From: Gallionella sp.
GTDB taxonomy: Bacteria; Pseudomonadota; Gammaproteobacteria; Burkholderiales; Gallionellaceae
Length of the DNA: 64,000 bases
Reading direction: 5' to 3'
NCBI GenBank assembly: GCA_028710565.1
Contig: JAQTTV010000018.1
Location: 1-64,000, forward strand
The notes under the pieces: model-generated
The model's input: only the letters and a program-made list of their open reading frames with translations
The model's database searches: none
What the model was told of the DNA's origin: nothing
Shown here: positions 1 through 64,000 of the stretch, one piece after another
Position numbering within the stretch: position 1 is the stretch's first letter
How the letters are laid out: each line of letters begins with the position of its first letter
Made by a program: the position numbers and the translations under genes

Positions 1-2
1 TG

Positions 3-122
3 GGTATCTGCGTGAATGTAGCTGCACCAACTTATCGCGAGCTATACGATGCCCAGTGGGATTATCATCCTCACCTTTTTGCATATAACCACTTGCGAAA
101 AGCGGGTGTACCAAGCGGATAG
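3..122 (+). CDS. C-terminal fragment of a hypothetical protein (truncated by window start)
   Basis: Open frame from the window edge: ...GICVNVAAPTYRELYDAQWDYHPHLFAYNHLRKAGVPSG*. Confidence 0.35.
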   Translation, partial: GICVNVAAPTYRELYDAQWDYHPHLFAYNHLRKAGVPSG

Positions 123-206
123 GCAAGGATCCTTCTAATCGAATTATGTTTATTTTGAAACGAAACTTGCGCAATCAGATGTGTAAATTTCGAGCTGGTC
201 TAGTTA

Positions 207-440
207 TCAGCAAGGTGAAAGTACGTCCCAGTCACTGTCTGGCAAGCTATTGAGAATATCGCCTTGTTCTATTCCCATGCCACGCAAGGCTGGCGGTGGG
301 GTGCGGCGTGTGCTGGGTTTAGCCGATTCCCACAACACAATGACGCGAGCGCGCACGCTGTGGGCGGGGAGTGCCATGTCTTGAATGACCAAACGATGAT
401 TGGCGATAGATGCCGTTGTTTCGAGAGCTAACATTATCAA
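207..440 (-). CDS. small hypothetical protein, second gene of a two-gene unit
   Basis: 77-aa ORF; overlaps the upstream 437..643 ORF by 4 nt (ATGA-type overlap). Confidence 0.45.
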   Translation of the reverse strand: MIMLALETTASIANHRLVIQDMALPAHSVRARVIVLWESAKPSTRRTPPPALRGMGIEQGDILNSLPDSDWDVLSPC

Positions 441-643
441 GTCTCCTTATGAAAAACGTGGGCAAGCATAGCATATTCGCGTTTACGCACACCATGGTGG
501 TTTGGGTCGGATGCCGTGCTTTCATTATCTTGCTCAATTTGCCACGCAATCACGCGTTCCATCGCCAATGCGTTGCATTCGTCCAAGAGGTCTTCTTCTG
601 TCAAAAATTCATCAAAATTATTGCCGATATGTTTTTCATCCAT
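437..643 (-). CDS. small hypothetical protein, possible antitoxin-like regulator remnant
   Basis: 68 aa, MDEKHIGNNFDEFLTEEDLLDECNALAMERVIAWQIEQ...; N-terminus resembles HTH antitoxins but no clear HTH follows. Confidence 0.4.
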   Translation of the reverse strand: MDEKHIGNNFDEFLTEEDLLDECNALAMERVIAWQIEQDNESTASDPNHHGVRKREYAMLAHVFHKET

Positions 644-916
644 GACGCGCTCCTTATTACACCCTGTCGGTTCGTCATTGTAGGTGAGAATTTATTCTCA
701 CGCCTTTAACGCCATAAAAAACGTGCGAATCTGTCGTGCCTACAGCATGCTTAACATCCCAACGGCGGGGGCATTACGGATGTCGTTATAGTATGCCCAG
801 CCCCTATGCAGCGACAATACAGAATTACCTTTACAAACCCCGCATTCCGCTGCGCTATATGCGGGCTACGGGCAATTCCTCCGCGTCTTGCTTCCCCGCT
901 ATGGCATAATCCCCCC

Positions 917-3181
917 ATGAACTCTACTCTCCTAGCCAACCTCAATCCTCCCCAACTCCAAGCTGTCACCCTCCCGCACCAGTCCGCGCTGATTTTGGCG
1001 GGGGCGGGGAGTGGGAAGACGCGGGTTTTAACCACGCGCATTGCTTATTTGGTGAGCCATGATGGCGTGCCTGCGAATCGCATTTTGGCGGTTACCTTTA
1101 CCAATAAGGCGGCGAAGGAGATGTTGACGCGGCTGTCGGCGATGTTGCCGATTCATCCGCAGGGCTTGTGGATCGGGACGTTTCACGGCTTGTGTAATCG
1201 GCTGTTGCGCACGCATTATTTTGAGGCGAATCTGCCCAAGACTTTTCAGATTTTGGATAGCAGCGATCAGTTGTCGGCGATTAAGCGTTTGATGAAATTG
1301 CTGAATGTGGATGATGAAAAGTATCCGCCGCGTGATGTGGCGAATTTTATCAATCGCCACAAAGAACAAGGGCGGCGCGCTGCCGAGGCGGATACCTTTA
1401 GTGCGCATGACAAGCAAAAGGCAGCGATTTTTGCGGAATATGATTTGCAATGCCAGCGCGAAGGCGTGGTGGATTTTGCTGAATTGATGTTGCGCTGTTA
1501 TGAATTGTTGTCGCGCAATGCCGAGCTGCGTGAGCATTATCAAGCGCGCTTTTCGCATATTTTGGTGGATGAATTTCAAGATACCAATAAGCTGCAATAT
1601 CAATGGCTTAAGTTGTTGGCGGGACATCCCTCTCCTCAATCCTCTCCCGCAAGCGGGCGAGGAGGCGAACGTGAAGGGCGATTTTCGACCGCTGCCTTAT
1701 TCGCCGTGGGCGATGATGACCAGTCTATCTACGCGTTTCGCGGGGCGGATGTGGGAAATATGCGCGAATTGACCCGCGATTTTCACGTTGAAACGGTGAT
1801 TAAGCTGGAGCAGAACTATCGTTCGCACGGCAATATTCTCGACGCGGCGAACGCGCTGATTCAAAACAACCGCAATCGCATGGGCAAAAATCTGTGGACG
1901 GCGGCGGATGGCGGCGAGCCGATTCGGGTGTTTGAAGCCCCGAACGACGTGGAAGAGGCGGCGTATATCGTCGGCGAAATTCAGCAGTTGCACCGCGAAG
2001 GCATGGACTTGAAAGACATCGCCTTGTTGTATCGCTCCAATGCGCAATCGCGGGTGCTGGAACACGCGCTGGTGTCGGCTGGCTTGGCGTATCGCGTGCA
2101 TGGCGGACTGCGCTTTTTTGATCGGTTAGAAATCAAACACACGCTGGCGTATTTGCGCTTGATGGAAAATACCGATGACGATAACGCTTTGTTACGCATC
2201 ATCAATTTTCCCACGCGCGGCATCGGCGCACGCAGCATTGAACAATTGCAAGAAGTCGCCATCCAGCAAGGCACGACCTTGTGGGACGCAGCGGCGCGGG
2301 CAGGTGGCAAAGTGACCGCGTTTGTAGCACTAATCGAATCCATGCGCCACGCGGCGCGTAGTTTGTCTTTGCCCGAAATCATCAGTCACGTGTTGCAACA
2401 CAGCGGGTTGAAAGCGGGCTACGAAAACGAAACGGGGGCGAAACGTGCGGAAGCGCAAGAACGCCTCGCCAACTTAGAAGAGCTGGTCAACGCCGCCGTG
2501 TTGTTTGTGCATGAAAACGAAGACGACAGTTTGACCTCGTTCTTGACCCACGCCTCGCTGGAAAGCGGCGAACATCAAGCGGGCGACCAAGACGACGCGT
2601 TGCATTTGATGACCGTACACGCGGCAAAAGGCTTGGAATTCCACGCGGTGTTTATCAGCGGATTGGAAGAGGGCCTGTTCCCGCACCAAAACAGCCAGCG
2701 CGAAGCCAGTGGCGTGGATGAAGAACGTCGCTTGATGTACGTCGCCATCACCCGTGCGCGCCAGCGTTTGTACCTCAGCTTTGCGCAAAGTCGTATGTTG
2801 CACGGCAAGGTTAATTACGGCGTGGCTTCGTGCTTTTTGGAAGAGTTGCCCGAAGAATTGCTACACTGGATTACCCCCAAACGCACCGCCTTTGCGCCCA
2901 CCTTTACCCCGCAAAATAACCCGTTTGCGACCTACATTTCCCCCGTTTCACGCCCCGTGCCGACTCCCCCGCGCAATCAACGCACGATGGCATCCAGCAC
3001 CCAACGCACGGTCAGCGGCACAGAATGGCGCATTGGGCAAAGCGTGACGCACGCTAAGTTTGGCGATGGCGTGATCGTCAACCTAGAAAGCAGCGGCGCC
3101 GATGCCCGCGTCCAAGTCAAATTCCGCACCGCTGGCGTGAAGTGGTTGTCGTTGGAATATGCTAAGTTGACGGCGGTGTAG
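917..3181 (+). CDS. uvrD: UvrD/PcrA-type ATP-dependent DNA helicase (ORF track opens at 806; ATG at 917 preferred)
   Basis: Walker A AGAGSGKT, VDEFQDTN, VGDDDQSIYAFRGAD, QNYRSH, MTVHAAKGLEF, VAITRARQRL and UvrD-type C-terminal domain. Confidence 0.95.
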   Translation: MNSTLLANLNPPQLQAVTLPHQSALILAGAGSGKTRVLTTRIAYLVSHDGVPANRILAVTFTNKAAKEMLTRLSAMLPIHPQGLWIGTFHGLCNRLLRTHYFEANLPKTFQILDSSDQLSAIKRLMKLLNVDDEKYPPRDVANFINRHKEQGRRAAEADTFSAHDKQKAAIFAEYDLQCQREGVVDFAELMLRCYELLSRNAELREHYQARFSHILVDEFQDTNKLQYQWLKLLAGHPSPQSSPASGRGGEREGRFSTAALFAVGDDDQSIYAFRGADVGNMRELTRDFHVETVIKLEQNYRSHGNILDAANALIQNNRNRMGKNLWTAADGGEPIRVFEAPNDVEEAAYIVGEIQQLHREGMDLKDIALLYRSNAQSRVLEHALVSAGLAYRVHGGLRFFDRLEIKHTLAYLRLMENTDDDNALLRIINFPTRGIGARSIEQLQEVAIQQGTTLWDAAARAGGKVTAFVALIESMRHAARSLSLPEIISHVLQHSGLKAGYENETGAKRAEAQERLANLEELVNAAVLFVHENEDDSLTSFLTHASLESGEHQAGDQDDALHLMTVHAAKGLEFHAVFISGLEEGLFPHQNSQREASGVDEERRLMYVAITRARQRLYLSFAQSRMLHGKVNYGVASCFLEELPEELLHWITPKRTAFAPTFTPQNNPFATYISPVSRPVPTPPRNQRTMASSTQRTVSGTEWRIGQSVTHAKFGDGVIVNLESSGADARVQVKFRTAGVKWLSLEYAKLTAV
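1627..1690. repeat. REP-like palindromic repeat inserted in frame in the uvrD coding sequence
   Basis: ccctctcctcaatcctctcccgcaagcgggcgaggaggcg; encodes HPSPQSSPASGRGGERE between LLAG and the motif III region. Confidence 0.75.
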
Positions 3182-3211
3182 TACGTCTTTTTTTAAATTT
3201 GGGGACGCTAC

Positions 3212-6200
3212 ATGCGAATCACCGCCAGCCATATCGTTAATTGGGTAGAGCAACACGCAAAAGAGGCGCAAGCCTCTTTGCCACGTTGGGTGCGGCGGTT
3301 GTGTTATGAAGTGGGCGTGACTCGTCAATTGTCTTTTCCCGCAGGGGATTCAACTTACATTCCTGGTTGGGATGGTGTGCTGCAACACGAACAAGGTAAT
3401 GCTTGGGTTCCGCAAGGTCTTTCATGCTGGGAAGTGGGATGCGACAAGGATGTTACGAAAAAAGCCAACAAAGAGTACCTAAAGCGTACGGCGGCAACCC
3501 CTGTTGAGTCGCGCCAAAACTTCACTTTTGTTTTTGTTTCTGCTCGGCGGTGGACTGGGAAATTAAAATGGATTCAGGCACAAAAGGATAAGCACGAGTG
3601 GGCAGCTGTACGTGCTTTTGACGCAGATGATTTGGAGCAATGGTTAGAGCAACGACCTGATGTAGCGGTGCAACTTGCCGAGGAATTTGGCCTGTCTGGC
3701 TGGGGCGTGGTTAGTTTGGAGCATTATTGGCGGGATTGGTCTCGGCAATGTTCTCCGCCGATTACGTATGAGGCATTGTTGGTTGACCGCATTCAAACAC
3801 GCGATCAGCTCATTGGAAAACTATCCCAAGACTCAAGTGCTCCTTTGATTATCCGAGCAGATAGCGAAATGGAAGCGGTTGCTTTTGTGGTCGCCAGTGT
3901 CAGCAATATTCCCGAATTGTTTCATGCTGCATTGGTCATCACAGCCCCAGAAGGTTGGCAATACGTCAATGCCAACGCCCAGTTGCAAATGGTAATCGTT
4001 GCTCAATCCGAGATTGCGACTACGCTAACCACGCGCCAAGGGCTACGCGTCGTCATACCTTGCGCTGCGGGTAATATCATCGGTAATTCACAACAAGACA
4101 TCGTTAATTTACCCCGTCCAAATATCTATGATTTTGAGAAAGCTCTCGCCTCGATTGGAGAGGAAGAATCCGATGCCAAACGCTTGGCTTTATCGACAGG
4201 GCGATCTTGGTCAGTTTTTCGGCGGATTCGTGCAATCAATCCCGCCATTCGTCATCCCGCTTGGATCGGTTTGCCTGCTGCGGGCAGCTTAACAACGCTC
4301 TGCTTAATTGGGACGTGGTCGGATAGCCATAAAGCAGATCGCCACATCATTGAACAACTTGCTGGTAAAAGTTACGATGAAATGGAGCGTAATTTGCGCA
4401 CGCTATCCCAATTAGACGATGCCCCTGTATTACAAATCGGTGCGGTGTGGAAAGCCAAATCACCACTTGAGTTGCTGCACTTAAAAGGTGGCGAAATTAC
4501 GCGCAGCGAGTTAGATCGGTTTTTCGAGGTTGCCGCAGATATTCTCAGTACACCAGACCCACAGTTGGAACTGTCAGACAGTGAGCGATATGCCGCTGCA
4601 ATACACGGCAAAATCAGACCCCATTCCGACTTGCTGATTGAGTCACTGTGTGACGCGCTGATTAAGTTAGCCGTGCACGGGAACAGTATTTCCAGCTTGA
4701 ACCATCTGAATGTTGTTCAACGCGTAGAAAAATTGGTATCCGATTTGCTGGGTGATGCAAGTGGTGAGCGTTGGCTTTCGCTTGCCTCATATTTGCCCGC
4801 CTTAGCAGAGGCTGCACCAGAAGCCTTTTTAAAATCAGTCGAGACCAGTTTATCTTCATCCGAAAAAGCGGTAACACGATTACTCACTGAAACAGGCGAG
4901 TCAGGTAGCATGGGGCGTTGCTGGCACGCTGGATTGCTTTGGGCATTGGAAGTTTTAGCGTGGCAATCCAAAAATTTGGCGCGTGTTGCGTTGATTTTAG
5001 CGCGCTTGTGTCATGTGCCTATCAAAGGCAATTGGGGCAATAAACCCATGAGTAGCTTATTCGGGTTATTTAGAACATGGTTGCCGCAAACCAGTGCAAC
5101 AGTGGAAAAGCGGATACAAGTGTTGGACTTGCTGATTCTGAAAGAGCCAAACGTTGCATTTGAAGTGCTAAAAGGATTGATGGAATGGGGTCATCAAACA
5201 GCCACGCCTGCTGCCCAACCAAAATGGCGCGACGACAACGCGGGTGCGGGAAAAGTAACGGAAGCTGAAATGTGGCAAATGGTAACCGCTGCGCGAGAGC
5301 GGCTGATTCCATGTTGTCGAGGGGATGTTGATCGTATTGCACAGCTTATTGAAGGAACATTTTTTACCAATGATGTTGAACTATTCGGCAAGTTGCTGGA
5401 ATTGGCGAAGGAATTTGCTCAAGATGGTGCAACGGATGAGCAGCGTGAAAAAATCCGAACCAAACTGCGCAGCAAACTACATCGGTATCGAAATTACGAT
5501 AAGACTCCAGCAGAGATTTTGGAGAAGCAATTAGAGCCACAGGAAACACTGTATCAAGATCTCGCACCCATTGATTTGGTACTACGGCATCGCTGGCTAT
5601 TTGAAACGTATTGGGCAAAACTGCCTTGCAAAATGCCCGAACATCTTTCAGATCAAAGAGATGAACTCCTTGCCACCGTACGGCAAACCGCCGTAAGTGA
5701 AATCGTCGAGAGGCTGGGTGATATTGGCGTGCAGCGTTTAATTGCTGAATGCAAAGAGCCTCAAGTCGTTGGTATGAGCCTAACGAAAATTGGATGGGAT
5801 GAAGCGAAACAAGTGGATTGGGTTATTCAGCATGGCGGCAATTTTGCACTCGGTGCGCCCTTTTCCAACTGCGTTTCTGGGCTGTTGCGCTTCACCCCAC
5901 AAGAAAATTTTTCGCCTCTGATGAACAAACTGCTAAAGCACGGTGAAAGTTTGGATTGGGATGCTGGTACGCGCGCACGCCTGCTGATGTTGGCATATCC
6001 AAATTGGGTGACATGGCAACTTGTGGAGCGTCAGGATGTCGAGGTTGTCCGAATTTATTGGTGTGAAGTGAATTTAGGCTGGTCGTTGCCGAATGAAAAA
6101 GAGCATTTGGATTTTGTATTGCAACGCCTGTTAGCCGTCAATCGCGCAAGAACTGCATTGCGATGCTGTAGTCATGCTTTAGATTATTTAGACGACTCCT

Positions 6201-6988
6201 TGTTGCTCGAAATGCTACAGCGTTTTGTTCAAGGAGAAGAGCCAGAGGGGGTGCTACCCGAATCGTGGGATTTAGGCAATATGCTGGATAAACTGGAAAA
6301 ATCCGACACCATCGACAAAATGGCACTGATTCAACTGGAATTTTCTTTATTTCCAGTATTTCAGTATGAGCAAAAAGACAGGGTGTCTGCTCTTTATAAA
6401 GCCATGATGGATGAACCTAGTTTTTTCGTTCAGCTACTTTGTCTTTGTTTCAAACCGAGTCACGGTGAGATTGAAGCATCCGTTGCTGAAATGAACCCTG
6501 AAATTTCAACGATTGCATGGGGTATTCTTCACGCTTGCACTCGGCAAGCTGGCACGCAAGCCAACGGCAGCATTGATTCTGCTGGATTTATAGCATTTAT
6601 TGAGCAAGTGCGTGAACTGAGTCGTCAGGCGGATCGCTTGGATGTATGCGACATCACCCTCGGACAAATACTGGCTCATGCGCCTGCGGATAAAAATGGA
6701 TTAGCCCCTTTTTCTGCTGCTAGGGAGCTATTGGATCGTCCCGAAATGAACAATGTGCGCGAAGGGTTTTATGTAGGTACAAGAAATAAACGGGGTGCAC
6801 ACTCTCGTGCAATGTTGGCTGGAGGCGAACAAGAGTATAACTTGGCGCAGTATTACCGCACCTTAGCTGAACCTTTGCAAACCAGTGTCCCTAATATGGC
6901 CGCTTTATGGGAAGAAATAGCAAAGAGCTACGATGAAGATGCTAAACGTGAAGACATACAAGCGGATTTGCGTAAAGAGGGGTATTGA
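3212..6988 (+). CDS. large uncharacterised protein (1258 aa), possible nuclease/STAND-like defence protein
   Basis: Long uninterrupted ORF; N-terminal GWDG...SCWEVGCDKDVTKKANKEYLKRT...TFVFVSARRW looks PD-(D/E)XK-like; no canonical Walker A seen. Confidence 0.85.
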   Translation: MRITASHIVNWVEQHAKEAQASLPRWVRRLCYEVGVTRQLSFPAGDSTYIPGWDGVLQHEQGNAWVPQGLSCWEVGCDKDVTKKANKEYLKRTAATPVESRQNFTFVFVSARRWTGKLKWIQAQKDKHEWAAVRAFDADDLEQWLEQRPDVAVQLAEEFGLSGWGVVSLEHYWRDWSRQCSPPITYEALLVDRIQTRDQLIGKLSQDSSAPLIIRADSEMEAVAFVVASVSNIPELFHAALVITAPEGWQYVNANAQLQMVIVAQSEIATTLTTRQGLRVVIPCAAGNIIGNSQQDIVNLPRPNIYDFEKALASIGEEESDAKRLALSTGRSWSVFRRIRAINPAIRHPAWIGLPAAGSLTTLCLIGTWSDSHKADRHIIEQLAGKSYDEMERNLRTLSQLDDAPVLQIGAVWKAKSPLELLHLKGGEITRSELDRFFEVAADILSTPDPQLELSDSERYAAAIHGKIRPHSDLLIESLCDALIKLAVHGNSISSLNHLNVVQRVEKLVSDLLGDASGERWLSLASYLPALAEAAPEAFLKSVETSLSSSEKAVTRLLTETGESGSMGRCWHAGLLWALEVLAWQSKNLARVALILARLCHVPIKGNWGNKPMSSLFGLFRTWLPQTSATVEKRIQVLDLLILKEPNVAFEVLKGLMEWGHQTATPAAQPKWRDDNAGAGKVTEAEMWQMVTAARERLIPCCRGDVDRIAQLIEGTFFTNDVELFGKLLELAKEFAQDGATDEQREKIRTKLRSKLHRYRNYDKTPAEILEKQLEPQETLYQDLAPIDLVLRHRWLFETYWAKLPCKMPEHLSDQRDELLATVRQTAVSEIVERLGDIGVQRLIAECKEPQVVGMSLTKIGWDEAKQVDWVIQHGGNFALGAPFSNCVSGLLRFTPQENFSPLMNKLLKHGESLDWDAGTRARLLMLAYPNWVTWQLVERQDVEVVRIYWCEVNLGWSLPNEKEHLDFVLQRLLAVNRARTALRCCSHALDYLDDSLLLEMLQRFVQGEEPEGVLPESWDLGNMLDKLEKSDTIDKMALIQLEFSLFPVFQYEQKDRVSALYKAMMDEPSFFVQLLCLCFKPSHGEIEASVAEMNPEISTIAWGILHACTRQAGTQANGSIDSAGFIAFIEQVRELSRQADRLDVCDITLGQILAHAPADKNGLAPFSAARELLDRPEMNNVREGFYVGTRNKRGAHSRAMLAGGEQEYNLAQYYRTLAEPLQTSVPNMAALWEEIAKSYDEDAKREDIQADLRKEGY

Positions 6989-7119
6989 AGCGTTACATTA
7001 TCTGTTCAAAGCAAGTGAGATTGTTCGCTGATACCCCAATCCCAAAAATCACCCCTTGAAAAATCCGAAAACGGCTTCACCTTGTCTCCCACTGTTTAAC
7101 CACTATTGAAGGGACACGT

Positions 7120-9009
7120 ATGACGACGAATCAAGAAACGATGGGTTTTCAAACCGAAGTGAAGCAACTGTTGCAGTTGATGATTCATTCTTTGTATTCC
7201 AATCGTGAGATTTTCCTGCGCGAGCTGGTTTCCAATGCTTCCGATGCTTGCGACAAATTGCGCTTTGAAGCCTTGCACAATGATGCTTTATTTGAAAACG
7301 AGTCGGATTTGCAGATTCGCATCGGCTACGACAAAACCGCGCGCACGCTGACCATCGCCGATAACGGCATCGGCATGACCCGCGACGAAGTGATTACTAA
7401 CCTTGGCACCATTGCCAAATCTGGTACACGTGAATTCTTCTCCAAACTCAGCGGCGACCAACAAAAAGACGCGAATTTGATTGGTCAATTCGGCGTGGGC
7501 TTTTACTCCGCGTTTATCGTGGCGGACAAAGTGACGGTGGTGACGCGCCGTGCAGGTGAAAAAACTGATCAAGGCGTGTGCTGGGAATCCGATGGCGGTG
7601 GCGAATTTACCTTGTCCATGCTGGAAAAAGCCACACGTGGTACAGAAATCACCTTACATCTGCGTGACGACCAAGATGATTTGTTGAGCGGTTTTAAATT
7701 ACGTTCCATCATCCAAAAATACTCTGACCACATCGTGCAACCGATTGTGATGAAAAAAGAGGAATGGAAAGAAGACGGTCAAGTGACCACGGATGAAGAC
7801 GAAACGGTCAACCAAGCCTCCGCATTGTGGGCGCGTTCCAAAAGCGACATCACCGAAGACGAATACAAGGTCTTTTACAAACACGTCGGTCACGATTATC
7901 AAGACCCGTTGGCGTGGACACATGCCCGCGTGGAAGGTCGTCAGGAATACACCCAACTGTTGTACGTTCCCGCCAAAGCACCGTTTGACATGTGGGATCG
8001 CAATGCGCGCCACGGCGTGAAATTGTATGTGCGCCGCGTGTTTATCATGGACGATGCGGAACAATTATTGCCAACCTATATGCGTTTTGTGCGCGGGGTG
8101 GTCGATTCCAATGACTTGCCGCTGAACGTATCGCGTGAAATTTTGCAAGAATCCAAAGACATCGAATCCATGCGCAAAGGCTGTACCAATAAAGTATTGA
8201 GCTTGCTGGAAGATTTGGCGAAGAACGACGCAGACAAATACGCGCAATTCTGGACAGAGTTCGGCGCGGTGCTGAAAGAAGGCGTGGGCGAAGATCGTGT
8301 CAATCAAGAAAAGGTTGCTGGTTTATTGCGCTTTGCTACCAGCCGTGCGGACACGCCTGAAGAAAACGTTTCCTTGGCGGATTACGTCGCCCGCATGAAA
8401 GAAGGTCAGAACAGTATTTACTTTATCACTGCTGACAGTTTCAACGCCGCAAAAAACAGCCCGCATCTGGAAGTGTTCCGCAAAAAGGGCATCGAAGTGT
8501 TGCTGTTGTCGGCGCGGGTGGATGAGTGGGTGGTCGGCTCCTTGACGGAATTCTCAGGTAAAGAACTGGTATCCGTGGCAAGAGGTGACTTGGATTTAGG
8601 CGCGTTGGAGGATGAAGCTGAAAAACAATCCCAAGCACAACAAGCAGATGATTACAAAGACTTGATTGAAAAAATCAAAACTAGCTTGGACAGCCGCGTC
8701 AAAGATGTGCGCATCACCCACCGTTTGACTGATTCTCCTGCTTGCTTAGTCGCAGACGAACACGACATCGGTGGCAACATGGCGCGCCTGCTCAAAGCAG
8801 CTGGTCAAAAAGCCCCCGCCAGTGTGCCGATTCTGGAAATCAACCCAGACCACCCTGTTGTCACCCGCCTAAAAGCAGAAGTAACCCACTTCGACGACTG
8901 GGTCGCGGTGCTGTTCGACCAAGCCTTGTTAGCCGAAGGCGGGCAATTGGATGACCCCGCAGGTTTTGTCAAACGCGTGAATCATCTGATGTTGGAAATG
9001 CGCGGGTAG
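7120..9009 (+). CDS. htpG: molecular chaperone HtpG (Hsp90)
   Basis: [65 protein letters not shown]. Confidence 0.98.
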
Positions 9010-9031
9010 TTGATGCAGTAAGTAGATGAAC

Positions 9032-9058
9032 AAAGGGTGACGAAAGTCGCCCTTTTTA
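9032..9058 (+). terminator. Rho-independent terminator after htpG
   Basis: aaagggtgac-gaaa-gtcgccctttttatt. Confidence 0.7.
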
Positions 9059-9270
9059 TTTAACTCGCGTAGAGGGTAACGAGCTTTGCGGTATCGTCAC
9101 GAAGAACACGATCATCATCGCCCTTGATAAGCGATGCAGAAGACTATGAACCCATTCTCCTTGAGAAGACAAAAGCTAAGTGCAGTAACAATGGCACTAT
9201 GACAAAGCGCGTTGCGAAGTCCAATATTCGGTGCATCGTACAGAGGACTGTCATTCTGCGGCGAGTGTGT

Positions 9271-9558
9271 CTAGTTGCGCCCCGTTTCTGGGAGGGTGAT
9301 GTTTAACTCTAAGACATCAAACTCATCGTACTCGTCGCGCTTGCCAAGATGAACTTTCAATGCGCTGCGATCAACGGGAATGTATTTGGCGATCACCGCA
9401 AGCAACTCTTCTTGTAAGGCAGGCAGGTAGTCGGGTGGGGCGACATCGCGGCGATCTCGTTTATGCACTAACACAAACTGTAAGCGTTCTTTGGCTTTGG
9501 CGGCAGATTTTTTTTCATCGCCGCGTAAATACTCTAAAAGGCCATCAAGCAGGGACAT
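9271..9558 (-). CDS. minE: cell division topological specificity factor MinE
   Basis: MSLLDGLLEYLRGDEKKSAAKAKERLQFVLVHKR; directly downstream of minD. Confidence 0.95.
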   Translation of the reverse strand: MSLLDGLLEYLRGDEKKSAAKAKERLQFVLVHKRDRRDVAPPDYLPALQEELLAVIAKYIPVDRSALKVHLGKRDEYDEFDVLELNITLPETGRN

Positions 9559-9559
9559 A

Positions 9560-10366
9560 TTAGCGATCTCCAAATATGCGTTTGAGAAAGCTCACTTTCC
9601 CAGTTGTGAAGCGCATCGGCACCGCTTCTCCGATGAAACGCGAAACCACATCTTTGTATGCTTCTGCCACATCGCTTTTTTGATGGATGGCAGGAACGCC
9701 AGAGTTGGAGGCAAAAAGTACGGACTCTGATTCTGGAATCACCCCAATTAAAGGGATGCGCAGCATGTCTTCAATGTCCTCCACCTTGAGCATTTCTTCG
9801 GCTTCGGCGCGTTTGGGACTGTAGCGGGTAATCAACAAATGCTCTTCAATGGGCGCGCGTCCTTCTACGGCACGTTTGGATTTTGCCGCCATGATGCCGA
9901 GGATGCGATCCGAGTCGCGTACTGAAGAGACTTCTGGATTGGTGACAACCAGCGCGTGATCGGCAAAATACATCGCCATAAATGCACCTGATTCAATACC
10001 CGCAGGGGAGTCGCAGATGATGTAATCGAAACTTTCGCGCAATTCGTTCAGAATGCGTTCCACACCTTCCAAATTCAATGCATCTTTGTCGCGTGTTTGC
10101 GAAGCCGCCAAAATGTAGAGATGCTCGCAATTCTTGTCTTTAATCAAGGCTTGATGCAGCGTGGCTTCGCCGTTAATCACATCAATAATGTCATATACCA
10201 CGCGTCGTTCGCAGCCCATGATAAGGTCAAGATTGCGTAGCCCTACGTCGAAATCAATAACGACTGTTTTGTGACCGCGTAATGCGAGACCGCTGGAAAA
10301 GTTCGCGCTGGTCGTGGTTTTGCCCACGCCGCCTTTTCCTGATGTAACAACAATAATTTTAGACAC
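9560..10366 (-). CDS. minD: septum site-determining protein MinD
   Basis: MSKIIVVTSGKGGVGKTTTSANFSSGLALRGHKTVVIDFDVGLRNLDLIMGCERRVVYD. Confidence 0.98.
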   Translation of the reverse strand: MSKIIVVTSGKGGVGKTTTSANFSSGLALRGHKTVVIDFDVGLRNLDLIMGCERRVVYDIIDVINGEATLHQALIKDKNCEHLYILAASQTRDKDALNLEGVERILNELRESFDYIICDSPAGIESGAFMAMYFADHALVVTNPEVSSVRDSDRILGIMAAKSKRAVEGRAPIEEHLLITRYSPKRAEAEEMLKVEDIEDMLRIPLIGVIPESESVLFASNSGVPAIHQKSDVAEAYKDVVSRFIGEAVPMRFTTGKVSFLKRIFGDR

Positions 10367-10454
10367 GTAATGTATTCCTGAAAGCTAAGTTGGCGTGCAT
10401 TTTACGCTGAAGTGCGGCATTGTTTGCATCTGTTTCAAAGAGGATGGCAGGGGT

Positions 10455-11147
10455 TTAGTAGCTTTGTATAACGAGGCGAGCTTCATCTAAATATACCTGC
10501 ACAGGATGATTGCGTACATTTTGGGGAATACCTTCTTCAAACATTTGAAAGCACCCCGCGATGGAGAGTAATTCAGCTTCTAAACTTTGCACAAAAATGC
10601 GCGCACCTTGGTTGCCCTGTGCGCCTGCCATGGCGCGACCACGTAGGGGAGCATAGACGTGAATATCCCCATCCGCAATCAGTTCAGCTCCTGCATTCAC
10701 AATTGCCAGTACCACGAGATCGGTATTTTCAGCATAAATTTTTTGTCCTGCGCGCACGGGTTTATCTATGACCAATGGAGGGAGGGGCTGGGCGGGCGAG
10801 GGGTCTGGAAAAGCCGTGGCATTGCGCAAAGGGGTGTCAGGAAACAAGCTTAACCCTGCTTGTGTGGCGGCGGCTTGCTGTTCAGCAGAACCCCCCAGCA
10901 CGCCGATGAGCCGCATCCCATGTTCCCACATCAGGGTGGTTAATGCGGCAAAATCAAATTTTGTTGGGCTATTCCCTACGGCTGATAATCCCAGTACTAC
11001 AGGGGTATGTGAGAAAAAATCGGGGGTTTGGCTGAGGCGTGACGCTAATTGGCGTTTAATTTGAGCCATGTTGTTGCTATGTACGTGGATCACCCATAAA
11101 GGGAGATTGGCAATTTTAATTTTGAACGCGGGTTCTGCGAGAGTCAT
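10455..11147 (-). CDS. minC: septum site-determining protein MinC
   Basis: minCDE gene order; C-terminal VRAGQKIYAENTDLVVLAIVNAGAELIADGDIHVYAPLRGRAMAGAQGN. Confidence 0.96.
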   Translation of the reverse strand: MTLAEPAFKIKIANLPLWVIHVHSNNMAQIKRQLASRLSQTPDFFSHTPVVLGLSAVGNSPTKFDFAALTTLMWEHGMRLIGVLGGSAEQQAAATQAGLSLFPDTPLRNATAFPDPSPAQPLPPLVIDKPVRAGQKIYAENTDLVVLAIVNAGAELIADGDIHVYAPLRGRAMAGAQGNQGARIFVQSLEAELLSIAGCFQMFEEGIPQNVRNHPVQVYLDEARLVIQSY

Positions 11148-11267
11148 GGTTGTCTTCTAGTGCGCCGAGCATGAGTACACGACGTTAAGTCGCATTAAGG
11201 TCAGTAAGGCGAGGAATTGTAACGAGTGCATGCTCGGTTTACAATGCTTTGTTGATAGTGAAGGTGT

Positions 11268-13148
11268 TTAATTGACTAAATTGTTCGCTATCACTGTGTT
11301 GATTGCGCTTGTGTCCAAGTTGTAATAATTGCTTGAATTCCAGTTCTTGCTGGCAATTACGTTGCCAATAATCGCCAGCCAATTACTTTTTCTTGAAATT
11401 AAAAATTTGCCATCATTCGTTCCCGTATCTCCAAGGACATTGCCAGAAATGTTTGCATAAGTTACGCCGTTTAATCCTATGGTTTCAATGCTAACACCAG
11501 AAGCCGCAGACGAGTTTCCGCCTAAAGTATTATCTGTGATGGATACGTGGGACGATGAAGAAATGACAGCAAATTGATTGAAGTGCTGTGTGCTATTCCC
11601 CGAAATGGCGATGCGCTCTGAGTCCGCAATGGATAGGAGTGGGTAGTTTTTCATCTGGCTAAAACTATTCCCAACGATAGTCACCTGAGCCGCATCATGA
11701 ATGTCGATGAATGCCGATAGCGTGCCATTGCCATAATAAGGATCAAATTGGTTGCCAGTGATTGAAACACCACTCATTTTGTTTGCTGCTGTCCCTGCGC
11801 TAGACATATAAATACCCGTTCCTAAGGAGTAATAATTGTTTGCGCCAATTAAAGTTTGGTGTGAGACATGATTGCCTGTAATTGTTAACCCCTTTTGAAC
11901 GGATTCATCTAGGTTGCTATTGCCCCTTACATGAATGCCTGCAAAGTCATTTCTGTAGCCTTTTGTGGCGGCAGTTAATCCTTGGGTGTAAATCATATTT
12001 CCCGTGACGGTAACGCCTGCGGCGTGTTCCAGATAAATACCCGCGCTCTTATATAGCCCTGATCCATAGTTTTTAGCACCCACTGCGCGTCCATATTTAG
12101 GATCCTCATCGAACTGCGTCATGCCCTTTTCCACGTTAATTATATTGTTGGCGATTACTACACCATAACTGCGCCCAGGTGATTCACCTAATCGCACGGA
12201 TATGCCCACTTTGCAGGATATGACGGTATTACCTATTACTTTTGTACCGTCAGAATCGTTTTTTACATCAATCCCGTAGAAGTGGCCATGTACATGATTC
12301 CCTGTTAATGTCGCAAAGCGCTGTCCGCTATCGGCCCCCATGCCTTGTGCGATACCAAATATCAATGTTCTAGTCGGATCATCTTTGGCGTAATTAAAAG
12401 CTTTACTATTTTTGATCGTATTCTTATCTCCAGATCCATATAGGAAAATGTCCCCATCGCCACAAGATACGTAAGAAACACAGGAATCAATGGTGTTTTC
12501 TGTGCCTGAATAGATCGCAAAATGAGATCCTGATACTTTGAAGTTGACTAAATCTAGCTCTGAAAGATTATTTAGCATCACGCTGTTGCGGCAATTGTAA
12601 AAGTGTACGCCAGCACGCATCGAAATCGTATGGATGCGCTCTACGAGCGAATCCGAACTGTTGTTAAACGCAACACCAGCTCCAGTAAACAAATGTTTTG
12701 CGGTTCGTGCTGCGTTTGTGCCAAGGATAGTCATGTCACTAATATGTACACTATTAGCACCATTGACTAGAAATGCAGTTGCATAAGATGTATCACCCTC
12801 ATCAATTTCAAACTTAGCCCCATTGCCGTGAATAATGACGGAAGACGTGATGATTACTGCGTAAAAGTTTTGGTTTACACTGTCATATGAGGTGATGCCT
12901 CCTTGTCTTGATAATAGATATGCGCCAGATCCTCGCTCGAACTCAAGGGGGAGTCCCTTTTTTTGTGCAAAGTTCACGGCGGTTTGAATTGCGGTTGTGT
13001 CGTCTATGTTATCCCCAGACGTAGCCCCAAAGTCGGCAACGTTGACAGAGTGTATATTGCCAGCAGTGGGGTTGGTGGTATCAATCGCAGCAAAGGGAGC
13101 GGTTGAATATAAAATCAGTAGAAAGATATATTGCGAAAGCTGTTTCAT
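11268..13148 (-). CDS. secreted right-handed parallel beta-helix protein (pectate-lyase-like fold)
   Basis: Signal peptide MKQLSQYIFLLILYSTAPFAA; VADFGATSGDNIDDTTAIQTAVNFAQ; many ITGN/ISGN-type coil repeats. Confidence 0.85.
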   Translation of the reverse strand: MKQLSQYIFLLILYSTAPFAAIDTTNPTAGNIHSVNVADFGATSGDNIDDTTAIQTAVNFAQKKGLPLEFERGSGAYLLSRQGGITSYDSVNQNFYAVIITSSVIIHGNGAKFEIDEGDTSYATAFLVNGANSVHISDMTILGTNAARTAKHLFTGAGVAFNNSSDSLVERIHTISMRAGVHFYNCRNSVMLNNLSELDLVNFKVSGSHFAIYSGTENTIDSCVSYVSCGDGDIFLYGSGDKNTIKNSKAFNYAKDDPTRTLIFGIAQGMGADSGQRFATLTGNHVHGHFYGIDVKNDSDGTKVIGNTVISCKVGISVRLGESPGRSYGVVIANNIINVEKGMTQFDEDPKYGRAVGAKNYGSGLYKSAGIYLEHAAGVTVTGNMIYTQGLTAATKGYRNDFAGIHVRGNSNLDESVQKGLTITGNHVSHQTLIGANNYYSLGTGIYMSSAGTAANKMSGVSITGNQFDPYYGNGTLSAFIDIHDAAQVTIVGNSFSQMKNYPLLSIADSERIAISGNSTQHFNQFAVISSSSHVSITDNTLGGNSSAASGVSIETIGLNGVTYANISGNVLGDTGTNDGKFLISRKSNWLAIIGNVIASKNWNSSNYYNLDTSAINTVIANNLVN

Positions 13149-13334
13149 GGTGAGTCCAATTCTAAATGTTGTCACATTGTGAACGAAGAAGTGGTTATTG
13201 AGTGTTGAATCATTGAGAATGAATTAGTCGTATAAATATGAATCCATCAAGCCGCCACCGTTATGATTTCAGAGAATAACAAAAATTTAACAGGGAGGAG
13301 AGAATATTGTTTAATAAGCGTTTTGCTATGGATG

Positions 13335-13363
13335 GTGACCTTGGGTGGTGGTGGTGGTATAAT
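13335..13363 (+). promoter_or_regulatory. putative sigma70-like promoter for the EPS operon with a (GGT)n spacer
   Basis: GTGACC-17 nt-TATAAT; spacer ttgggtggtggtggtgg. Confidence 0.4.
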
Positions 13364-13437
13364 TGAAAATATATCTATGTGTCGGCTCTGGATGTCTCTA
13401 AGCGGTCGGAGTGGTGTCTCTTTCAGGGGCAGGAGTG

Positions 13438-16400
13438 ATGGTTCAAAGTTTAAGGAGTGTTGGAGTGAGTTTTTTACGAGGCGGTAAGATTAAGTTGAGT
13501 GTTTGTCTGCAAAAGTTACGTATTGTTGCCTTATATTTGATGCTGATATCGGTATCGACAGTGGTGAGTGCTGAGTCGGCTAAAACGCCTGATCAAGACG
13601 TGCAGCGTAAGGTCGCTAAAAGTGGTGATCAACCATCTGCGCCAGTGGGCGGGGCTCCGCTGCCCTTCACTCCTGAGCAGGTGCAAACTTTAAGTCAGAT
13701 CGCTGGTGCGAAGAGTAGTGGTTCAACTGAAACGCCTACTGCTGTTGTGGTGGAAGCTCCTACTGTTGTCAAGGCTCGACAAGTAGAAAGTGGGCGTTTG
13801 GAAGCTGCACCAGCAAGTGCTGATGCGCAAAAAGCGGTCGTTGAAGTAGAAAAGTCTCCCGCTGTAGATGTTCCTCTTGCGGTTACTGCATCGCAAAAAA
13901 CGGCAGACAGTCAGGCGGTGCATCGTTCTTTTGAAGATTTCTTGCGTGAAGCAAAGCCAATGGCTGTAAGTGCGGAAGGGTTGCAGCAGTTTGGCTATGA
14001 TTTATTTGCGACTGAGCCGAGTAGTTTTGCTCCTGTTACAAATGTGCCTGTTCCGCCAGAGTATGTGTTAGGTCCAGGCGATGAAGTCAAAGTGCAGTTA
14101 TTTGGTAAAGATAATAAGGACTTGGTATTGGTCATTGATAGAGAGGGTTCTGTCGCATTTCCGCAAGTCGGTCCAATTACTTTGGCTGGGCTGAGTTTTG
14201 GACAAGCTAAAACGATGCTGTCCGAAATGATTGCCCAAAAGATGATAGGCAATACTGCAAGTATTACGATGGGACAGTTGCGCTCCATTAGGGTTTTTGC
14301 GCTGGGTGATGTGTTTCGTCCTGGGTCCTATACTGTGAGCGGATTGGCTACTTTATCTCACGCCTTGTTCTCATCAGGTGGGGTTAAGAAAATGGGATCA
14401 CTGCGTAATATTCAACTTAAACGCAGTGGGAAGCCTGTTGTTACACTTGATTTGTATGATTTCTTGTTGCGTGGTGACACCAGTAAAGATAGTCGGTTGT
14501 TGCCAGGCGATGTTGTGTTTGTCCCACCTCTTGGATCTACTGTTTCAATAGCGGGTCAAGTTGCTCGCCCTGCTATTTATGAGATTAGGAATGAAAGAAC
14601 GGTAAAGGATATTCTGAAAGTTGCTGGTGGGTTGATGCCCAATGCGTACTTAGACCGCGCCCTGATTGAACGTTTGGACGGAAAAGGTGCTAAGAAGATC
14701 GTTAACATTAGTCTCACTGGTGTGGGTTTGCTTGCGCCCATACAAAATGGTGATGTGATTAAGGTTTTTTCTGGAACCGAGTTTGAAACGAATCAAGTGT
14801 TGTTAATTGGTAATGTGAAACGTCCTGGTACCCATGCCTGGGAAAAGGACATGCGCGTTTCTTCAGTGGTTCGATCCATGGATGATTTGTTGCCTGAGAC
14901 TTTTGTTGATTATGGCATCATTGAAAGAGAAGCCCCTGGAAATAGAGAGCCTATGTTGGTGCGCTTTCGTTTGAGTGAGGTCTTGTCAGAAGGTGGAAAA
15001 AATAGCGCGGCTGATTTGGCACTGCAACCCCGCGATAAAGTGTATATTTTCAAGCGTGCTAATTTCCGTCAACAGCCGACAGTGAGCATCTCTGGTAGTG
15101 TGCAAACTCCAGGTAGTTACGAGTTTAAACGTAATATGCATTTGGCAGATTTGGTTCTGGCAGCGGGTGGCGTGCTGCGTGAAACAGATATGGGAATGGT
15201 CGAGATTTATCGAACTGATTCAGAAAGCAAAAAAGTAAATTTGCTCAAGGTGAGCTTAGAGCGTGCAATGGCAGCTGATATGGGTTCTGATGTGATTTTG
15301 CAAGATCTAGATCGTGTTGTTATTCATTCAGTATTTGAGACCAAGTTGCGTGACACCGTTTCAATTGCTGGGCAAGTGCATAAGCCAACAACGGTGGAGC
15401 TTACTCAAGGTATGCGAGTGTCAGATTTGGTTTTTGCGGGTGGTAGTGTGACAGAATTTGCCTTTCTTAAAAAGGCTACGTTGACTCGATATGCCATGGA
15501 AAATGGTGAAAAGCGTATATCCAAATATGTGAGTATTAATTTGTCCGCTGCATTAAAGGGCGATGAGGTGGCTAATTTGCTATTGGAGCCATATGATTCG
15601 CTGTTTATAACACGTGTCAATGATGAACCTAATACACGCACTGTAGCGATTTCGGGGGAGGTGATAAAGCCAGTACCTTCTATGGTTTTCGTTGATGGTA
15701 TGCGGATAACTGATCTTGTATTTGCAGGGGGAGGGCTGACGGAGTTTGCTTTCCTTAAAACGGCTAGACTAACACGCTATTCATATGAGAATGGTGAAAA
15801 ACGTTCTCCTCAGTATATCAATATTGATCTTTCAGCTGCTCTAAAAGGTGATGAGTCGGCAAATATTATGATCCAACCTTATGATTTATTGTATATAAAT
15901 CGTATCAATGATGAACCCAATACGCGGGATATTGTATCAGTAGGTGGTGAGGTTTATCACCCTGCCTCTGTGCCATTAGTGCCAGGGATGCGGGTTTCAG
16001 ATTTGGTTTTTGCTGGGGGGGGCGTAACGGATTCAGTATATTTGGATAAATCCGAAATTACGCGTTATACCATCGAAAATGGTGAGCGTCGTGTTGCAGA
16101 GCATTTTGAAGTGAATCTTACTGCGGCACTGCGTGGTGATCAGGATGCTAATTTACTTTTAAAACCATATGATGTGCTCACTGTACGTCGTTTGGCAAAT
16201 TGGAAAAATATGGCAGACGTGACAATCGAAGGCGAAGTGCGACACCCTGGGAAATACCCAATAGAGGAGGGTGAGTTGCTGTCGTCATTGCTGGCTCGTG
16301 TAGGGGGTGCCACTTCACAGGCGTATATACCCGCTTTGGTCTTTACGCGTGAATCTATTCGGGTTGCGCAAGAAAAACAAATTAACGATTTGGTTCAACA

Positions 16401-16965
16401 CATGCAATCTCAATTAGCGGATATTGAAAATACTACTTCGCAGACTGATGATCCCTCGTTAAAAACACAGCGTGAGCATGGTGTTGAAGCGGCAAAGCGG
16501 GTGTTGGGTCAGTTAAAAGGAACAAAAGCGACGGGGCGTTTGGTCGTTCGTATTGATGACATCAACAACATTAAGGGAACGGAAATGGACTTGCACCTAC
16601 GTGCTGGTGACAGGTTAGTTATTCCACAAAAGCCTGATGATGTCGTCGTCGTTGGTGAGGTGTATAGCCAAAATGCCATATTGTTCGATTCTAGTTTCAG
16701 TCGTGACGACTATGTGGCTCAAGCTGGATTGACCCGCATGTCAGATAAAGACGAAATATATGTGGTACATGTCAATGGTCAAGTTGATCAAGGTAGTGGT
16801 GGGTTCTTCTTTTCAGGTGGAGGAATTGGGCCAGGAGATACAATTGTCGTTCCACCTGATCTACAACATATTGATTGGATAGATATTGCTTTGGATTGGT
16901 CACGTGCCATGATGCAAATTGGAACCACTATTGCAGCGGGTAAAGCGATTGGGATTTACAAATGA
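13438..16965 (+). CDS. very large SLBB-domain polysaccharide export protein (Wza-like)
   Basis: YVLGPGDEVKVQLFGKDN...; many SLBB-like repeats; SD-like AGGAG before the ATG. Confidence 0.9.
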   Translation: MVQSLRSVGVSFLRGGKIKLSVCLQKLRIVALYLMLISVSTVVSAESAKTPDQDVQRKVAKSGDQPSAPVGGAPLPFTPEQVQTLSQIAGAKSSGSTETPTAVVVEAPTVVKARQVESGRLEAAPASADAQKAVVEVEKSPAVDVPLAVTASQKTADSQAVHRSFEDFLREAKPMAVSAEGLQQFGYDLFATEPSSFAPVTNVPVPPEYVLGPGDEVKVQLFGKDNKDLVLVIDREGSVAFPQVGPITLAGLSFGQAKTMLSEMIAQKMIGNTASITMGQLRSIRVFALGDVFRPGSYTVSGLATLSHALFSSGGVKKMGSLRNIQLKRSGKPVVTLDLYDFLLRGDTSKDSRLLPGDVVFVPPLGSTVSIAGQVARPAIYEIRNERTVKDILKVAGGLMPNAYLDRALIERLDGKGAKKIVNISLTGVGLLAPIQNGDVIKVFSGTEFETNQVLLIGNVKRPGTHAWEKDMRVSSVVRSMDDLLPETFVDYGIIEREAPGNREPMLVRFRLSEVLSEGGKNSAADLALQPRDKVYIFKRANFRQQPTVSISGSVQTPGSYEFKRNMHLADLVLAAGGVLRETDMGMVEIYRTDSESKKVNLLKVSLERAMAADMGSDVILQDLDRVVIHSVFETKLRDTVSIAGQVHKPTTVELTQGMRVSDLVFAGGSVTEFAFLKKATLTRYAMENGEKRISKYVSINLSAALKGDEVANLLLEPYDSLFITRVNDEPNTRTVAISGEVIKPVPSMVFVDGMRITDLVFAGGGLTEFAFLKTARLTRYSYENGEKRSPQYINIDLSAALKGDESANIMIQPYDLLYINRINDEPNTRDIVSVGGEVYHPASVPLVPGMRVSDLVFAGGGVTDSVYLDKSEITRYTIENGERRVAEHFEVNLTAALRGDQDANLLLKPYDVLTVRRLANWKNMADVTIEGEVRHPGKYPIEEGELLSSLLARVGGATSQAYIPALVFTRESIRVAQEKQINDLVQHMQSQLADIENTTSQTDDPSLKTQREHGVEAAKRVLGQLKGTKATGRLVVRIDDINNIKGTEMDLHLRAGDRLVIPQKPDDVVVVGEVYSQNAILFDSSFSRDDYVAQAGLTRMSDKDEIYVVHVNGQVDQGSGGFFFSGGGIGPGDTIVVPPDLQHIDWIDIALDWSRAMMQIGTTIAAGKAIGIYK

Positions 16966-17879
16966 GTCAGCATAAAGTTAATTCTATTCAACAGGATATT
17001 GATTCTGGCAAGGAAGTTGACTTGGTTGAAGTTTGGCTTGTGGTGGTAAAGAACAAAAAAATGATAGTTAAGTCATTTTTGGGAGCTATCATCCTTACTT
17101 CGATCATAAGTTTAATATTGCCCAATATTTATCATGCAGAGGTGCTTTTGGCACCCGTTAATGCTGATGGTGAGAAATCTGGTCTGAGTTCGGCACTCGG
17201 TGCTGCTGGTGGACTAGCTTCTATGGCTGGATTGTCGACGGGGGGGGGGAACACAGAAGAAAATCTAGCGGTCTTGCAGGCGCGAGAATTTCTGTGGCAG
17301 TTTGCAAGAACGATGAACTATATGCCTATTTTCTTTGAAAGTAAGTGGGATGCCAAAAATAAACGATGGGAAGATGATGACCCTAAAGAACAGCCTGGAC
17401 AGTGGGATGTTTATCGTTTTTTGATTAAAGATAAAAGACTGGAAGTTTCCCAGGATGTGAATACTAATTTAGTTACGGTAGCGGTTGAATGGAAGGATGC
17501 AGCGATTGCAGCTAAATTGGCAAATGACTTAGTGGAGCAGTTGAATCAGTATTTGGCTAAGCAAAGTATCGCTCGTTCTGAACGAAATCTCAAGTTCTTA
17601 AACGATGAGTTGGCGCATACTCAAGTTGAGGAGATGCGAAAAGTTCTGTTTGATATGATGGCAAGTGAACAAAAGAATGCAATGATGGCCAGTACACAAA
17701 AGAATGAATTTGCATTCAAAGTGCTTGATCCAGCTGCAGAGCCAGACAAGAAAATAAAACCTAAGCGACTGTTGATTGTATTGTTTTCATCCTTATTCAT
17801 CGGTGTGTTGTCTATCATTTATGCATTTATTAAAGAAGGACTTATTAAGCGAAGAGAGCTAAATGCTTCTTTGAGTTGA
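16962..17879 (+). CDS. Wzz-type chain-length determinant / polysaccharide co-polymerase without a kinase domain
   Basis: VDLVEVWLVVVKNKKMIVKSFLGAIILTSIISLILPNIYHAEVLLAPV; C-terminal KVLDPAAEPDKKIKPKRLLIVLFSSL. Confidence 0.9.
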   Translation: MSQHKVNSIQQDIDSGKEVDLVEVWLVVVKNKKMIVKSFLGAIILTSIISLILPNIYHAEVLLAPVNADGEKSGLSSALGAAGGLASMAGLSTGGGNTEENLAVLQAREFLWQFARTMNYMPIFFESKWDAKNKRWEDDDPKEQPGQWDVYRFLIKDKRLEVSQDVNTNLVTVAVEWKDAAIAAKLANDLVEQLNQYLAKQSIARSERNLKFLNDELAHTQVEEMRKVLFDMMASEQKNAMMASTQKNEFAFKVLDPAAEPDKKIKPKRLLIVLFSSLFIGVLSIIYAFIKEGLIKRRELNASLS

Positions 17880-18099
17880 TATTGACACACAATAAGATGC
17901 TAATGGCTAATCCAGTGAGATTATATGTGGTATCTGCGGATCATACCTTCTTTGCGCGCTAATTTACCCACAAATGTATCTGAGTTAAACGAGGTTTCTC
18001 GCACCTCTTTGATTATGTGAATCCAATAGTTAACAAGTTTTTTGGTTCATTTTGTAGGGCTTAGATCAGTAAATCATAACAAATTACATTGATATCATT

Positions 18100-18924
18100 A
18101 TGCATTCACAACCCAAAGATTTTTTTTCAAGGGCTTCATTTTTAAATGAGCTTGTCGAATTGGCAGTAAACGCAGGTCGAGCCATCATGGATGTTTACCA
18201 TGGCAGCAATATTGAAGTTACAGACAAGGCAGATGACTCGCCCTTAACGCAAGCTGATCTTGGATCTCATCGTGTGATCGTGGCTGGTTTACACAAACTA
18301 ACCCCAGATATACCCGTATTATCAGAAGAAGCCGCAACCATCGCATATGCTGATCGCCAAAATTGGGTACGTTTTTGGTTGATTGATCCGCTTGATGGCA
18401 CTAAGGAATTTATAAAGCGCAATGGTGAGTTTACTGTCAATATTGCGCTAATTGAAAATGGGATTCCAATTCTGGGAGTGGTTTATGCCCCTGCATTGGA
18501 TGTGTGTTATTACTCATCCCGAGGATTGGGGTCTTTTGTCATTCGAGGTCATGCAGCTGCACAACCAATTCATGCAAAACGCCCCGCCGTAGGAAAAATA
18601 CTTAAAGTTGTAGCGAGTAGATCACATCGTGATGTACGAACAGAGGCTTTGTTAGAGCAATTAGGTCGCTATGAGTGCGTTAGTATGGGTAGTTCACTGA
18701 AACTTTGTTTGGTAGCTGAAGGTGTCGCACATTTTTATCCCCGTCTTGCACCTACAATGGAATGGGATACTGCGGCTGCTCACGCGATAGTTAATGAGGC
18801 TGGTGGTGTTGTGTGTGACCTGAATCACATTGTATTACGATACAACAAAGAGGATATGCATAACCCAGAGTTTTTAGTCTTACCTGAAAGTGATAATCAA
18901 TTCTTAAAGTCTGCTCAGTATTGA
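18100..18924 (+). CDS. cysQ: 3'(2'),5'-bisphosphate nucleotidase CysQ
   Basis: ADDSPLTQADLGSHRVIVAGL, VLSEEAA, FWLIDPLDGTKEFIKRNGEFTVNIALIENG. Confidence 0.95.
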   Translation: MHSQPKDFFSRASFLNELVELAVNAGRAIMDVYHGSNIEVTDKADDSPLTQADLGSHRVIVAGLHKLTPDIPVLSEEAATIAYADRQNWVRFWLIDPLDGTKEFIKRNGEFTVNIALIENGIPILGVVYAPALDVCYYSSRGLGSFVIRGHAAAQPIHAKRPAVGKILKVVASRSHRDVRTEALLEQLGRYECVSMGSSLKLCLVAEGVAHFYPRLAPTMEWDTAAAHAIVNEAGGVVCDLNHIVLRYNKEDMHNPEFLVLPESDNQFLKSAQY

Positions 18925-19212
18925 CCCAATATAATCTGCTTAAGTATCATGTCATTGCCCTTCCGCTCTATTAGTCCTAAGGGCTTCTATATAGTATCTG
19001 CTAGTCCAAATCAAAATTTGCATCTCTCTCGCGTATTATATTTTTTGTAATATATTCATCACTAGCGTATTATGAGTCAGGTTTGTGCAAGAAAACTGTA
19101 TTCTGTTTGAATTTAGATAGATGTTGATGAAGCGTAAGTTCGTGAATGTCGCGAATACGATCATGAGCAGCTTCATTGTATCTTTGATACTATGGTTAAA
19201 TATAAGGAAAAT

Positions 19213-20109
19213 ATGCGAAGTAAACAAAGTCAACTTGAAGCCCAATCTATTGAAATCATACGAGAGGCAGTTGCTACTTCCAGTAATCCCGTGATGATGT
19301 ATTCAGTAGGTAAAGATTCTTCTGTGATGCTACATTTAGCACGCAAAGCCTTCTGGCCCGCCCCCCCTCCTTTTCCTTTATTGCATGTAGATACCACTTG
19401 GAAGTTTAGGGAAATGATTGCTTTTCGCGATTTGATGGCGAAGGAGTCTGGCATGGAGCTGCGTGTGCATATCAATCTTGCTGCACAAGAGGAAGGTATT
19501 TCGCCTTTTGTGCATGGTTCTGAACGATACACTGATCGTATGAAGACTGAAGGTTTAAAGCAAGCCTTGGATTCAGGTGGTTATGATCTTATTTTTGGTG
19601 GTGCACGACGCGATGAAGAAAAGTCACGTGCAAAAGAAAGAATTTTTTCTTTTCGTGCCCCTGGTCATCGCTGGGATCCTAAAGCCCAGCGTCCTGAGTT
19701 ATGGAATTTATATAACACGCGCATTAATACAGGCGAAACAATACGTGTCTTTCCACTCTCCAACTGGACTGAAGCCGATATTTGGCAATATATTGCCTCA
19801 GAAAATATTCCGATTGTGCCGCTATATTTCGCAGCGGAGCGTCCTGTGGTTAAACGTGGGGATAAGTGGATCATGGTTGATGACGAACGTTTTCCGTTGA
19901 ATGCAGGGGAGTCGCCTGAAATGCGATTGGTGAGGTTCCGTACACTGGGCTGCTATCCACTGACTGCGGCACAGGAAAGTAATGCTGATACGCTAGAAAA
20001 AATTATTGAGGAAACATTGGCAGCTTCTTCATCAGAACGTGAAGGTCGTTTAATTGACCATGATGGTGCAGGTTCAATGGAACGCAAAAAACAAGAAGGA
20101 TATTTCTGA
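19213..20109 (+). CDS. cysD: sulfate adenylyltransferase subunit 2
   Basis: [42 protein letters not shown]...[16 protein letters not shown]. Confidence 0.97.
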
Positions 20110-21941
20110 TGCTCGATGCTTTACGTTTTATTACTTGTGGTAGTGTTGACGACGGAAAGTCAACCCTGATTGGTCGTCTGTTGTATGAGTCCAAGCAAAT
20201 TTTTGAAGATCATTACCAAGAGCTTGAGAAAGCTTCAGGGAAGTATGGCACGCAAGGTAAGGAATTAGACTTAGCCTTGCTGGTTGATGGTTTGCAAGCT
20301 GAGCGTGAACAAGGCATCACCATTGATGTTGCCTACCGTTTTTTTTCAACTGAAAATCGTAAATTTATCGTTGCTGACACCCCAGGTCACGAACAATACA
20401 CGCGAAATATGGCGACGGGCGCATCCACTGCTGATTTGGCAGTATTGCTGATTGATGCACGTAAAGGACTACTTACTCAAACCAAACGTCATAGTCGTAT
20501 TGTTTCAATGCTTGGCGTGCGCCATATCGTGGTTGCCGTCAATAAAATGGATATGATAGGTTGGGATGAAGCCGCCTTTAATGCCATTGTGACAGACATT
20601 CGTGCTCTCGTAGAGAATTTTGGATTTGCATCGGTTCAAGCTATTCCTATGTCTGCCTTGACAGGTGATAACGTCGCTTTTCATTGCGAACAAACACCTT
20701 GGTACACTGGACCAAGCTTGCTCGAATACTTGGAATCGGTTGATGTTTCAAAGCCAGAGGCAATTCAGCCTTTTCGCATGCCAGTACAATATGTCAATCG
20801 CCCTAACTCTGAATTTAGAGGATATTGTGGCTGTGTCGCATCTGGTAGCATTAACGTCGGCGACTCAATACGCGTAGTGCCAGGTGGGGCGGAAGCTAAA
20901 GTCAAATCTGTAGTGATTTGGCAAGGAGAACAACCTACCGCCAACACAGGTGATGCCGTCACGATTACACTAGATCGCGAAGTCGATGTCAGTCGAGGGC
21001 AAGTGTTAAGCAGTGTTGACGATCCCATTGAAATTAGTGACCAATTTGAAGCTAGTGTTTTATGTCTGTCTGAACACCACCTTGTCCCTGGTCGCCCCTA
21101 CTTGATTAAACTGCACACGGCACAAGTAGGGGTTACCATTAGCAACATTAAATTCAAGCTCGATATTAACCAAGGCAGCCACCTCGCTGCCAGCACACTT
21201 GAATTAAATGACATTGGCGAAGTAACACTTTACACCAACCTTCCTGTTGCTTTTGAATCTTACAAACAGTGCAAAACACTGGGTGCATTCATCCTGATTG
21301 ATCGCATGACCAACGAAACGGTTGCTGCGGGTATGATTAACTTTGCGTTGCGTCGTGCTTCAAATGTTCATTGGCAATCTGTAGAAATTAATAAAGCAGC
21401 TCGTGCGACGCTCAAGTCACAGAAGCCTGCTTGTATTTGGTTCACAGGATTGTCTGGTTCAGGTAAATCTACGATAGCTAATCTGCTAGAGAAGCGACTC
21501 TTTGTAGCTGGTCAACATACATATTTGCTGGATGGAGACAATGTGCGTCATGGTCTAAATCGTGATTTAGGCTTTACTGAAGCGGATCGTGTTGAGAACA
21601 TACGTCGTGTAGCAGAAGTTGCTAAGCTCATGGTTGATGCAGGTTTGATTGTTATTGTGTCGTTTATAAGTCCTTTCCGTGCTGAACGGGAGTATGCACG
21701 CTCCTTGTTCCAAGAGGGTGAATTTGTTGAGGTGTTTGTTGATACACCTTTAACAGAGTGCGAAGCTCGTGATGTGAAGGGGTTGTATGCCAAGGCACGT
21801 CAAGGTAAGATAGCCAACTTTACGGGGCTTAGTAGCCCTTATGAACGTCCGGATTCGCCTGAAATACAGCTGAATACTTTGAATTGTTCGCCTGATCAAT
21901 GCGTTCAGACTATATTGAGCGAAGTCATAAAACAACAATAA
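20109..21941 (+). CDS. cysNC: bifunctional sulfate adenylyltransferase subunit 1 / adenylylsulfate kinase
   Basis: GTPase motifs ([36 protein letters not shown]) fused to APS kinase ([50 protein letters not shown]). Confidence 0.97.
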
Positions 21942-21954
21942 GCGTAATGGAATA

Positions 21955-23136
21955 GTGCTAATGAAACAAATTCAAGTATCTAAAGATCTTGCTATCAATG
22001 GAGCTGCCCCAGCCTTTGATCAGCCGTTGCATGTCGGACGCCCTAATATAGGCGATCGTGACTTGTTTATGAAGTATGCGGAGGGTATCTTTGATCGGCG
22101 TTGGTTGAGTAACAATGGACCGCTGGTGCAGGAATTTGAGCAGAAAGTCGCTGACTATCACAAGGTTAAGCATTGTGTCTCAATGTGTAATGGTACTGTA
22201 GCCTTAGAAATTGCAATTCGTGCGTTGGGCTTGACTGGAGAGGTTATTATTCCCTCTTATACTTTTGTGGCGACAGCACACGCATTAAGTTGGCAGGCGA
22301 TTACGCCCGTGTTTGCTGATATTGACCCAGTAACGCACACACTTGACCCTGCTTCTGTTCGCCGCATGATTACGCCACGTACAACAGGTATCATCGGTGT
22401 GCATTTGTGGGGGAGACCCGCTGAGACAGAAGCATTACAACAAATTGCAGATGAGCATAATCTCAAGCTTATGTACGATGCAGCCCACGCATTTGGCTGC
22501 TCTAGCAAAGGTACTATGGTCGGGAACTTTGGTGCATGTGAAGTATTAAGTTTTCATGCAACCAAATTCTTCAATACCTTTGAAGGTGGTGCTGTTATTA
22601 CAAATGATGACGATCTAGCTGAAAAAATGCGCTTAATGCGTAATTTCGGATTTGCAGGGTTTGATAATGTAGTGCACATGGGCATTAATGGAAAAATGAT
22701 CGAAATTGCGGCCGCAATGGGGCTGGTCAATTTAGAAGCAATCGATCATGTGATTGAGATCAATCGCCGTAACTACCACCTGTACAAGGAGGCTTTGTCA
22801 GATTTGCCAGGCGTTAGTTTATTGTCATTTAATGAGGAAGATCATAACAACTATCAATATGTAGTGATGGAAGTTAGTGAAGGATCTTCCGTTTCACGGG
22901 ATGCAATAATTGAAGCTTTACATGCCGAAAATATACTAGCACGTAAATATTTCTGGCCTGGTTGCCATGGCATGAAGCCCTATCGCGAACTTTATCCACA
23001 TGCAAGTTTATTGCTTCAAAATTCAGAAAAAGTGGCTGATAGGGTTGTAGTTTTGCCGACTGGTACGACTATGTCGAAGGAGATGGTTGAGGCGGTGGCA
23101 AGTGTGATTCGGGTATTGATTCTGGGAAATGCGTGA
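21955..23136 (+). CDS. DegT/DnrJ/EryC1-family PLP-dependent sugar aminotransferase
   Basis: WLSNNGPLVQEFEQKVADYH, CNGTVALEIAIRALGL, EVIIPSYTFVATAHALSW, SFHATKFFNTFEGGAVITND. Confidence 0.93.
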   Translation: MLMKQIQVSKDLAINGAAPAFDQPLHVGRPNIGDRDLFMKYAEGIFDRRWLSNNGPLVQEFEQKVADYHKVKHCVSMCNGTVALEIAIRALGLTGEVIIPSYTFVATAHALSWQAITPVFADIDPVTHTLDPASVRRMITPRTTGIIGVHLWGRPAETEALQQIADEHNLKLMYDAAHAFGCSSKGTMVGNFGACEVLSFHATKFFNTFEGGAVITNDDDLAEKMRLMRNFGFAGFDNVVHMGINGKMIEIAAAMGLVNLEAIDHVIEINRRNYHLYKEALSDLPGVSLLSFNEEDHNNYQYVVMEVSEGSSVSRDAIIEALHAENILARKYFWPGCHGMKPYRELYPHASLLLQNSEKVADRVVVLPTGTTMSKEMVEAVASVIRVLILGNA

Positions 23137-23193
23137 TCCTCTTCGTTTTTAGGTGAATGTGGCTCTGATTCCGTTAAACATTTAAGGCGATAC

Positions 23194-23751
23194 ATGGGCT
23201 TACTGACAAGTCAACAAATTTTAGAGATGGGTTTCAAGAGTGTTGGAAAAAATGTATCCCTTTCAGACAAGGGTTCATATTACAACTGTAAGAATATTTG
23301 CATTGGTGATAATGTCAGAGTAGATGATTTTTGTGTTTTATCTGCTGGCGTAGGAGGTATTGAGATTGGCAGTTATGTTCATATTGCCGTTTATACCTCG
23401 CTGATTGGTGCTGGTAAAATTACGCTTTCTGACTTCTGCAATATATCTTCTAAAGTTGCAATTTATAGTAGTAGTGATGACTATAGCGGTGAGGCTATGA
23501 CCAATCCTATGGTGCCCACTCATCTGACAAAAGTTGAGCATGCCGATGTTTTTGTCTCTCGTCACGTTATCGTCGGTTCGGGTTCGGTTATATTGCCAGG
23601 TGTGACATTGGGAGAAGGCGTAGCTATTGGCGCGATGAGTCTCGTCAAAAATGATTGTGAACCTTTTGGAATATTTGCGGGTATACCAGTTAAAAGAAGG
23701 GGAACGAGACGTAAAGATATTTTAGAATTGGAGAAAATCATCAGTATCTAG
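23194..23751 (+). CDS. left-handed beta-helix acyltransferase
   Basis: Hexapeptide-type repeats; VIVGSGSVILPGVTLGEGVAIGAMSLVKNDCEPFGIFAGIPVKRRG. Confidence 0.88.
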   Translation: MGLLTSQQILEMGFKSVGKNVSLSDKGSYYNCKNICIGDNVRVDDFCVLSAGVGGIEIGSYVHIAVYTSLIGAGKITLSDFCNISSKVAIYSSSDDYSGEAMTNPMVPTHLTKVEHADVFVSRHVIVGSGSVILPGVTLGEGVAIGAMSLVKNDCEPFGIFAGIPVKRRGTRRKDILELEKIISI

Positions 23752-23807
23752 CCCTTGGCAGAGAAAAGTAATACTTATAAAAACTGTGTCATCAGGTGTT
23801 TCTAGAT

Positions 23808-25313
23808 ATGAGTTTTAAGCGTAATGTTTTAGTAAGTTATGTCAGTCAAATATATGTCACATTGATTGGCATTGTTATGCTGCCTATGTATTTGACGTAT
23901 ATGGGGGCTGAAGCGTACGGGCTGGTCGGTTTTTTTGCCATGTTGCAGGCTTGGTTCAATTTGCTAGACATGGGCTTGACACCAACAATGGTTCGAGAAA
24001 CCTCCAGATTCAATGCTGGTGGAAGCAGTGCGCTCAATTATCGTGGCTTGGTTCGTACCCTAGAAGGTATTTTTGTTGTGATAGCCTTGGCTGGTGGAGG
24101 GGGATTATTCGGCTTTTCTGGCTATATCGCGACTGACTGGTTAAAAGTTGCACATTTGCCGCTTGTAGAAGTAGAGACATCGATTGAGCTTATGGCAGCA
24201 ACCGTTGCACTACGTTGGGTATGTGGCTTGTATCGTAGCATTATCAGTGGGTCTGAACGTTTAGTTTGGATCGGCGTGTTTAACGCTTCGATTGCTTCCT
24301 TACGATTTGTGGGTGTCTTACCTGTGCTCATTTATGTGGGTTCAACCCCGATTGTTTTTTTTAGCTACCAATTGCTTTTGGGTGTCGTAGAAGTATTGGG
24401 TGTGTATCTATACTCCAAACAGCTACTACCCAAGATTCCAAATGGCGTGCGAGCATACATTTCCTTTGCCTCAATCAAGCCTACCCTTAAGTTTTCTCTT
24501 ACCATAGCCTTTACCGCATCGGTATGGGTTCTTGTGACTCAGACCGACAAGCTTATCTTGTCAAAATTATTGCCATTGGCTGAATACGGGTATTTTACGA
24601 TTGCAGTACTTGTTGCCAGCGGTGTGATGATGGTTAGTGGTCCTGTGAGTAGTGCAGCCATGCCACGAATGGCAAATTTAGATGCGGCAGGTGATCACGA
24701 AGGTCTTATCCGAATTTATCGACAATCAACACAGCTTGTAGCAGTCGTTTCGGGTTCCGTGTCTGTGACCCTAGCAATGTATGCGGAACATCTGCTTTTT
24801 ATTTGGACTAGCAATTTACAGTTAGCACAACATGCGGCTCCCATTCTGGCTCTATATAGTATTGGAAACGGAATTTTAGCAGTTTCGGGTTTTGCCTATT
24901 ACTTGCAGTTCGCAAAAGGGAACCTGCGGCTACATTGGATAGGCTCAATGGGTTTCTTGATATTGTTTATACCTGCAATTGCATGGTCCGCTAATCACTA
25001 TGGTGGAGTAGGTGCTGGATATGTTTGGCTAATTCTCAATTTGATTTACTTGATTGCCTGGGTTCCACTAGTGCATCACAGAGTTGCACCTAGTCTTCAT
25101 AAGCTATGGTTTTTTAACGATGTGATTCTAATATGGTCGTCTATTGCATTCGCTGGGAGCGTGCTTTACTACACGGTGCCACGTTCTCAATCTAGGTTTG
25201 GTTTGTTGACTGAAATTTTGCTGGTGGGTATTGGGTTGCTTTTTGCTGGGGCAATGTCAGCTTCCTTTTTCAAGTCGTATTTTAAAAGTAAATTTAATAA
25301 GGTTGTCCGATGA
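23808..25313 (+). CDS. Wzx-type polysaccharide flippase
   Basis: MSFKRNVLVSYVSQIYVTLIGIVMLPMYLTYMGAEAYGLVGFFAMLQAW; polytopic membrane protein. Confidence 0.9.
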   Translation: MSFKRNVLVSYVSQIYVTLIGIVMLPMYLTYMGAEAYGLVGFFAMLQAWFNLLDMGLTPTMVRETSRFNAGGSSALNYRGLVRTLEGIFVVIALAGGGGLFGFSGYIATDWLKVAHLPLVEVETSIELMAATVALRWVCGLYRSIISGSERLVWIGVFNASIASLRFVGVLPVLIYVGSTPIVFFSYQLLLGVVEVLGVYLYSKQLLPKIPNGVRAYISFASIKPTLKFSLTIAFTASVWVLVTQTDKLILSKLLPLAEYGYFTIAVLVASGVMMVSGPVSSAAMPRMANLDAAGDHEGLIRIYRQSTQLVAVVSGSVSVTLAMYAEHLLFIWTSNLQLAQHAAPILALYSIGNGILAVSGFAYYLQFAKGNLRLHWIGSMGFLILFIPAIAWSANHYGGVGAGYVWLILNLIYLIAWVPLVHHRVAPSLHKLWFFNDVILIWSSIAFAGSVLYYTVPRSQSRFGLLTEILLVGIGLLFAGAMSASFFKSYFKSKFNKVVR

Positions 25314-26182
25314 TTACATTTCTACTTAAAGACATCGCTCATGCAGTTCAGCACGGTGTTAGACGAGTCGTTCCATGCAAAAAATTGACGAACTACCTGT
25401 TCATTGTTGGTGCGCAAAAAGCGGGTACAAGTGCCTTATTTAGTTATATTGAAAAGCATCCGAGGCTCAAGAGTGGGTTTCGCAAGGAGCTTGGATATTT
25501 TAGTAGTGACTATTTATATGAAAAAGGCGACGATTACTATCGTTCATACTTTGGAGGAGTTAAAGATGACTCCTATGGGTTGGATGCAACTCCAGAGTAC
25601 TTGTACTATCCCGAATCTGCGCTACGCATACGCAATTTTGCCCCAAATTCTAAAATAGTTATTCTGCTCCGAGAGCCAGTTTCAAGGGCGATGTCTGCAT
25701 TCAATATGTATCAGCAAATCCCTTCTGAAAAGTGGTTTCAGCACTGGCTGAAGCAGGCAAATGGGAATGTCCAAGATTTCTTTTTACCTATAGCGAGCGG
25801 CAAAGTGACCCCAACTCTAGAATATTTTCTAGATCGAGAGTTCCAAGTAATGTCTGATGGGCTTGATATTGAAGAACCTTCTTTGATTCGCAGAGGGATT
25901 TACGCGCCCCAAATTGAGCGTTTCATCACTCTTTTTGGCAAAGAAAATGTATTGGTTATTTTTAGTCCAGAGTTGAAATCTTCACCAGAAGAAGTAACTA
26001 ATCGGGTATTGGATTTTGTTGGTATTGACAGAATTTATAATTCAGTTTATCCCCTTACACATGTTCGAGAATATCAGATTGACATGTCAAATAGAAATGT
26101 CATCAAGGAGAGAGCAAGTGAGTTGTATGCAAAAGATAAGGAGCAACTCGAACAGCAGCATGGATTAATTGTACCTTGGTGA
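25310..26182 (+). CDS. sulfotransferase family protein
   Basis: FIVGAQKAGTSALFSYIEKHP (5'-PSB-like), KIVILLREPVSRAMSAFNMY (3'-PB-like), YAPQIERFITLFGKENVLVIFSPEL. Confidence 0.92.
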   Translation: MITFLLKDIAHAVQHGVRRVVPCKKLTNYLFIVGAQKAGTSALFSYIEKHPRLKSGFRKELGYFSSDYLYEKGDDYYRSYFGGVKDDSYGLDATPEYLYYPESALRIRNFAPNSKIVILLREPVSRAMSAFNMYQQIPSEKWFQHWLKQANGNVQDFFLPIASGKVTPTLEYFLDREFQVMSDGLDIEEPSLIRRGIYAPQIERFITLFGKENVLVIFSPELKSSPEEVTNRVLDFVGIDRIYNSVYPLTHVREYQIDMSNRNVIKERASELYAKDKEQLEQQHGLIVPW

Positions 26183-26269
26183 TAAATATAGTTATCCGCG
26201 AATAATTTGTCGTTTAAGACGTTTAGGTAATGTGAATGCCCGTCGTATCAGTATTATGGAAAGCCCAGT

Positions 26270-27322
26270 ATGGCATTAGATAACAGTATTGAAGTGAAGA
26301 TGAAAGAGCAGTCCAGACAAAATACTCCTCTTGTGAGCATCAACATGATCACTTTCAACCATGAAAGTTATTTGGCTGATGCGATTGAAGGTGTATTGAA
26401 TCAGAAAACTAATTTCCCATTTGAATTGGTGATCGGCGAGGATTGTTCAACTGATAGTACACGTGCCATAGCACTAGAGTATCAACAAAAATATCCTGAA
26501 ATTATTCGTGTTATATGCCCAAGTAGTAATGTCGGATTTATTAAAAATTTGCAGTTATGCTTTCAAAATTCTCATGGTGAATATATAGCATATTGTGAAG
26601 GAGATGACTTCTGGCACGACCCATTAAAATTGCAGAAACAGGTTGATTTCTTGCGTGAGAATCGTGATTACGGGATGGTGCATTCCGATTGTAATTGGCT
26701 AGTTCAAACATGTGGTTTGTGGAGAACAGTTAAGTCTAGAAACAGCTTGAAGCATGGCACTATACCTCAGGGTGAGGTTTATCCAGACTTGCTTAAATCC
26801 ATGTTTATAACCACATGCACATTGATGGTGAGGACGAACTTGCTGGCACAGTTTTATACCTCTTCGCTATACACGCCACGCTACCCAGTTGGAGATAGGC
26901 CGATCGTACTATTTCTGAGCAAGTTAGCCAAGGTTGGCTATTTGGATGAATCACTTGCGACGTATCGCCGTACGCCTGGTTCGTATTGTAATACGGACTA
27001 TCGATCCTTATTGCGTAAGCAAAACCAAAAGATTGAGATGGATAGAGACATTGCTTCAATTCTGGGTGCAAGTGAAATGGCCGTCAGTAATATGGAGCAG
27101 GACAATCATCAGATGTTGCTGTTCTTTTGTTTGGTTTCAGCAAATAAAGGTGAATTTGAACGGACTTTGCATTGGCTGCAAAAGCACCACCCATCATTTG
27201 CTCAAAGTCATAAGGTTAAGTTTTGGACGAAGCTAATAGGTTCGCCTCTAGCACTTTCTGGCTATGTCTACATGAGAACAATGGCAAGAGAATTAGATTT
27301 GCTATTTAGATCTTTTGTTTAA
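26270..27322 (+). CDS. glycosyltransferase family 2
   Basis: PLVSINMITFNHESYLADAIEGVLNQKTNFPFELVIGEDCSTDST, YCEGDDFW. Confidence 0.92.
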   Translation: MALDNSIEVKMKEQSRQNTPLVSINMITFNHESYLADAIEGVLNQKTNFPFELVIGEDCSTDSTRAIALEYQQKYPEIIRVICPSSNVGFIKNLQLCFQNSHGEYIAYCEGDDFWHDPLKLQKQVDFLRENRDYGMVHSDCNWLVQTCGLWRTVKSRNSLKHGTIPQGEVYPDLLKSMFITTCTLMVRTNLLAQFYTSSLYTPRYPVGDRPIVLFLSKLAKVGYLDESLATYRRTPGSYCNTDYRSLLRKQNQKIEMDRDIASILGASEMAVSNMEQDNHQMLLFFCLVSANKGEFERTLHWLQKHHPSFAQSHKVKFWTKLIGSPLALSGYVYMRTMARELDLLFRSFV

Positions 27323-27381
27323 TATGAGAACCTCTCAGTTAAAAATACTTCTGTTTGCGCGACATAAATCAAGGTGAAAAT

Positions 27382-29364
27382 GTGAGTCAATTAAAATATA
27401 GACCAGATATTGATGGACTTCGAGCGATAGCAGTGGTTGTTGTTGTTTTATTTCATGCTGGATTTTCTTCCTTAAGTGGTGGATTTACTGGTGTTGATAT
27501 TTTCTTCGTAATTTCTGGTTATCTGATTACGGGTATCATCGCTAAAGAAATTCGCTTAGGCACCTTCTCCATCATCTCGTTTTACGAGCGTCGAATACGT
27601 CGAATATTGCCAGCTTTTTTTGTAGTGGCCGTCTTTACATCGCTAATGGCTTTCTACCTAATGTTACCCCATGATTTTGCAGGGTATGGCAAGAGCTTGA
27701 TCGCATCAGCTTTGTCTGGCTCAAATATACTGTTTTGGAGAGAGGCTGGATATTTCAATAGCTCAGGTGAATTGAAGCCGCTATTGCATACATGGTCTCT
27801 TGGTGTGGAAGAGCAGTTTTATATATTTTTTCCTCTTTTTTTGCTGCTCTTGTCGCGATACTCTAAATCAAATTGGGGGGTGTGGATCATCCCTTTGGCA
27901 CTGATCTCTTTTGTGGCGAGTATCTGGGGCGTTGAGCATAGACCTGATGCGACCTTTTATCTTGCACCAACAAGAGCGTGGGAGCTCTCACTGGGGGCAT
28001 TGCTGGCTTTGAATGTAATACCCGCTATACATCGTCACTATCTTCGTGAATTGATAGCTTTTGCAGGATTGGTTTTAATTGTTTTTGGCGTACTTACGCT
28101 CACGCCAAGCTCGTCCTTCCCTGGAGTGAATGCTTTGTTTCCCTGTTTAGGAGCGGCGTTAATTATTCATGCTGGTTCAAATGGTCAGTCTGTTGTTGGG
28201 CACTTGTTAAGTTGGCGACCATTCGTCTTGATTGGTTTGACTTCCTATTCACTTTACCTTTGGCATTGGCCGTTATTAGTATTTGCAAAGTATTACATTG
28301 TAAGGCCGCTAACATCCGTAGAAGCATCTATTCTCGTTGTGATTGCCTTCGTGGCGGCAGTTGCTTCGTGGCATTTTGTTGAAAGACCATTTCGCAAAAG
28401 AAAGAAAATATTTACGCCTAGATTTGTATTTTCAGGCGGTGCTTTCTTTACACTTTTTTTGATTATATTTGGTATTGCCACCGTTCATACACAAGGTTTC
28501 CCGAATCGCGTTTCAGGAGCTGTCAAGTTGCTCGCGAGTGGTGAGTTGGATGTATCTGCAAGTTCAAGAGCTTGTATGGAAAAAAATAGACAACAGGCCA
28601 AGAAAGATGAATTCTGTCATATTGGTAGTAGTGATGTTAAACCGAACTTTGTCGTTTTAGGAGACTCTCACGCTTCTGCACTGATGCCTAGTTTTGATTT
28701 CGCCGCCAAGAAATATGGACAGGCTGGCGTTCATGCTGCAATGGCTTCATGTGCGCCGTTAGATGGCGTGGCGTTACTGCATTATGAGGAAGATTTGAAA
28801 TGTGTTGAATTTAGGGATAAAACACTTGATTACATAGAGAAAACGGCCGAAATCGAGAGTGTGGTATTAGTAGCGCGTTGGCCTGTTTATTCAGAAGGAA
28901 CTCGATATGGAAAAGATGACTCTGGGCCTACGCTTGTTTTGATGGATGAACAGAAACAAGCTTTTGGAAATCATGAAGTTTTTTCAACGGGGTTAGAGCG
29001 GACGGTGTCGCGCTTACGTCGTGCCAATAAAAAAATCTTTATTGTATATTCTGTGCCTGAAATTGGCTGGAATGTGCCTAGTACCTCAGCGAGAAATTTG
29101 TTGTTTGGCCAAAATATGAATATAAGACCCAAGGTCGCTGATTATATTGAACGAAATAAATACGTTAAATCAGTCATAGAGAGAATCTCCATGCAGTATG
29201 GTGCTCGTGTCATCTATCCTAGTACGCTATTGTGTAGAACAGAAAGTTCGTGCTCGATCATAATGGGGGGGAGATCGTTGTATGTTGATGACGATCACTT
29301 AAGTGTGTTTGGCGCACAGTTCATTAGTGTTCTTTTTGCACCCATCTTTAACAAGGCAACATAA
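27382..29364 (+). CDS. acyltransferase 3 (OafA/YrhL-like) with C-terminal SGNH domain
   Basis: YRPDIDGLRAIAVVVVVLFHAGFSSLSGGFTGVDIFFVISGYLIT; FVVLGDSHASALMPSFDF; GTG start with nearby SD. Confidence 0.93.
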   Translation: MSQLKYRPDIDGLRAIAVVVVVLFHAGFSSLSGGFTGVDIFFVISGYLITGIIAKEIRLGTFSIISFYERRIRRILPAFFVVAVFTSLMAFYLMLPHDFAGYGKSLIASALSGSNILFWREAGYFNSSGELKPLLHTWSLGVEEQFYIFFPLFLLLLSRYSKSNWGVWIIPLALISFVASIWGVEHRPDATFYLAPTRAWELSLGALLALNVIPAIHRHYLRELIAFAGLVLIVFGVLTLTPSSSFPGVNALFPCLGAALIIHAGSNGQSVVGHLLSWRPFVLIGLTSYSLYLWHWPLLVFAKYYIVRPLTSVEASILVVIAFVAAVASWHFVERPFRKRKKIFTPRFVFSGGAFFTLFLIIFGIATVHTQGFPNRVSGAVKLLASGELDVSASSRACMEKNRQQAKKDEFCHIGSSDVKPNFVVLGDSHASALMPSFDFAAKKYGQAGVHAAMASCAPLDGVALLHYEEDLKCVEFRDKTLDYIEKTAEIESVVLVARWPVYSEGTRYGKDDSGPTLVLMDEQKQAFGNHEVFSTGLERTVSRLRRANKKIFIVYSVPEIGWNVPSTSARNLLFGQNMNIRPKVADYIERNKYVKSVIERISMQYGARVIYPSTLLCRTESSCSIIMGGRSLYVDDDHLSVFGAQFISVLFAPIFNKAT

Positions 29365-29390
29365 GTAGCAAATCTTAACGTTAGGATATT

Positions 29391-29996
29391 TTGCTGATGT
29401 ATTGGTTTAAAAAAGCTATCAAGTGGTTTAGATTTATCATTAAAGCGGTGTATTTAACCGTAGTGAATCGTGGACAAATTCGATTTCTAGGCGTTGTGGA
29501 TATAGGTTCGGGTGTTACGATAAGAGTGCAGCAAGGTGGTGTGCTGACTCTTGGTCGCGGCTCTGTCTTGTCTGCTAATACTTATATTTGGTGTGCAGGA
29601 CACCTTACTATTGGCGAGAAGGTCTTCGTCAATCGAGGTTGCTATATAGCATGTATGGAGTCGATTGAAATTGAAGACTATGTCATGATTGCAGATTGTG
29701 TTTCTATTAACGACAACGATCATGTACTTGATATTCCAGAAGATCAACCTAGAATTGACCAGGGTTTTACGACCGCTCCTGTAAGAATTGGAAGGAATGC
29801 TTGGATAGCTTCTAAATGTACCGTGTTAAAAGGTGTTTCCATCGGAAGTTGTGCTGTCATTGCGGCGGGTGCTGTTGTGAATAAGAATGTAGAATCACGT
29901 TGGATAGCAGGGGGTGTACCCGCAAAACCCATTCGTTGTTTGAATGATAATAGATGCCAATCTGAGTATCCTGTCGTACAAAATAAGGAAAGGTGA
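29391..29996 (+). CDS. left-handed beta-helix acyltransferase (WbbJ-like)
   Basis: GRNAWIASKCTVLKGVSIGSCAVIAAGAVVNKNVESRWIAGGVPAKPIR. Confidence 0.9.
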   Translation: MLMYWFKKAIKWFRFIIKAVYLTVVNRGQIRFLGVVDIGSGVTIRVQQGGVLTLGRGSVLSANTYIWCAGHLTIGEKVFVNRGCYIACMESIEIEDYVMIADCVSINDNDHVLDIPEDQPRIDQGFTTAPVRIGRNAWIASKCTVLKGVSIGSCAVIAAGAVVNKNVESRWIAGGVPAKPIRCLNDNRCQSEYPVVQNKER

Positions 29997-30000
29997 GAAA

Positions 30001-31317
30001 TTGACATCGTCTGACTATTTTTACCTTTTACTGCTCATGATGGCCGTTCTTTTTGCGAAGGGCTTTATATCTGGAGGTGGAATTAGACCAACTTTTATCT
30101 ATTGTTTGGTCATGATGCTTTATCCAATTGTGACATTGGGAATGGATGTCTTGAAGTTGCATCTTCTCTATCCATGGGTAAAAACCTACGCTGATGTTGA
30201 TTATGTAAGATTTGCACAAATTAGCCTTGCGGCAATTGTTCCGCTTTATTTGTTGGCTTTTTTTAGCTCCAAGGGTCTTCAGAAGCTAGAGTGTATGCAA
30301 GTCAAATCCATTTTCCTAAATGGATTTGAGAGGCGATTCCTTATTTTCGTGTTCGTGATCTATTTTGCATATGCCGCCGTTAATGCGAAGCAGATACTTT
30401 TTGGTGGATATGCTGAGTTTCAAGCTGCGGGTGGTCATAAGTCTCTCGCTGCAATGGATTATTTGATCTTCTTTGCACTTCTGCTGCGCTTGCCCGTCAT
30501 AACGCTAGACTTTTCTAAAGCCGAGAAGGTGCTTATGTTGCTCTATTTCGGATTTAAGCTGGTATCAGGTGGACGTATGTTCATGGTTACTATTGGGATG
30601 GCCATGTTGTTGGTTTACATGGCCAAGCATAGACCGACACCACAGCATGTGAGAAAGATGCTGCTATTTTCACCTCTGGTTGCGGTACTCATGGGGTTGG
30701 CAGTGCTGTTTAGAGAGAAAAGTTCTAATTTTCTGATGGCAGGTTTTGGTTTAAGTCAGGAGTATATCAACTCAACAATGGGGGCATTAAAAGTTGCGCA
30801 CAACTCGGTCACGGGAGAGGGTGAGGAGCACTTAGATATGTTGCTTGATCCAATATTGAGCATGATTCCTTCTGTTGTGTATGAACGTTCCAATTTTGCT
30901 TACTTTTCTTACATTGAAGAGCGGTTTGGCGGGTGGCAGGGGTATAACCCAATTGGGGGATCCTATTTGCCGCATGAGGTGTTTTTGATATATCCAAACT
31001 TATTATTTGTTTTCGCGTATTTTACAGCGATGGCAGTTATACTTTATTTTGTGGAAAAGCAGCTTTTTTCTTCTTCGATCGTAAAAATGTCCTCTTTGGG
31101 GTTTTCGATCCGAATCGCATTGCTGTCCATTTTTTTAGTATTTTCTGTGCGACATTATTTTTATGTTCATGTAAAACATTTATTTATTTGCTTGGGGTTC
31201 ACATCAGCCTTTTATCTGTTTTCTGTTGCTTACACTGGGTTGCTAAAATTAAGTTTACGAGGAAATGCACGACTAAGAATAGAGATCAGACAAGTCGTAA
31301 TGGACAAAAATGAGTGA
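30001..31317 (+). CDS. Wzy-like O-antigen/EPS polymerase (polytopic membrane protein)
   Basis: Multiple hydrophobic segments; position between flippase/GT genes; probable TTG start with upstream AGGAAAGG. Confidence 0.7.
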   Translation: MTSSDYFYLLLLMMAVLFAKGFISGGGIRPTFIYCLVMMLYPIVTLGMDVLKLHLLYPWVKTYADVDYVRFAQISLAAIVPLYLLAFFSSKGLQKLECMQVKSIFLNGFERRFLIFVFVIYFAYAAVNAKQILFGGYAEFQAAGGHKSLAAMDYLIFFALLLRLPVITLDFSKAEKVLMLLYFGFKLVSGGRMFMVTIGMAMLLVYMAKHRPTPQHVRKMLLFSPLVAVLMGLAVLFREKSSNFLMAGFGLSQEYINSTMGALKVAHNSVTGEGEEHLDMLLDPILSMIPSVVYERSNFAYFSYIEERFGGWQGYNPIGGSYLPHEVFLIYPNLLFVFAYFTAMAVILYFVEKQLFSSSIVKMSSLGFSIRIALLSIFLVFSVRHYFYVHVKHLFICLGFTSAFYLFSVAYTGLLKLSLRGNARLRIEIRQVVMDKNE

Positions 31318-31337
31318 GATAAAATGGGTGCTATAGA

Positions 31338-32450
31338 GTGAAAATGTGTTTTGTTGCTCGTGACGATATGTTCACGAAGAGGGGGGGGGATACTATCCTA
31401 TGCGAACTATATGCAAATATGATGAAAGCCTCTGGTTGGGAAGTTGATTTCTGGGTTGATAAGAGACCATTTGTTGAAGCGGATTTTTATCATGCATTTA
31501 ATATTGATCGTCCATTGGAAATTTACCCTAAGTTAAAAAAAGCAGTATTGCAAAATAGAAAATTTGCAATTACATCTCTTCATCACCCGTGGGAGTGGGT
31601 CGAGAAGTTTCGAGTTGACGCCATTGGTGTTGAATCGTTGGGAAGAATGTTTTATTCGTCTCCTCTGGGGCGGAATACCCGACATGCTGAGTATTTTAAA
31701 GAGTTTATTCGTATGGGATTGACTCGCTCATTTGATAAGAGTGTTTTATGTGTTTCTTGGTTAGGTCGAGCTAAGTGGATAATTGATAACGCGAGTGGGA
31801 TTCTTTTACAATCTAATGCTGAAGAATCTTATATTGAAAAAGATTTTGGGGTAAGTGGCATCCACTCAAAATGCTTTGTTGTACCAAATCCCGCGATGGA
31901 ACAGGACGATTCAGTGATTAGTTTGGATTGTCATGAAACTGATATTCTTTTTGTAGGTAGAATTGAAGTCAGAAAAAATCCACTTTCGTTATTGCATGCT
32001 GCGATTGCTAGTAAACGAAGATTACGCTTAATTGGCAAGGCTAATCCCAATGAGAAGTCATATTTTCAATTGATTTTAAAGTTGGTGACAGAGAATGAGG
32101 GAATTGAGTTAATTCAAGGTGTTACTCGTGCAGAGTTGCAACAACATTATAGAAGAGCAAAACTTTTGGTTAATCCAAGTTATGTAGAAGTATCTCCTAT
32201 TGTTGATGTGGAGGGGTTGGCAAATAAATGTCCATTAGTAACCACGAAGTACGCTTTGCACCATGAGTTCCTGCCAAAAGGTGTTGGTATCTGCGATCCG
32301 TACTCTATCGACTCACTCGTTGATGTATTGCAAGGTAGCTATTCAGCTACCGCGCCAGCATGCGTCCCATCGGAGAGTGAATGTCAAAATAATTTGATCG
32401 TTATCTACAATCATCTTGTTTATGGCAAATCAATTAAGGATGTTGTATGA
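31338..32450 (+). CDS. glycosyltransferase family 4
   Basis: ETDILFVGRIEVRKNPLSLLHAAIASKRRLRLIGKANPNEKSYF...YVEVSPIVDVEGLA; GTG start; 9-G tract at codons 15-18. Confidence 0.88.
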   Translation: MKMCFVARDDMFTKRGGDTILCELYANMMKASGWEVDFWVDKRPFVEADFYHAFNIDRPLEIYPKLKKAVLQNRKFAITSLHHPWEWVEKFRVDAIGVESLGRMFYSSPLGRNTRHAEYFKEFIRMGLTRSFDKSVLCVSWLGRAKWIIDNASGILLQSNAEESYIEKDFGVSGIHSKCFVVPNPAMEQDDSVISLDCHETDILFVGRIEVRKNPLSLLHAAIASKRRLRLIGKANPNEKSYFQLILKLVTENEGIELIQGVTRAELQQHYRRAKLLVNPSYVEVSPIVDVEGLANKCPLVTTKYALHHEFLPKGVGICDPYSIDSLVDVLQGSYSATAPACVPSESECQNNLIVIYNHLVYGKSIKDVV

Positions 32451-33391
32451 GAGTTGCCCTATGTATTCCTACACTCAACGCTGGTAATTTTGCTTTGCAA
32501 ATGGTAACTGCGTTAAAGAAACAGCGTTTGCAGCCAGACGAAGTTATAATATTAGATTCGGAATCGAGTGATGGTACAGTAGAAGTGTATCGCGCTTTGA
32601 CTGACAAAGTTGTGCGCGTGAATCGTAAGGATTTTGATCACGGTGGTACAAGGAATCTTGCATTCAAGATGTCTTCTGCCGATATAATTATTTTTATGAC
32701 GCAAGATGCAATACCTGTTGATGTAACTGCCATACAAAACTTGGTTCAAGGTTTGGTGGATAATCCTCGTTGTGGCTTAGTCTATGGGCGGCAGATGGCA
32801 GATGCTAAGGCTGGTTACTTTGCTAGGCATGCGCGAACGTACAACTATCCTTCAGGAGAAGATGTCATCCTAAGAAGTATTGACGATGTGCCGCGACTCG
32901 GAATAAAGGCTGCATTTTGCTCCGATTCATTTGCAGCTTATCGACGTAAGGCGATGGAGGGCATTAATTATTTTGACGAAAACACATTGTTTGCTGAAGA
33001 TAGTATTGCAGCTGCCAAGCTTTTGAAAAATCAGTGGCAAGTGGCCTATGTTCCTCAAGCACGGGTTGTGCATTCCCATGATTATTCGCTAAAGCAGGAT
33101 TTTTGTCGCTATTTTGATGTAGGTGCTTTTCACAGTATGAACCAGTGGTATATGGATTTCTTGGGGAAAGCAGAGGGTGAGGGTATGAAGTTTGTACGCT
33201 CTGAATACGCTTATCTTAAACGTGAAAGTGTATCGATTCCTTTTCTAAGGGTTCTGATTCGAAATTTTACTAGATGGCTTGGGTATCGTGTAGGAAGAAG
33301 TTATACTTATGTACCGCTCAGCATTAAGTTAAAAATGTCTACTAATAAATCCTTTTGGTTGCGTTCCGATGAGCGCTGTTTAACAGAGTAA
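32447..33391 (+). CDS. glycosyltransferase family 2 (rhamnosyltransferase-like)
   Basis: MRVALCIPTLNAGNFALQMVTALKKQRLQPDEVIILDSESSDGTVEV, FDHGGTRNLAF. Confidence 0.92.
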   Translation: MRVALCIPTLNAGNFALQMVTALKKQRLQPDEVIILDSESSDGTVEVYRALTDKVVRVNRKDFDHGGTRNLAFKMSSADIIIFMTQDAIPVDVTAIQNLVQGLVDNPRCGLVYGRQMADAKAGYFARHARTYNYPSGEDVILRSIDDVPRLGIKAAFCSDSFAAYRRKAMEGINYFDENTLFAEDSIAAAKLLKNQWQVAYVPQARVVHSHDYSLKQDFCRYFDVGAFHSMNQWYMDFLGKAEGEGMKFVRSEYAYLKRESVSIPFLRVLIRNFTRWLGYRVGRSYTYVPLSIKLKMSTNKSFWLRSDERCLTE

Positions 33392-33403
33392 TTGGGAGGG
33401 GAG

Positions 33404-34336
33404 ATGATAGTTCTAGTGCTGGGGGGAAGTGGATTCCTGGGTTCCTATGTGGTGGATGAGTTGTATGCGGCGGGTCACAACATAATTTCGTTGGATAGAA
33501 CCCCTGAGCGATTTAGGGCGCAACATAGAAACGTAGAATTTATTCAAGCTGATTTTGGTAATCGAGGTGAGTTGGAGCAAGTTTTGAAACGTGGGGTGGA
33601 TATTGTTGTTCATTTGATTTCGAGTACCGTCCCCCAAACCTCGAATGATGATCCAATTTTTGATGTCCAATCAAACCTAATTGAATCGATCGCGTTGTTT
33701 GAGATGTGTGTCAAATATGCTGTTAAGAAAGTCATCTATGTATCATCTGGAGGCACTGTTTATGGAATTCCCAAGCTGATGCCGATTGCTGAGGATCATG
33801 CTACGCTCCCAATGTGTTCATATGGAATTTCAAAATTAGCGATTGAGCACTATCTTCACCTGTTCCATGTCTTGCATGGCTTAAAGTACACTGTACTTCG
33901 ACTTTCCAATCCATATGGTGCGCGGCAAGACCCTCGTGGTAAGCAGGGTGCCGTGACAGTATTTATGAATAAATTATTGAAGGGCGAAGAAATATCGGTA
34001 TGGGGGGATGGTTCCGTTGTTAGGGATTATATTTATGCGTCAGATTTCGCGCGCGCTTGCGTAGCAGTGATAGATTCGGACTCAGTGGGGGTTTACAACG
34101 TTGGTAGTGGTGTAGGTACGAGCATCAATGAGCTGCTCTCCGTGTTGCAAGAAGCGACTGGTGTGCAGGCTAAAGTGAACTACTCGCCAGGTCGAGGATT
34201 TGATGTGCCTGCACTCTATTTAGATTGTTCCAGAATCAAACTTGAGTATGACTGGCAACCGCAGATTAACTTTATTGATGGGTTAGTTGAAACAAGTGTG
34301 TGGATGCGAGCGCATCTTAGGTCGGGGTGCTTTTAA
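33404..34336 (+). CDS. NAD-dependent epimerase/dehydratase (GalE-like)
   Basis: MIVLVLGGSGFLGSYVVDEL, SSGGTVYG, YGISKLAIEHYL. Confidence 0.92.
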   Translation: MIVLVLGGSGFLGSYVVDELYAAGHNIISLDRTPERFRAQHRNVEFIQADFGNRGELEQVLKRGVDIVVHLISSTVPQTSNDDPIFDVQSNLIESIALFEMCVKYAVKKVIYVSSGGTVYGIPKLMPIAEDHATLPMCSYGISKLAIEHYLHLFHVLHGLKYTVLRLSNPYGARQDPRGKQGAVTVFMNKLLKGEEISVWGDGSVVRDYIYASDFARACVAVIDSDSVGVYNVGSGVGTSINELLSVLQEATGVQAKVNYSPGRGFDVPALYLDCSRIKLEYDWQPQINFIDGLVETSVWMRAHLRSGCF

Positions 34337-34359
34337 TTGGTTTCAATTGCGATTTACAA

Positions 34360-34998
34360 ATGATTAAAAAAAATAATACGAACACAAATTGGGGATATTT
34401 AATCTCAAAGCGAATGCTAGATCTGATTTTTGGTATACCTCTTCTCTTGATAGCAGCTCCTATTTTTCTTATTGCGGCATTGATAATTAGATTGGACTCA
34501 CCTGGGAATCCTTTCTTTGTACAGAAAAGAATTGGATTGCGTGGTAAACCCTTTTGGATAATTAAGCTTAGAGGGATGTATGTAGACGCGAAGGAACGCT
34601 TTCCTGAGTTGTATGATTATTCAGGACATGGCGGTTTGAATTTTCATTTTCATTATGAGGATGATCCTCGGGTTACGCGCATTGGTCGATATACTAGACG
34701 AACAAGCATTGATGAGATGCCAAATTTTATCAATGTGGTTTTAGGGGATATGTCATTAGTAGGTCCCCGTCCTGAAGTGCCTGATGTGATGGAGCTCTAC
34801 GGTCGGTATGCTGAAGAATACCTTTCCGTAAAGCCTGGAATTACTTGTTTATCAAAGTGCTCTGGACGGGACTCGTTGACTAAAGAGGAAACTATCCAGA
34901 TGGATCTGGGTTATATTCAAAGTAGATCATTTCTGCTGGACGTTAAAATATTATGGTGGACGTTCGTTGGAGTAGTCTTGCGTCGAGATGTGCATTGA
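34360..34998 (+). CDS. initiating sugar transferase (bacterial sugar transferase family)
   Basis: YLISKRMLDLIFGIPLLLIAAPIFLIAALIIRLDSPGNPFFVQKRIGLRGKPFWIIKLRGM, RRTSIDEMPNFINVVLGDMSLVGPRPEVP. Confidence 0.95.
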   Translation: MIKKNNTNTNWGYLISKRMLDLIFGIPLLLIAAPIFLIAALIIRLDSPGNPFFVQKRIGLRGKPFWIIKLRGMYVDAKERFPELYDYSGHGGLNFHFHYEDDPRVTRIGRYTRRTSIDEMPNFINVVLGDMSLVGPRPEVPDVMELYGRYAEEYLSVKPGITCLSKCSGRDSLTKEETIQMDLGYIQSRSFLLDVKILWWTFVGVVLRRDVH

Positions 34999-35094
34999 TT
35001 GTTTTTTCATCTCCAAATCCATCATTCCAACGGGTTAAGCTCCAATATTTAGTCATTTTATTAATTAATATCTTTATAGAAATATTTTTTATCC

Positions 35095-36162
35095 ATGAAA
35101 ACTATTCTCATCACAGGCGGAGCTGGGTTTATCGGCTCGGCTGTCGTTCGTCAGTTTATTCAAGACACCACACATCAAGTTGTTAATGTTGATAAATTAA
35201 CCTACGCGGGTAATTTGGCCTCTTTGGCAACTATTTCTGACAATCCACGTTATCACTTTGAACAAGTGGATATATGCGACGCAGCGGAAGTTGCTCGCGT
35301 GTTTGCACAACATAAACCTGATGCGGTGATGCATTTGGCGGCAGAATCGCATGTGGATCGTTCGATTACTGGACCCGCAGCATTTATTCAAACCAATATT
35401 GTGGGCACCTATACCCTGTTGGAAGCTGCACGTCAGTACTGGAATGGATTGGATGCTGAACGTAAAGCGGCATTTCGCTTCCATCACATTTCTACGGATG
35501 AAGTGTATGGTACATTGGGCGATGAAGGTTTCTTTACCGAAGAAACTGCTTATCAACCTAATTCACCCTATTCAGCCAGCAAGGCTTCTTCTGACCATTT
35601 GGTGCGTGCTTGGCATCATACCTATGGCTTCCCCGTGGTGACCACCAATTGCTCGAACAACTACGGCTCACACCATTTTCCTGAAAAACTAATTCCATTG
35701 GTTATTTTGAATGCTGTGGCGGGTAAGCCGCTGCCTATTTATGGTAAAGGCGATAATGTGCGTGATTGGTTATATGTCGATGATCACGCACGTGCATTGC
35801 GTTTGGTGTTAGAACGTGGGCAATTGGGGGAAACCTACAATATAGGCGGTTGGAATGAAAAAACAAATTTGGAAGTGGTGCAAGCCATTTGCACGATTTT
35901 GGATGAGTTACATCCACAAGGCGCACCTCATGCGCAATTGATTACCTATGTGCAAGATCGCCCTGGTCATGACCAGCGCTACGCGATTGATGCCAGTAAA
36001 ATTGAGCGTGACTTAGGCTGGAAGCCGCAAGAAACCTTTGAAACAGGGCTGCGCAAAACAGTTGAATGGTATTTGTTGAATACCGAATGGGTGAATGGTG
36101 TCCTCAGCGGTGAATATCAACATTGGGTGCAACAAAACTATAACGCACGAGGTGCAATATGA
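35095..36162 (+). CDS. rfbB: dTDP-glucose 4,6-dehydratase
   Basis: [56 protein letters not shown]. Confidence 0.98.
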
Positions 36163-37037
36163 AGGGCATTATTTTAGCGGGTGGTTCTGGCACGCGGTTG
36201 TATCCCGTCACACAAGCAGTGTCTAAGCAGCTTTTACCTGTTTACGACAAACCGATGATTTATTATCCATTGACCACGCTGATGTTGGCGGGGATACGTG
36301 ACATTTTGGTAATTTCCACGCCACAAGATACGCCACGCTTTGAACAATTATTGGGTGACGGTTCGCAATGGGGCATAAAGCTGTCTTATGCGGTGCAACC
36401 TTCGCCCGATGGTTTGGCGCAAGCTTTTATCATTGGAGAGGAATTTATTGGTGATGACTCCTGTGCGTTAGTGTTGGGAGACAACATTTTTTACGGTCAT
36501 GGATTCGAGACTATATTGAAGAGTGCAGCTTCAAAGCCAAATGGTGGGACAGTGTTTGCTTATCACGTACACGATCCAGAACGCTACGGTGTTGTTGAAT
36601 TTAATGCGGCAGGACAAGCGATGAGTTTAGAAGAGAAGCCAGTTGAGCCGAAATCTAACTACGCCGTTACTGGATTGTATTTTTATGATAATCAGGTAGT
36701 TGAGATAGCTAAATCCATTCAACCATCTGAACGAGGCGAATTGGAAATTACGACTGTAAACCAAATCTATTTAGAGAGGGCGCAGTTGGACGTGCAAGTA
36801 ATGGGACGAGGTTATGCTTGGCTAGATACGGGTACACACGAATCATTGCTTGAAGCTTCATTATTTATTGAAACACTAGAAAAACGTCAAGGATTGAAAA
36901 TTGCTTGCCCTGAGGAAATTGCCTATAACAGTGGCTACATCACCACACAACAATTGGAAAAGCTAATTGTTCCACTTGCGAAAAATGGCTACGGACAATA
37001 TCTGAAACGTATCTTGAAAGAAACATTGCGAAAATGA
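36159..37037 (+). CDS. rfbA: glucose-1-phosphate thymidylyltransferase
   Basis: [46 protein letters not shown]. Confidence 0.98.
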
Positions 37038-37579
37038 AACTCGTTGTCACCGCCATACCTGATTTGCTTATCATTGAACCCACGGTTTATGGTGATGATC
37101 GCGGTTTTTTTTATGAAAGTTTTAATCAAAAACAATTTGCCGACTTGACAGGTGTAAGTGCTGATTTTGTACAGGACAATCATTCAAAATCAGCTCACGG
37201 TGTTCTACGTGGCTTACATTATCAAATTCAACATCCTCAAGGTAAGTTGGTGCGTGCCACGCAAGGACGCGTTTTCGATGTTGCTGTCGATATTCGTAAA
37301 AGTTCATCAACGTTCGGACATCATGTGGGTGTGGAATTATCTGCCGAAAACAAGCGTATGCTCTGGATACCACCAGGTTTTGCTCATGGCTTTGTTGTTC
37401 TATCCGAAACCGCAGAATTTCTTTATAAAACGACGGATTATTGGTATCCCGCCCACGAGCGTAGCATTTTGTGGAACGATCCTGCATTAGCAATTGATTG
37501 GAAGCTAGATTGCACACCGCAATTATCTGGTAAAGATCAGCAAGGGAAGTTGCTAGCGGATGCGGAGTGTTTTGCATAA
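37034..37579 (+). CDS. rfbC: dTDP-4-dehydrorhamnose 3,5-epimerase
   Basis: [44 protein letters not shown]. Confidence 0.98.
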
Positions 37580-38472
37580 TGCGCCCAAAAATTCTGATTC
37601 TTGGTAAGAATGGACAAGTGGGCTGGGAGTTGCAGCGCAGCATGGCCTTGTGTGGTGACGTAGTAGCCTTGGGCAGAGAGCAGGCTAATTTGTTGGATAC
37701 TCAGTCGTTATTGGTATGGATACAACAAAATCGCCCGAATTTGATCGTCAATGCAGCGGCTTATACTGCGGTCGATAAGGCAGAAGTAGAGGAGAGTATT
37801 GCTCATCAAATCAATGCGCTGGCTGTTGGTGAAATTGCAACTGCAGCGCAGGAAGTGGGCGCACTATTTATTCATTACTCCACTGATTACGTATTTGATG
37901 GCGGTGCAACGACTCCTTATTTAGAAACAGATGCGCCTTGCCCTTTGAATGCTTACGGACGTTCAAAACTTGCTGGAGAGTTGGCAATTCAAGCAGTCGA
38001 TGGTGATTATTTGATTTTGCGCACCACGTGGGTATATGCAACACGGGGTCAAAATTTTATGAAGACGATGTTGCGCTTAGCCAAAGAGCGCGACTCTTTG
38101 CGTATCGTCGGCGATCAAATCGGCGCACCAACTTGGGCGCGTTTTATTGCTGAAGCCACTGCAGATATGGCGGTGAAAGCCCTATCAAAACGTGATCAAT
38201 CCAAATTCCTATCTGGTATTTATAACTTATCGGCAGCAGGTGAAACGAGTTGGCACGGTTTTGCCAGTTTGATTATCGATTACGCGAAAAAGCATGATAA
38301 CCTTATTAAAACAACTGAAGTATCCCCAATTGATACATGTGAATATCCACTCCCTGCAAAACGTCCATTGAACTCACGCTTGTCAGGCGATAAATTAAAT
38401 AGAGATTACGGTATTATCCTGCCAGCATGGGATGTGGCGGCAGAATTGTGTTTGGCAGATATATTACACTAG
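37579..38472 (+). CDS. rfbD: dTDP-4-dehydrorhamnose reductase
   Basis: KILILGKNGQVGWELQRSMALCGDVVALGR, STDYVFDGGATTPYLETDAPCPLNAYGRSKLAGE. Confidence 0.97.
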   Translation: MRPKILILGKNGQVGWELQRSMALCGDVVALGREQANLLDTQSLLVWIQQNRPNLIVNAAAYTAVDKAEVEESIAHQINALAVGEIATAAQEVGALFIHYSTDYVFDGGATTPYLETDAPCPLNAYGRSKLAGELAIQAVDGDYLILRTTWVYATRGQNFMKTMLRLAKERDSLRIVGDQIGAPTWARFIAEATADMAVKALSKRDQSKFLSGIYNLSAAGETSWHGFASLIIDYAKKHDNLIKTTEVSPIDTCEYPLPAKRPLNSRLSGDKLNRDYGIILPAWDVAAELCLADILH

Positions 38473-38524
38473 ACAGCTTAATTTTGATTTGCGCTTTCAT
38501 CATCAATAACCAACTTAGAGCTTA

Positions 38525-39229
38525 ATGAAGCCCGTAGCTATTTTTCGTCACCTCGCCCATGAAGGGGCAGGTTATTTCGCTGAATTTTTGTATGAACATA
38601 AAATCCCCTTCCAGCTAATCGCCATAGATGCTGGCGATGCGATACCTGATATAGCATCAGCATATTCTGGTTTGGTATTTATGGGGGGGAATATGAGCGT
38701 TAATGATGATCTGCCTTGGATTGAGCGTGAATTGTCCTTGATTCGAGATGCCGTATCGAAGGACATTCCAGTGCTGGGGCATTGTTTGGGTGGGCAGCTG
38801 ATTGCGAAAGCCTTGGGCGGGTCGGTTTCGGAAAATTCGGTTAAAGAGATCGGTTGGGGGGCAGTTCGAGTAGCGGATGATGTTGTTGCGCGCCACTGGT
38901 TTGGAGACGTGAAAGCCTTTATGGCTTTTCACTGGCATGGTGAAACCTTTAGTTTGCCTGCAGGGGCGACACATCTGCTGTCCAGTGAATTCTGTGCTAA
39001 CCAAGCCTATGTCATTGGTAAGCACTTTGGTTTGCAATGTCACATTGAAATGACTGAGGAAATGATTGATACATGGTGCGAGTTAGGCGCGATGGAGCTA
39101 TATGGAGCACGATATAGTCCAGCTGTTCAAACAGCCACCATGATTCGAAGGCAAATGTTTGAAAATTTGTTAACATTGCGCAGCGTTGCGGCAAAAGTTT
39201 ATTCTGCATGGTTGCAAGGTGTGGTTTAG
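38525..39229 (+). CDS. class I glutamine amidotransferase-like protein
   Basis: GLVFMGGNMSVNDDLPWIERE, VPVLGHCLGGQLIAKALGG-type nucleophile elbow, FHWHGETFSLPAGA. Confidence 0.9.
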   Translation: MKPVAIFRHLAHEGAGYFAEFLYEHKIPFQLIAIDAGDAIPDIASAYSGLVFMGGNMSVNDDLPWIERELSLIRDAVSKDIPVLGHCLGGQLIAKALGGSVSENSVKEIGWGAVRVADDVVARHWFGDVKAFMAFHWHGETFSLPAGATHLLSSEFCANQAYVIGKHFGLQCHIEMTEEMIDTWCELGAMELYGARYSPAVQTATMIRRQMFENLLTLRSVAAKVYSAWLQGVV

Positions 39230-39379
39230 ATGTTTAATTTCCTTGGGTAGAGTGTTGTTTTTTTGTCTATTTGCAGTTTATCTCATTGTAGTAAGCCTGA
39301 ATTCAGATAGAATGCCGTGCAAGTTTTGAGCTGCTGTTATGTTTTAACTTTTTTATAAAAATCAATTTTGGAGAAAAAA

Positions 39380-40483
39380 ATGAAGAAAAGTACGATGAGT
39401 GTTGCAATTGCTGTGGCATTGTTCAGTATGACCGCAGCCCATGCGAGTGAATTTGATGGTTTGTTTATTGGTGGTAAAGTTGGGGTGAATAACTCTAACA
39501 TCACAGGTTCACCTGCTGCAGCAAGCAAGAATTCAAGCACCTTCGGTTTTGAAGAAGGCTACAACTGGGACATGGGCGGGTTCTTGTTGGGTGCGGATTT
39601 TTTCGTTGACTTGAATCAAAAAACGACACACGTGATGTCGAATCCAGCAGGTTCACAAGGTAATTATGGAAGTTCAGCCATGGGGTTGGATCTGAAATTA
39701 GGTTTGCCAACTGGAAGCTGGATGCCTTACGCGAAGGTTGGTTTGGATCGAACAACTGGTACTATGGCTTACCCAAATGCTTCCTTTAAATATACTAATC
39801 ACTTGCACTTAGGTTTGGGTTTGGAGTATAAATTTGCACCAAACTGGAGCGTAACTGGTGAATACACTCGTACAGGCAGCAAAGCAAATGCAGCGACACT
39901 TAATAATGATAATTTCACAATTGGTTTGAATTATTACTTTGGTACTCCGCCTGCTGCTGTAGTGGCTGCGCCAGTTGTTGCGCCAGTAGTTCATAAACCA
40001 GCTCCAGCACCAGCTTATGTTGCACCTGTTGTCCAAAAGCCTGCACCAGCACCAGTTGTTGCACCAGCCCCAGTCGTGAAAAAGGAAGAAGTGAAGATGA
40101 AAACGATCTTCACTGACAAACCTGTCACGATCGAAGGTGCGAGTTTTGCGACTGGTTCAGCTAAATTGAAGCCAACTGCAAATGCTAAAGTGGCTCCAGT
40201 AGTGGATTTCGCAAAACAAAATCCAGATGCTCAATTCACAGTTACAGGTTATACCGACAACGTTGGCTCAGCCAAACTGAACAAAAAGTTGTCTGAAAAA
40301 CGTGCGAATGCCGTTAAAGCTTTGTTGGTTAAAAAGGGTGTTGATGCAAAACGCCTGACTGCAGCTGGTAAAGGTATGGAAAATCCAGTTGGCGACAATA
40401 AAACCAAGGCTGGTCGTGCTTTGAACCGTCGTGTTGAAGTGAACTACGTAGAAAAAGAAGCAAAACAAGTGATTGCAAAATAA
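39380..40483 (+). CDS. OmpA-family outer membrane protein (beta-barrel, Pro/Ala linker, OmpA C-terminal domain)
   Basis: Signal peptide; barrel ending in YYF; PAPAPAYVAPVVQKPAPAPVVAPAPVV linker; VTGYTDNVGSAKLNKKLSEKRANAVKALLVKKGV. Confidence 0.93.
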   Translation: MKKSTMSVAIAVALFSMTAAHASEFDGLFIGGKVGVNNSNITGSPAAASKNSSTFGFEEGYNWDMGGFLLGADFFVDLNQKTTHVMSNPAGSQGNYGSSAMGLDLKLGLPTGSWMPYAKVGLDRTTGTMAYPNASFKYTNHLHLGLGLEYKFAPNWSVTGEYTRTGSKANAATLNNDNFTIGLNYYFGTPPAAVVAAPVVAPVVHKPAPAPAYVAPVVQKPAPAPVVAPAPVVKKEEVKMKTIFTDKPVTIEGASFATGSAKLKPTANAKVAPVVDFAKQNPDAQFTVTGYTDNVGSAKLNKKLSEKRANAVKALLVKKGVDAKRLTAAGKGMENPVGDNKTKAGRALNRRVEVNYVEKEAKQVIAK

Positions 40484-40508
40484 GTACTTAATCATTTTTT
40501 TGTAGCGA

Positions 40509-40537
40509 AAGCGGGCTGGAAACAGCCCGCTTTTTTT
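40509..40537 (+). terminator. Rho-independent terminator after the OmpA-family gene
   Basis: aagcgggctg-gaaa-cagcccgcttttttt. Confidence 0.9.
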
Positions 40538-40598
40538 GTTACACATGTTCGATAAGTGGCGAGGTAAAATGCCAGTCCTTGTTCAATTTTTCTTTGCT

Positions 40599-42203
40599 AT
40601 GAAGATCGCTATCGCACAAATCAACTGCACCTTGGGTGACTTATCGGGCAATGCCGCCAAAATACTAAGCTATGCAGAAAAAGCCAAGCAACAGAACGCA
40701 CGATTGCTCCTTACTCCAGAGTTGAGTCTGTGTGCTTACCCTCCTGAGGATTTGCTGTTGCGTGAGGGTTTCTATCGGGCATGTGCTGAGGCTTTGCAGA
40801 CCTTGGCCGCGCAAATTTTTGACATCAGTGTGTTGGTGGGGCACCCTCACCAACAACATGGTAGGCATTACAATGCCGCATCGTTATTGCAGAATGGGAA
40901 AGTTGTAGCTACCTATCATAAGCACGAATTACCTAACTATGCAGTTTTTGATGAGAAGCGATATTTTGATTCAGGCACGGATGCGTGTGTTTTTGAGTTA
41001 GATGGAGTGGTTTTCGGGCTTAATATTTGTGCGGATGTCTGGCATAAAATGCCAGCTATGTTGGCTCATTCAGCTGGCGCAGAGATTTTACTTGTCCTCA
41101 ATGCCTCCCCTTTTTCTACGGGTAAACAGGAATCTCGATATGATGCCATCCGTGAACGTATTGCGGATACAGGTATGTCGGTGGTTTACGCCAATTTAGT
41201 TGGGGGGCAAGATGAGCTGGTTTTTGATGGCGGTTCATTTGCGATGGATCACACGGGGACAGTTACGGCACAAAGCAGTTTCTTTAATGAGGATTTGCTG
41301 TTGTTGGATATTTCAGCTGAAGGGCAACCTCGTGGTCAGAATGTTCCGTTGCTAGAAACTGATGCCAGAATCTATCAGGCATTGTGTTTAGGTGTGCAAG
41401 ATTACATAGGCAAAAACCGTTTTCCAGGTGTTTTGCTGGGTTTGTCAGGAGGGATTGATTCCGCGCTGACCATGGCGATTGCCGTGGATGCTTTAGGGGC
41501 GGATAAAGTACGCGCGGTCATGATGCCTTCACCTTATACAGCGTCAATTAGCATAGAAGATTCGCGCGAAATGGTAAGTTTGCTCGGTGTGCGTTATGAC
41601 GAGTTTTCTATTTTGCCGATGTTTGAAGGTTTTCTGCGTACTTTGAATGACTCGTTTAAGGGGCATGAGGTGGATGCGACCGAAGAGAATTTGCAGGCAC
41701 GGATACGCGGTACCTTGCTGATGGCAATGTCGAATAAATTTGGCTCGTTGGTACTCACCACAGGCAATAAGTCTGAGATGAGCGTGGGTTATGCCACCTT
41801 GTATGGCGATATGGCAGGTGGCTTGGCGGTCTTAAAAGATGTGAGTAAAATGTGGGTCTATCGGCTCTCTCGCTACCGCAATACCATGAGCTATGTCATT
41901 CCTGAACGCATTATCACGCGTCCACCCAGTGCTGAATTACGACCAGATCAAACGGATCAGGATAGTTTGCCGCCTTATGACGTGTTGGATGCGATTGTTG
42001 AATACTATGTGGAGCAGAATAGGTCTATTCTTGACATTGTCGCGTTGGGGTATTCCGAAGAGGTGGTGCGTCGCGTGGTGCGATTGATTCGGTTGAGCGA
42101 ATACAAGCGTCGTCAATCGGCTGTCGGCATTCGTATCACGGAGCGGAGTTATGGTAAAGATTGGCGTTATCCCATTACCGTGCGCTATGAGGACGGATTT
42201 TAA
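40599..42203 (+). CDS. nadE: glutamine-dependent NAD+ synthetase
   Basis: N-terminal nitrilase-type domain MKIAIAQINCTLGDLSGNA; C-terminal LLGLSGGIDSALTMAIAVDALG, TTGNKSEMSVGYATLYGDMAGG. Confidence 0.97.
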   Translation: MKIAIAQINCTLGDLSGNAAKILSYAEKAKQQNARLLLTPELSLCAYPPEDLLLREGFYRACAEALQTLAAQIFDISVLVGHPHQQHGRHYNAASLLQNGKVVATYHKHELPNYAVFDEKRYFDSGTDACVFELDGVVFGLNICADVWHKMPAMLAHSAGAEILLVLNASPFSTGKQESRYDAIRERIADTGMSVVYANLVGGQDELVFDGGSFAMDHTGTVTAQSSFFNEDLLLLDISAEGQPRGQNVPLLETDARIYQALCLGVQDYIGKNRFPGVLLGLSGGIDSALTMAIAVDALGADKVRAVMMPSPYTASISIEDSREMVSLLGVRYDEFSILPMFEGFLRTLNDSFKGHEVDATEENLQARIRGTLLMAMSNKFGSLVLTTGNKSEMSVGYATLYGDMAGGLAVLKDVSKMWVYRLSRYRNTMSYVIPERIITRPPSAELRPDQTDQDSLPPYDVLDAIVEYYVEQNRSILDIVALGYSEEVVRRVVRLIRLSEYKRRQSAVGIRITERSYGKDWRYPITVRYEDGF

Positions 42204-42295
42204 CGTAATAATCGTTGTGGGTAGGTGTTTTGTCTACCCGTGAGCCTATTCTGTATGGTTCCAATATACTCGTTCCCTTTGGCGGCAAATTTTGC

Positions 42296-42343
42296 TATAA
42301 TGCGCGCGTTTTCGGATGGGCTTTAAGCCCGTTTTTTATTTGT
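42296..42343 (+). promoter_or_regulatory. putative rimP leader: TATAAT box followed by a GC hairpin with T-tract
   Basis: tataatgcgcgcgttttcggatgggctttaagcccgttttttattt upstream of rimP. Confidence 0.55.
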
Positions 42344-42355
42344 GGAATGATAATT

Positions 42356-42781
42356 ATGGATGTGGTAAGTCTGGTTGAAACTACAGTTGCGGGCTTGGGC
42401 TACGAGTTAGTAGCATTTGAGCGTCATGGCGGTGGAGCGTTGCAAGTCTTTATTGATAAGCCTGAGGGTATTTCGGTTGAGGACTGTCAGCTGGTGAGTA
42501 ATCAGTTGACCCGCTTGTTCACGGTTGAAAATATCGACTTTGAACGTCTGGAAATTTCTTCTCCAGGTCTGGATCGTCCGCTCAAAAAAGAAAGCGACTT
42601 TATACGTTTCGCAGGTGAAAAAGCGCGTTTTAAACTGCGCAAACCTTTGAATGGCAGTAAAGTTTTTGTTGGGGTATTGGGCGCGTTAGCGGATGGCATC
42701 GTGCAACTGGATGTGGACGGTGTGCCAGTGGCCATTGATCTGTCCAATGTGGATAAGGCACGTTTAGTGCCGACCTTTTAG
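42356..42781 (+). CDS. rimP: ribosome maturation factor RimP
   Basis: [60 protein letters not shown]; upstream of nusA. Confidence 0.97.
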
Positions 42782-42824
42782 TTTTTAGGGCTTGTTGCAA
42801 GCAAGTCATTAGTCGGAGAATGGT

Positions 42825-44297
42825 ATGAGTCGTGAAGTTTTGTTGCTGGTCGATGCGTTGTCACGTGAAAAGAACGTGGACAAAGAAGTGGTGTTCTCTG
42901 CGCTGGAGTCAGCCTTAGCCTCTGCAACCAAAAAGCGTTTTGACGACGAGGCAGATGTGCGGGTGGCAATTGATCGCAATACGGGTGAGTATGAATCATT
43001 CCGTTGCTGGGAAGTGATGGACGACGAAACGTTTGAAACGCCTGATTTGCATATCAAGTTGGAAGAAGCGCAAAAACATGACCCCAGTGTTGAATTGGGC
43101 GGTTTCATCGAAGAGCCGTTAGAATCAATTGATTTTGGTCGCATTGGCGCACAAGCCGCAAAACAAGTGATTTTCCAAAAAATCCGTGATGCCGAACGCG
43201 AACAGATACTCAGCGACTTTATGGCGCGTAAAGAGCATCTAGTGTCGGGTACGGTGAAGCGTGTCGAGCGTGGTAACGCAATTGTGGAATTTGGCAAAAT
43301 TGAAGCGTTCTTGCCGCGTGACCAAATGATCCCTAAGGAAAATTTGCGTGTGGGTGATCGCGTTAAAGCGCATTTGTTGCGTGTGGATCGCGGTCAGCGT
43401 GGACCTCAGGTTATTTTATCTCGTACATCCCCTGAGTTGGTGGTGAAGTTGTTCGAGCTGGAAGTGCCTGAAATCGAAGAAAATATTTTAGAAATCATCA
43501 ACGCGGCGCGCGACCCTGGTTCACGTGCCAAAATTGCCGTGCGTTCACATGATCAACGCATTGATCCGATTGGCACCTGTGTGGGGATGCGTGGTTCACG
43601 TGTGCAAAGCGTCACCAATGAATTGTGTGGTGAGCGCGTTGATATAATTTTGTGGGCGGAAGATCCTGCAACCTACGTCATCAATGCCTTGTCTCCTGCG
43701 GAAATCGGTAGCATTGTGGTCGATGAAGATCAGCACAGCATGGACGTGGTGGTGGAAGAAGAAAATCTGGCACAAGCTATCGGTCGAGGCGGTCAAAACG
43801 TGCGCTTGGCTTCTGAGCTGACAGGTTGGACGCTGAATATCATGACTGTGGCACAATCAGACGAAAAGCATACCCAAGAGTTTTCTAAAGTGCTGGATTT
43901 GTTTGTCGAAAAGTTGGATGTCGATGAAGAAGTCGCGGGTATTTTGGTGAATGAAGGGTTTAACACCTTAGAAGAAGTTGCTTACGTGCCGATTGAAGAA
44001 ATGCTGGAAATTGATGGGCTGGATGAAGGCATGGTTGAAGAGTTGCGTAGTCGCGCACGTAATGTGTTGCTGACTGCTGCGATTGCCTCTGAGGAGCAAG
44101 TCGAACATGGTATTGAAGATTTATTAAAGCTGGACGGCATGGACGACGAAACTGCCCGCGCGCTGGCGAATAAAGGCATTACAACACAAGAACAATTGGC
44201 CGATTTGGCCGAAGACGAACTGGTCGAGCTTTCTGGTATGGATGGTAATCGTGCGAACAGTTTGATTATGGCAGCACGCGCACCTTGGTTTGCATAA
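42825..44297 (+). CDS. nusA: transcription termination/antitermination factor NusA
   Basis: [39 protein letters not shown]1/KH regions [29 protein letters not shown]. Confidence 0.98.
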
Positions 44298-44318
44298 GGT
44301 CGGAAAAGAATCTAAAGG

Positions 44319-47162
44319 ATGGCAATGGGAACAATTAACGTAGCGCAATTTGCAGCTGAACTGGGTATGCCAGTTGCTTTGCTGCTCGAACAACTACAAT
44401 CGGCTGGCGTTACAAAGCAGCGCGATGTAGATGTTATTTCTGAATCGGATAAAGCGCAGTTGCTGACGCATTTGCGTCAAGCGCATGGTACTGATGCAGC
44501 CGCTAAAAAGGTGACGTTGGCGCGTCGTGAAACCAGTGAAATTAAGAAATCTGATAGCACAGGGAGACCACGCACCATCCAAGTGGAGGTGCGTAAGCGC
44601 CGCGTGGTTGCGCCTGAAGTGAATGCGCAACCTCATCAAGCCGTCGCCCGCTCAGTTGTGTCGACCTCTTCTGTGTTGGATGCACGCCAATTGGCGATAC
44701 GTGAGCAAGAAGCACGTTTACAAACAGAATTGGCGGAACGCCAAGCTGCAGAGCTGCAAGCACGTAAGTTGCGGAATAAAGGTAAAGTTGGTGATGCAGC
44801 TGAAGTCGTAGAAGTCGTCGTTGCCCCAGTGGTAGAGCCTGTCGTCATGGAAGAGGTTGTGCCTGTTGTCGTGGTCAAATCTACCGAGATTTATGAAGTG
44901 AAACCTCCCATCGTTAAGCCCGTGACACCGTCTATCAATCCGACGGTAGCAGTGCCTGCTGTCGCAAATAAATTAGTGGTTGATTCTGCGCCATCTAACG
45001 CCGCACCAACGCCTATGATAGGTGCACCCGTGCTGCGTCGTGTTGCACGCCCTTCTTTTAAACCTGCCCCACCACCGCCTCCACCCGTCGTTGAGCCTGT
45101 TGTTGTGGTCGCTGAAGTGCCTAAAGCGAGCAAAGAAGGTACTTTGCACAAAAGCACGACGGCTCCTAAGCCTGGTGATAAAGTTGTACAAGCCAAAAAG
45201 CCTGCAAAAACAGCTGACAAGCAAGTTGCCAAACGTGATGAGCCGAGTGGCCATAAACGACCTGTAGGTAAAACGGATAACAAACCCACTGGCAAAGCAG
45301 GTGCATGGGCGAATCCTGTGCGCGGCGGTAAACGCAATGATAAGCATCACGGCCGACCTGCTCCCGCAGCGGCGGGGGAATCCTTTGTTCAGCCAACTGA
45401 AGCCATTGTGCATGAGGTTTCTGTACCTGAAACCATTGTGGTGGCCGAATTAGCCCAAAAAATGGCGGTGAAAGCCGCAGAAATCATCAAAGTATTGATG
45501 AAAATGGGTTTGATGGTGACCATTAACCAAGTATTGGATCAAGATACGGCCATGATTGTGGTAGAGGAAATGGGTCATATTGCCAAGGCAGCTAAGTTAG
45601 ATGATCCCGATGCCTATCTGATGGACAACGAAGAGCATCATGATGCTGAGTTGTTACCACGCGCCCCTGTCGTTACAGTAATGGGCCACGTCGATCACGG
45701 TAAAACATCCTTGTTGGATTACATTCGTCGTACCCGTGTAGCTTCTGGCGAAGCGGGTGGCATTACCCAGCACATTGGTGCTTATCACGTGGATACGCCA
45801 CGCGGCATGATTACTTTCTTGGATACGCCTGGTCACGAAGCGTTTACCGCGATGCGTGCACGTGGTGCGAAGGCTACGGATATTGTGATTTTGGTGGTCG
45901 CCGCAGATGACGGCGTGATGCCTACCACAAGAGAAGCGATACACCATGCCAAAGCTGCGGGTGTGGCGATCGTGGTGGCGATTACCAAAATCGACAAAGC
46001 GGATGCCAATATTGAACGCGTCAAACAAGAACTGAGTGTGGAAGGCATCCTGTCAGAAGATTGGGGTGGCGACGTCATGTTCGGTGAGGTTTCGTCTAAA
46101 ACGGGCGCAGGCGTTGATAAATTACTGGAATCTGTCTTGTTGCAAGCCGAAGTCTTGGAATTAAAAGCCCCTCGTGAAACCCATGCCAAAGGCTTGGTGG
46201 TTGAGGCACGTTTGGATAAAGGTAAGGGCGCGGTAGCAACGGTGTTGATTCAATCTGGCACGATGCGTCGTGGTGACGCCGTTTTGGTCGGTTCAGTGTT
46301 CGGACGGGTTCGTGCGATGTTGGACGAAAACGGCAAGTCGATTCACGAAGCAGGTCCGTCTATTCCCGTCGAAATTCACGGGCTGTCAGATGTCCCTACC
46401 GCAGGTGAAGAGTTGATGGTGTTGGCGGATGAAAAACGGGCGCGCGAAATTGCCTTGTTCCGTCAAGGCAAATACCGTGGCGTGAAGTTGGCAAAACAAC
46501 AAGCGGCCAAGCTGGAAAATATGTTCGAGCAAATGGCTGAAGGCGAAGTGCGGACTCTGTCGTTAATCGTCAAAACCGACGTACAAGGTTCTTCCGAAGC
46601 GATTGCCCAGACCCTACATAAACTATCGACAGATGAAGTAAAAGTGAATTTGATTCACGGCGGTGTGGGGCCGATTTCCGAATCCGATGTCAATTTGGCA
46701 TTGGCTTCCAAAGCCATCATCATCGGCTTTAACGTGCGTGCAGATGCAACCGCGCGTAAATTGGCTGAAACCATGGGTGTGGATATACGCTACTACAACG
46801 TGATTTACGGCATGATGGACGAAATCAAAGCGGCGTTGTCAGGCATGTTGGCACCAGAAAAACGTGAAAGCATCATCGGTCTGGTTGAAGTGCGTCAAGT
46901 CTTTACCGTGTCCAAAATTGGGACAATTGCAGGTTGTTATGTACTGGAAGGTCTGATTAGACGTGGCTCGAAAGTACGTGTATTGCGCAATAATTTAGTG
47001 ATACACGACGGCGAATTAGATTCCTTGAAACGCTTCAAAGATGATGCCAAAGAAGTGAAACACAACTTCGAGTGCGGTTTGTCACTGAAGGGATACAACG
47101 ATTTGGTGGTGGGCGATAAGCTCGAAGCTTACGAAATTGTTGAAGTGGCGCGGTCACTGTAA
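44319..47162 (+). CDS. infB: translation initiation factor IF-2
   Basis: [61 protein letters not shown]. Confidence 0.98.
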
Positions 47163-47542
47163 TGAGCAACTACGACAGAACAGACCGTGTCGGACAACAG
47201 ATGCAGCGAGAAATCGCAGAACTGGTGCGGTTGCAAATCAATGATCCACGGGTAAAGCTGGTTACGATCACGGGGGTAGAAGTCGCGCGGGATTACTCCC
47301 ATGCTAAGATTTTTTTCACCCGCTTAGATGGTAAGCACGATGAAGCCCTCAAGGGTTTAGAACATGCCAGTGGTTTTTTGCGTAGCCAGCTGTCACGCAG
47401 CCTCAAGTTGCGCATCATGCCGCAGTTGCATTTTGTCTATGACTCGTCTGTCGAGAATGGTAGTTACTTGTCGCAGTTGATCGATAAAGCGGTTGCCAGC
47501 GATAAACTATCAGCAGAGAAAGCAGAACCTTCAGCCGAGTAA
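47162..47542 (+). CDS. rbfA: ribosome-binding factor A
   Basis: DRVGQQMQREIAELVRLQINDPRVKLVTITGVEVARDYSHAKIFF. Confidence 0.97.
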   Translation: MSNYDRTDRVGQQMQREIAELVRLQINDPRVKLVTITGVEVARDYSHAKIFFTRLDGKHDEALKGLEHASGFLRSQLSRSLKLRIMPQLHFVYDSSVENGSYLSQLIDKAVASDKLSAEKAEPSAE

Positions 47543-47549
47543 ATTATCT

Positions 47550-47726
47550 GGTTCTATGTGATTTACAGTGAGTGGAACCTAGTTATACCCCACTCCCATC
47601 CTAAGAAGGGACTATCACCCTCTCCCCTTCAAGGGGAGAGTTGGAGAGTTGGAGAGGGGATGGGGTGGATTCCGCATTTGAAGGCTCACTTGTGCCACGA
47701 TGACCCACTATGATTCACATAGAGCC
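47550..47726. mobile_element. 177-bp MITE-like element with ~21-bp imperfect TIRs and internal REP-like palindrome
   Basis: Left ggttctatgtgatttacagtg; right cactatgattcacatagagcc (revcomp ggctctatgtgaatcatagtg; 17/21 matches); shares ends and interior with 63196..63721. Confidence 0.8.
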
Positions 47727-47744
47727 ATTATTCTGTAGTCGCTA

Positions 47745-47788
47745 AAAAAACGGAATACAGGTGGTTTGCCACTATGTATTCCGTTTTG
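47745..47788. terminator. long hairpin terminator between rbfA and truB
   Basis: aaaacggaatac-ag-gtggtttgccac-tat-gtattccgtttt. Confidence 0.7.
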
Positions 47789-47826
47789 CTTGATACAGAC
47801 TACTTTCATCACATCAGGAATCCATC

Positions 47827-48750
47827 ATGGCGCGTACTTTTCGCCCGTTCGACGGCGTGTTGTTACTCGACAAGCCGCTAGAACTCAGCTCCAACACCGC
47901 ATTACAAAAAGCCCGCCGACTGTTTCAAGCTGAAAAAGCAGGTCACACAGGCACGCTTGATCCGCTTGCCACGGGCTTGCTACCTGTTTGTTTTGGCGAA
48001 GCCACCAAGTTTTCCACCGCCTTACTTGAAGCCGATAAAACCTATCGCGCCACCGTGCGTCTGGGACAAACCACCGCCACGGGCGATGCTGAAGGTGAAG
48101 TGTTGCAACATCGCCCCACAGCCCATTTACAACTAGCCGACATCCATGCCGCACTGGCAGCATTTCGCGGCGCGATTCAGCAATTGCCGCCCATGTATAG
48201 CGCGCTCAAACACCAAGGCAAACCGCTGTACGAATACATTCGCAATGGCGAAACCATAGAACGCGCTTTGCGCGACGTGGTGATCCACGAGTTGATTTTG
48301 CATGACTTTGATGGCGAGCAACTCGACATCAGCGTGCGATGCAGCAAAGGCACCTACATCCGCACTTTGGGCGAAGATATCGGCGAAGCACTGGGCTGTG
48401 GCGGGCATTTGACCAAACTACGCCGCACCGCCATCGCCCATTTTGATTTAGCCCACGGCTACACGTTGGCACAACTCGCCGACATGAGCGAAACCGCACG
48501 CGAAATCTGCGTGTTGCCCGTCGATAGTCTAATGCCAGCAATGCCCAAGCTGCACGTGGATGACGTACAAATCCGCCGCTTGGCACAAGGTCAACGCTTA
48601 GGTTTAGACACAGGACTCCCCGACGGCAAAATCGCCTTGTATGGCGCGCAAGGCTTTATCGGGGTAGGCGACTTATTAGGTAGAAGGCTCGCGCCAGAAC
48701 GGCTAATTGCTAGTGTGGCTAAACGGGCAGCGGAGTCTCCTCAGGAATAG
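47827..48750 (+). CDS. truB: tRNA pseudouridine(55) synthase
   Basis: DGVLLLDKPLELSSNTALQKARRLFQAEKAGHTGTLDPLATGLLPVCFGEATKFS. Confidence 0.97.
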   Translation: MARTFRPFDGVLLLDKPLELSSNTALQKARRLFQAEKAGHTGTLDPLATGLLPVCFGEATKFSTALLEADKTYRATVRLGQTTATGDAEGEVLQHRPTAHLQLADIHAALAAFRGAIQQLPPMYSALKHQGKPLYEYIRNGETIERALRDVVIHELILHDFDGEQLDISVRCSKGTYIRTLGEDIGEALGCGGHLTKLRRTAIAHFDLAHGYTLAQLADMSETAREICVLPVDSLMPAMPKLHVDDVQIRRLAQGQRLGLDTGLPDGKIALYGAQGFIGVGDLLGRRLAPERLIASVAKRAAESPQE

Positions 48751-48770
48751 GGCGGCTCGCAGAGATCTGG

Positions 48771-48806
48771 CTCCCCTCACCCGTTTACGGGAGAGGGGTA
48801 GGGGGA
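48771..48806. repeat. REP-like palindrome in the convergent truB/rmuC intergenic region
   Basis: ctcccctcacccgtttacgggagaggggtaggggga. Confidence 0.6.
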
Positions 48807-48820
48807 GCGGACTGGAAACA

Positions 48821-50581
48821 CTACACCTCGTCGATCAATACAATCGGCAGCTCTTTGTCCTCTAACATTTCCACAGACTCGATTTTGGCAAAATGACTGC
48901 TGATTTTTTTGCTGGAAATTTCAACTTGTGAGGCTTCGTCGTTGGCGCGACGGATATTGTCAGCAAGTTTTTTCATGCGTTCATCGAAGCGTTTGAAATC
49001 AACACTCAGCCCGCCCAAGGCTTTTTGAATAATGTGCACTTGCTCGCGCATTTTCACATCCTTCATGACCGCCCGCGCCGTGTTCAACACCGCCATTAAG
49101 GTGGTAGGTGACACAATCCAGATATGTTTTTGCATGGCGTATTCGACTAAATCGCCGTGGTAGGCGTGTATCTCGGCGAACACCGCTTCGGCGGGTAAAA
49201 ACATCACCGCGCCATCTGAGGTTTCATTTTTAATCAAATACTTGCTGCTGATGTCGTCGATGTGTTTGCGTATATCCAGCTTGAATTGTCGGCGGGCGAT
49301 TTGCTTGTCGGATTCCGCCAAATCGGATTCCAACATACGGTGGTAATTTTCCAGCGGGAATTTGGCATCGACGGGGACGTTGCCCGTGGGCGACGGCAGA
49401 ATCAGCAAGCAATCCACGCGGCTGCCGTTGGAGAGTTTTTCTTGGAAACGATAAGAGTCAGGTGGCAAAATGTTGCGCACCAAGCCTTCCAGTTGCACTT
49501 CACCAAACGCGCCGCGTGAACGTTTATCGCCCAACAACGCTTGCAAACTCACCACGTTGGTGGTCAATCCGTCGATTTTTTTCTGCGCTTCGTCGATGGT
49601 GGCGAGGCGCGTCATCACATTGGTAAACGTCTCGTTTGTTTTCTTAAAACCTTCGTCCAAGCGTTCCGCCACTTTGCCTGAAATTTGCTCCAGTCGCGCA
49701 TCGGTGCTTTGCGTCAGCCCCGTGATGCTTTGCGTCAGCATTTCTGTATTGCGATGCATCGTGCCTTGAATCAAGGCTTGATCCGCACGGCCTTGCTCCG
49801 CCAAGGTTTCCAAGGTTTTCTTGACCAGCTCAATGCGCATCTCTTCTTGCTTGGCTTGCAAACCTGCCGACAACTGCGCCAATTGGGTCAACAAGGCTTC
49901 GCGCGTTTCCGCCAAACCCGACTGTTGCGCCAATTGCAAAGCTTGCATGGCTTCGCGAGTTAAATTCAAACCTTGTGTGACATGGGCAAAGGTTTCGGTG
50001 GTTTTCTTAAAGCCTTCGTCCAAGCGTTCCGCCACTTTGCCCGCGATTTGTTCCAGTCGCGCATCGGTGCTTTGCGTCAATCCCGCGATGCTTTGCGTCA
50101 ACAATTCGGTGCTGCGCTGCATGGTGGTTTGAATCATGGCTTGATCGGCGCGCCCTTGTTCTGCCAAGGTTTCCAGCGTTTTACCGACGATTTCCACACG
50201 CAGCGCGTCTTGCTTGGTTTGCAAATCCGCCGACAATTGGGCTAATTGCGCCAAGATGGCTTCACGCGTATCCGCCAAACTGCGATGTTGCGCCAATTGC
50301 AAAGCCTGCACTGCGTCACGGGTTTGGGTTAATTCTTGTGTGACGGAATCACGCAACCGCGCAGCACTTTCGGCATTGGCTTGAACCATGCGGTCGCCCA
50401 ATTGGTTTAAGCCTTGGTGCAAATCGCTTAACATCAAGCGATGACGCGCTTCTAACCCTTGGTTCAATGCCTCCGACATTTGACCTTGCGAACCGCGCAA
50501 CAGCGCGATGAGCCACGCCAATGCAGCCAAAACAATCAACAGCAATACCAACATTACAATTTCTATCATTACTTCATCCAA
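48821..50581 (-). CDS. rmuC: RmuC-family DNA recombination protein with internal tandem duplication
   Basis: Coiled-coil N-half; KRSRGAFGEVQLEGLVRNILPPDSYRFQEKLSNGSRVDCLLILPSPTGNVPVDAKFPLENY. Confidence 0.93.
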   Translation of the reverse strand: MDEVMIEIVMLVLLLIVLAALAWLIALLRGSQGQMSEALNQGLEARHRLMLSDLHQGLNQLGDRMVQANAESAARLRDSVTQELTQTRDAVQALQLAQHRSLADTREAILAQLAQLSADLQTKQDALRVEIVGKTLETLAEQGRADQAMIQTTMQRSTELLTQSIAGLTQSTDARLEQIAGKVAERLDEGFKKTTETFAHVTQGLNLTREAMQALQLAQQSGLAETREALLTQLAQLSAGLQAKQEEMRIELVKKTLETLAEQGRADQALIQGTMHRNTEMLTQSITGLTQSTDARLEQISGKVAERLDEGFKKTNETFTNVMTRLATIDEAQKKIDGLTTNVVSLQALLGDKRSRGAFGEVQLEGLVRNILPPDSYRFQEKLSNGSRVDCLLILPSPTGNVPVDAKFPLENYHRMLESDLAESDKQIARRQFKLDIRKHIDDISSKYLIKNETSDGAVMFLPAEAVFAEIHAYHGDLVEYAMQKHIWIVSPTTLMAVLNTARAVMKDVKMREQVHIIQKALGGLSVDFKRFDERMKKLADNIRRANDEASQVEISSKKISSHFAKIESVEMLEDKELPIVLIDEV

Positions 50582-50614
50582 TCAATATGGGTACGGTTGG
50601 GGGTATTTATTCTG

Positions 50615-51742
50615 TTACGCGCTTGGTAAATCAGGGCAATGCGTCTGTAGCCATGCGACAAATTCAGGTGCGGATCTCACGTTATCAAGATCAGTATCAG
50701 TTTGTAGATGGGTACAATCGGGCAGTACATTATGGGTCTGGCAAATTTTCAACCACTTCAGACAGGTGGCTACATCGCCTCGAATGCCATAAACACAAGC
50801 CAGGTTGTATCCCACAATTTGTGGTGCAGCATCCGCATGTTGCAATAGAATCTGCTCGGCGCGATTACACAATACGGTGGCTTCGGCTGCATTGTTTACA
50901 TTCAATGCAGTGGCTTCTCGCATCAAAGCCGATGCCCAGTTGCTAGCCACTTTGGGCATGTCAGGCTTAATGGCGAGAACCGCCTGATAGTGTTTACCCG
51001 CCTGCTGCATCCAATAAATCAATTCATTGCCATTCAATTTTGTGCCTAAGGATTGTGCCCAATATCCCGCATTGAAATGGTCATTGGCATCATCAGAGGC
51101 GAGTTTGGTTAAGGCATTCCATAAGGCGTAGGCTTTATCTGCTTGTTCGGCCTCGCTGGCGGCAATGGCTTCAGCGCGTAATCTGTCGATAGGGTTAGCA
51201 GTTGGATCTTGTTGGACGGAAGCAATGATCGTATTCAAATTTTTGGGATCACTATTTTCTTGACCGCTGACAAACGATTTCATTGTGTTTATTTCTTCTA
51301 CTTTTTGTTTTGCGTCGATTTCATGTCGCTGTATTTTTGAAATGATATTGGTCGCGTCACCCAGCATGCCTTTAATTTTTTCTTTGTCTAGTTCGATCAA
51401 CTCCCTGTCTTTCCGCCCCATCAACCAAGGAATAAACGCCCCACCTATCGCCAACACGGCTGTAATAACACCCAAAAAACTAAACCACCAATCTATCGTT
51501 TTACGTTCACTTTCCATAATTAGGGTGTAGTGCTCACGTTCTTTGGCTTTTAGTTCCTCGACTTGTTTGCTTAATTCGGCAACTTCAGCGGATGTGGACG
51601 TAAGGGGTTGGGCAGCTTGCTCAGTTATTTTCGTTTCGGCAGGTTTGGCTGGATAGGCGGGAGTCACGCAAAAAGCAAACAGGCACGTGACAAGCAGTGG
51701 AGAAATCACCAAGCGTAATAAATTATAAATTTTTGTTTTCAC
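50615..51742 (-). CDS. hypothetical membrane/TPR-like protein with signal peptide and coiled coil
   Basis: MKTKIYNLLRLVISPLLVTCLFAFCVTPAYPAKPA...; WWFSFLGVITAVLAIGGAFIPWLMG; Cys-rich TPR-like C-terminus. Confidence 0.75.
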   Translation of the reverse strand: MKTKIYNLLRLVISPLLVTCLFAFCVTPAYPAKPAETKITEQAAQPLTSTSAEVAELSKQVEELKAKEREHYTLIMESERKTIDWWFSFLGVITAVLAIGGAFIPWLMGRKDRELIELDKEKIKGMLGDATNIISKIQRHEIDAKQKVEEINTMKSFVSGQENSDPKNLNTIIASVQQDPTANPIDRLRAEAIAASEAEQADKAYALWNALTKLASDDANDHFNAGYWAQSLGTKLNGNELIYWMQQAGKHYQAVLAIKPDMPKVASNWASALMREATALNVNNAAEATVLCNRAEQILLQHADAAPQIVGYNLACVYGIRGDVATCLKWLKICQTHNVLPDCTHLQTDTDLDNVRSAPEFVAWLQTHCPDLPSA

Positions 51743-51804
51743 GGATTCCCTCGAAGCCTACTCAACGTAATCGGCTTGGCTTTATGACATCAAGTTGCGA
51801 AAGA

Positions 51805-52419
51805 CTAATTTTCCTCTTTCTTTTCATCCATATATTTTGCCAGCCACACCCCTTGCCCTAGAATAAATACGACCATCATCCCCGTGAAGCCGAAGAGTTT
51901 GAAGTTGACCCAGGTGTCGGTGTCGTAGTTAAACGCGACGTAGAGGTTGATAAAGCCGAGTAGGGCGAAGAAGATAGACCAGCTTAAATTGAGGCGATTC
52001 CACACCCGCTGCGGGAGTGCCATTTTTTCGTGCAACATACTGTGCATCAGGTTTTTGTGGAAGAACAGGTTGGAGATCAGCAAAATCGCGGCGAACAGCC
52101 AATACAGTACGCTGGGCTTGAATTTGATAAAGTTTTCGTCATGTAGCAGCAGCGTCGCGCCACCGAATACCGTGATGATGGCGAAGCCGACCCACAACAT
52201 GGTATCGACTTTGCCATGTTTCCATTTGGTCCAAATAATTTGCAATGCCGTTGCAATGATGGCGACCAGCGTGGCTAAGAAAATGGCGGGTTTGCCATCT
52301 GCGCCTAAGACGATGTGAAACGTGTTCAATATCGCCGTGGCAGTATCGGGATGCGCCGTGCCGTATTTAAAGGTGATAAAAAACAGAATAACGGGAAAAA
52401 GGTCGAAAAGGAGTTTCAT
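51805..52419 (-). CDS. yciB: YciB/IspA-family inner-membrane septation protein
   Basis: [30 protein letters not shown]...; polytopic; [28 protein letters not shown]. Confidence 0.92.
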
Positions 52420-52455
52420 ATTGATTGAGAAGAGGGAAGGGTGAAGAGAGAATGG

Positions 52456-52839
52456 TTAAGCGGATTTATCCAGCGTCAACGCCGCTGAGTTAATGCAATA
52501 GCGCAATCCCGTGGGTTTTGGGCCATCGGGAAAAACGTGACCTAAGTGTGCGTCGCAATGTTGGCAGCGCACTTCGTCACGGATCATGCCGTGGGAGGCG
52601 TCGCGCAATACGGCAACTTGTCCCGCTTGGGCTTGCCAAAAACTCGGCCAACCCGTGCCAGAATCAAACTTGGTTGCTGCGTCAAACAATGCGTTGCCAC
52701 AACACACGCAGCGATACATGCCTGCATCGTGACAATCCCAATAGGCACCCGTGAACGGCGGCTCGGTGCCGCACTGGCGACAGATGCGGTACTGCTCTGG
52801 TGTGAGTGCCGCATCGTTGTTTTGAACTGCCTCGCTCAT
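52456..52839 (-). CDS. msrB: peptide-methionine (R)-S-oxide reductase
   Basis: [69 protein letters not shown]. Confidence 0.97.
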
Positions 52840-54269
52840 AACACCTCGCCAGCGTGATCTGCCAAGCGCGAGCGTTCGCCACGCATCAACGTCACATGCC
52901 CGCCGTGTTCCCAGCCTTTGAATCGATCCACTACGTAGGTTAAACCTGAGCTACCTTCAGTCAAATATGGCGTGTCAATTTGCGCGATATTGCCCATACA
53001 CACCACTTTGGTGCCAGGACCAGCGCGCGTGACGAGGGTTTTCATTTGTTTCGGTGTCAGGTTTTGCGCTTCGTCGATAATCAAGTATTTGTTCAAAAAC
53101 GTGCGTCCGCGCATAAAGTTCAACGATTTGACTTTGACCCGTGAACGGATTAAATCGCGTGTGGCGGCTTTGCCCCATTCGCCCGCTTCAGCTTCAGGTT
53201 TGTTCAACACGTCCATGTTGTCTTCCAACGCGCCCATCCACGGGGTCATTTTTTCTTCTTCCGTGCCAGGCAAAAAGCCGATGTCTTCGCCCACAGGCAC
53301 CGTCACACGGGTGATGATAATTTCGGAATAGAGCTTGGTTTCCAACACCTGCATCAATCCCGCCGCCAGCGTCAGCAAGGTTTTGCCCGTGCCTGCTTGT
53401 CCTAACAACGTGACGAAATCAATTTCAGGATCCATCAGCAAATTCAACACAAAATTCTGTTCGCGATTGCGTGCGGTAATGCCCCAGATGTTGTGTTTGG
53501 TGTGGGTGTAGTCGGTCAACGTCCGCAGCAAAGCGGTTTGCTCATTTTGTTCCAGTACAACCGCATAAAACGGCGTGTCGTTTTCTTTATAGACAAATTG
53601 ATTCACAAAGAACGCGGCGCATAACGGTCCTTGAATTTGGTAGAAGGTAAAACCGTCTTTTTGCCACGATTTCATGTCCTTATCGTGACGTTCCCAGAAA
53701 TCATCAGGCAGTTGCAATACGCCCGTATAAAGTAAATCGCTGTCTTCCAGCACTTTGTCATTGAAATAATCCTGCGCCTCCAAGCCCAAAGCACGCGCTT
53801 TGATGCGCATATTGATGTCTTTGCTGACCAGAATCACAGGGCGTTTGGGTTGGTCTTTAATCAGCCCGATCATCACGCCCAGTATGCCGTTGTCCGCTTT
53901 GCCCAAGTCCAAATTGGCGGGTAAATCATGTTTTAAAAAACTGGTTTGTAAAAACAACCGTCCTGTACAGTTTTTGTACGCTTCAGGATTTAATGGAATA
54001 CCTGCTTCAATTTGATGCGGCGCGTCGCTGACAATTTCGTCCAAAAAGCGACTGGCTTGCCGCGCATTGCGCGCCACTTCCGTCATGCCCTTTTTCTTAT
54101 TGTCCAGCTCTTCCAGTACCAACATCGGTAGGCAAATGTCGTTTTCTTCAAAGCGGAACAAACTGGTCGGATCATGCAGCAATACATTGGTATCCAACAC
54201 GAATAACTTGCTATTGGATTTCTTGTTGGACTTGCTCACGGTTTTTTCAGAACTTTTACGAGGAGGCAT
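52836..54269 (-). CDS. PhoH-family protein with N-terminal PIN domain
   Basis: [102 protein letters not shown]. Confidence 0.96.
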
Positions 54270-54315
54270 GATGATTCCTTTCGGTAGTTTTGCTTATTAA
54301 TGTGAAATGTGAGGC

Positions 54316-54430
54316 GTGAAAAGTAAAACAAACCGTCGCATCAGCATAATGTTTTACCGCATTTTGTTGTGAAACGAGAAAGGTGAAAAGTGAAACAAAC
54401 CGTCGCATCCCCACACGTTTCACTTTTCAC
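54316..54430. repeat. Direct repeat (2 x ~27 bp) plus 14-bp inverted repeat between phoH-like and bcp-like genes
   Basis: gtgaaaagtaaaacaaaccgtcgcatc (54316) and gtgaaaagtgaaacaaaccgtcgcatc (54383); gtgaaaagtgaaac / gtttcacttttcac stem. Confidence 0.75.
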
Positions 54431-54897
54431 TTTTCACCGTTTTTCACCGCCAAAAATTCCAACACCTTTTGCGCATGATCGGGCACTTTTACCCCGCGCC
54501 ATTCTTGACACAACACGCCGTTGGGATCGAATACAAAGGTGCTGCGCTCAATGCCGCGTACTTGTTTGCCATACATGATTTTCTGCTTCATCACACCAAA
54601 CAGATTGCAGACGGTTTCATCTGTGTCGGACAGCAAGGCAAAAGGCAGGGTAAATTTGGCTTTGAAATTTTCGTGCGACTTCATGCTGTCACGTGAAATG
54701 CCCACAATTTCGGCATTCAGTGATTGAAATTCGGGATACAAATCACGGAAATTTTGCGACTCTGTGGTGCAACCTGGGGTGTTGTCTTTAGGATAAAAGT
54801 AAATCACCAAGTATTTGCCGCGTGCGGCGTGGAGGCTAAAAGTTTGTTCGCTGGTGGCAGGTAAAGAAAAATCGGCAAAAGGCATAGTGGTTGACAT
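54427..54897 (-). CDS. bcp: thioredoxin-dependent peroxiredoxin (Bcp/AhpC-TSA family)
   Basis: GKYLVIYFYPKDNTPGCTTESQNFRDLYPEF, GISRDSMKSHENFKAKFTLPFALLSD. Confidence 0.95.
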   Translation of the reverse strand: MSTTMPFADFSLPATSEQTFSLHAARGKYLVIYFYPKDNTPGCTTESQNFRDLYPEFQSLNAEIVGISRDSMKSHENFKAKFTLPFALLSDTDETVCNLFGVMKQKIMYGKQVRGIERSTFVFDPNGVLCQEWRGVKVPDHAQKVLEFLAVKNGEK

Positions 54898-55052
54898 AAA
54901 TGCTCTCAAATAGAAGTGCCTCCATTCTTGACAAAAAGCGGCACAAACGCAAGCAACATCGTCAAGATTATGTATGTCCACCGCATAAATGCTTGCCTGC
55001 TAGACTACGCAGCATACTTGTCTCAATCTTTATTCCCGAAAAGGAGAATGTG

Positions 55053-55472
55053 ATGTCTTGGAAATGGTTTGCGCTGGGTTCGGCATTCTTCGCAGGATTA
55101 ACGGCCATTTGGGGAAAGTTGGGCGTAGCTGGATTGAATAGCAACTTGGCAACCTTGATCCGAACCTTGGTGATACTGGTTTTGATAGCTGGCGTCGTTA
55201 CCGTGCGGGGCGAATGGCAGCTGCCAAAAATTGACGCATCCCGTCCCGTGCTGTTTCTGATTTTGTCAGGCATCGCAACAGGTTGTTCATGGTTGTTTTA
55301 CTACCGCGCTTTGCAACTCGCCCCCGCTTCGTTGGTGGCTCCCATCGACAAATTAAGCGTGGTGTTTGCGATGGTATTGGGCGTGCTATTTCTAGGAGAA
55401 GCCTTGTCGCTTAAACTGGCGCTAGGCGGCTTGTTGATTGTGTCGGGGGTGCTGGTCTTGGCTTGGCCATAA
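55053..55472 (+). CDS. EamA-family membrane transporter
   Basis: MSWKWFALGSAFFAGLTAIWGKLGVAGLNSNLATLIRTLVIL...FLGEALSLKLALGGLLIVSGVLVLAWP; SD AAGGAG upstream. Confidence 0.93.
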   Translation: MSWKWFALGSAFFAGLTAIWGKLGVAGLNSNLATLIRTLVILVLIAGVVTVRGEWQLPKIDASRPVLFLILSGIATGCSWLFYYRALQLAPASLVAPIDKLSVVFAMVLGVLFLGEALSLKLALGGLLIVSGVLVLAWP

Positions 55473-55549
55473 GTCCCACGAGCCAGATAGGATGTATGTG
55501 CAGGAATGAGTTGGTACATCGCTACCTCGATTTTGAGTGATATTGCATG

Positions 55550-55578
55550 TTGACAATATGGGCGTGAATCAGGATAAT
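55550..55578 (+). promoter_or_regulatory. sigma70-type promoter for tRNA-Met
   Basis: TTGACA-17 nt-GATAAT directly upstream of the tRNA. Confidence 0.8.
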
Positions 55579-55592
55579 GCCGCCCTCTTCAC

Positions 55593-55669
55593 GGTGATAT
55601 AGCTCAGTTGGTTAGAGCACAGCACTCATAACGCTGGGGTCGGTGGTTCAAATCCACCTATCACCACCA
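55593..55669 (+). tRNA. tRNA-Met (anticodon CAT, elongator-like)
   Basis: Cloverleaf GGTGATA..GCTCAGTTGGTTAGAGC..CAGCA-CTCATAA-CGCTG..GGTGG-TTCAAAT-CCACC-TATCACC-A-CCA; encoded CCA. Confidence 0.95.
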
Positions 55670-55703
55670 AATTCAGCTTCAGGTAGTATAAAAAACACCC
55701 AAA

Positions 55704-55738
55704 CCCGCATGGCGCAAGCTTTAGCGGGTTTTTTGTTG
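55704..55738 (+). terminator. terminator after tRNA-Met
   Basis: aaacccgc...gcgggttttttg. Confidence 0.65.
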
Positions 55739-55857
55739 TCTCGGAGCTGTGTTTTTGGGTGCGTATATCCCATTTAATCTTAAAAATGAGACGTGCTCCC
55801 TCCACTAAACGACCAAAAGCGTACACTTCGCATTCTCTGAATCGAGGGGGGTGTATC

Positions 55858-58110
55858 ATGGAAAACGAGAAACAGGCTTATCTAGCGCATGTGCGTTTAT
55901 TGCCCAATGGGCAATGGGCTGAGCATACTTTGGACGAGCATTTGCGCGAGGTCGCGAAACTGGCAGGGGAATTTGCCGAGCCGTTTAATAGTGCGGACTG
56001 GGCGGCGTTGGCGGGTTTGTGGCACGACTTGGGTAAATACAGCAACGAATTTCAACGCTATATCAAAACCGTCAGTGGCTACGATGCCGAAGCGCATATC
56101 GAAGGCGTGAATCGAGTCGATCACTCCACGGCGGGCGCGCTATATGCCATGCGGCAGTTGGGTAAACACGGGCGGATTTTGGCGTATTTGATTGCGGGGC
56201 ATCATGCGGGGCTGCCTGACTGGTCGATGGAGGATGCGGGCGCAACTGCCTTGGTTCACCGACTTAAACCCGAACAAAACCATTTGCTGGATCGCATTCC
56301 TGAACAGGTGATGCCCGCCGACATCCTGACCCAAACCAAACCCAGCTCCCGTCCACGCGGCAATGCAGACGGGCTGCATTTATGGTTACGGATGCTATTT
56401 TCCTGTTTGGTGGATGCGGACTTTTTGGATACCGAAGCCTTTATGGATGCGCAAAAGGCGACATCCCGCACGGGCTACCAAAATTTATCCGAGTTGCTAA
56501 CCCTGTTCGATGCCTGCATGGCAAAAAAATCCGCCGACGCGCCGAACACGCCCGTCAATGCCATTCGCGCCGAGATTCTGCGCCAATGCCGCGAAAAAGC
56601 GGCACAACCCTCTGGATTGTTTTCGCTCACCGTCCCCACGGGCGGCGGCAAAACCTTATCGGGTATGGCATTCGCCTTGCAGCACGCCGTGCAACATCAA
56701 AAATCGCGCATCATTTACGTCATTCCCTACACCAGCATCATCGAGCAGACGGCAGGGATTTTTGGGGAAATTTTCGGTAAAAATGTGGTGGAACATCACG
56801 CTAACCTTGATCCCGACAAGGAAGATGCGCGGGCGCGTTTGGCAACCGAAAACTGGGACGCGCCCATCATCGTCACCACCAATGTGCAATTTTTTGAATC
56901 CCTGTTCGCCGCCCGTACCAGTCGTTGCCGCAAGCTACACAACATCGTCAACAGCGTGGTGGTATTGGACGAAGCACAACTGTTGCCCGCCGAATTTTTG
57001 CAGCCGATTGCCGATGTGATGAACCAATTGGCAAAAAACTACGGTGTCACTTTTGTCCTTTCAACTGCCACGCAACCCGCCTTGGGGTCGTTCCAAACCT
57101 TTGGCAATCTTGAATTTCGTGGCTTGGATAACGTACAAGAAATCATGGATGACCCCGACGCGCTGTATCAAAATTTAAAACGCGTGGAAGTCAGTTTGCC
57201 CAGCGATTTACAAACGCCGCAAACTTGGCAAAACATCGCTGACGAATTGCTGAAACATCCCAGCGTGCTGTGCATCGTCAGCCGCCGCGATGATGCGCGG
57301 GAACTGTATCGCTTGCTGGTCAAAGCAGACCCCAACACCATTCACCTGTCCGCGCTGATGTGCGGGCAACATCGCAGCACGGTGATTGCCGACATTAAAG
57401 CCCGTTTGCAACGCCAAGAATCGGTGCGCGTGATTAGTACCCAACTGGTTGAAGCGGGAGTGGATGTGGATTTTCCTGTGGTGTATCGCACCTTGGCGGG
57501 GCTGGATTCCATCGCCCAAGCGGCGGGACGTTGCAACCGCGAAGGGGGGCTAAAAGATTCTGACGGCGTTTCTATCAAGGGGCGCGTCGTCGTTTTTGTG
57601 CCGCCCAAACCCGCGCCAATCGGGATATTACGCCAAGCGGCGGGCATTTCGGTCAGTTTGCTGCATGGCTATCGAGGCGAGGTGTTAAGTCGCGCCTTGG
57701 CAGGCAAATTTTTTGAACACCTCTACCAACAAGCGCATTCATTGGACAAACACGGCATTCACACCTTGCTCACCCAAGATGCGCGGGAATGCCAAATCCA
57801 ATTCCGCACCGTGGCAGAGAAATTCAAGCTCATCGACGACACCGCTTATCAAACCATTCTGGTACGCTACGGGGACAGCCCTGCCCTGCTGCAAACCTTG
57901 GCAAGCATCGGTCCGAAACGCGAGGTGATGCGCAAATTACAACGATATGCGGTGAACGTGCCAAAATTTGTCTTTGCACAACTGGAAAAACAAGGCGATG
58001 TGGTGCAAATTTGGACGGGAATTTATGCGCAAGTGGGCGATGTGTTGTATGACAAAAAGCTAGGTCTAGTGATTGATGGTAGCATCGCCCCTGATGAGCT
58101 GGCTATCTAA
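55858..58110 (+). CDS. cas3: type I-C CRISPR-associated nuclease/helicase Cas3 (HD + helicase)
   Basis: HD motif LAGLWHDLGKYSNEFQRY, GHHAGL; helicase LTVPTGGGKTLSGMAFAL, VVVLDEAQLLP, QAAGRCNREG. Confidence 0.97.
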   Translation: MENEKQAYLAHVRLLPNGQWAEHTLDEHLREVAKLAGEFAEPFNSADWAALAGLWHDLGKYSNEFQRYIKTVSGYDAEAHIEGVNRVDHSTAGALYAMRQLGKHGRILAYLIAGHHAGLPDWSMEDAGATALVHRLKPEQNHLLDRIPEQVMPADILTQTKPSSRPRGNADGLHLWLRMLFSCLVDADFLDTEAFMDAQKATSRTGYQNLSELLTLFDACMAKKSADAPNTPVNAIRAEILRQCREKAAQPSGLFSLTVPTGGGKTLSGMAFALQHAVQHQKSRIIYVIPYTSIIEQTAGIFGEIFGKNVVEHHANLDPDKEDARARLATENWDAPIIVTTNVQFFESLFAARTSRCRKLHNIVNSVVVLDEAQLLPAEFLQPIADVMNQLAKNYGVTFVLSTATQPALGSFQTFGNLEFRGLDNVQEIMDDPDALYQNLKRVEVSLPSDLQTPQTWQNIADELLKHPSVLCIVSRRDDARELYRLLVKADPNTIHLSALMCGQHRSTVIADIKARLQRQESVRVISTQLVEAGVDVDFPVVYRTLAGLDSIAQAAGRCNREGGLKDSDGVSIKGRVVVFVPPKPAPIGILRQAAGISVSLLHGYRGEVLSRALAGKFFEHLYQQAHSLDKHGIHTLLTQDARECQIQFRTVAEKFKLIDDTAYQTILVRYGDSPALLQTLASIGPKREVMRKLQRYAVNVPKFVFAQLEKQGDVVQIWTGIYAQVGDVLYDKKLGLVIDGSIAPDELAI

Positions 58111-58138
58111 CAATCAGGCGTAATTTGTAGATACGGCT

Positions 58139-58239
58139 CCTTCCCCCTAGCAGGGGGAAGGCTGGGATGGGGGTTGAAAGTTTGCATACATGCGACGATT
58201 TCTACCCCCACCCTAACCCTCCCCCTGCTAGGGGGAGGG
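58139..58239. repeat. pair of inverted REP-like palindromes (REPIN-like) between cas3 and cas5
   Basis: ccttccccctagcagggggaaggctgggatggggg ... cccccaccctaaccctccccctgctagggggaggg. Confidence 0.8.
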
Positions 58240-58280
58240 AATATGACCGCATGGAACGCAATGAATTTAAAAAGGAAAAT

Positions 58281-59006
58281 ATGAAAACCTTTTGTTTAGA
58301 AATCTCAGGCGATTTTGCTTGTTTTACCCGCCCTGAAATGAAAGTCGAGCGGGTGAGTTACGACATCATCACGCCTTCTGCTGCGCGGGCGGTATTCGAG
58401 GCTATCTTGTGGAAGCCCGCGTTGCGCTGGCGAGTCACCAAAATCGAAGTGCTCAAACCGATTAAGTGGATCACCTTGCGGCGCAATGAAGTCGGTGCGG
58501 TGGTGTCGTCACGCAATGTGCAATCTGCCATGAACAGCGGCAGCGGCGACTTGGGCTTGTATATCGAAGACGAACGCCAGCAACGGGCGGGGCTATTTTT
58601 GCGCGACGTAGCTTATCGGATTCATGCGGGATTTGAATTGGTCGATGGCAGCAAACACAAACCCAACCATCCCCACCTCGTTAAACACCCCATTCAAGAT
58701 GCCGACGAACAACGCGCCGCCGATGCCGCCAACTCCCCCGCCAAATTTCTGAATATGTTTGAACGCCGCGCCCGCAAAGGGCAATGCGTCAACCAACCCT
58801 ATCTAGGCTGCCGCGAATTTGCTTGTGATTTTCGCCTTGTCGAAGACCTTGCCGCCGAACCTGCACCGATTGCCGAAACCCGCGATTTAGGTTGGATGCT
58901 GCACGATATGGATTACCGCAATCCAACCAGCCCGAACCCGCGTTTTTTCCGCGCCGAGTTGAACAACGGCGTGCTGGATTTGAGTAATGTGGAGGTGCGG
59001 GGATGA
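58281..59006 (+). CDS. cas5c: type I-C Cas5 (Cas5c/d)
   Basis: MKTFCLEISGDFACFTRPEMKVERVSYDIITPSAARAVFEAILWKPALRWRVTKIEVLKPI. Confidence 0.96.
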   Translation: MKTFCLEISGDFACFTRPEMKVERVSYDIITPSAARAVFEAILWKPALRWRVTKIEVLKPIKWITLRRNEVGAVVSSRNVQSAMNSGSGDLGLYIEDERQQRAGLFLRDVAYRIHAGFELVDGSKHKPNHPHLVKHPIQDADEQRAADAANSPAKFLNMFERRARKGQCVNQPYLGCREFACDFRLVEDLAAEPAPIAETRDLGWMLHDMDYRNPTSPNPRFFRAELNNGVLDLSNVEVRG

Positions 59007-60784
59007 TACTTCAGGCGTTATGCGACTATTACCAGCGCAATGCGGATTTGCCGCGTTTAGGCTTTGAAACCAAAGCCATTCCTTTTGTGATTGAAATCAA
59101 TGCCGCAGGCGAGTTGGTACAAATCACCGATACCCGCACGCTCGACGGCAAAAAGAAAGTGGCGCGCAATTTTGTGGTGCCGCAAGGGGCGAAAAAAACC
59201 TCAGGCGTTGCCAGCAATTTACTGTGGGACAACGCCGAATATGTGTTGCGTGCTGTCGGGGCGGAAAAATTAGCCGACATGAAACCCGAAAAGCAAAAAA
59301 GTTACCGTTCGCGCCTACGCGAGATGCGCAATGAATTTATTGCCCAAATCAAAGCGTTGCCCGAACAAAGCGACGCGGGATTGTTAGCGGTGCGGAATTT
59401 TTTAGCGTCCGACTTTAAGCAGATGAAAGCCAATCGGCGGCGTTTAAAAGCCGACCCGTTGTGGGCTGAAATCGTTGCAAGCAATCCCGTGCTGACCTTT
59501 CGTTTGAATGGCGATGTGGAGTTGGTCTGCCAACGCCCCGCGATTCGGGCGATGCTGGTCAATGCCAGTAGCGACGCGGAAAAAATCACCTGTTTGATAC
59601 GCGGTGAAACCGACGATTTTGAACGGCTGCACGCTTCTATCAAAGGCGTGTGGGGCGCGCAATCTAGCGGCGCTAATATCATTTCATTTAACAAAGAGGC
59701 GTTTAATTCCTTCGGCAAAGCACAGGGCGCAAACTCCCCCGTCGGCAAACAAGCTGCGTTCGCTTATACCACCGCGCTGAATTATTTATTGAGCAAGGAA
59801 AGCACGCAGCGCATTCAAGTTGGCGATACCTCTACCGTGTTCTGGTCAGAAAAACGCACTGATTTTGAAGATAGTTTTGCCGATTTTTTTGATGAACCAC
59901 CCAAGGACGACCCCGCCAAACAAACGCGTGCGGTTGCGTCGTTGCTCAGTGCCGTGCAAGCGGGGGCGTTTAACGATGAAGGTCAAAACACGCGTTTCTA
60001 TGTGTTGGGGCTTGCTCCCAATGCGGCGCGGATCAGCGTGCGTTTTTGGCAAGTCGGCACGGTGGCGGACATGGCAGCGCGGGTCTGTCAGCATTTTAAA
60101 GACTTGGAAATTGTCCACGCCGCGTTTGAAAAACCGCACTTGTCGTTATTTCGCTTATTGGTCAGCACCGCGATGCAGGGAAAATCTGACAATATCCCGC
60201 CCAATTTAGCGGGTGAAACCATGCGCGCCATTTTGGCGGGATTGCCTTATCCACAAACCTTGTTGCAAGCGGTGATTCGGCGAGTTCGCGCTGAACGCGA
60301 CATGACCTATCCCCGCGCCGCGTTAATCAAAGCCTGTTTAAATCGGCAAGCACGTTATCTTGCCCAACCCCTTGAAACATCCCCCTCAGAAAAGGAGATT
60401 GCTGTGTCCCTAGACGAATCCAACGCCAATGCGGGTTACCGTATCGGTCGATTATTTGCGGTACTGGAAAAAATCCAAGAAGAAGCGGTCAATCCCAATG
60501 CCACCATCCGCGACCGTTTTTATGGCGCAGCCTCCAGCACGCCTGTGACAGTTTTTTCCAATTTAATGAAACTGAAAAATCATCATCTCGCCAAGCTGGA
60601 AGAAGGGCGCAAATGCTACTTTGAAAAGATGATTGGTCAAATCATGTCCGAAGTTTATGATTTTCCAGCGCATTTAAGTCTGGCGGATCAAGGGCGTTTC
60701 GCCATTGGCTATTACCATCAGCGACAAGTTTTCTTTACAAAATCTGACAAATCCACATCCGAATCCACCACTCAGGGAGCATAA
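59003..60784 (+). CDS. cas8c: type I-C Cas8c/Csd1
   Basis: MILQALCDYYQRNADLPRLGFETKAIPFVIEINAAGELVQITDTR...NFVVPQGAKKTSGVASNLLWDNAEYVLRA. Confidence 0.96.
   Translation: MILQALCDYYQRNADLPRLGFETKAIPFVIEINAAGELVQITDTRTLDGKKKVARNFVVPQGAKKTSGVASNLLWDNAEYVLRAVGAEKLADMKPEKQKSYRSRLREMRNEFIAQIKALPEQSDAGLLAVRNFLASDFKQMKANRRRLKADPLWAEIVASNPVLTFRLNGDVELVCQRPAIRAMLVNASSDAEKITCLIRGETDDFERLHASIKGVWGAQSSGANIISFNKEAFNSFGKAQGANSPVGKQAAFAYTTALNYLLSKESTQRIQVGDTSTVFWSEKRTDFEDSFADFFDEPPKDDPAKQTRAVASLLSAVQAGAFNDEGQNTRFYVLGLAPNAARISVRFWQVGTVADMAARVCQHFKDLEIVHAAFEKPHLSLFRLLVSTAMQGKSDNIPPNLAGETMRAILAGLPYPQTLLQAVIRRVRAERDMTYPRAALIKACLNRQARYLAQPLETSPSEKEIAVSLDESNANAGYRIGRLFAVLEKIQEEAVNPNATIRDRFYGAASSTPVTVFSNLMKLKNHHLAKLEEGRKCYFEKMIGQIMSEVYDFPAHLSLADQGRFAIGYYHQRQVFFTKSDKSTSESTTQGA
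60404..60784 (+). CDS. cas11c: putative Cas11c small subunit translated from an internal start within cas8c
   Basis: Internal SD aaaaggag 6 nt before in-frame GTG; encodes 126 aa (M)SLDESNANAGYRIGRLFAVLEKIQEEAVN... Confidence 0.7.
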   Translation: MSLDESNANAGYRIGRLFAVLEKIQEEAVNPNATIRDRFYGAASSTPVTVFSNLMKLKNHHLAKLEEGRKCYFEKMIGQIMSEVYDFPAHLSLADQGRFAIGYYHQRQVFFTKSDKSTSESTTQGA

Positions 60785-60787
60785 ATC

Positions 60788-61672
60788 ATGGCTTTAACCA
60801 ATCGTTACGACTTCGTTTTATTGTTTGATGTAAAAGACGGCAACCCCAATGGCGACCCTGACGCGGGCAATTTGCCGCGTGTCGATGCCGAAACGGGGCA
60901 TGGTTTGGTGACGGATGTGTCGCTCAAACGCAAAGTGCGTAATTTTGTGGGGCTGGTGAAGGGCGAGCAGCCCCCATTTGAAATTTACGTTAAAGAAAAA
61001 GCTGTCCTCAACAACCAACACAAGCGCGCCTATATTGGCATCGGCAAACCAGAATTGCTGGAAAGCGACGACAAAAAACGAAAAGGTGGGGATGCAGTCG
61101 ATGAAGCGCGTCAGTGGATGTGCCGCAACTTTTTTGACGTGCGGGCGTTTGGCGCGGTGATGTCCACGGGCATCAACTGCGGTCAAGTACGCGGCCCGAT
61201 TCAACTGACATTTGCCCGTTCGGTTGATCCCGTGGTGGCATTGGAACATTCCATTACCCGTATGGCGGTTGCCACGGAAGCGGAAGCGGAAAAACAAAGT
61301 GGCGACAATCGCACCATGGGACGTAAATTTACCGTCCCCTACGGACTGTATGCCGCACATGGTTTTGTGTCATCATTCCTCGCCAAGCAAACTGGCTTTG
61401 ATGAAAACGATCTGGAATTGTTGTGGCAAGCCTTGGCGCAAATGTTTGAACACGACCGCTCGGCGGCACGCGGCGAAATGTCCACGCGGGGGTTGTATGT
61501 GTTTAAACACGACAGCGAATTGGGCAACGCACCCGCGCACCAGTTGTTTGACTTGGTGCAAGTGGCAAAGCGCAATCCTGACCAACCCGCCCGTGATTTT
61601 GCCGATTACAACGTGACGGTGAATGAAGCCAGTTTGCCAGCGGGCGTTACGTTGTTGCGGCAAGTGGGTTGA
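60788..61672 (+). CDS. cas7c: type I-C Cas7c/Csd2
   Basis: [50 protein letters not shown]. Confidence 0.97.
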
Positions 61673-61703
61673 TGATTAAGTACCAGAATTTAGGAGACCG
61701 AAC

Positions 61704-61922
61704 ATGGGATATGCCGACCTCATCGCACAGGAAGTAAACTTGCTACCTGTCGATAAACAAGCTGAAGTACTTGATTTTATTGCCTTTTTAAAATCAAGAC
61801 AGGTACAACATGACGTAGCAAAAACCATTAAAACCCCCGACGAAATTGCCGCATTTTTCCGTAGTATTGATGTGGATACCCGTGGCTACAAATTTAACAG
61901 GGAAGAAGCGAATGCGCGTTAA
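61704..61922 (+). CDS. antitoxin-like protein (DUF2281-like)
   Basis: MGYADLIAQEVNLLPVDKQAEVLDFIAFLKSRQ; overlaps the following PIN ORF by 11 nt. Confidence 0.8.
   Translation: MGYADLIAQEVNLLPVDKQAEVLDFIAFLKSRQVQHDVAKTIKTPDEIAAFFRSIDVDTRGYKFNREEANAR

Positions 61923-64000: not shown

Follow-up and report, generated by a model that had tools for sequence, protein, structure and literature searches.

The uvrD gene in this stretch of Gallionella DNA carries 69 nt that are, as a whole, best explained as a recently inserted mobile palindromic element, which we call Type I; judging from sequence comparisons, we assign this reading a probability of roughly 0.86. The window, i.e. the whole stretch analyzed, comprises positions 1 to 64,000 of the forward strand of contig JAQTTV010000018.1 (Gallionella sp., GCA_028710565.1) and belongs to a 99.99%-complete genome of 3.27 Mb, referred to as G000. 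The gene, its insert and a further member of the palindrome family from the window have the following coordinates.

917..3181, plus strand: uvrD, encoding a UvrD/PcrA-type SF1 DNA helicase of 754 aa including the insert (open reading frame, translation, Pfam, match to E. coli UvrD).
1625..1693, plus strand: Type I palindromic element, 69 nt or 23 codons, HPSPQSSPASGRGGEREGRFSTA, in place of 9 nt (TKN) of the ancestral loop (empty site in the sister species G023; the element recurs across the genus).
1641..1662, plus strand: hairpin core CCTCTCCCGCAAGCGGGCGAGG of the uvrD element (exact repeat in the genome and the genus; predicted stem).
1694..1702, plus strand: restart of the host sequence, codons A-L-F of ALFAVGDDDQ, motif III strand (alignment to G023 and other UvrD proteins).
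48764..48805, minus strand: second copy of the family, intergenic between truB-like and rmuC-like ORFs (repeat search).

The identity of the host gene is clear from Pfam matches to UvrD-helicase (2.1e-81) and UvrD_C (8.3e-80), along with PcrA_UvrD_tudor, and from the match to the E. coli UvrD structure 2is1 (E 9e-179). The insert is located between UvrD motifs II and III: the left border reads ...QWLKLLAG, with host DNA up to 1624, and the right border is ALFAVGDDDQSIY from 1694. The initial annotation had described a palindrome at 1627-1690, translated in frame within the UvrD ORF; sequence and frame are as claimed (translation HPSPQSSPASGRGGEREGRFST), and the limits, which were good to a few bases, are here refined to 1625-1693. 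The uvrD copy agrees with the Type I consensus at 59 of 68 positions. Compared with shuffled sequences, the RNA fold of the insert is not exceptional (z = 0.13 over 81 nt); hence the case for an element rests on its repetition and on the empty site, not on folding.

The empty site is found in the sister species G023, whose UvrD is 97% identical and reads LLAG-TKN-ALFAV where G000 has LLAG-HPSPQSSPASGRGGEREGRFSTA-ALFAV. At the DNA level, 9 nt stand against 69 nt, with 92-93% identity in the flanking DNA on both sides, and the net gain of 60 nt bears out the claim that about 20 residues were added without breaking the frame. E. coli UvrD (2is1, 3lfu) likewise aligns with a clean 20-residue gap at this position, and most genus members as well as the wider UvrD homologs possess a short loop there. 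According to these alignments the insertion is lineage-specific, as had been proposed, being absent from the sister species, from most of the genus and from E. coli; its residues are not conserved in distant UvrD proteins, such conservation being what the initial annotation had named as counter-evidence. Between G000 and G023, the insert is new in the UvrD of G000. No target-site duplication was seen at the empty sites of uvrD and AcnA.

The repetition is that of a dispersed palindrome family. With at most 2 mismatches, the 17-mer core CCTCTCCCGCAAGCGGG gives 144 matches on both strands of the 3.27-Mb genome as opposed to 3 for a reversed-pattern control, and the 22-nt core with a free 6-nt loop, CCTCTCCCN6GGGCGAGG, gives 164 matches with at most 1 mismatch as opposed to 0; in such counts a near-symmetric palindrome may be registered on both strands. 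The genomes of relatives contain between 0 and more than 60 core matches each. Type I was defined by aligning the copies that share the tail GCGAACG. Its unit is CCCTCWCCTCAATCCTCTCCCGCAAGCGGGMGAGGRRGCGAACGAGAAARNCAATCTTCAATCCCT, preceded by 3 variable bases, with which it amounts to 69 nt or 23 codons, and the consensus reads NNN CCC TCW CCT CAA TCC TCT CCC GCA AGC GGG MGA GGR RGC GAA CGA GAA ARN CAA TCT TCA ATC CCT. The base that follows is a host G in 41 of 41 copies, usually as part of GC. A strict Type I pattern has 135 matches in 32 of the 61 genus genomes, which are mostly draft or metagenome assemblies, and its reversed control has none; outside the genus, a single sampled genome of the order, from the same family, contains a match. 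A search of plasmids with the element peptide gave no match. In G000, some family members form inverted doublets (L002, L006, L007, L010, and pairs spaced by about 65-75 nt). At one contig end (G000:C29:4, 303, 602), palindrome cores recur every 299 bases exactly, which may mean either a tandem array or an artifact of assembly.

Other repeats were observed in the window. A palindrome at 58206-58240 (CCCTCCCCCTGCTAGGGGGAGGGA) falls into the 5' part of ORF 58167-59006, which follows a cas3-like ORF (55759-58110); a Cas5-like start downstream of it (KENMKTFCLE) is probably the true one, and this palindrome is therefore likely intergenic. The rmuC-like coding gene contains a 300-nt direct repeat with 82% identity (49617-50279).

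How the element moves is a further question. RAYT transposases are the known partners of REPs, and Type I could in principle be a classical REP/REPIN that was mobilized by such a Y1 tyrosine transposase and entered the gene by accident. We consider this explanation unlikely. In its favor, the inverted doublets in G000 have a REPIN-like spacing, Y1 genes occur in 51 of the 61 genus genomes, and their presence (Fisher p 0.037) and number (rho 0.45) correlate with those of Type I. Yet the 99.99%-complete genome G000 gave no PF01797 match, i.e. it is without a Y1/RAYT gene; the palindrome core is absent from 20 Y1 loci of relatives, and none of 23 such loci has the palindrome motif on both sides. 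Fifteen of these 23 Y1 genes are indeed flanked by inverted repeats, but not by those of the palindrome motif. Moreover, a GTAG or CGTC tag is present near either end in only 2 of 42 copies. RAYT as the mobility factor is not supported by these data.

A different candidate is encoded near the end of the window, where a nuclease gene is enclosed by the same palindromes.

63228..63269, no strand: left palindrome module CTCCCTCTCCTTCAAGGGGAGGGTTGGGGGTGGGGATGGGGT of the DUF559 unit (read from sequence; flank analysis).
63274..63699, plus strand: DUF559 ORF (PF04480, Vsr-like nuclease), 141 aa by eye (PF04480 match G000:C69:63313-63618, E 4.3e-35).
63636..63676, no strand: right palindrome module, an inverted copy of the left one (read from sequence).

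The inverted modules are near-perfect, their limits being set by eye, and the last codons of the ORF run in frame through the right palindrome (IPHPHPNPPLEGEGDCALVPR). With 14 DUF559 matches, G000 has the most in the genus sample. Across the genus, 19 of 26 DUF559 genes have the palindrome on either side of them and 24 of 26 on at least one side; both-side flanking occurs in 0.4% of random windows. Beyond the genus, inverted flank matches scoring at least 12 accompany 18 of 26 DUF559 genes from the order, mostly of the type CTCCCTCTCCC...GGGAGAGGGTTGGGG, which is the palindrome class of the genus. UvrD flanks give 0 of 24. In the doublets of G000, the palindromes are oriented as they are around DUF559 genes, and a spacer of about 20 nt stands where the gene would be; these doublets could be internal-deletion derivatives of DUF559 units. 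The number of DUF559 genes correlates with the number of palindromes (rho 0.55, or 0.63 in more complete genomes) and with that of Type I (rho 0.41, or 0.53 in more complete genomes), and Y1 number predicts palindromes nearly as well (rho 0.45-0.48), all values being uncorrected for relatedness. Two further repeat pairs each have one member upstream of the truB-like ORF and the other, about 16 kb away, in the DUF559 region (47684-47725 and 63680-63721, 93% identical; 47540-47570 and 63186-63216, 87% identical).

On this basis we regard DUF559 as a mobility factor as a lead of moderate strength, not as a result. Movement would take place in trans, for which DUF559-type units flanked by the same palindromes are the most likely source, a proposal we rate at somewhat below even odds. 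A more far-reaching model is slightly more tentative: the palindromes may be non-autonomous offspring of a mobile unit with a DUF559 (Vsr-like) nuclease, an arrangement like that of REP and RAYT but built on a different enzyme, and one branch of 69 nt may have specialized for survival in a single frame inside protein genes. A literature search within one library of papers, for in-frame palindromes in Gallionella and for DUF559 with palindromes, found nothing relevant.

The uvrD insert could also be old and inherited, having been lost in most relatives. Such a history would account for the presence of Type I in the same UvrD loop of several species, and the junction of G062 is nearly alike (LLAG-V-PSPQ...STS-ALFAV). 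The distribution of inserts in the loop between motifs II and III is nevertheless hard to reconcile with common descent. Palindromic inserts of differing types are present in G005, G027, G062, L071, G020, G012, G016, G032 and G056, and likewise in G069 (from the survey of ORF copies), while G002, G003 and G011 carry inserts of other sequence; the sister species and the nearest other branches have none. Even between the sister carriers G027 and G062, which are 94% identical, both junctions differ. On trees built without the loop, the presence of an insert changes 7-10 times, and at least 7 changes are forced by well-supported branches. Loss alone would require many precise excisions. We therefore hold an old insert to be improbable; the pattern indicates that the same UvrD loop was apparently invaded repeatedly. 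A second insertion place in UvrD is observed in G001, G006, G011 and G013 (L061, L062, L063, L064), near residue 484 in three of them and at 451 in G013. In G021 (G021:C3:106551), a palindrome core lies inside the 3' part of uvrD.

The suggestion that the insert maps to a surface loop fits the predicted structure. In an AlphaFold2 model based on 30 homologs, residues 241-254 have pLDDT values below 50 and form coil between a helix (225-235) and a strand (260-266). The overall model is of modest quality (pTM 0.52), with local helix and strand as expected for the fold; the insert is accordingly predicted to be a disordered loop that separates motif II from motif III.

UvrD is only one of many proteins to harbor such inserts. 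Members of the wider family are found in frame in G000 in UvrD, MutS (as an inverted doublet), MetG (two), GatB, AcnA, a two-domain oligopeptide ABC ATPase, an FAD-linked oxidase/FeS protein, HsdR, HsdM, HrpA, an RlmN-like protein and haemagglutinin-like proteins. In the genus as a whole, Type I itself is in frame in MutL, MetG, GatB, PheT, MurE, PurL, GlnE, RlmN, AcnA, an ATP synthase gamma-like protein, a P-type ATPase, an AMP-ligase, a D-Ala-D-Ala carboxypeptidase and others. Host ORFs were called by their open frame, and for a subset only, Pfam domains that adjoin or span the insert confirm the gene; outside the Pfam matches, the gene names are presumed from the sequences. The inserts differ in age. 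Those of GatB, HrpA, MetG and the FAD-oxidase are common to G000 and G023 and well preserved, MutS has a single element in G023 and a doublet in G000, and in AcnA both species share an old in-frame palindrome, in whose hairpin loop a Type I copy is nested in G000 only (L026 vs L266). By eye, about one third of the Type I copies are nested in the loop of an older palindrome, and there is a modest excess of complementary flanks (10 copies with at least 8 pairs, as opposed to 5.2 for permuted flanks). As in UvrD, one site has been re-used in GatB and one in MetG. A hairpin at the empty uvrD site was considered as the target and rejected, the site having no notable hairpin (z -0.5); hence the hairpin-loop targeting suggested by nested copies fails to explain the uvrD insertion.

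A strong reading-frame preference is seen among these copies. In a sample of 86 Type I copies, 58 lie in long ORFs, and of these, 50 are in frame +0, 5 in +1 and 3 in all minus frames together. The dominant frame, on the same strand, is stop-free and reads PSPQSSPASGRGGERExQSSIP. Four of the six frames of the consensus are open, and even use would give about 14 copies in any one of them; the binomial p of about 1e-22 is indicative only, because orthologous copies are not phylogenetically independent. The peptides encoded by the remaining open frames are hydrophobic or very basic, and the most economical interpretation is that the benign frame alone survives selection. In a phosphotransferase-like gene, Type I is read in the second open frame (PLPNPLPQAGEGAN) in three apparently orthologous copies (L278, L357, L372), which are the main exception to the single-frame rule.

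These properties suggest how the insertion could be tolerated. In one strand and frame, the element would encode a hydrophilic, disorder-prone peptide; since its length is divisible by three and this frame is stop-free and benign, insertion before the Ala codon in the loop leaves a translatable enzyme, which, with its floppy loop, is presumably functional. Copies in damaging frames or places would be purged by selection, and the survivors would be loop inserts in the benign frame. The UvrD protein is expected to be made with the insert included. The contrary proposal, that the palindrome is removed or skipped at the RNA or translation level to give a normal UvrD protein, is very improbable; bypass of an mRNA hairpin is possible in principle, but frame and stops would then not matter, contrary to the 50 of 58 ORF-embedded copies in one stop-free frame. 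Finally, although template switching is one route by which palindromes arise, a purely local origin in uvrD, by this route or by duplication and without mobility, is refuted by the dispersal of near-identical copies, which occupy unrelated sites in 32 of 61 genomes, and has practically no probability left.

The recent insertion of a mobile Type I element, as the preferred reading, has several implications. Rickettsia and a few scattered REPs have provided the best-known cases of in-frame palindromic inserts, with no enzyme known to explain them; the physical link between palindromes and DUF559 offers a tangible candidate for the enzyme that would move them and, conversely, suggests what DUF559, a common family of unknown function, might do. 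Because the genus includes many sequenced species with gains, nesting and re-use of loops, the insertion rate and the selection on coding inserts become measurable. For annotation, SPQSSPASGRG or PLPQAGEG stretches in proteins of the genus should be taken as element-derived, not as conserved. Already known are in-frame palindromic inserts in Rickettsia and REPs inside genes including the UvrD/REP helicase (PMC3733652). New are the palindrome family, its 69-nt single-frame form that is nearly confined to one genus, and the nesting in older coding palindromes, as well as the repeated invasion of the same UvrD loop, as judged from the trees, and the DUF559 link.

Among the known systems, MITEs resemble Type I as small non-autonomous repeats but differ from its single 69-nt form, which is without long terminal inverted repeats and without target-site duplication at UvrD or AcnA. 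REP/REPIN elements and their RAYTs (e.g. PMC2817692) share the small hairpin repeats, the inverted doublets and a gene flanked by repeats; the flanked gene here, however, is a DUF559 nuclease and not a Y1 transposase. A further comparison is with the GTAG/CGTC REPs, which Di Nocera et al. 2013 reported inside ORFs, many of them DNA repair genes including the UvrD/REP helicase (PMC3733652). The CGTC REPs have no dedicated transposase and occur as dimers and singles (PMC3733652), and the main text of that paper makes no mention of Gallionella, of a single-frame coding unit or of a DUF559 link. With these REPs, Type I has in common the ORF-internal palindromes in DNA repair genes including the UvrD/REP helicase and the presence of dimers and singles, but its ends are without a GTAG or CGTC tag.

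The likeness in principle to Rickettsia palindromic elements, proposed at the outset, is supported: members of the family are in frame in housekeeping genes of unrelated function (UvrD, MutL, MutS, MetG, GatB, PheT and others), and Type I has one preferred reading frame (50/58 ORF-embedded copies). The Rickettsia elements are not known to have a transposase. RPE-1 and its like are dispersed palindromes in frame in unrelated protein genes (PMC3733652), whereas Type I belongs to a betaproteobacterial genus, measures 69 nt, has related extragenic copies, nests in the loops of older palindromes and is linked to DUF559. There is good support for the view that Type I behaves as a Rickettsia palindromic element does, and we would file it in this sense as RPE-like rather than as a member of an RPE family.

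Follow-up and report, generated by a model that had tools for sequence, protein, structure and literature searches.

A 1258-residue protein inserted between uvrD and htpG in Gallionella: a candidate anti-phage sensor with a degenerate STAND core

Between uvrD and htpG on a contig of Gallionella sp., of which we analysed a stretch of 64,000 nucleotides (the window), lies a single reading frame encoding 1258 amino acids, and the locus raises the question of what so large a protein does there and how it arrived. The frame runs without interruption from ATG at 3212 to TGA at 6988, beginning 30 bp past uvrD (806-3181) and followed by htpG (7120-9009), with all three genes on one strand. The frame is a genuine gene and not a product of chance: homologues align with it end to end, at identities of 24-52%, and an alignment of 30 sequences keeps 30 columns unchanged throughout. 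The initial annotation was thus right in reading one long ORF at this position. It had also placed the gene in a housekeeping context, which holds for the flanking uvrD and htpG genes but not for the site itself, an insertion that is empty in the sister species G770. The features of the locus are as follows.

3182-7041, no strand assigned: extra segment with no counterpart in the sister species, whose uvrD-htpG site is empty (alignment of the window with G770)
3201-3206, plus strand: Shine-Dalgarno-like GGGGAC (GGGGA at 3201-3205) ahead of the ATG (direct sequence reading)
3212-6988, plus strand: gene of the 1258-residue protein, the whole finding (ORF reading and full-length homologues)

In G770, whose HtpG and UvrD proteins are 97% identical to those of the window, uvrD is followed directly by htpG with about 0.17 kb between them, as against 3.9 kb in the window; the alignment of the two runs to 3181 and resumes at 7042, leaving about 3.86 kb extra in the window. 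Since the site is empty in G770, the gene represents a recent single-gene insertion. Its GC3 is 0.44, compared with 0.64 for uvrD and 0.58 for htpG. No intact copy was found in the 36 congeners searched, one of which carries a C-terminal remnant at another locus (L045 204-670, G783:C22), with a transposase-like reading frame 5' of the remnant and a ribonucleotide reductase gene near it. A paralogue with 28% identity is present in the same genome (G000:C64:46343-50092; L029 8320-12111), placed inside a liv-type branched-chain amino-acid ABC transporter operon, where it overlaps the longest reading frame of the next gene. Taken together, the uvrD-htpG insertion and the paralogue in the liv operon indicate that the gene moves alone into housekeeping loci. 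The genes dnaA, dnaN and gyrB lie near the paralogue. The window itself also holds cas3- and cas8c-like genes (type I-C-like CRISPR-Cas, by eye) at 55759-60784, about 49 kb from the 1258-residue gene, and an exopolysaccharide export and synthesis cluster, named by eye, at 13411-16965 and 20109-32450 (SLBB-domain protein, sulfate-activating enzyme, aminotransferase, flippase, acyltransferase and glycosyltransferases).

The protein had been taken for an orphan, a description that the paralogue and a widespread family contradict. Of the genomes sampled, 13 of 399 from the phylum (about 3%) and 6 of 369 from the class contain a family match, the window genome being counted in each, and members are found on 23 plasmid records from three phyla, with hosts including Rhizobium, Shewanella, Cupriavidus, Paracoccus, Arthrobacter (Actinomycetota) and Adhaeribacter (Bacteroidota). 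Prophage contigs carry members too: a scan of viral contigs with the single protein as query gave no relative, but alignment-based scans did, the N-terminal alignment being too diverse to serve as a scan query. Among the closest relatives, L090 (51% identity overall, 61% over the first 440 residues) lies in a prophage with a tail gene on one side and an integrase on the other (gene names by eye). The prophage member of locus L063 is matched in 204 of 5426 complete E. coli genomes (about 4%), 125 of them at 80% of the length or more, and IS3 copies are found inside the matches listed, H33-H42 among them. At another E. coli locus (L097; NZ_CP178694.1 1280000-1300000), insertion sequences break up all three genes: PD-Lambda-4 A, PD-Lambda-4 B and the family gene beside them. 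Searches of Pfam, NCBIfam and PDB sequences with the protein or the family profile returned nothing significant; the family has no name in Pfam, NCBIfam or PADLOC, and the annotation of its members is often just 'HTH regulator' or 'hypothetical'.

The domain order of the protein, as read from structure models and family comparison, is given below.

3212-3691, plus strand: nuclease-like domain of PD-(D/E)XK topology, residues 1-160, with D54 (3371-3373), E74 (3431-3433) and K84 (3461-3463) invariant (AF2 topology; alignment of 30 sequences)
3758-4246, plus strand: degenerate STAND-type nucleotide-binding core, residues 183-345 (Foldseek to Avs3, Avs4, RPP1 and Apaf-1)
3854-3886, plus strand: P-loop position RADSEMEAVAF, residues 215-225, without GxxxxGK (alignment to the intact P-loop of PD-Lambda-4_A relatives)
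4250-4531, plus strand: winged-helix-like segment, residues 347-440, start of the module common to all effector variants (model and comparison of variants)
4532-6985, plus strand: HEAT-like alpha-solenoid, residues 441-1258, presumed sensor (AlphaFold model of residues 340-1258, pLDDT 84.6, pTM 0.61; Foldseek)

The initial annotation had read the N-terminus as a PD-(D/E)XK/Mrr-type nuclease, and the AlphaFold model of residues 1-440 (pLDDT 87.9, pTM 0.84) bears this out as a fold: residues 5-110 follow the order alpha-beta-beta-beta-alpha-beta seen in PD-(D/E)XK nucleases, with D54 ahead of strand 2, E74 within strand 3 and K84 in the next helix, and these three residues are invariant in 30 of 30 sequences. 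Position 76, two past E74 and the site of the lysine in a Q-x-K motif, is glycine instead of lysine in most members, so that catalysis by this domain is plausible but no firmer than that. Relocation of the catalytic lysine to the following helix is known in the PD-(D/E)XK superfamily, and the invariant K84 may replace the missing one.

The middle of the protein had been suspected of being a STAND-like but degenerate NTPase, and both parts of that reading stand. Compared with solved structures, residues 1-440 match Avs3 best (E 4e-9) and Avs4 second (E 9e-5), followed by the plant NLR RPP1 (1.5e-3) and Apaf-1 (8.5e-3), with clamp loaders and SAMD9 also among the Foldseek matches; because the domain arrangement differs, TM-scores are low and the match is a local one. 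The N-terminal motifs quoted earlier and the stretch LIIRADSEMEAVAFVVASV (residues 212-230) are present, and GxxxxGK[ST] is not found there. At the P-loop site the window protein has RADSEMEAVAF where a PD-Lambda-4_A relative has VGASGLGKSRF (GLSGVGKTR is also an intact form). The lysine and glycines of Walker A are missing from the whole family, AxSxxEA being the usual replacement for the loop, and no full-length member has GxxxxGK; the Walker B acid is missing in the window protein as well (VIVAQS versus LIVDEC or ILDNCP). The remainder, described earlier simply as helical, is indeed so, forming in the model a HEAT-like solenoid whose best Foldseek matches include karyopherins, CAND1 and SF3B1.

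The C-terminal module, from about residue 350 onwards, recurs without the STAND/NTPase core. In L060, L065-L068, L072, L078, L098 and L039 it forms one protein with a Cap4-like nuclease of 280 residues whose Q-x-K (QIK) is intact; in L043 and L044 a separate gene carrying a HEPN motif (RNxxxH) precedes it, and in L050 and L069 a HetE-N gene (Pfam E 1.5e-40) does so; the Cap4 and HEPN likenesses were judged by eye, Pfam giving no match for the Cap4-like domain. The Cap4-like variant has 8 matches in complete E. coli genomes, the listed example lying beside prophage tail-fibre genes. In the two-gene forms, a HEPN-like or HetE-N small gene is followed by the C-terminal module alone (L043 6524-9740; L050 7570-10664; L069 7540-10694). 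Between the tail of the HetE-N protein (NHSGTGDN) and the head of the large protein (QNHTGTGHN) there is a likeness in sequence that suggests a docking motif. In Adhaeribacter (L021 3932-9789), HTH, ImmA/IrrE peptidase and PDDEXK-nuclease genes precede a family gene in one direction, which is possibly a multi-gene version of the family. Effector swapping around one module is the expectation of an effector-sensor design, and three of the four forms lack the core, which speaks against a need for NTP switching.

Whereas the window copy adjoins no known defence gene, many of its homologues, far from being consistently in housekeeping contexts, lie on plasmids or prophages beside defence genes. In L063, a prophage contig of E. 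coli, a full-length family member (7887-11633) is divergent to the genes of PD-Lambda-4 A (2530 bits) and B (E 2e-164) at a distance of about 470 bp. On two Rhizobium plasmids, the family gene forms a tandem with a PD-Lambda-4_A relative. Other plasmid copies adjoin AbiEi/AbiEii, SIR2, type I restriction, Abi or SieB genes. Named Abi, restriction, SIR2 or SieB genes were found within 6-8 kb at 7 of 16 annotated plasmid loci versus about 1 of 12 control stretches, a hand-scored count from few and partly related plasmids, with controls from four of the same plasmids, and hence indicative only. On three rhizobial plasmids (L052, L055 and L056, ~4090-5625) an AbiEi/AbiEii pair is directly divergent from the family gene.

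From these features we infer, with confidence a little better than even, that the gene encodes a mobile sensor of the STAND/Avs type, which as a single protein would act against phages (or plasmids), carry a nuclease effector and be switched on without NTP. The HEAT-like solenoid (residues ~441-1258) would bind a phage or element protein; the winged-helix segment and pseudo-STAND hub (183-440) would relay the change by protein contacts, probably through oligomerisation, with neither binding nor hydrolysis of NTP; the relay would switch on the N-terminal PD-(D/E)XK-like nuclease (D54/E74/K84); and the activated nuclease would cut phage or cell DNA, stopping the infection. Of this scheme, computation bears out the order and folds of the domains, the missing Walker A, the kinship with PD-Lambda-4_A, the exchange of effectors around one C-terminal module and the mobility, whereas the defence role, the ligand, the nuclease activity and NTP-independence are inferred. 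The initial annotation had proposed an undescribed defence protein, and of that proposal the structure is supported and the function made likely. Several observations count against the sensor reading. The NTPase-like segment gives no significant match to PD-Lambda-4_A by sequence profile alone (E 0.015, probability 3), so the assignment of the core rests on the model fold and on gene and domain order. The nuclease motif is E-x-G, with which catalysis would need K84 or another lysine as a stand-in. The isolation of the window copy from known defence genes is a further point against it.

It could also be that the protein acts in defence but depends on NTP after all, either through an unusual mode of nucleotide binding by the pseudo-STAND core or through an NTP-competent partner such as PD-Lambda-4_A. 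The STAND fold kept in the model would agree with this, as would the PD-Lambda-4_A relatives with intact P-loops that adjoin members in E. coli and Rhizobium. However, all full-length members have lost Walker A and the window protein the Walker B acid as well, the window genome contains no PD-Lambda-4_A match, and the sister proteins do without the core entirely, so that we regard NTP dependence as unlikely.

Less probable still, in our view, is a plasmid or prophage stability (addiction) protein: HTH-fused members would repress their own gene, and the large protein would protect its element from loss or from rival elements, not from lytic phage. About 9 of the first 22 relatives have an N-terminal HTH domain, HigA/Xre-like or MerR-like on many relatives, which would also fit a regulator or an addiction protein, and members are often on plasmids near partition genes. 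The window clade, however, is without the HTH domain; immune sensors typically exchange effectors in the way seen here with the Mrr-like, Cap4-like, HEPN and HetE-N modules; and single-gene chromosomal insertions such as those at the uvrD-htpG site and in the liv operon have no need of element maintenance. A nuclease-dead scaffold or housekeeping factor, which would bind DNA but leave it intact and serve outside defence, for instance in uvrD-coupled repair, might be read from the glycine at the Q-x-K lysine position and the mere 30 bp separating the gene from uvrD, but is improbable given the patchy distribution, the lack of an intact copy in congeners and the invariance of D54, E74 and K84, unlikely for a dead domain; the identity of a plain housekeeping gene was rejected on account of the empty site in G770.

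Returning to the NTP-free sensor, STAND/NLR immune receptors are thought to require NTP for switching on. If the reading is true, a family without a P-loop that keeps the STAND fold, beside sisters lacking the whole domain but having the same sensor, would show by what route the switch becomes dispensable. One may go further and tentatively suppose, as a possibility that we hold to be less likely than not, that a whole branch of bacterial NLR-like sensors gave up NTP switching, with one HEAT-like module, at least four exchangeable effectors (Mrr-like nuclease with dead STAND core, Cap4-like nuclease, HEPN and HetE-N) and a direct phage-protein trigger, the core of the window protein, a dead STAND domain, being an evolutionary intermediate between PD-Lambda-4/Avs and NTP-free sensors. 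The locus further illustrates that a large candidate immune gene can stand alone in a housekeeping locus, where searches of defence islands miss it. Since the family is widespread, with about 4% of the complete E. coli genomes carrying a member, it is accessible to testing in common laboratory strains.

Among known systems, the nearest by sequence is PD-Lambda-4 protein A (PADLOC PDLC03991), which has the same length, a PD-(D/E)XK-like N-terminus, an NTPase core and a long helical C-terminus. Compared by hhalign, 30 family members and six PD-Lambda-4_A proteins reach a probability of 99.6 and an E-value of 1.1e-24 across 932 columns; when the domains are taken singly, the E-value is 2.3e-13 for the C-terminal module and 1.2e-7 for the last part of the nuclease domain, against nine column-shuffled controls at 0.06 or worse (0.4 or worse for the C-terminal module). 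At the level of sequence profiles, the family is a distant homologue of PD-Lambda-4_A, of common ancestry. PD-Lambda-4_A differs in its intact Walker A (GxSGxGK[TS]), in an FQxK nuclease motif (Q-x-K where the family has E-x-G) and in its B gene, which is not adjacent in the window. Plain membership is ruled out by these absences of P-loop and B gene and by a weak, partial profile match (E 0.0012, residues 530-642 only, where true members reach up to 2530 bits). GiPD474 of Gifsy prophages was set aside as a described relative, its Walker A at residues 29-34 denoting a different architecture, and the main text of DefensePredictor names no matching architecture; supplementary tables of E. coli defence screens may hold relatives.

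The initial annotation had the protein resembling Avs without matching it, and this describes the outcome well. Avs3 and Avs4 (AVAST), the closest solved structures for residues 1-440, likewise join an N-terminal nuclease, a STAND core and a C-terminal repeat sensor, but the AVAST models in PADLOC matched none of 34 family members; Walker A is gone from the window protein, the NTP requirement is probably lost, and the sensor is HEAT-like rather than TPR-like as in Avs3 and Avs4. The fusions to a Cap4-like dsDNA nuclease (L066 type) have residues ~350-1258 in common with the window protein and differ in their other N-terminal nuclease, their intact QIK and the absence of a STAND core. For the possible action of an NTP-free member, DSR2 offers an analogy: according to two papers (PMC11263360, PMC11087589), it consists of a Sir2 effector on a HEAT-repeat sensor, is activated by a phage protein and has no NTPase core. 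DSR2 differs in its Sir2 NADase effector and in having no pseudo-STAND core, and the likeness drawn here is one of design, the shared plan being an effector domain carried on a HEAT-type sensor.

Follow-up and report, generated by a model that had tools for sequence, protein, structure and literature searches.

The insertion between rbfA and truB

The window, a 64,000-nucleotide stretch of a Gallionella contig, contains a 177-bp element without an open reading frame (ORF) at positions 47550..47726 of the plus strand. It is flanked by genes that we take to be rbfA (upstream, 47162..47542, plus strand) and truB (downstream, 47827..48750, plus strand), names that an earlier note on this DNA also used. 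As an insertion the element is complete, and its 23-bp ends (GGYTCTATGTGA...) are imperfect inverted repeats; it starts with GGTTCTATGTGATTTACAGTG and finishes with the reverse complement of GGCTCTATGTGAATCATAGTGGG. The left terminal inverted repeat, GGTTCTATGTGATTTACAGTGAG, spans 47550..47572 on the plus strand, and the right, which reads GGCTCTATGTGAATCATAGTGGG on the minus strand, spans 47704..47726. The rbfA stop codon (47540-47542) lies directly before the left target-duplication copy, ATTATCT, which is short of one T (47543..47549); the right copy, ATTATTCT, occupies 47727..47734. A GGAATACA...TGTATTCC stem-loop, to which the pattern scanner gave no terminator score, is located between the element and the truB start (47827), and the earlier note had placed the element correctly between rbfA and this structure.

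The core of the 177-bp copy consists of one palindrome with its tail and the remnant of a second palindrome. The central palindrome, CTCTCCCCTTCAAGGGGAGAG, forms a REP-like hairpin at 47620..47640 and is followed by a G-rich REP-like tail, TTGGAGAGTTGGAGAGGGGATGGGG, at 47641..47665 (plus strand). The second-hairpin remnant (47677..47688, plus strand) is fused to the right end via a 12-bp deletion. The hairpin in the element is stable, with a fold z of -2.9.

Such a hairpin in a 3' untranslated position could suggest a conserved part of the rbfA-truB region, either a terminator or an RNA element. That explanation is refuted by an empty site and retains next to no probability. In the genome of a sister species, G023, with 98% identity in rbfA, ATTATTCTGTAGTCG comes after the rbfA stop (the site as a whole reads TAA-ATTATTCTG) and the element is absent; at the same bases the window has ATTATCT, the 177 bp and then ATTATTCTGTAGTCG. 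The downstream stem-loop is present in the G023 empty site, and a search of Rfam gave no relevant family matching the element. All 29 other genus members that are readable behind rbfA lack the element there; in the 28 besides G023, 0-69 bp separate the two genes, or rbfA is followed by an unrelated sequence, with truB not found as its neighbour. The 8-bp target duplication ATTATTCT is single in G023. The left copy in the window has lost one T, which explains why the repeat had been noted as imperfect.

A relative of the element that bears a DUF559 gene is located at 63196..63722 (plus strand) and has an empty counterpart in G023. It shares with the 177-bp element the left end, the right end and the CTTCAAGGGG palindrome, all of them noticed before; the right ends by themselves align across 42 bp at 93% (E 5e-11). 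Its DUF559 ORF runs from an ATG at 63274 to 63699 on the plus strand (PF04480, E 4e-35; the mechanically called ORF begins at a GTG, 63214), and the module's left and right hairpins lie at 63230..63250 and 63654..63674. The DUF559 frame reads through the right palindrome into a repeat-encoded PHPHPNPPLEGEG tail. By appearance, this relative sits between putative cas4-like and cas1-like genes (62324-62944 and 63766 onward).

One supposed link between the two elements did not survive alignment. The internal gaaggctca of the 177-bp copy had been read as shared with the ORF start, ATGAAGGCTCA, and a derivation of the copy from that start was rejected when the alignment gave no homology. Compared with copy C56_19184, which reads CCCTTGAAGG(GGAGGGATATTG)CTCACTTGTG, the bracketed 12 bp are deleted in the 177-bp copy and also in C39_70637 and C36_23792. 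The GAAGGCTCA of the 177-bp copy is thus the joint of this deletion, and its likeness to the ORF start is coincidental.

Copies, empty sites and target duplications

A 201-bp query gave 37 matches in the whole genome, and the 63.2-kb element used as a query also matched many times. At least 29 related loci are present, of which 20 retain both ends and nine only one, and the copies range from about 80 to 877 bp. A pattern built on the ends matched 42 times, and the reversed control pattern 0 times. The outcome that would have spoken against a MITE-like, multi-copy element at exactly 47550-47726, namely that no other copies exist, is therefore absent. The simplest copies (94-104 bp) consist of the two ends flanking a single palindrome, CCCTCCCCTTCAAGGGGAGGG or a close variant, without a gene. 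In the DUF559 copies, the palindrome occurs twice, facing inward, with G-rich tails (TTGGGGTGGGGATGGGG) and the gene in between; six copies carry a full or nearly full DUF559. Local expansion is seen in the copy at G000 C39:70637-70867, where a (CCCCCA)n run and three CACTATGATT repeats lie close to the right end.

The flanks of the 20 two-ended copies are duplicated at a width of 8 bp. Flank identity at this width is 0.71, whereas shuffled pairs give 0.38 (z 8.5; none of 10,000 shuffles reached the observed value), and z is only 1.1-2.9 at widths 5-7 and 9-10. These 8-bp flanks are 81% AT. For nine copies, the joined flanks are continuous in G023, with an overlap of exactly 8 in four, of 6-9 in another four and unclear in one. 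One copy, in which the DUF559 gene is internally deleted, is common to the window genome and G023, so the family was active both before and after the two split. Many of the 8-bp duplications have 1-2 mismatches, and most insertions are thus old.

ISL3-type ends and the candidate transposase

Ends of an ISL3-family insertion sequence, carrying the same kind of terminal repeats, are found at five contig ends of the window genome. At the ends of C2, C24 and C36 lies the left terminus, GGCTCTATGTGATTTGTAGTGGG, with an ISL3-like amino-terminal reading frame after it; at those of C55 and C59 lies the right terminus, GGCTCTATGTGAAATACAGTGGG, with an ISL3-like carboxy-terminal frame before it. The outer 8-mers match between C2 and C55 (AATTCACT) and between C36 and C59 (AATCATTT); paired on these 8-mers, the contig ends represent two insertions with perfect 8-bp duplications and have the appearance of an insertion sequence collapsed in assembly. 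These frames are similar to the two termini, amino and carboxy, of the ISL3 transposase in G049, where a full-length but degenerate relative with the same ends matches DDE_Tnp_ISL3 at E 1e-53. The assembled contigs of the window genome contain no ISL3 transposase gene, and we infer the body of the insertion sequence from the collapsed contig ends. ISL3 genes in G004 and G005 were rejected as autonomous partners, as their flanks lack these ends.

ISL3 elements generally make 8-bp duplications. The 177-bp element is short, has terminal inverted repeats and lacks a transposase gene; its relatives occupy multiple unrelated sites, with target-site duplications and empty sites; and its own genome provides ISL3 ends with 8-bp duplications as the matching partner. 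The terminal repeats of the two are similar, not identical, and the internal DNA is unrelated. We consider it highly probable (about 0.92) that the sequence is an ISL3-type non-autonomous DNA transposon (MITE) moved by a separately encoded ISL3-family transposase. An insertion sequence elsewhere, with the same GGYTCTATGTGA... ends, would encode the DDE transposase, which would recognise both MITE ends, move the element and place it in AT-rich DNA, duplicating 8 bp of the target; the action of this enzyme on the genome's own copies is likely. In some copies, the REP-like core holds the DUF559 nuclease gene between two palindromes, probably as cargo in ISL3-driven movement, and the 177-bp copy has only remnants of such palindrome units.

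A different explanation is that DUF559 itself acts like a transposase on the element as a whole, the 177-bp copy being a non-autonomous derivative. The six copies with a full or nearly full gene are compatible with this, as is the purifying selection on the gene during its spread. Most differences among the four intact copies are silent, with a pooled pN/pS of 0.09 (0.15 if the decayed C65 copy is included), the values being pairwise counts and not independent events. However, DUF559 is Vsr/PD-(D/E)XK-like and not a known transposase, the DUF559 genes at C62, C2 and C29:32175 lack ISL3-type ends, gaaggctca is no trace of the ORF, and ISL3 insertion sequences in the genome share these ends and the length of the duplication. 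This explanation is accordingly very improbable. The earlier note had proposed a relation between non-autonomous and ORF-bearing copies; this is only half right. The 177-bp copy is indeed non-autonomous, but the DUF559 copies are probably non-autonomous too and are not supported as its partners: the protein is Vsr-like, ISL3 matches the ends and the 8-bp duplication, DUF559 sits as cargo inside the central palindrome and gene-less copies exist.

The 177-bp element is of a known kind, an ISL3-type MITE, with an unusual core. A 187-nt MITE of Microcystis aeruginosa, with GGCTCTTCG ends and 8-nt repeats, has been ascribed to ISL3 (PMC11448079). The two are alike in size, in imperfect ends beginning GGCTCT, in their 8-nt duplications and in sharing their genome with ISL3 insertion sequences whose ends match. 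They differ in the end sequence past GGCTCT, and a REP-like palindrome core and, in some copies, a nuclease gene set the present family apart. To the known ISL3-type MITEs, the 177-bp element adds a family for which empty sites are documented.

ISL3-type ends also occur in other species of the genus, around quite different structured DNA of ~200-400 bp (CTGGTTACTTTCTTTTGCGTCGCCAAAAGAAAGTAACC...; L138-L144, L146 and L148), with a perfect 8-bp duplication, AATAAAAT, at L138. At L136 (2935-4242), an IS30-like transposase gene lies within an ISL3-type MITE with the 8-bp duplication ATAAGGAC. Since a short version of 193 bp (L135, 2311-2503) has the same ends without the gene, the IS30-family transposase is read as nested in the MITE.

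DUF559 and its framing palindromes

The strong purifying selection on DUF559 indicates that the protein mattered as copies multiplied, and because selection kept the gene functional during spread, the gene most likely serves either the palindrome unit or the host in some way. In this genome, the DUF559 genes at C29:32175, C62 and C2, which are not part of the MITE, likewise lie between inverted palindromes, with a distinct variant for each subtype; the gene at C41:16404, also located outside the MITE, lacks such framing. Across the genus, inverted palindromes frame DUF559 in 20 of 32 loci (pair score at least 20), and such a pair frames none of the control loci (0/28 for rbfA, 0/7 for Y1_Tnp and 0/17 for ISL3). 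Among wider DUF559 loci, 22 of 93 exceed the 99th percentile of mismatched pairs, again with a hairpin and a G-rich tail. Palindrome similarity tracks DUF559 protein similarity (Mantel r 0.40, 0 of 2000 permutations), and palindrome number correlates better with the number of DUF559 genes (rho 0.55; hand-compiled counts, matches of at least about 60 bits) than with Y1_Tnp (0.24), although shared descent and base composition, which are still included, can inflate both kinds of correlation.

It may be that the palindromes and DUF559 form a separate mobile unit inside the MITE, complementary to ISL3-driven movement. The nuclease would cut or process palindromic sites and spread REP-like pairs in a RAYT-like or homing-like manner, and entry of the module into the MITE's central palindrome would have left a complete hairpin on each side. 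The framing, the tracking and the count correlation are in its favour, as are REPIN-like pairs without a gene, which are dispersed through the genome and laid out like REPINs even though a search of the window genome with Y1_Tnp (PF01797) gave no match and thus detected no RAYT. However, insertion polymorphism of solitary units is limited to one REP difference beside a DUF559 gene (L085 versus L306), and the Mantel and count correlations carry the inflation noted above. We regard the separate unit as a serious but tentative possibility, somewhat short of even odds. Because each palindrome reads alike on both strands, the two copies are also direct repeats, through which a clean loss of the module is possible; the MITE may have gained the module or lost it, with neither direction favoured.

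The comparison with REPINs and RAYTs (PMC3116915, PMC3733652) applies to the module and not to the whole 177 bp. In both, short tailed palindromes form inverted pairs that are scattered over intergenic sites, and palindromes frame a single gene. The palindromes here differ in having G-rich tails, with no GTAG tag seen, and the framed gene is DUF559, the Y1 tyrosine transposase gene being undetected in the window genome; a RAYT was rejected as the palindrome mover there for lack of a PF01797 match. The EDxHD (Vsr-like) homing endonuclease I-Bth0305I (PMC3943268; PDB 3r3p), also a self-spreading gene, has weak profile similarity to DUF559 (E 0.03). Unlike that system, the DUF559 loci here contain no intron, and DUF559 is a putative nuclease.

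Among the papers searched, none linked DUF559 with transposable elements, or REP with Vsr, and the association of DUF559 with framing palindromes, which recurs in many bacteria, appears to be undescribed. DUF559 may have a RAYT-like or homing role, and a role in protection or repair, with selection acting near the repeats, would also fit the observations. Perhaps, though we would wager slightly against it, DUF559 Vsr-like nucleases mobilise widespread REPIN-like pairs of hairpin and G-rich tail by nuclease or homing action, as RAYTs do GTAG REPs, with such MITEs as carriers and their palindromic core as a landing site. The pairing of DUF559, a family of unknown function, with REPIN-like palindromes is the part worth following, with mobilisation by DUF559 as its hypothesis, and may account for how abundant G-rich-tailed palindromes spread in genomes without RAYTs.

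Other repeats were observed alongside these. A solitary REPIN-like pair at 58137-58241 of the window (CCTTCCCCCTAGCAGGGGGAAGG-tail ... tail-CCCTCCCCCTGCTAGGGGGAGGG) belongs to a family of about 60 dispersed copies; Rfam miRNA matches at this position were dismissed as chance. The same palindrome pair occurs inside a different element with GAATGGCACTTACTTAAGC ends (L051, L052, L057 and L179). Another MITE-like element of ~300 bp, with CATAGGTATCTACACAACTTT ends (L184, L182, C32:6003-6828, C43:15232-15633 and C19:32854-33253), is inserted at the middle of the CCTTCAAGG palindrome, with a 9-bp duplication (CCTTCAAGG).
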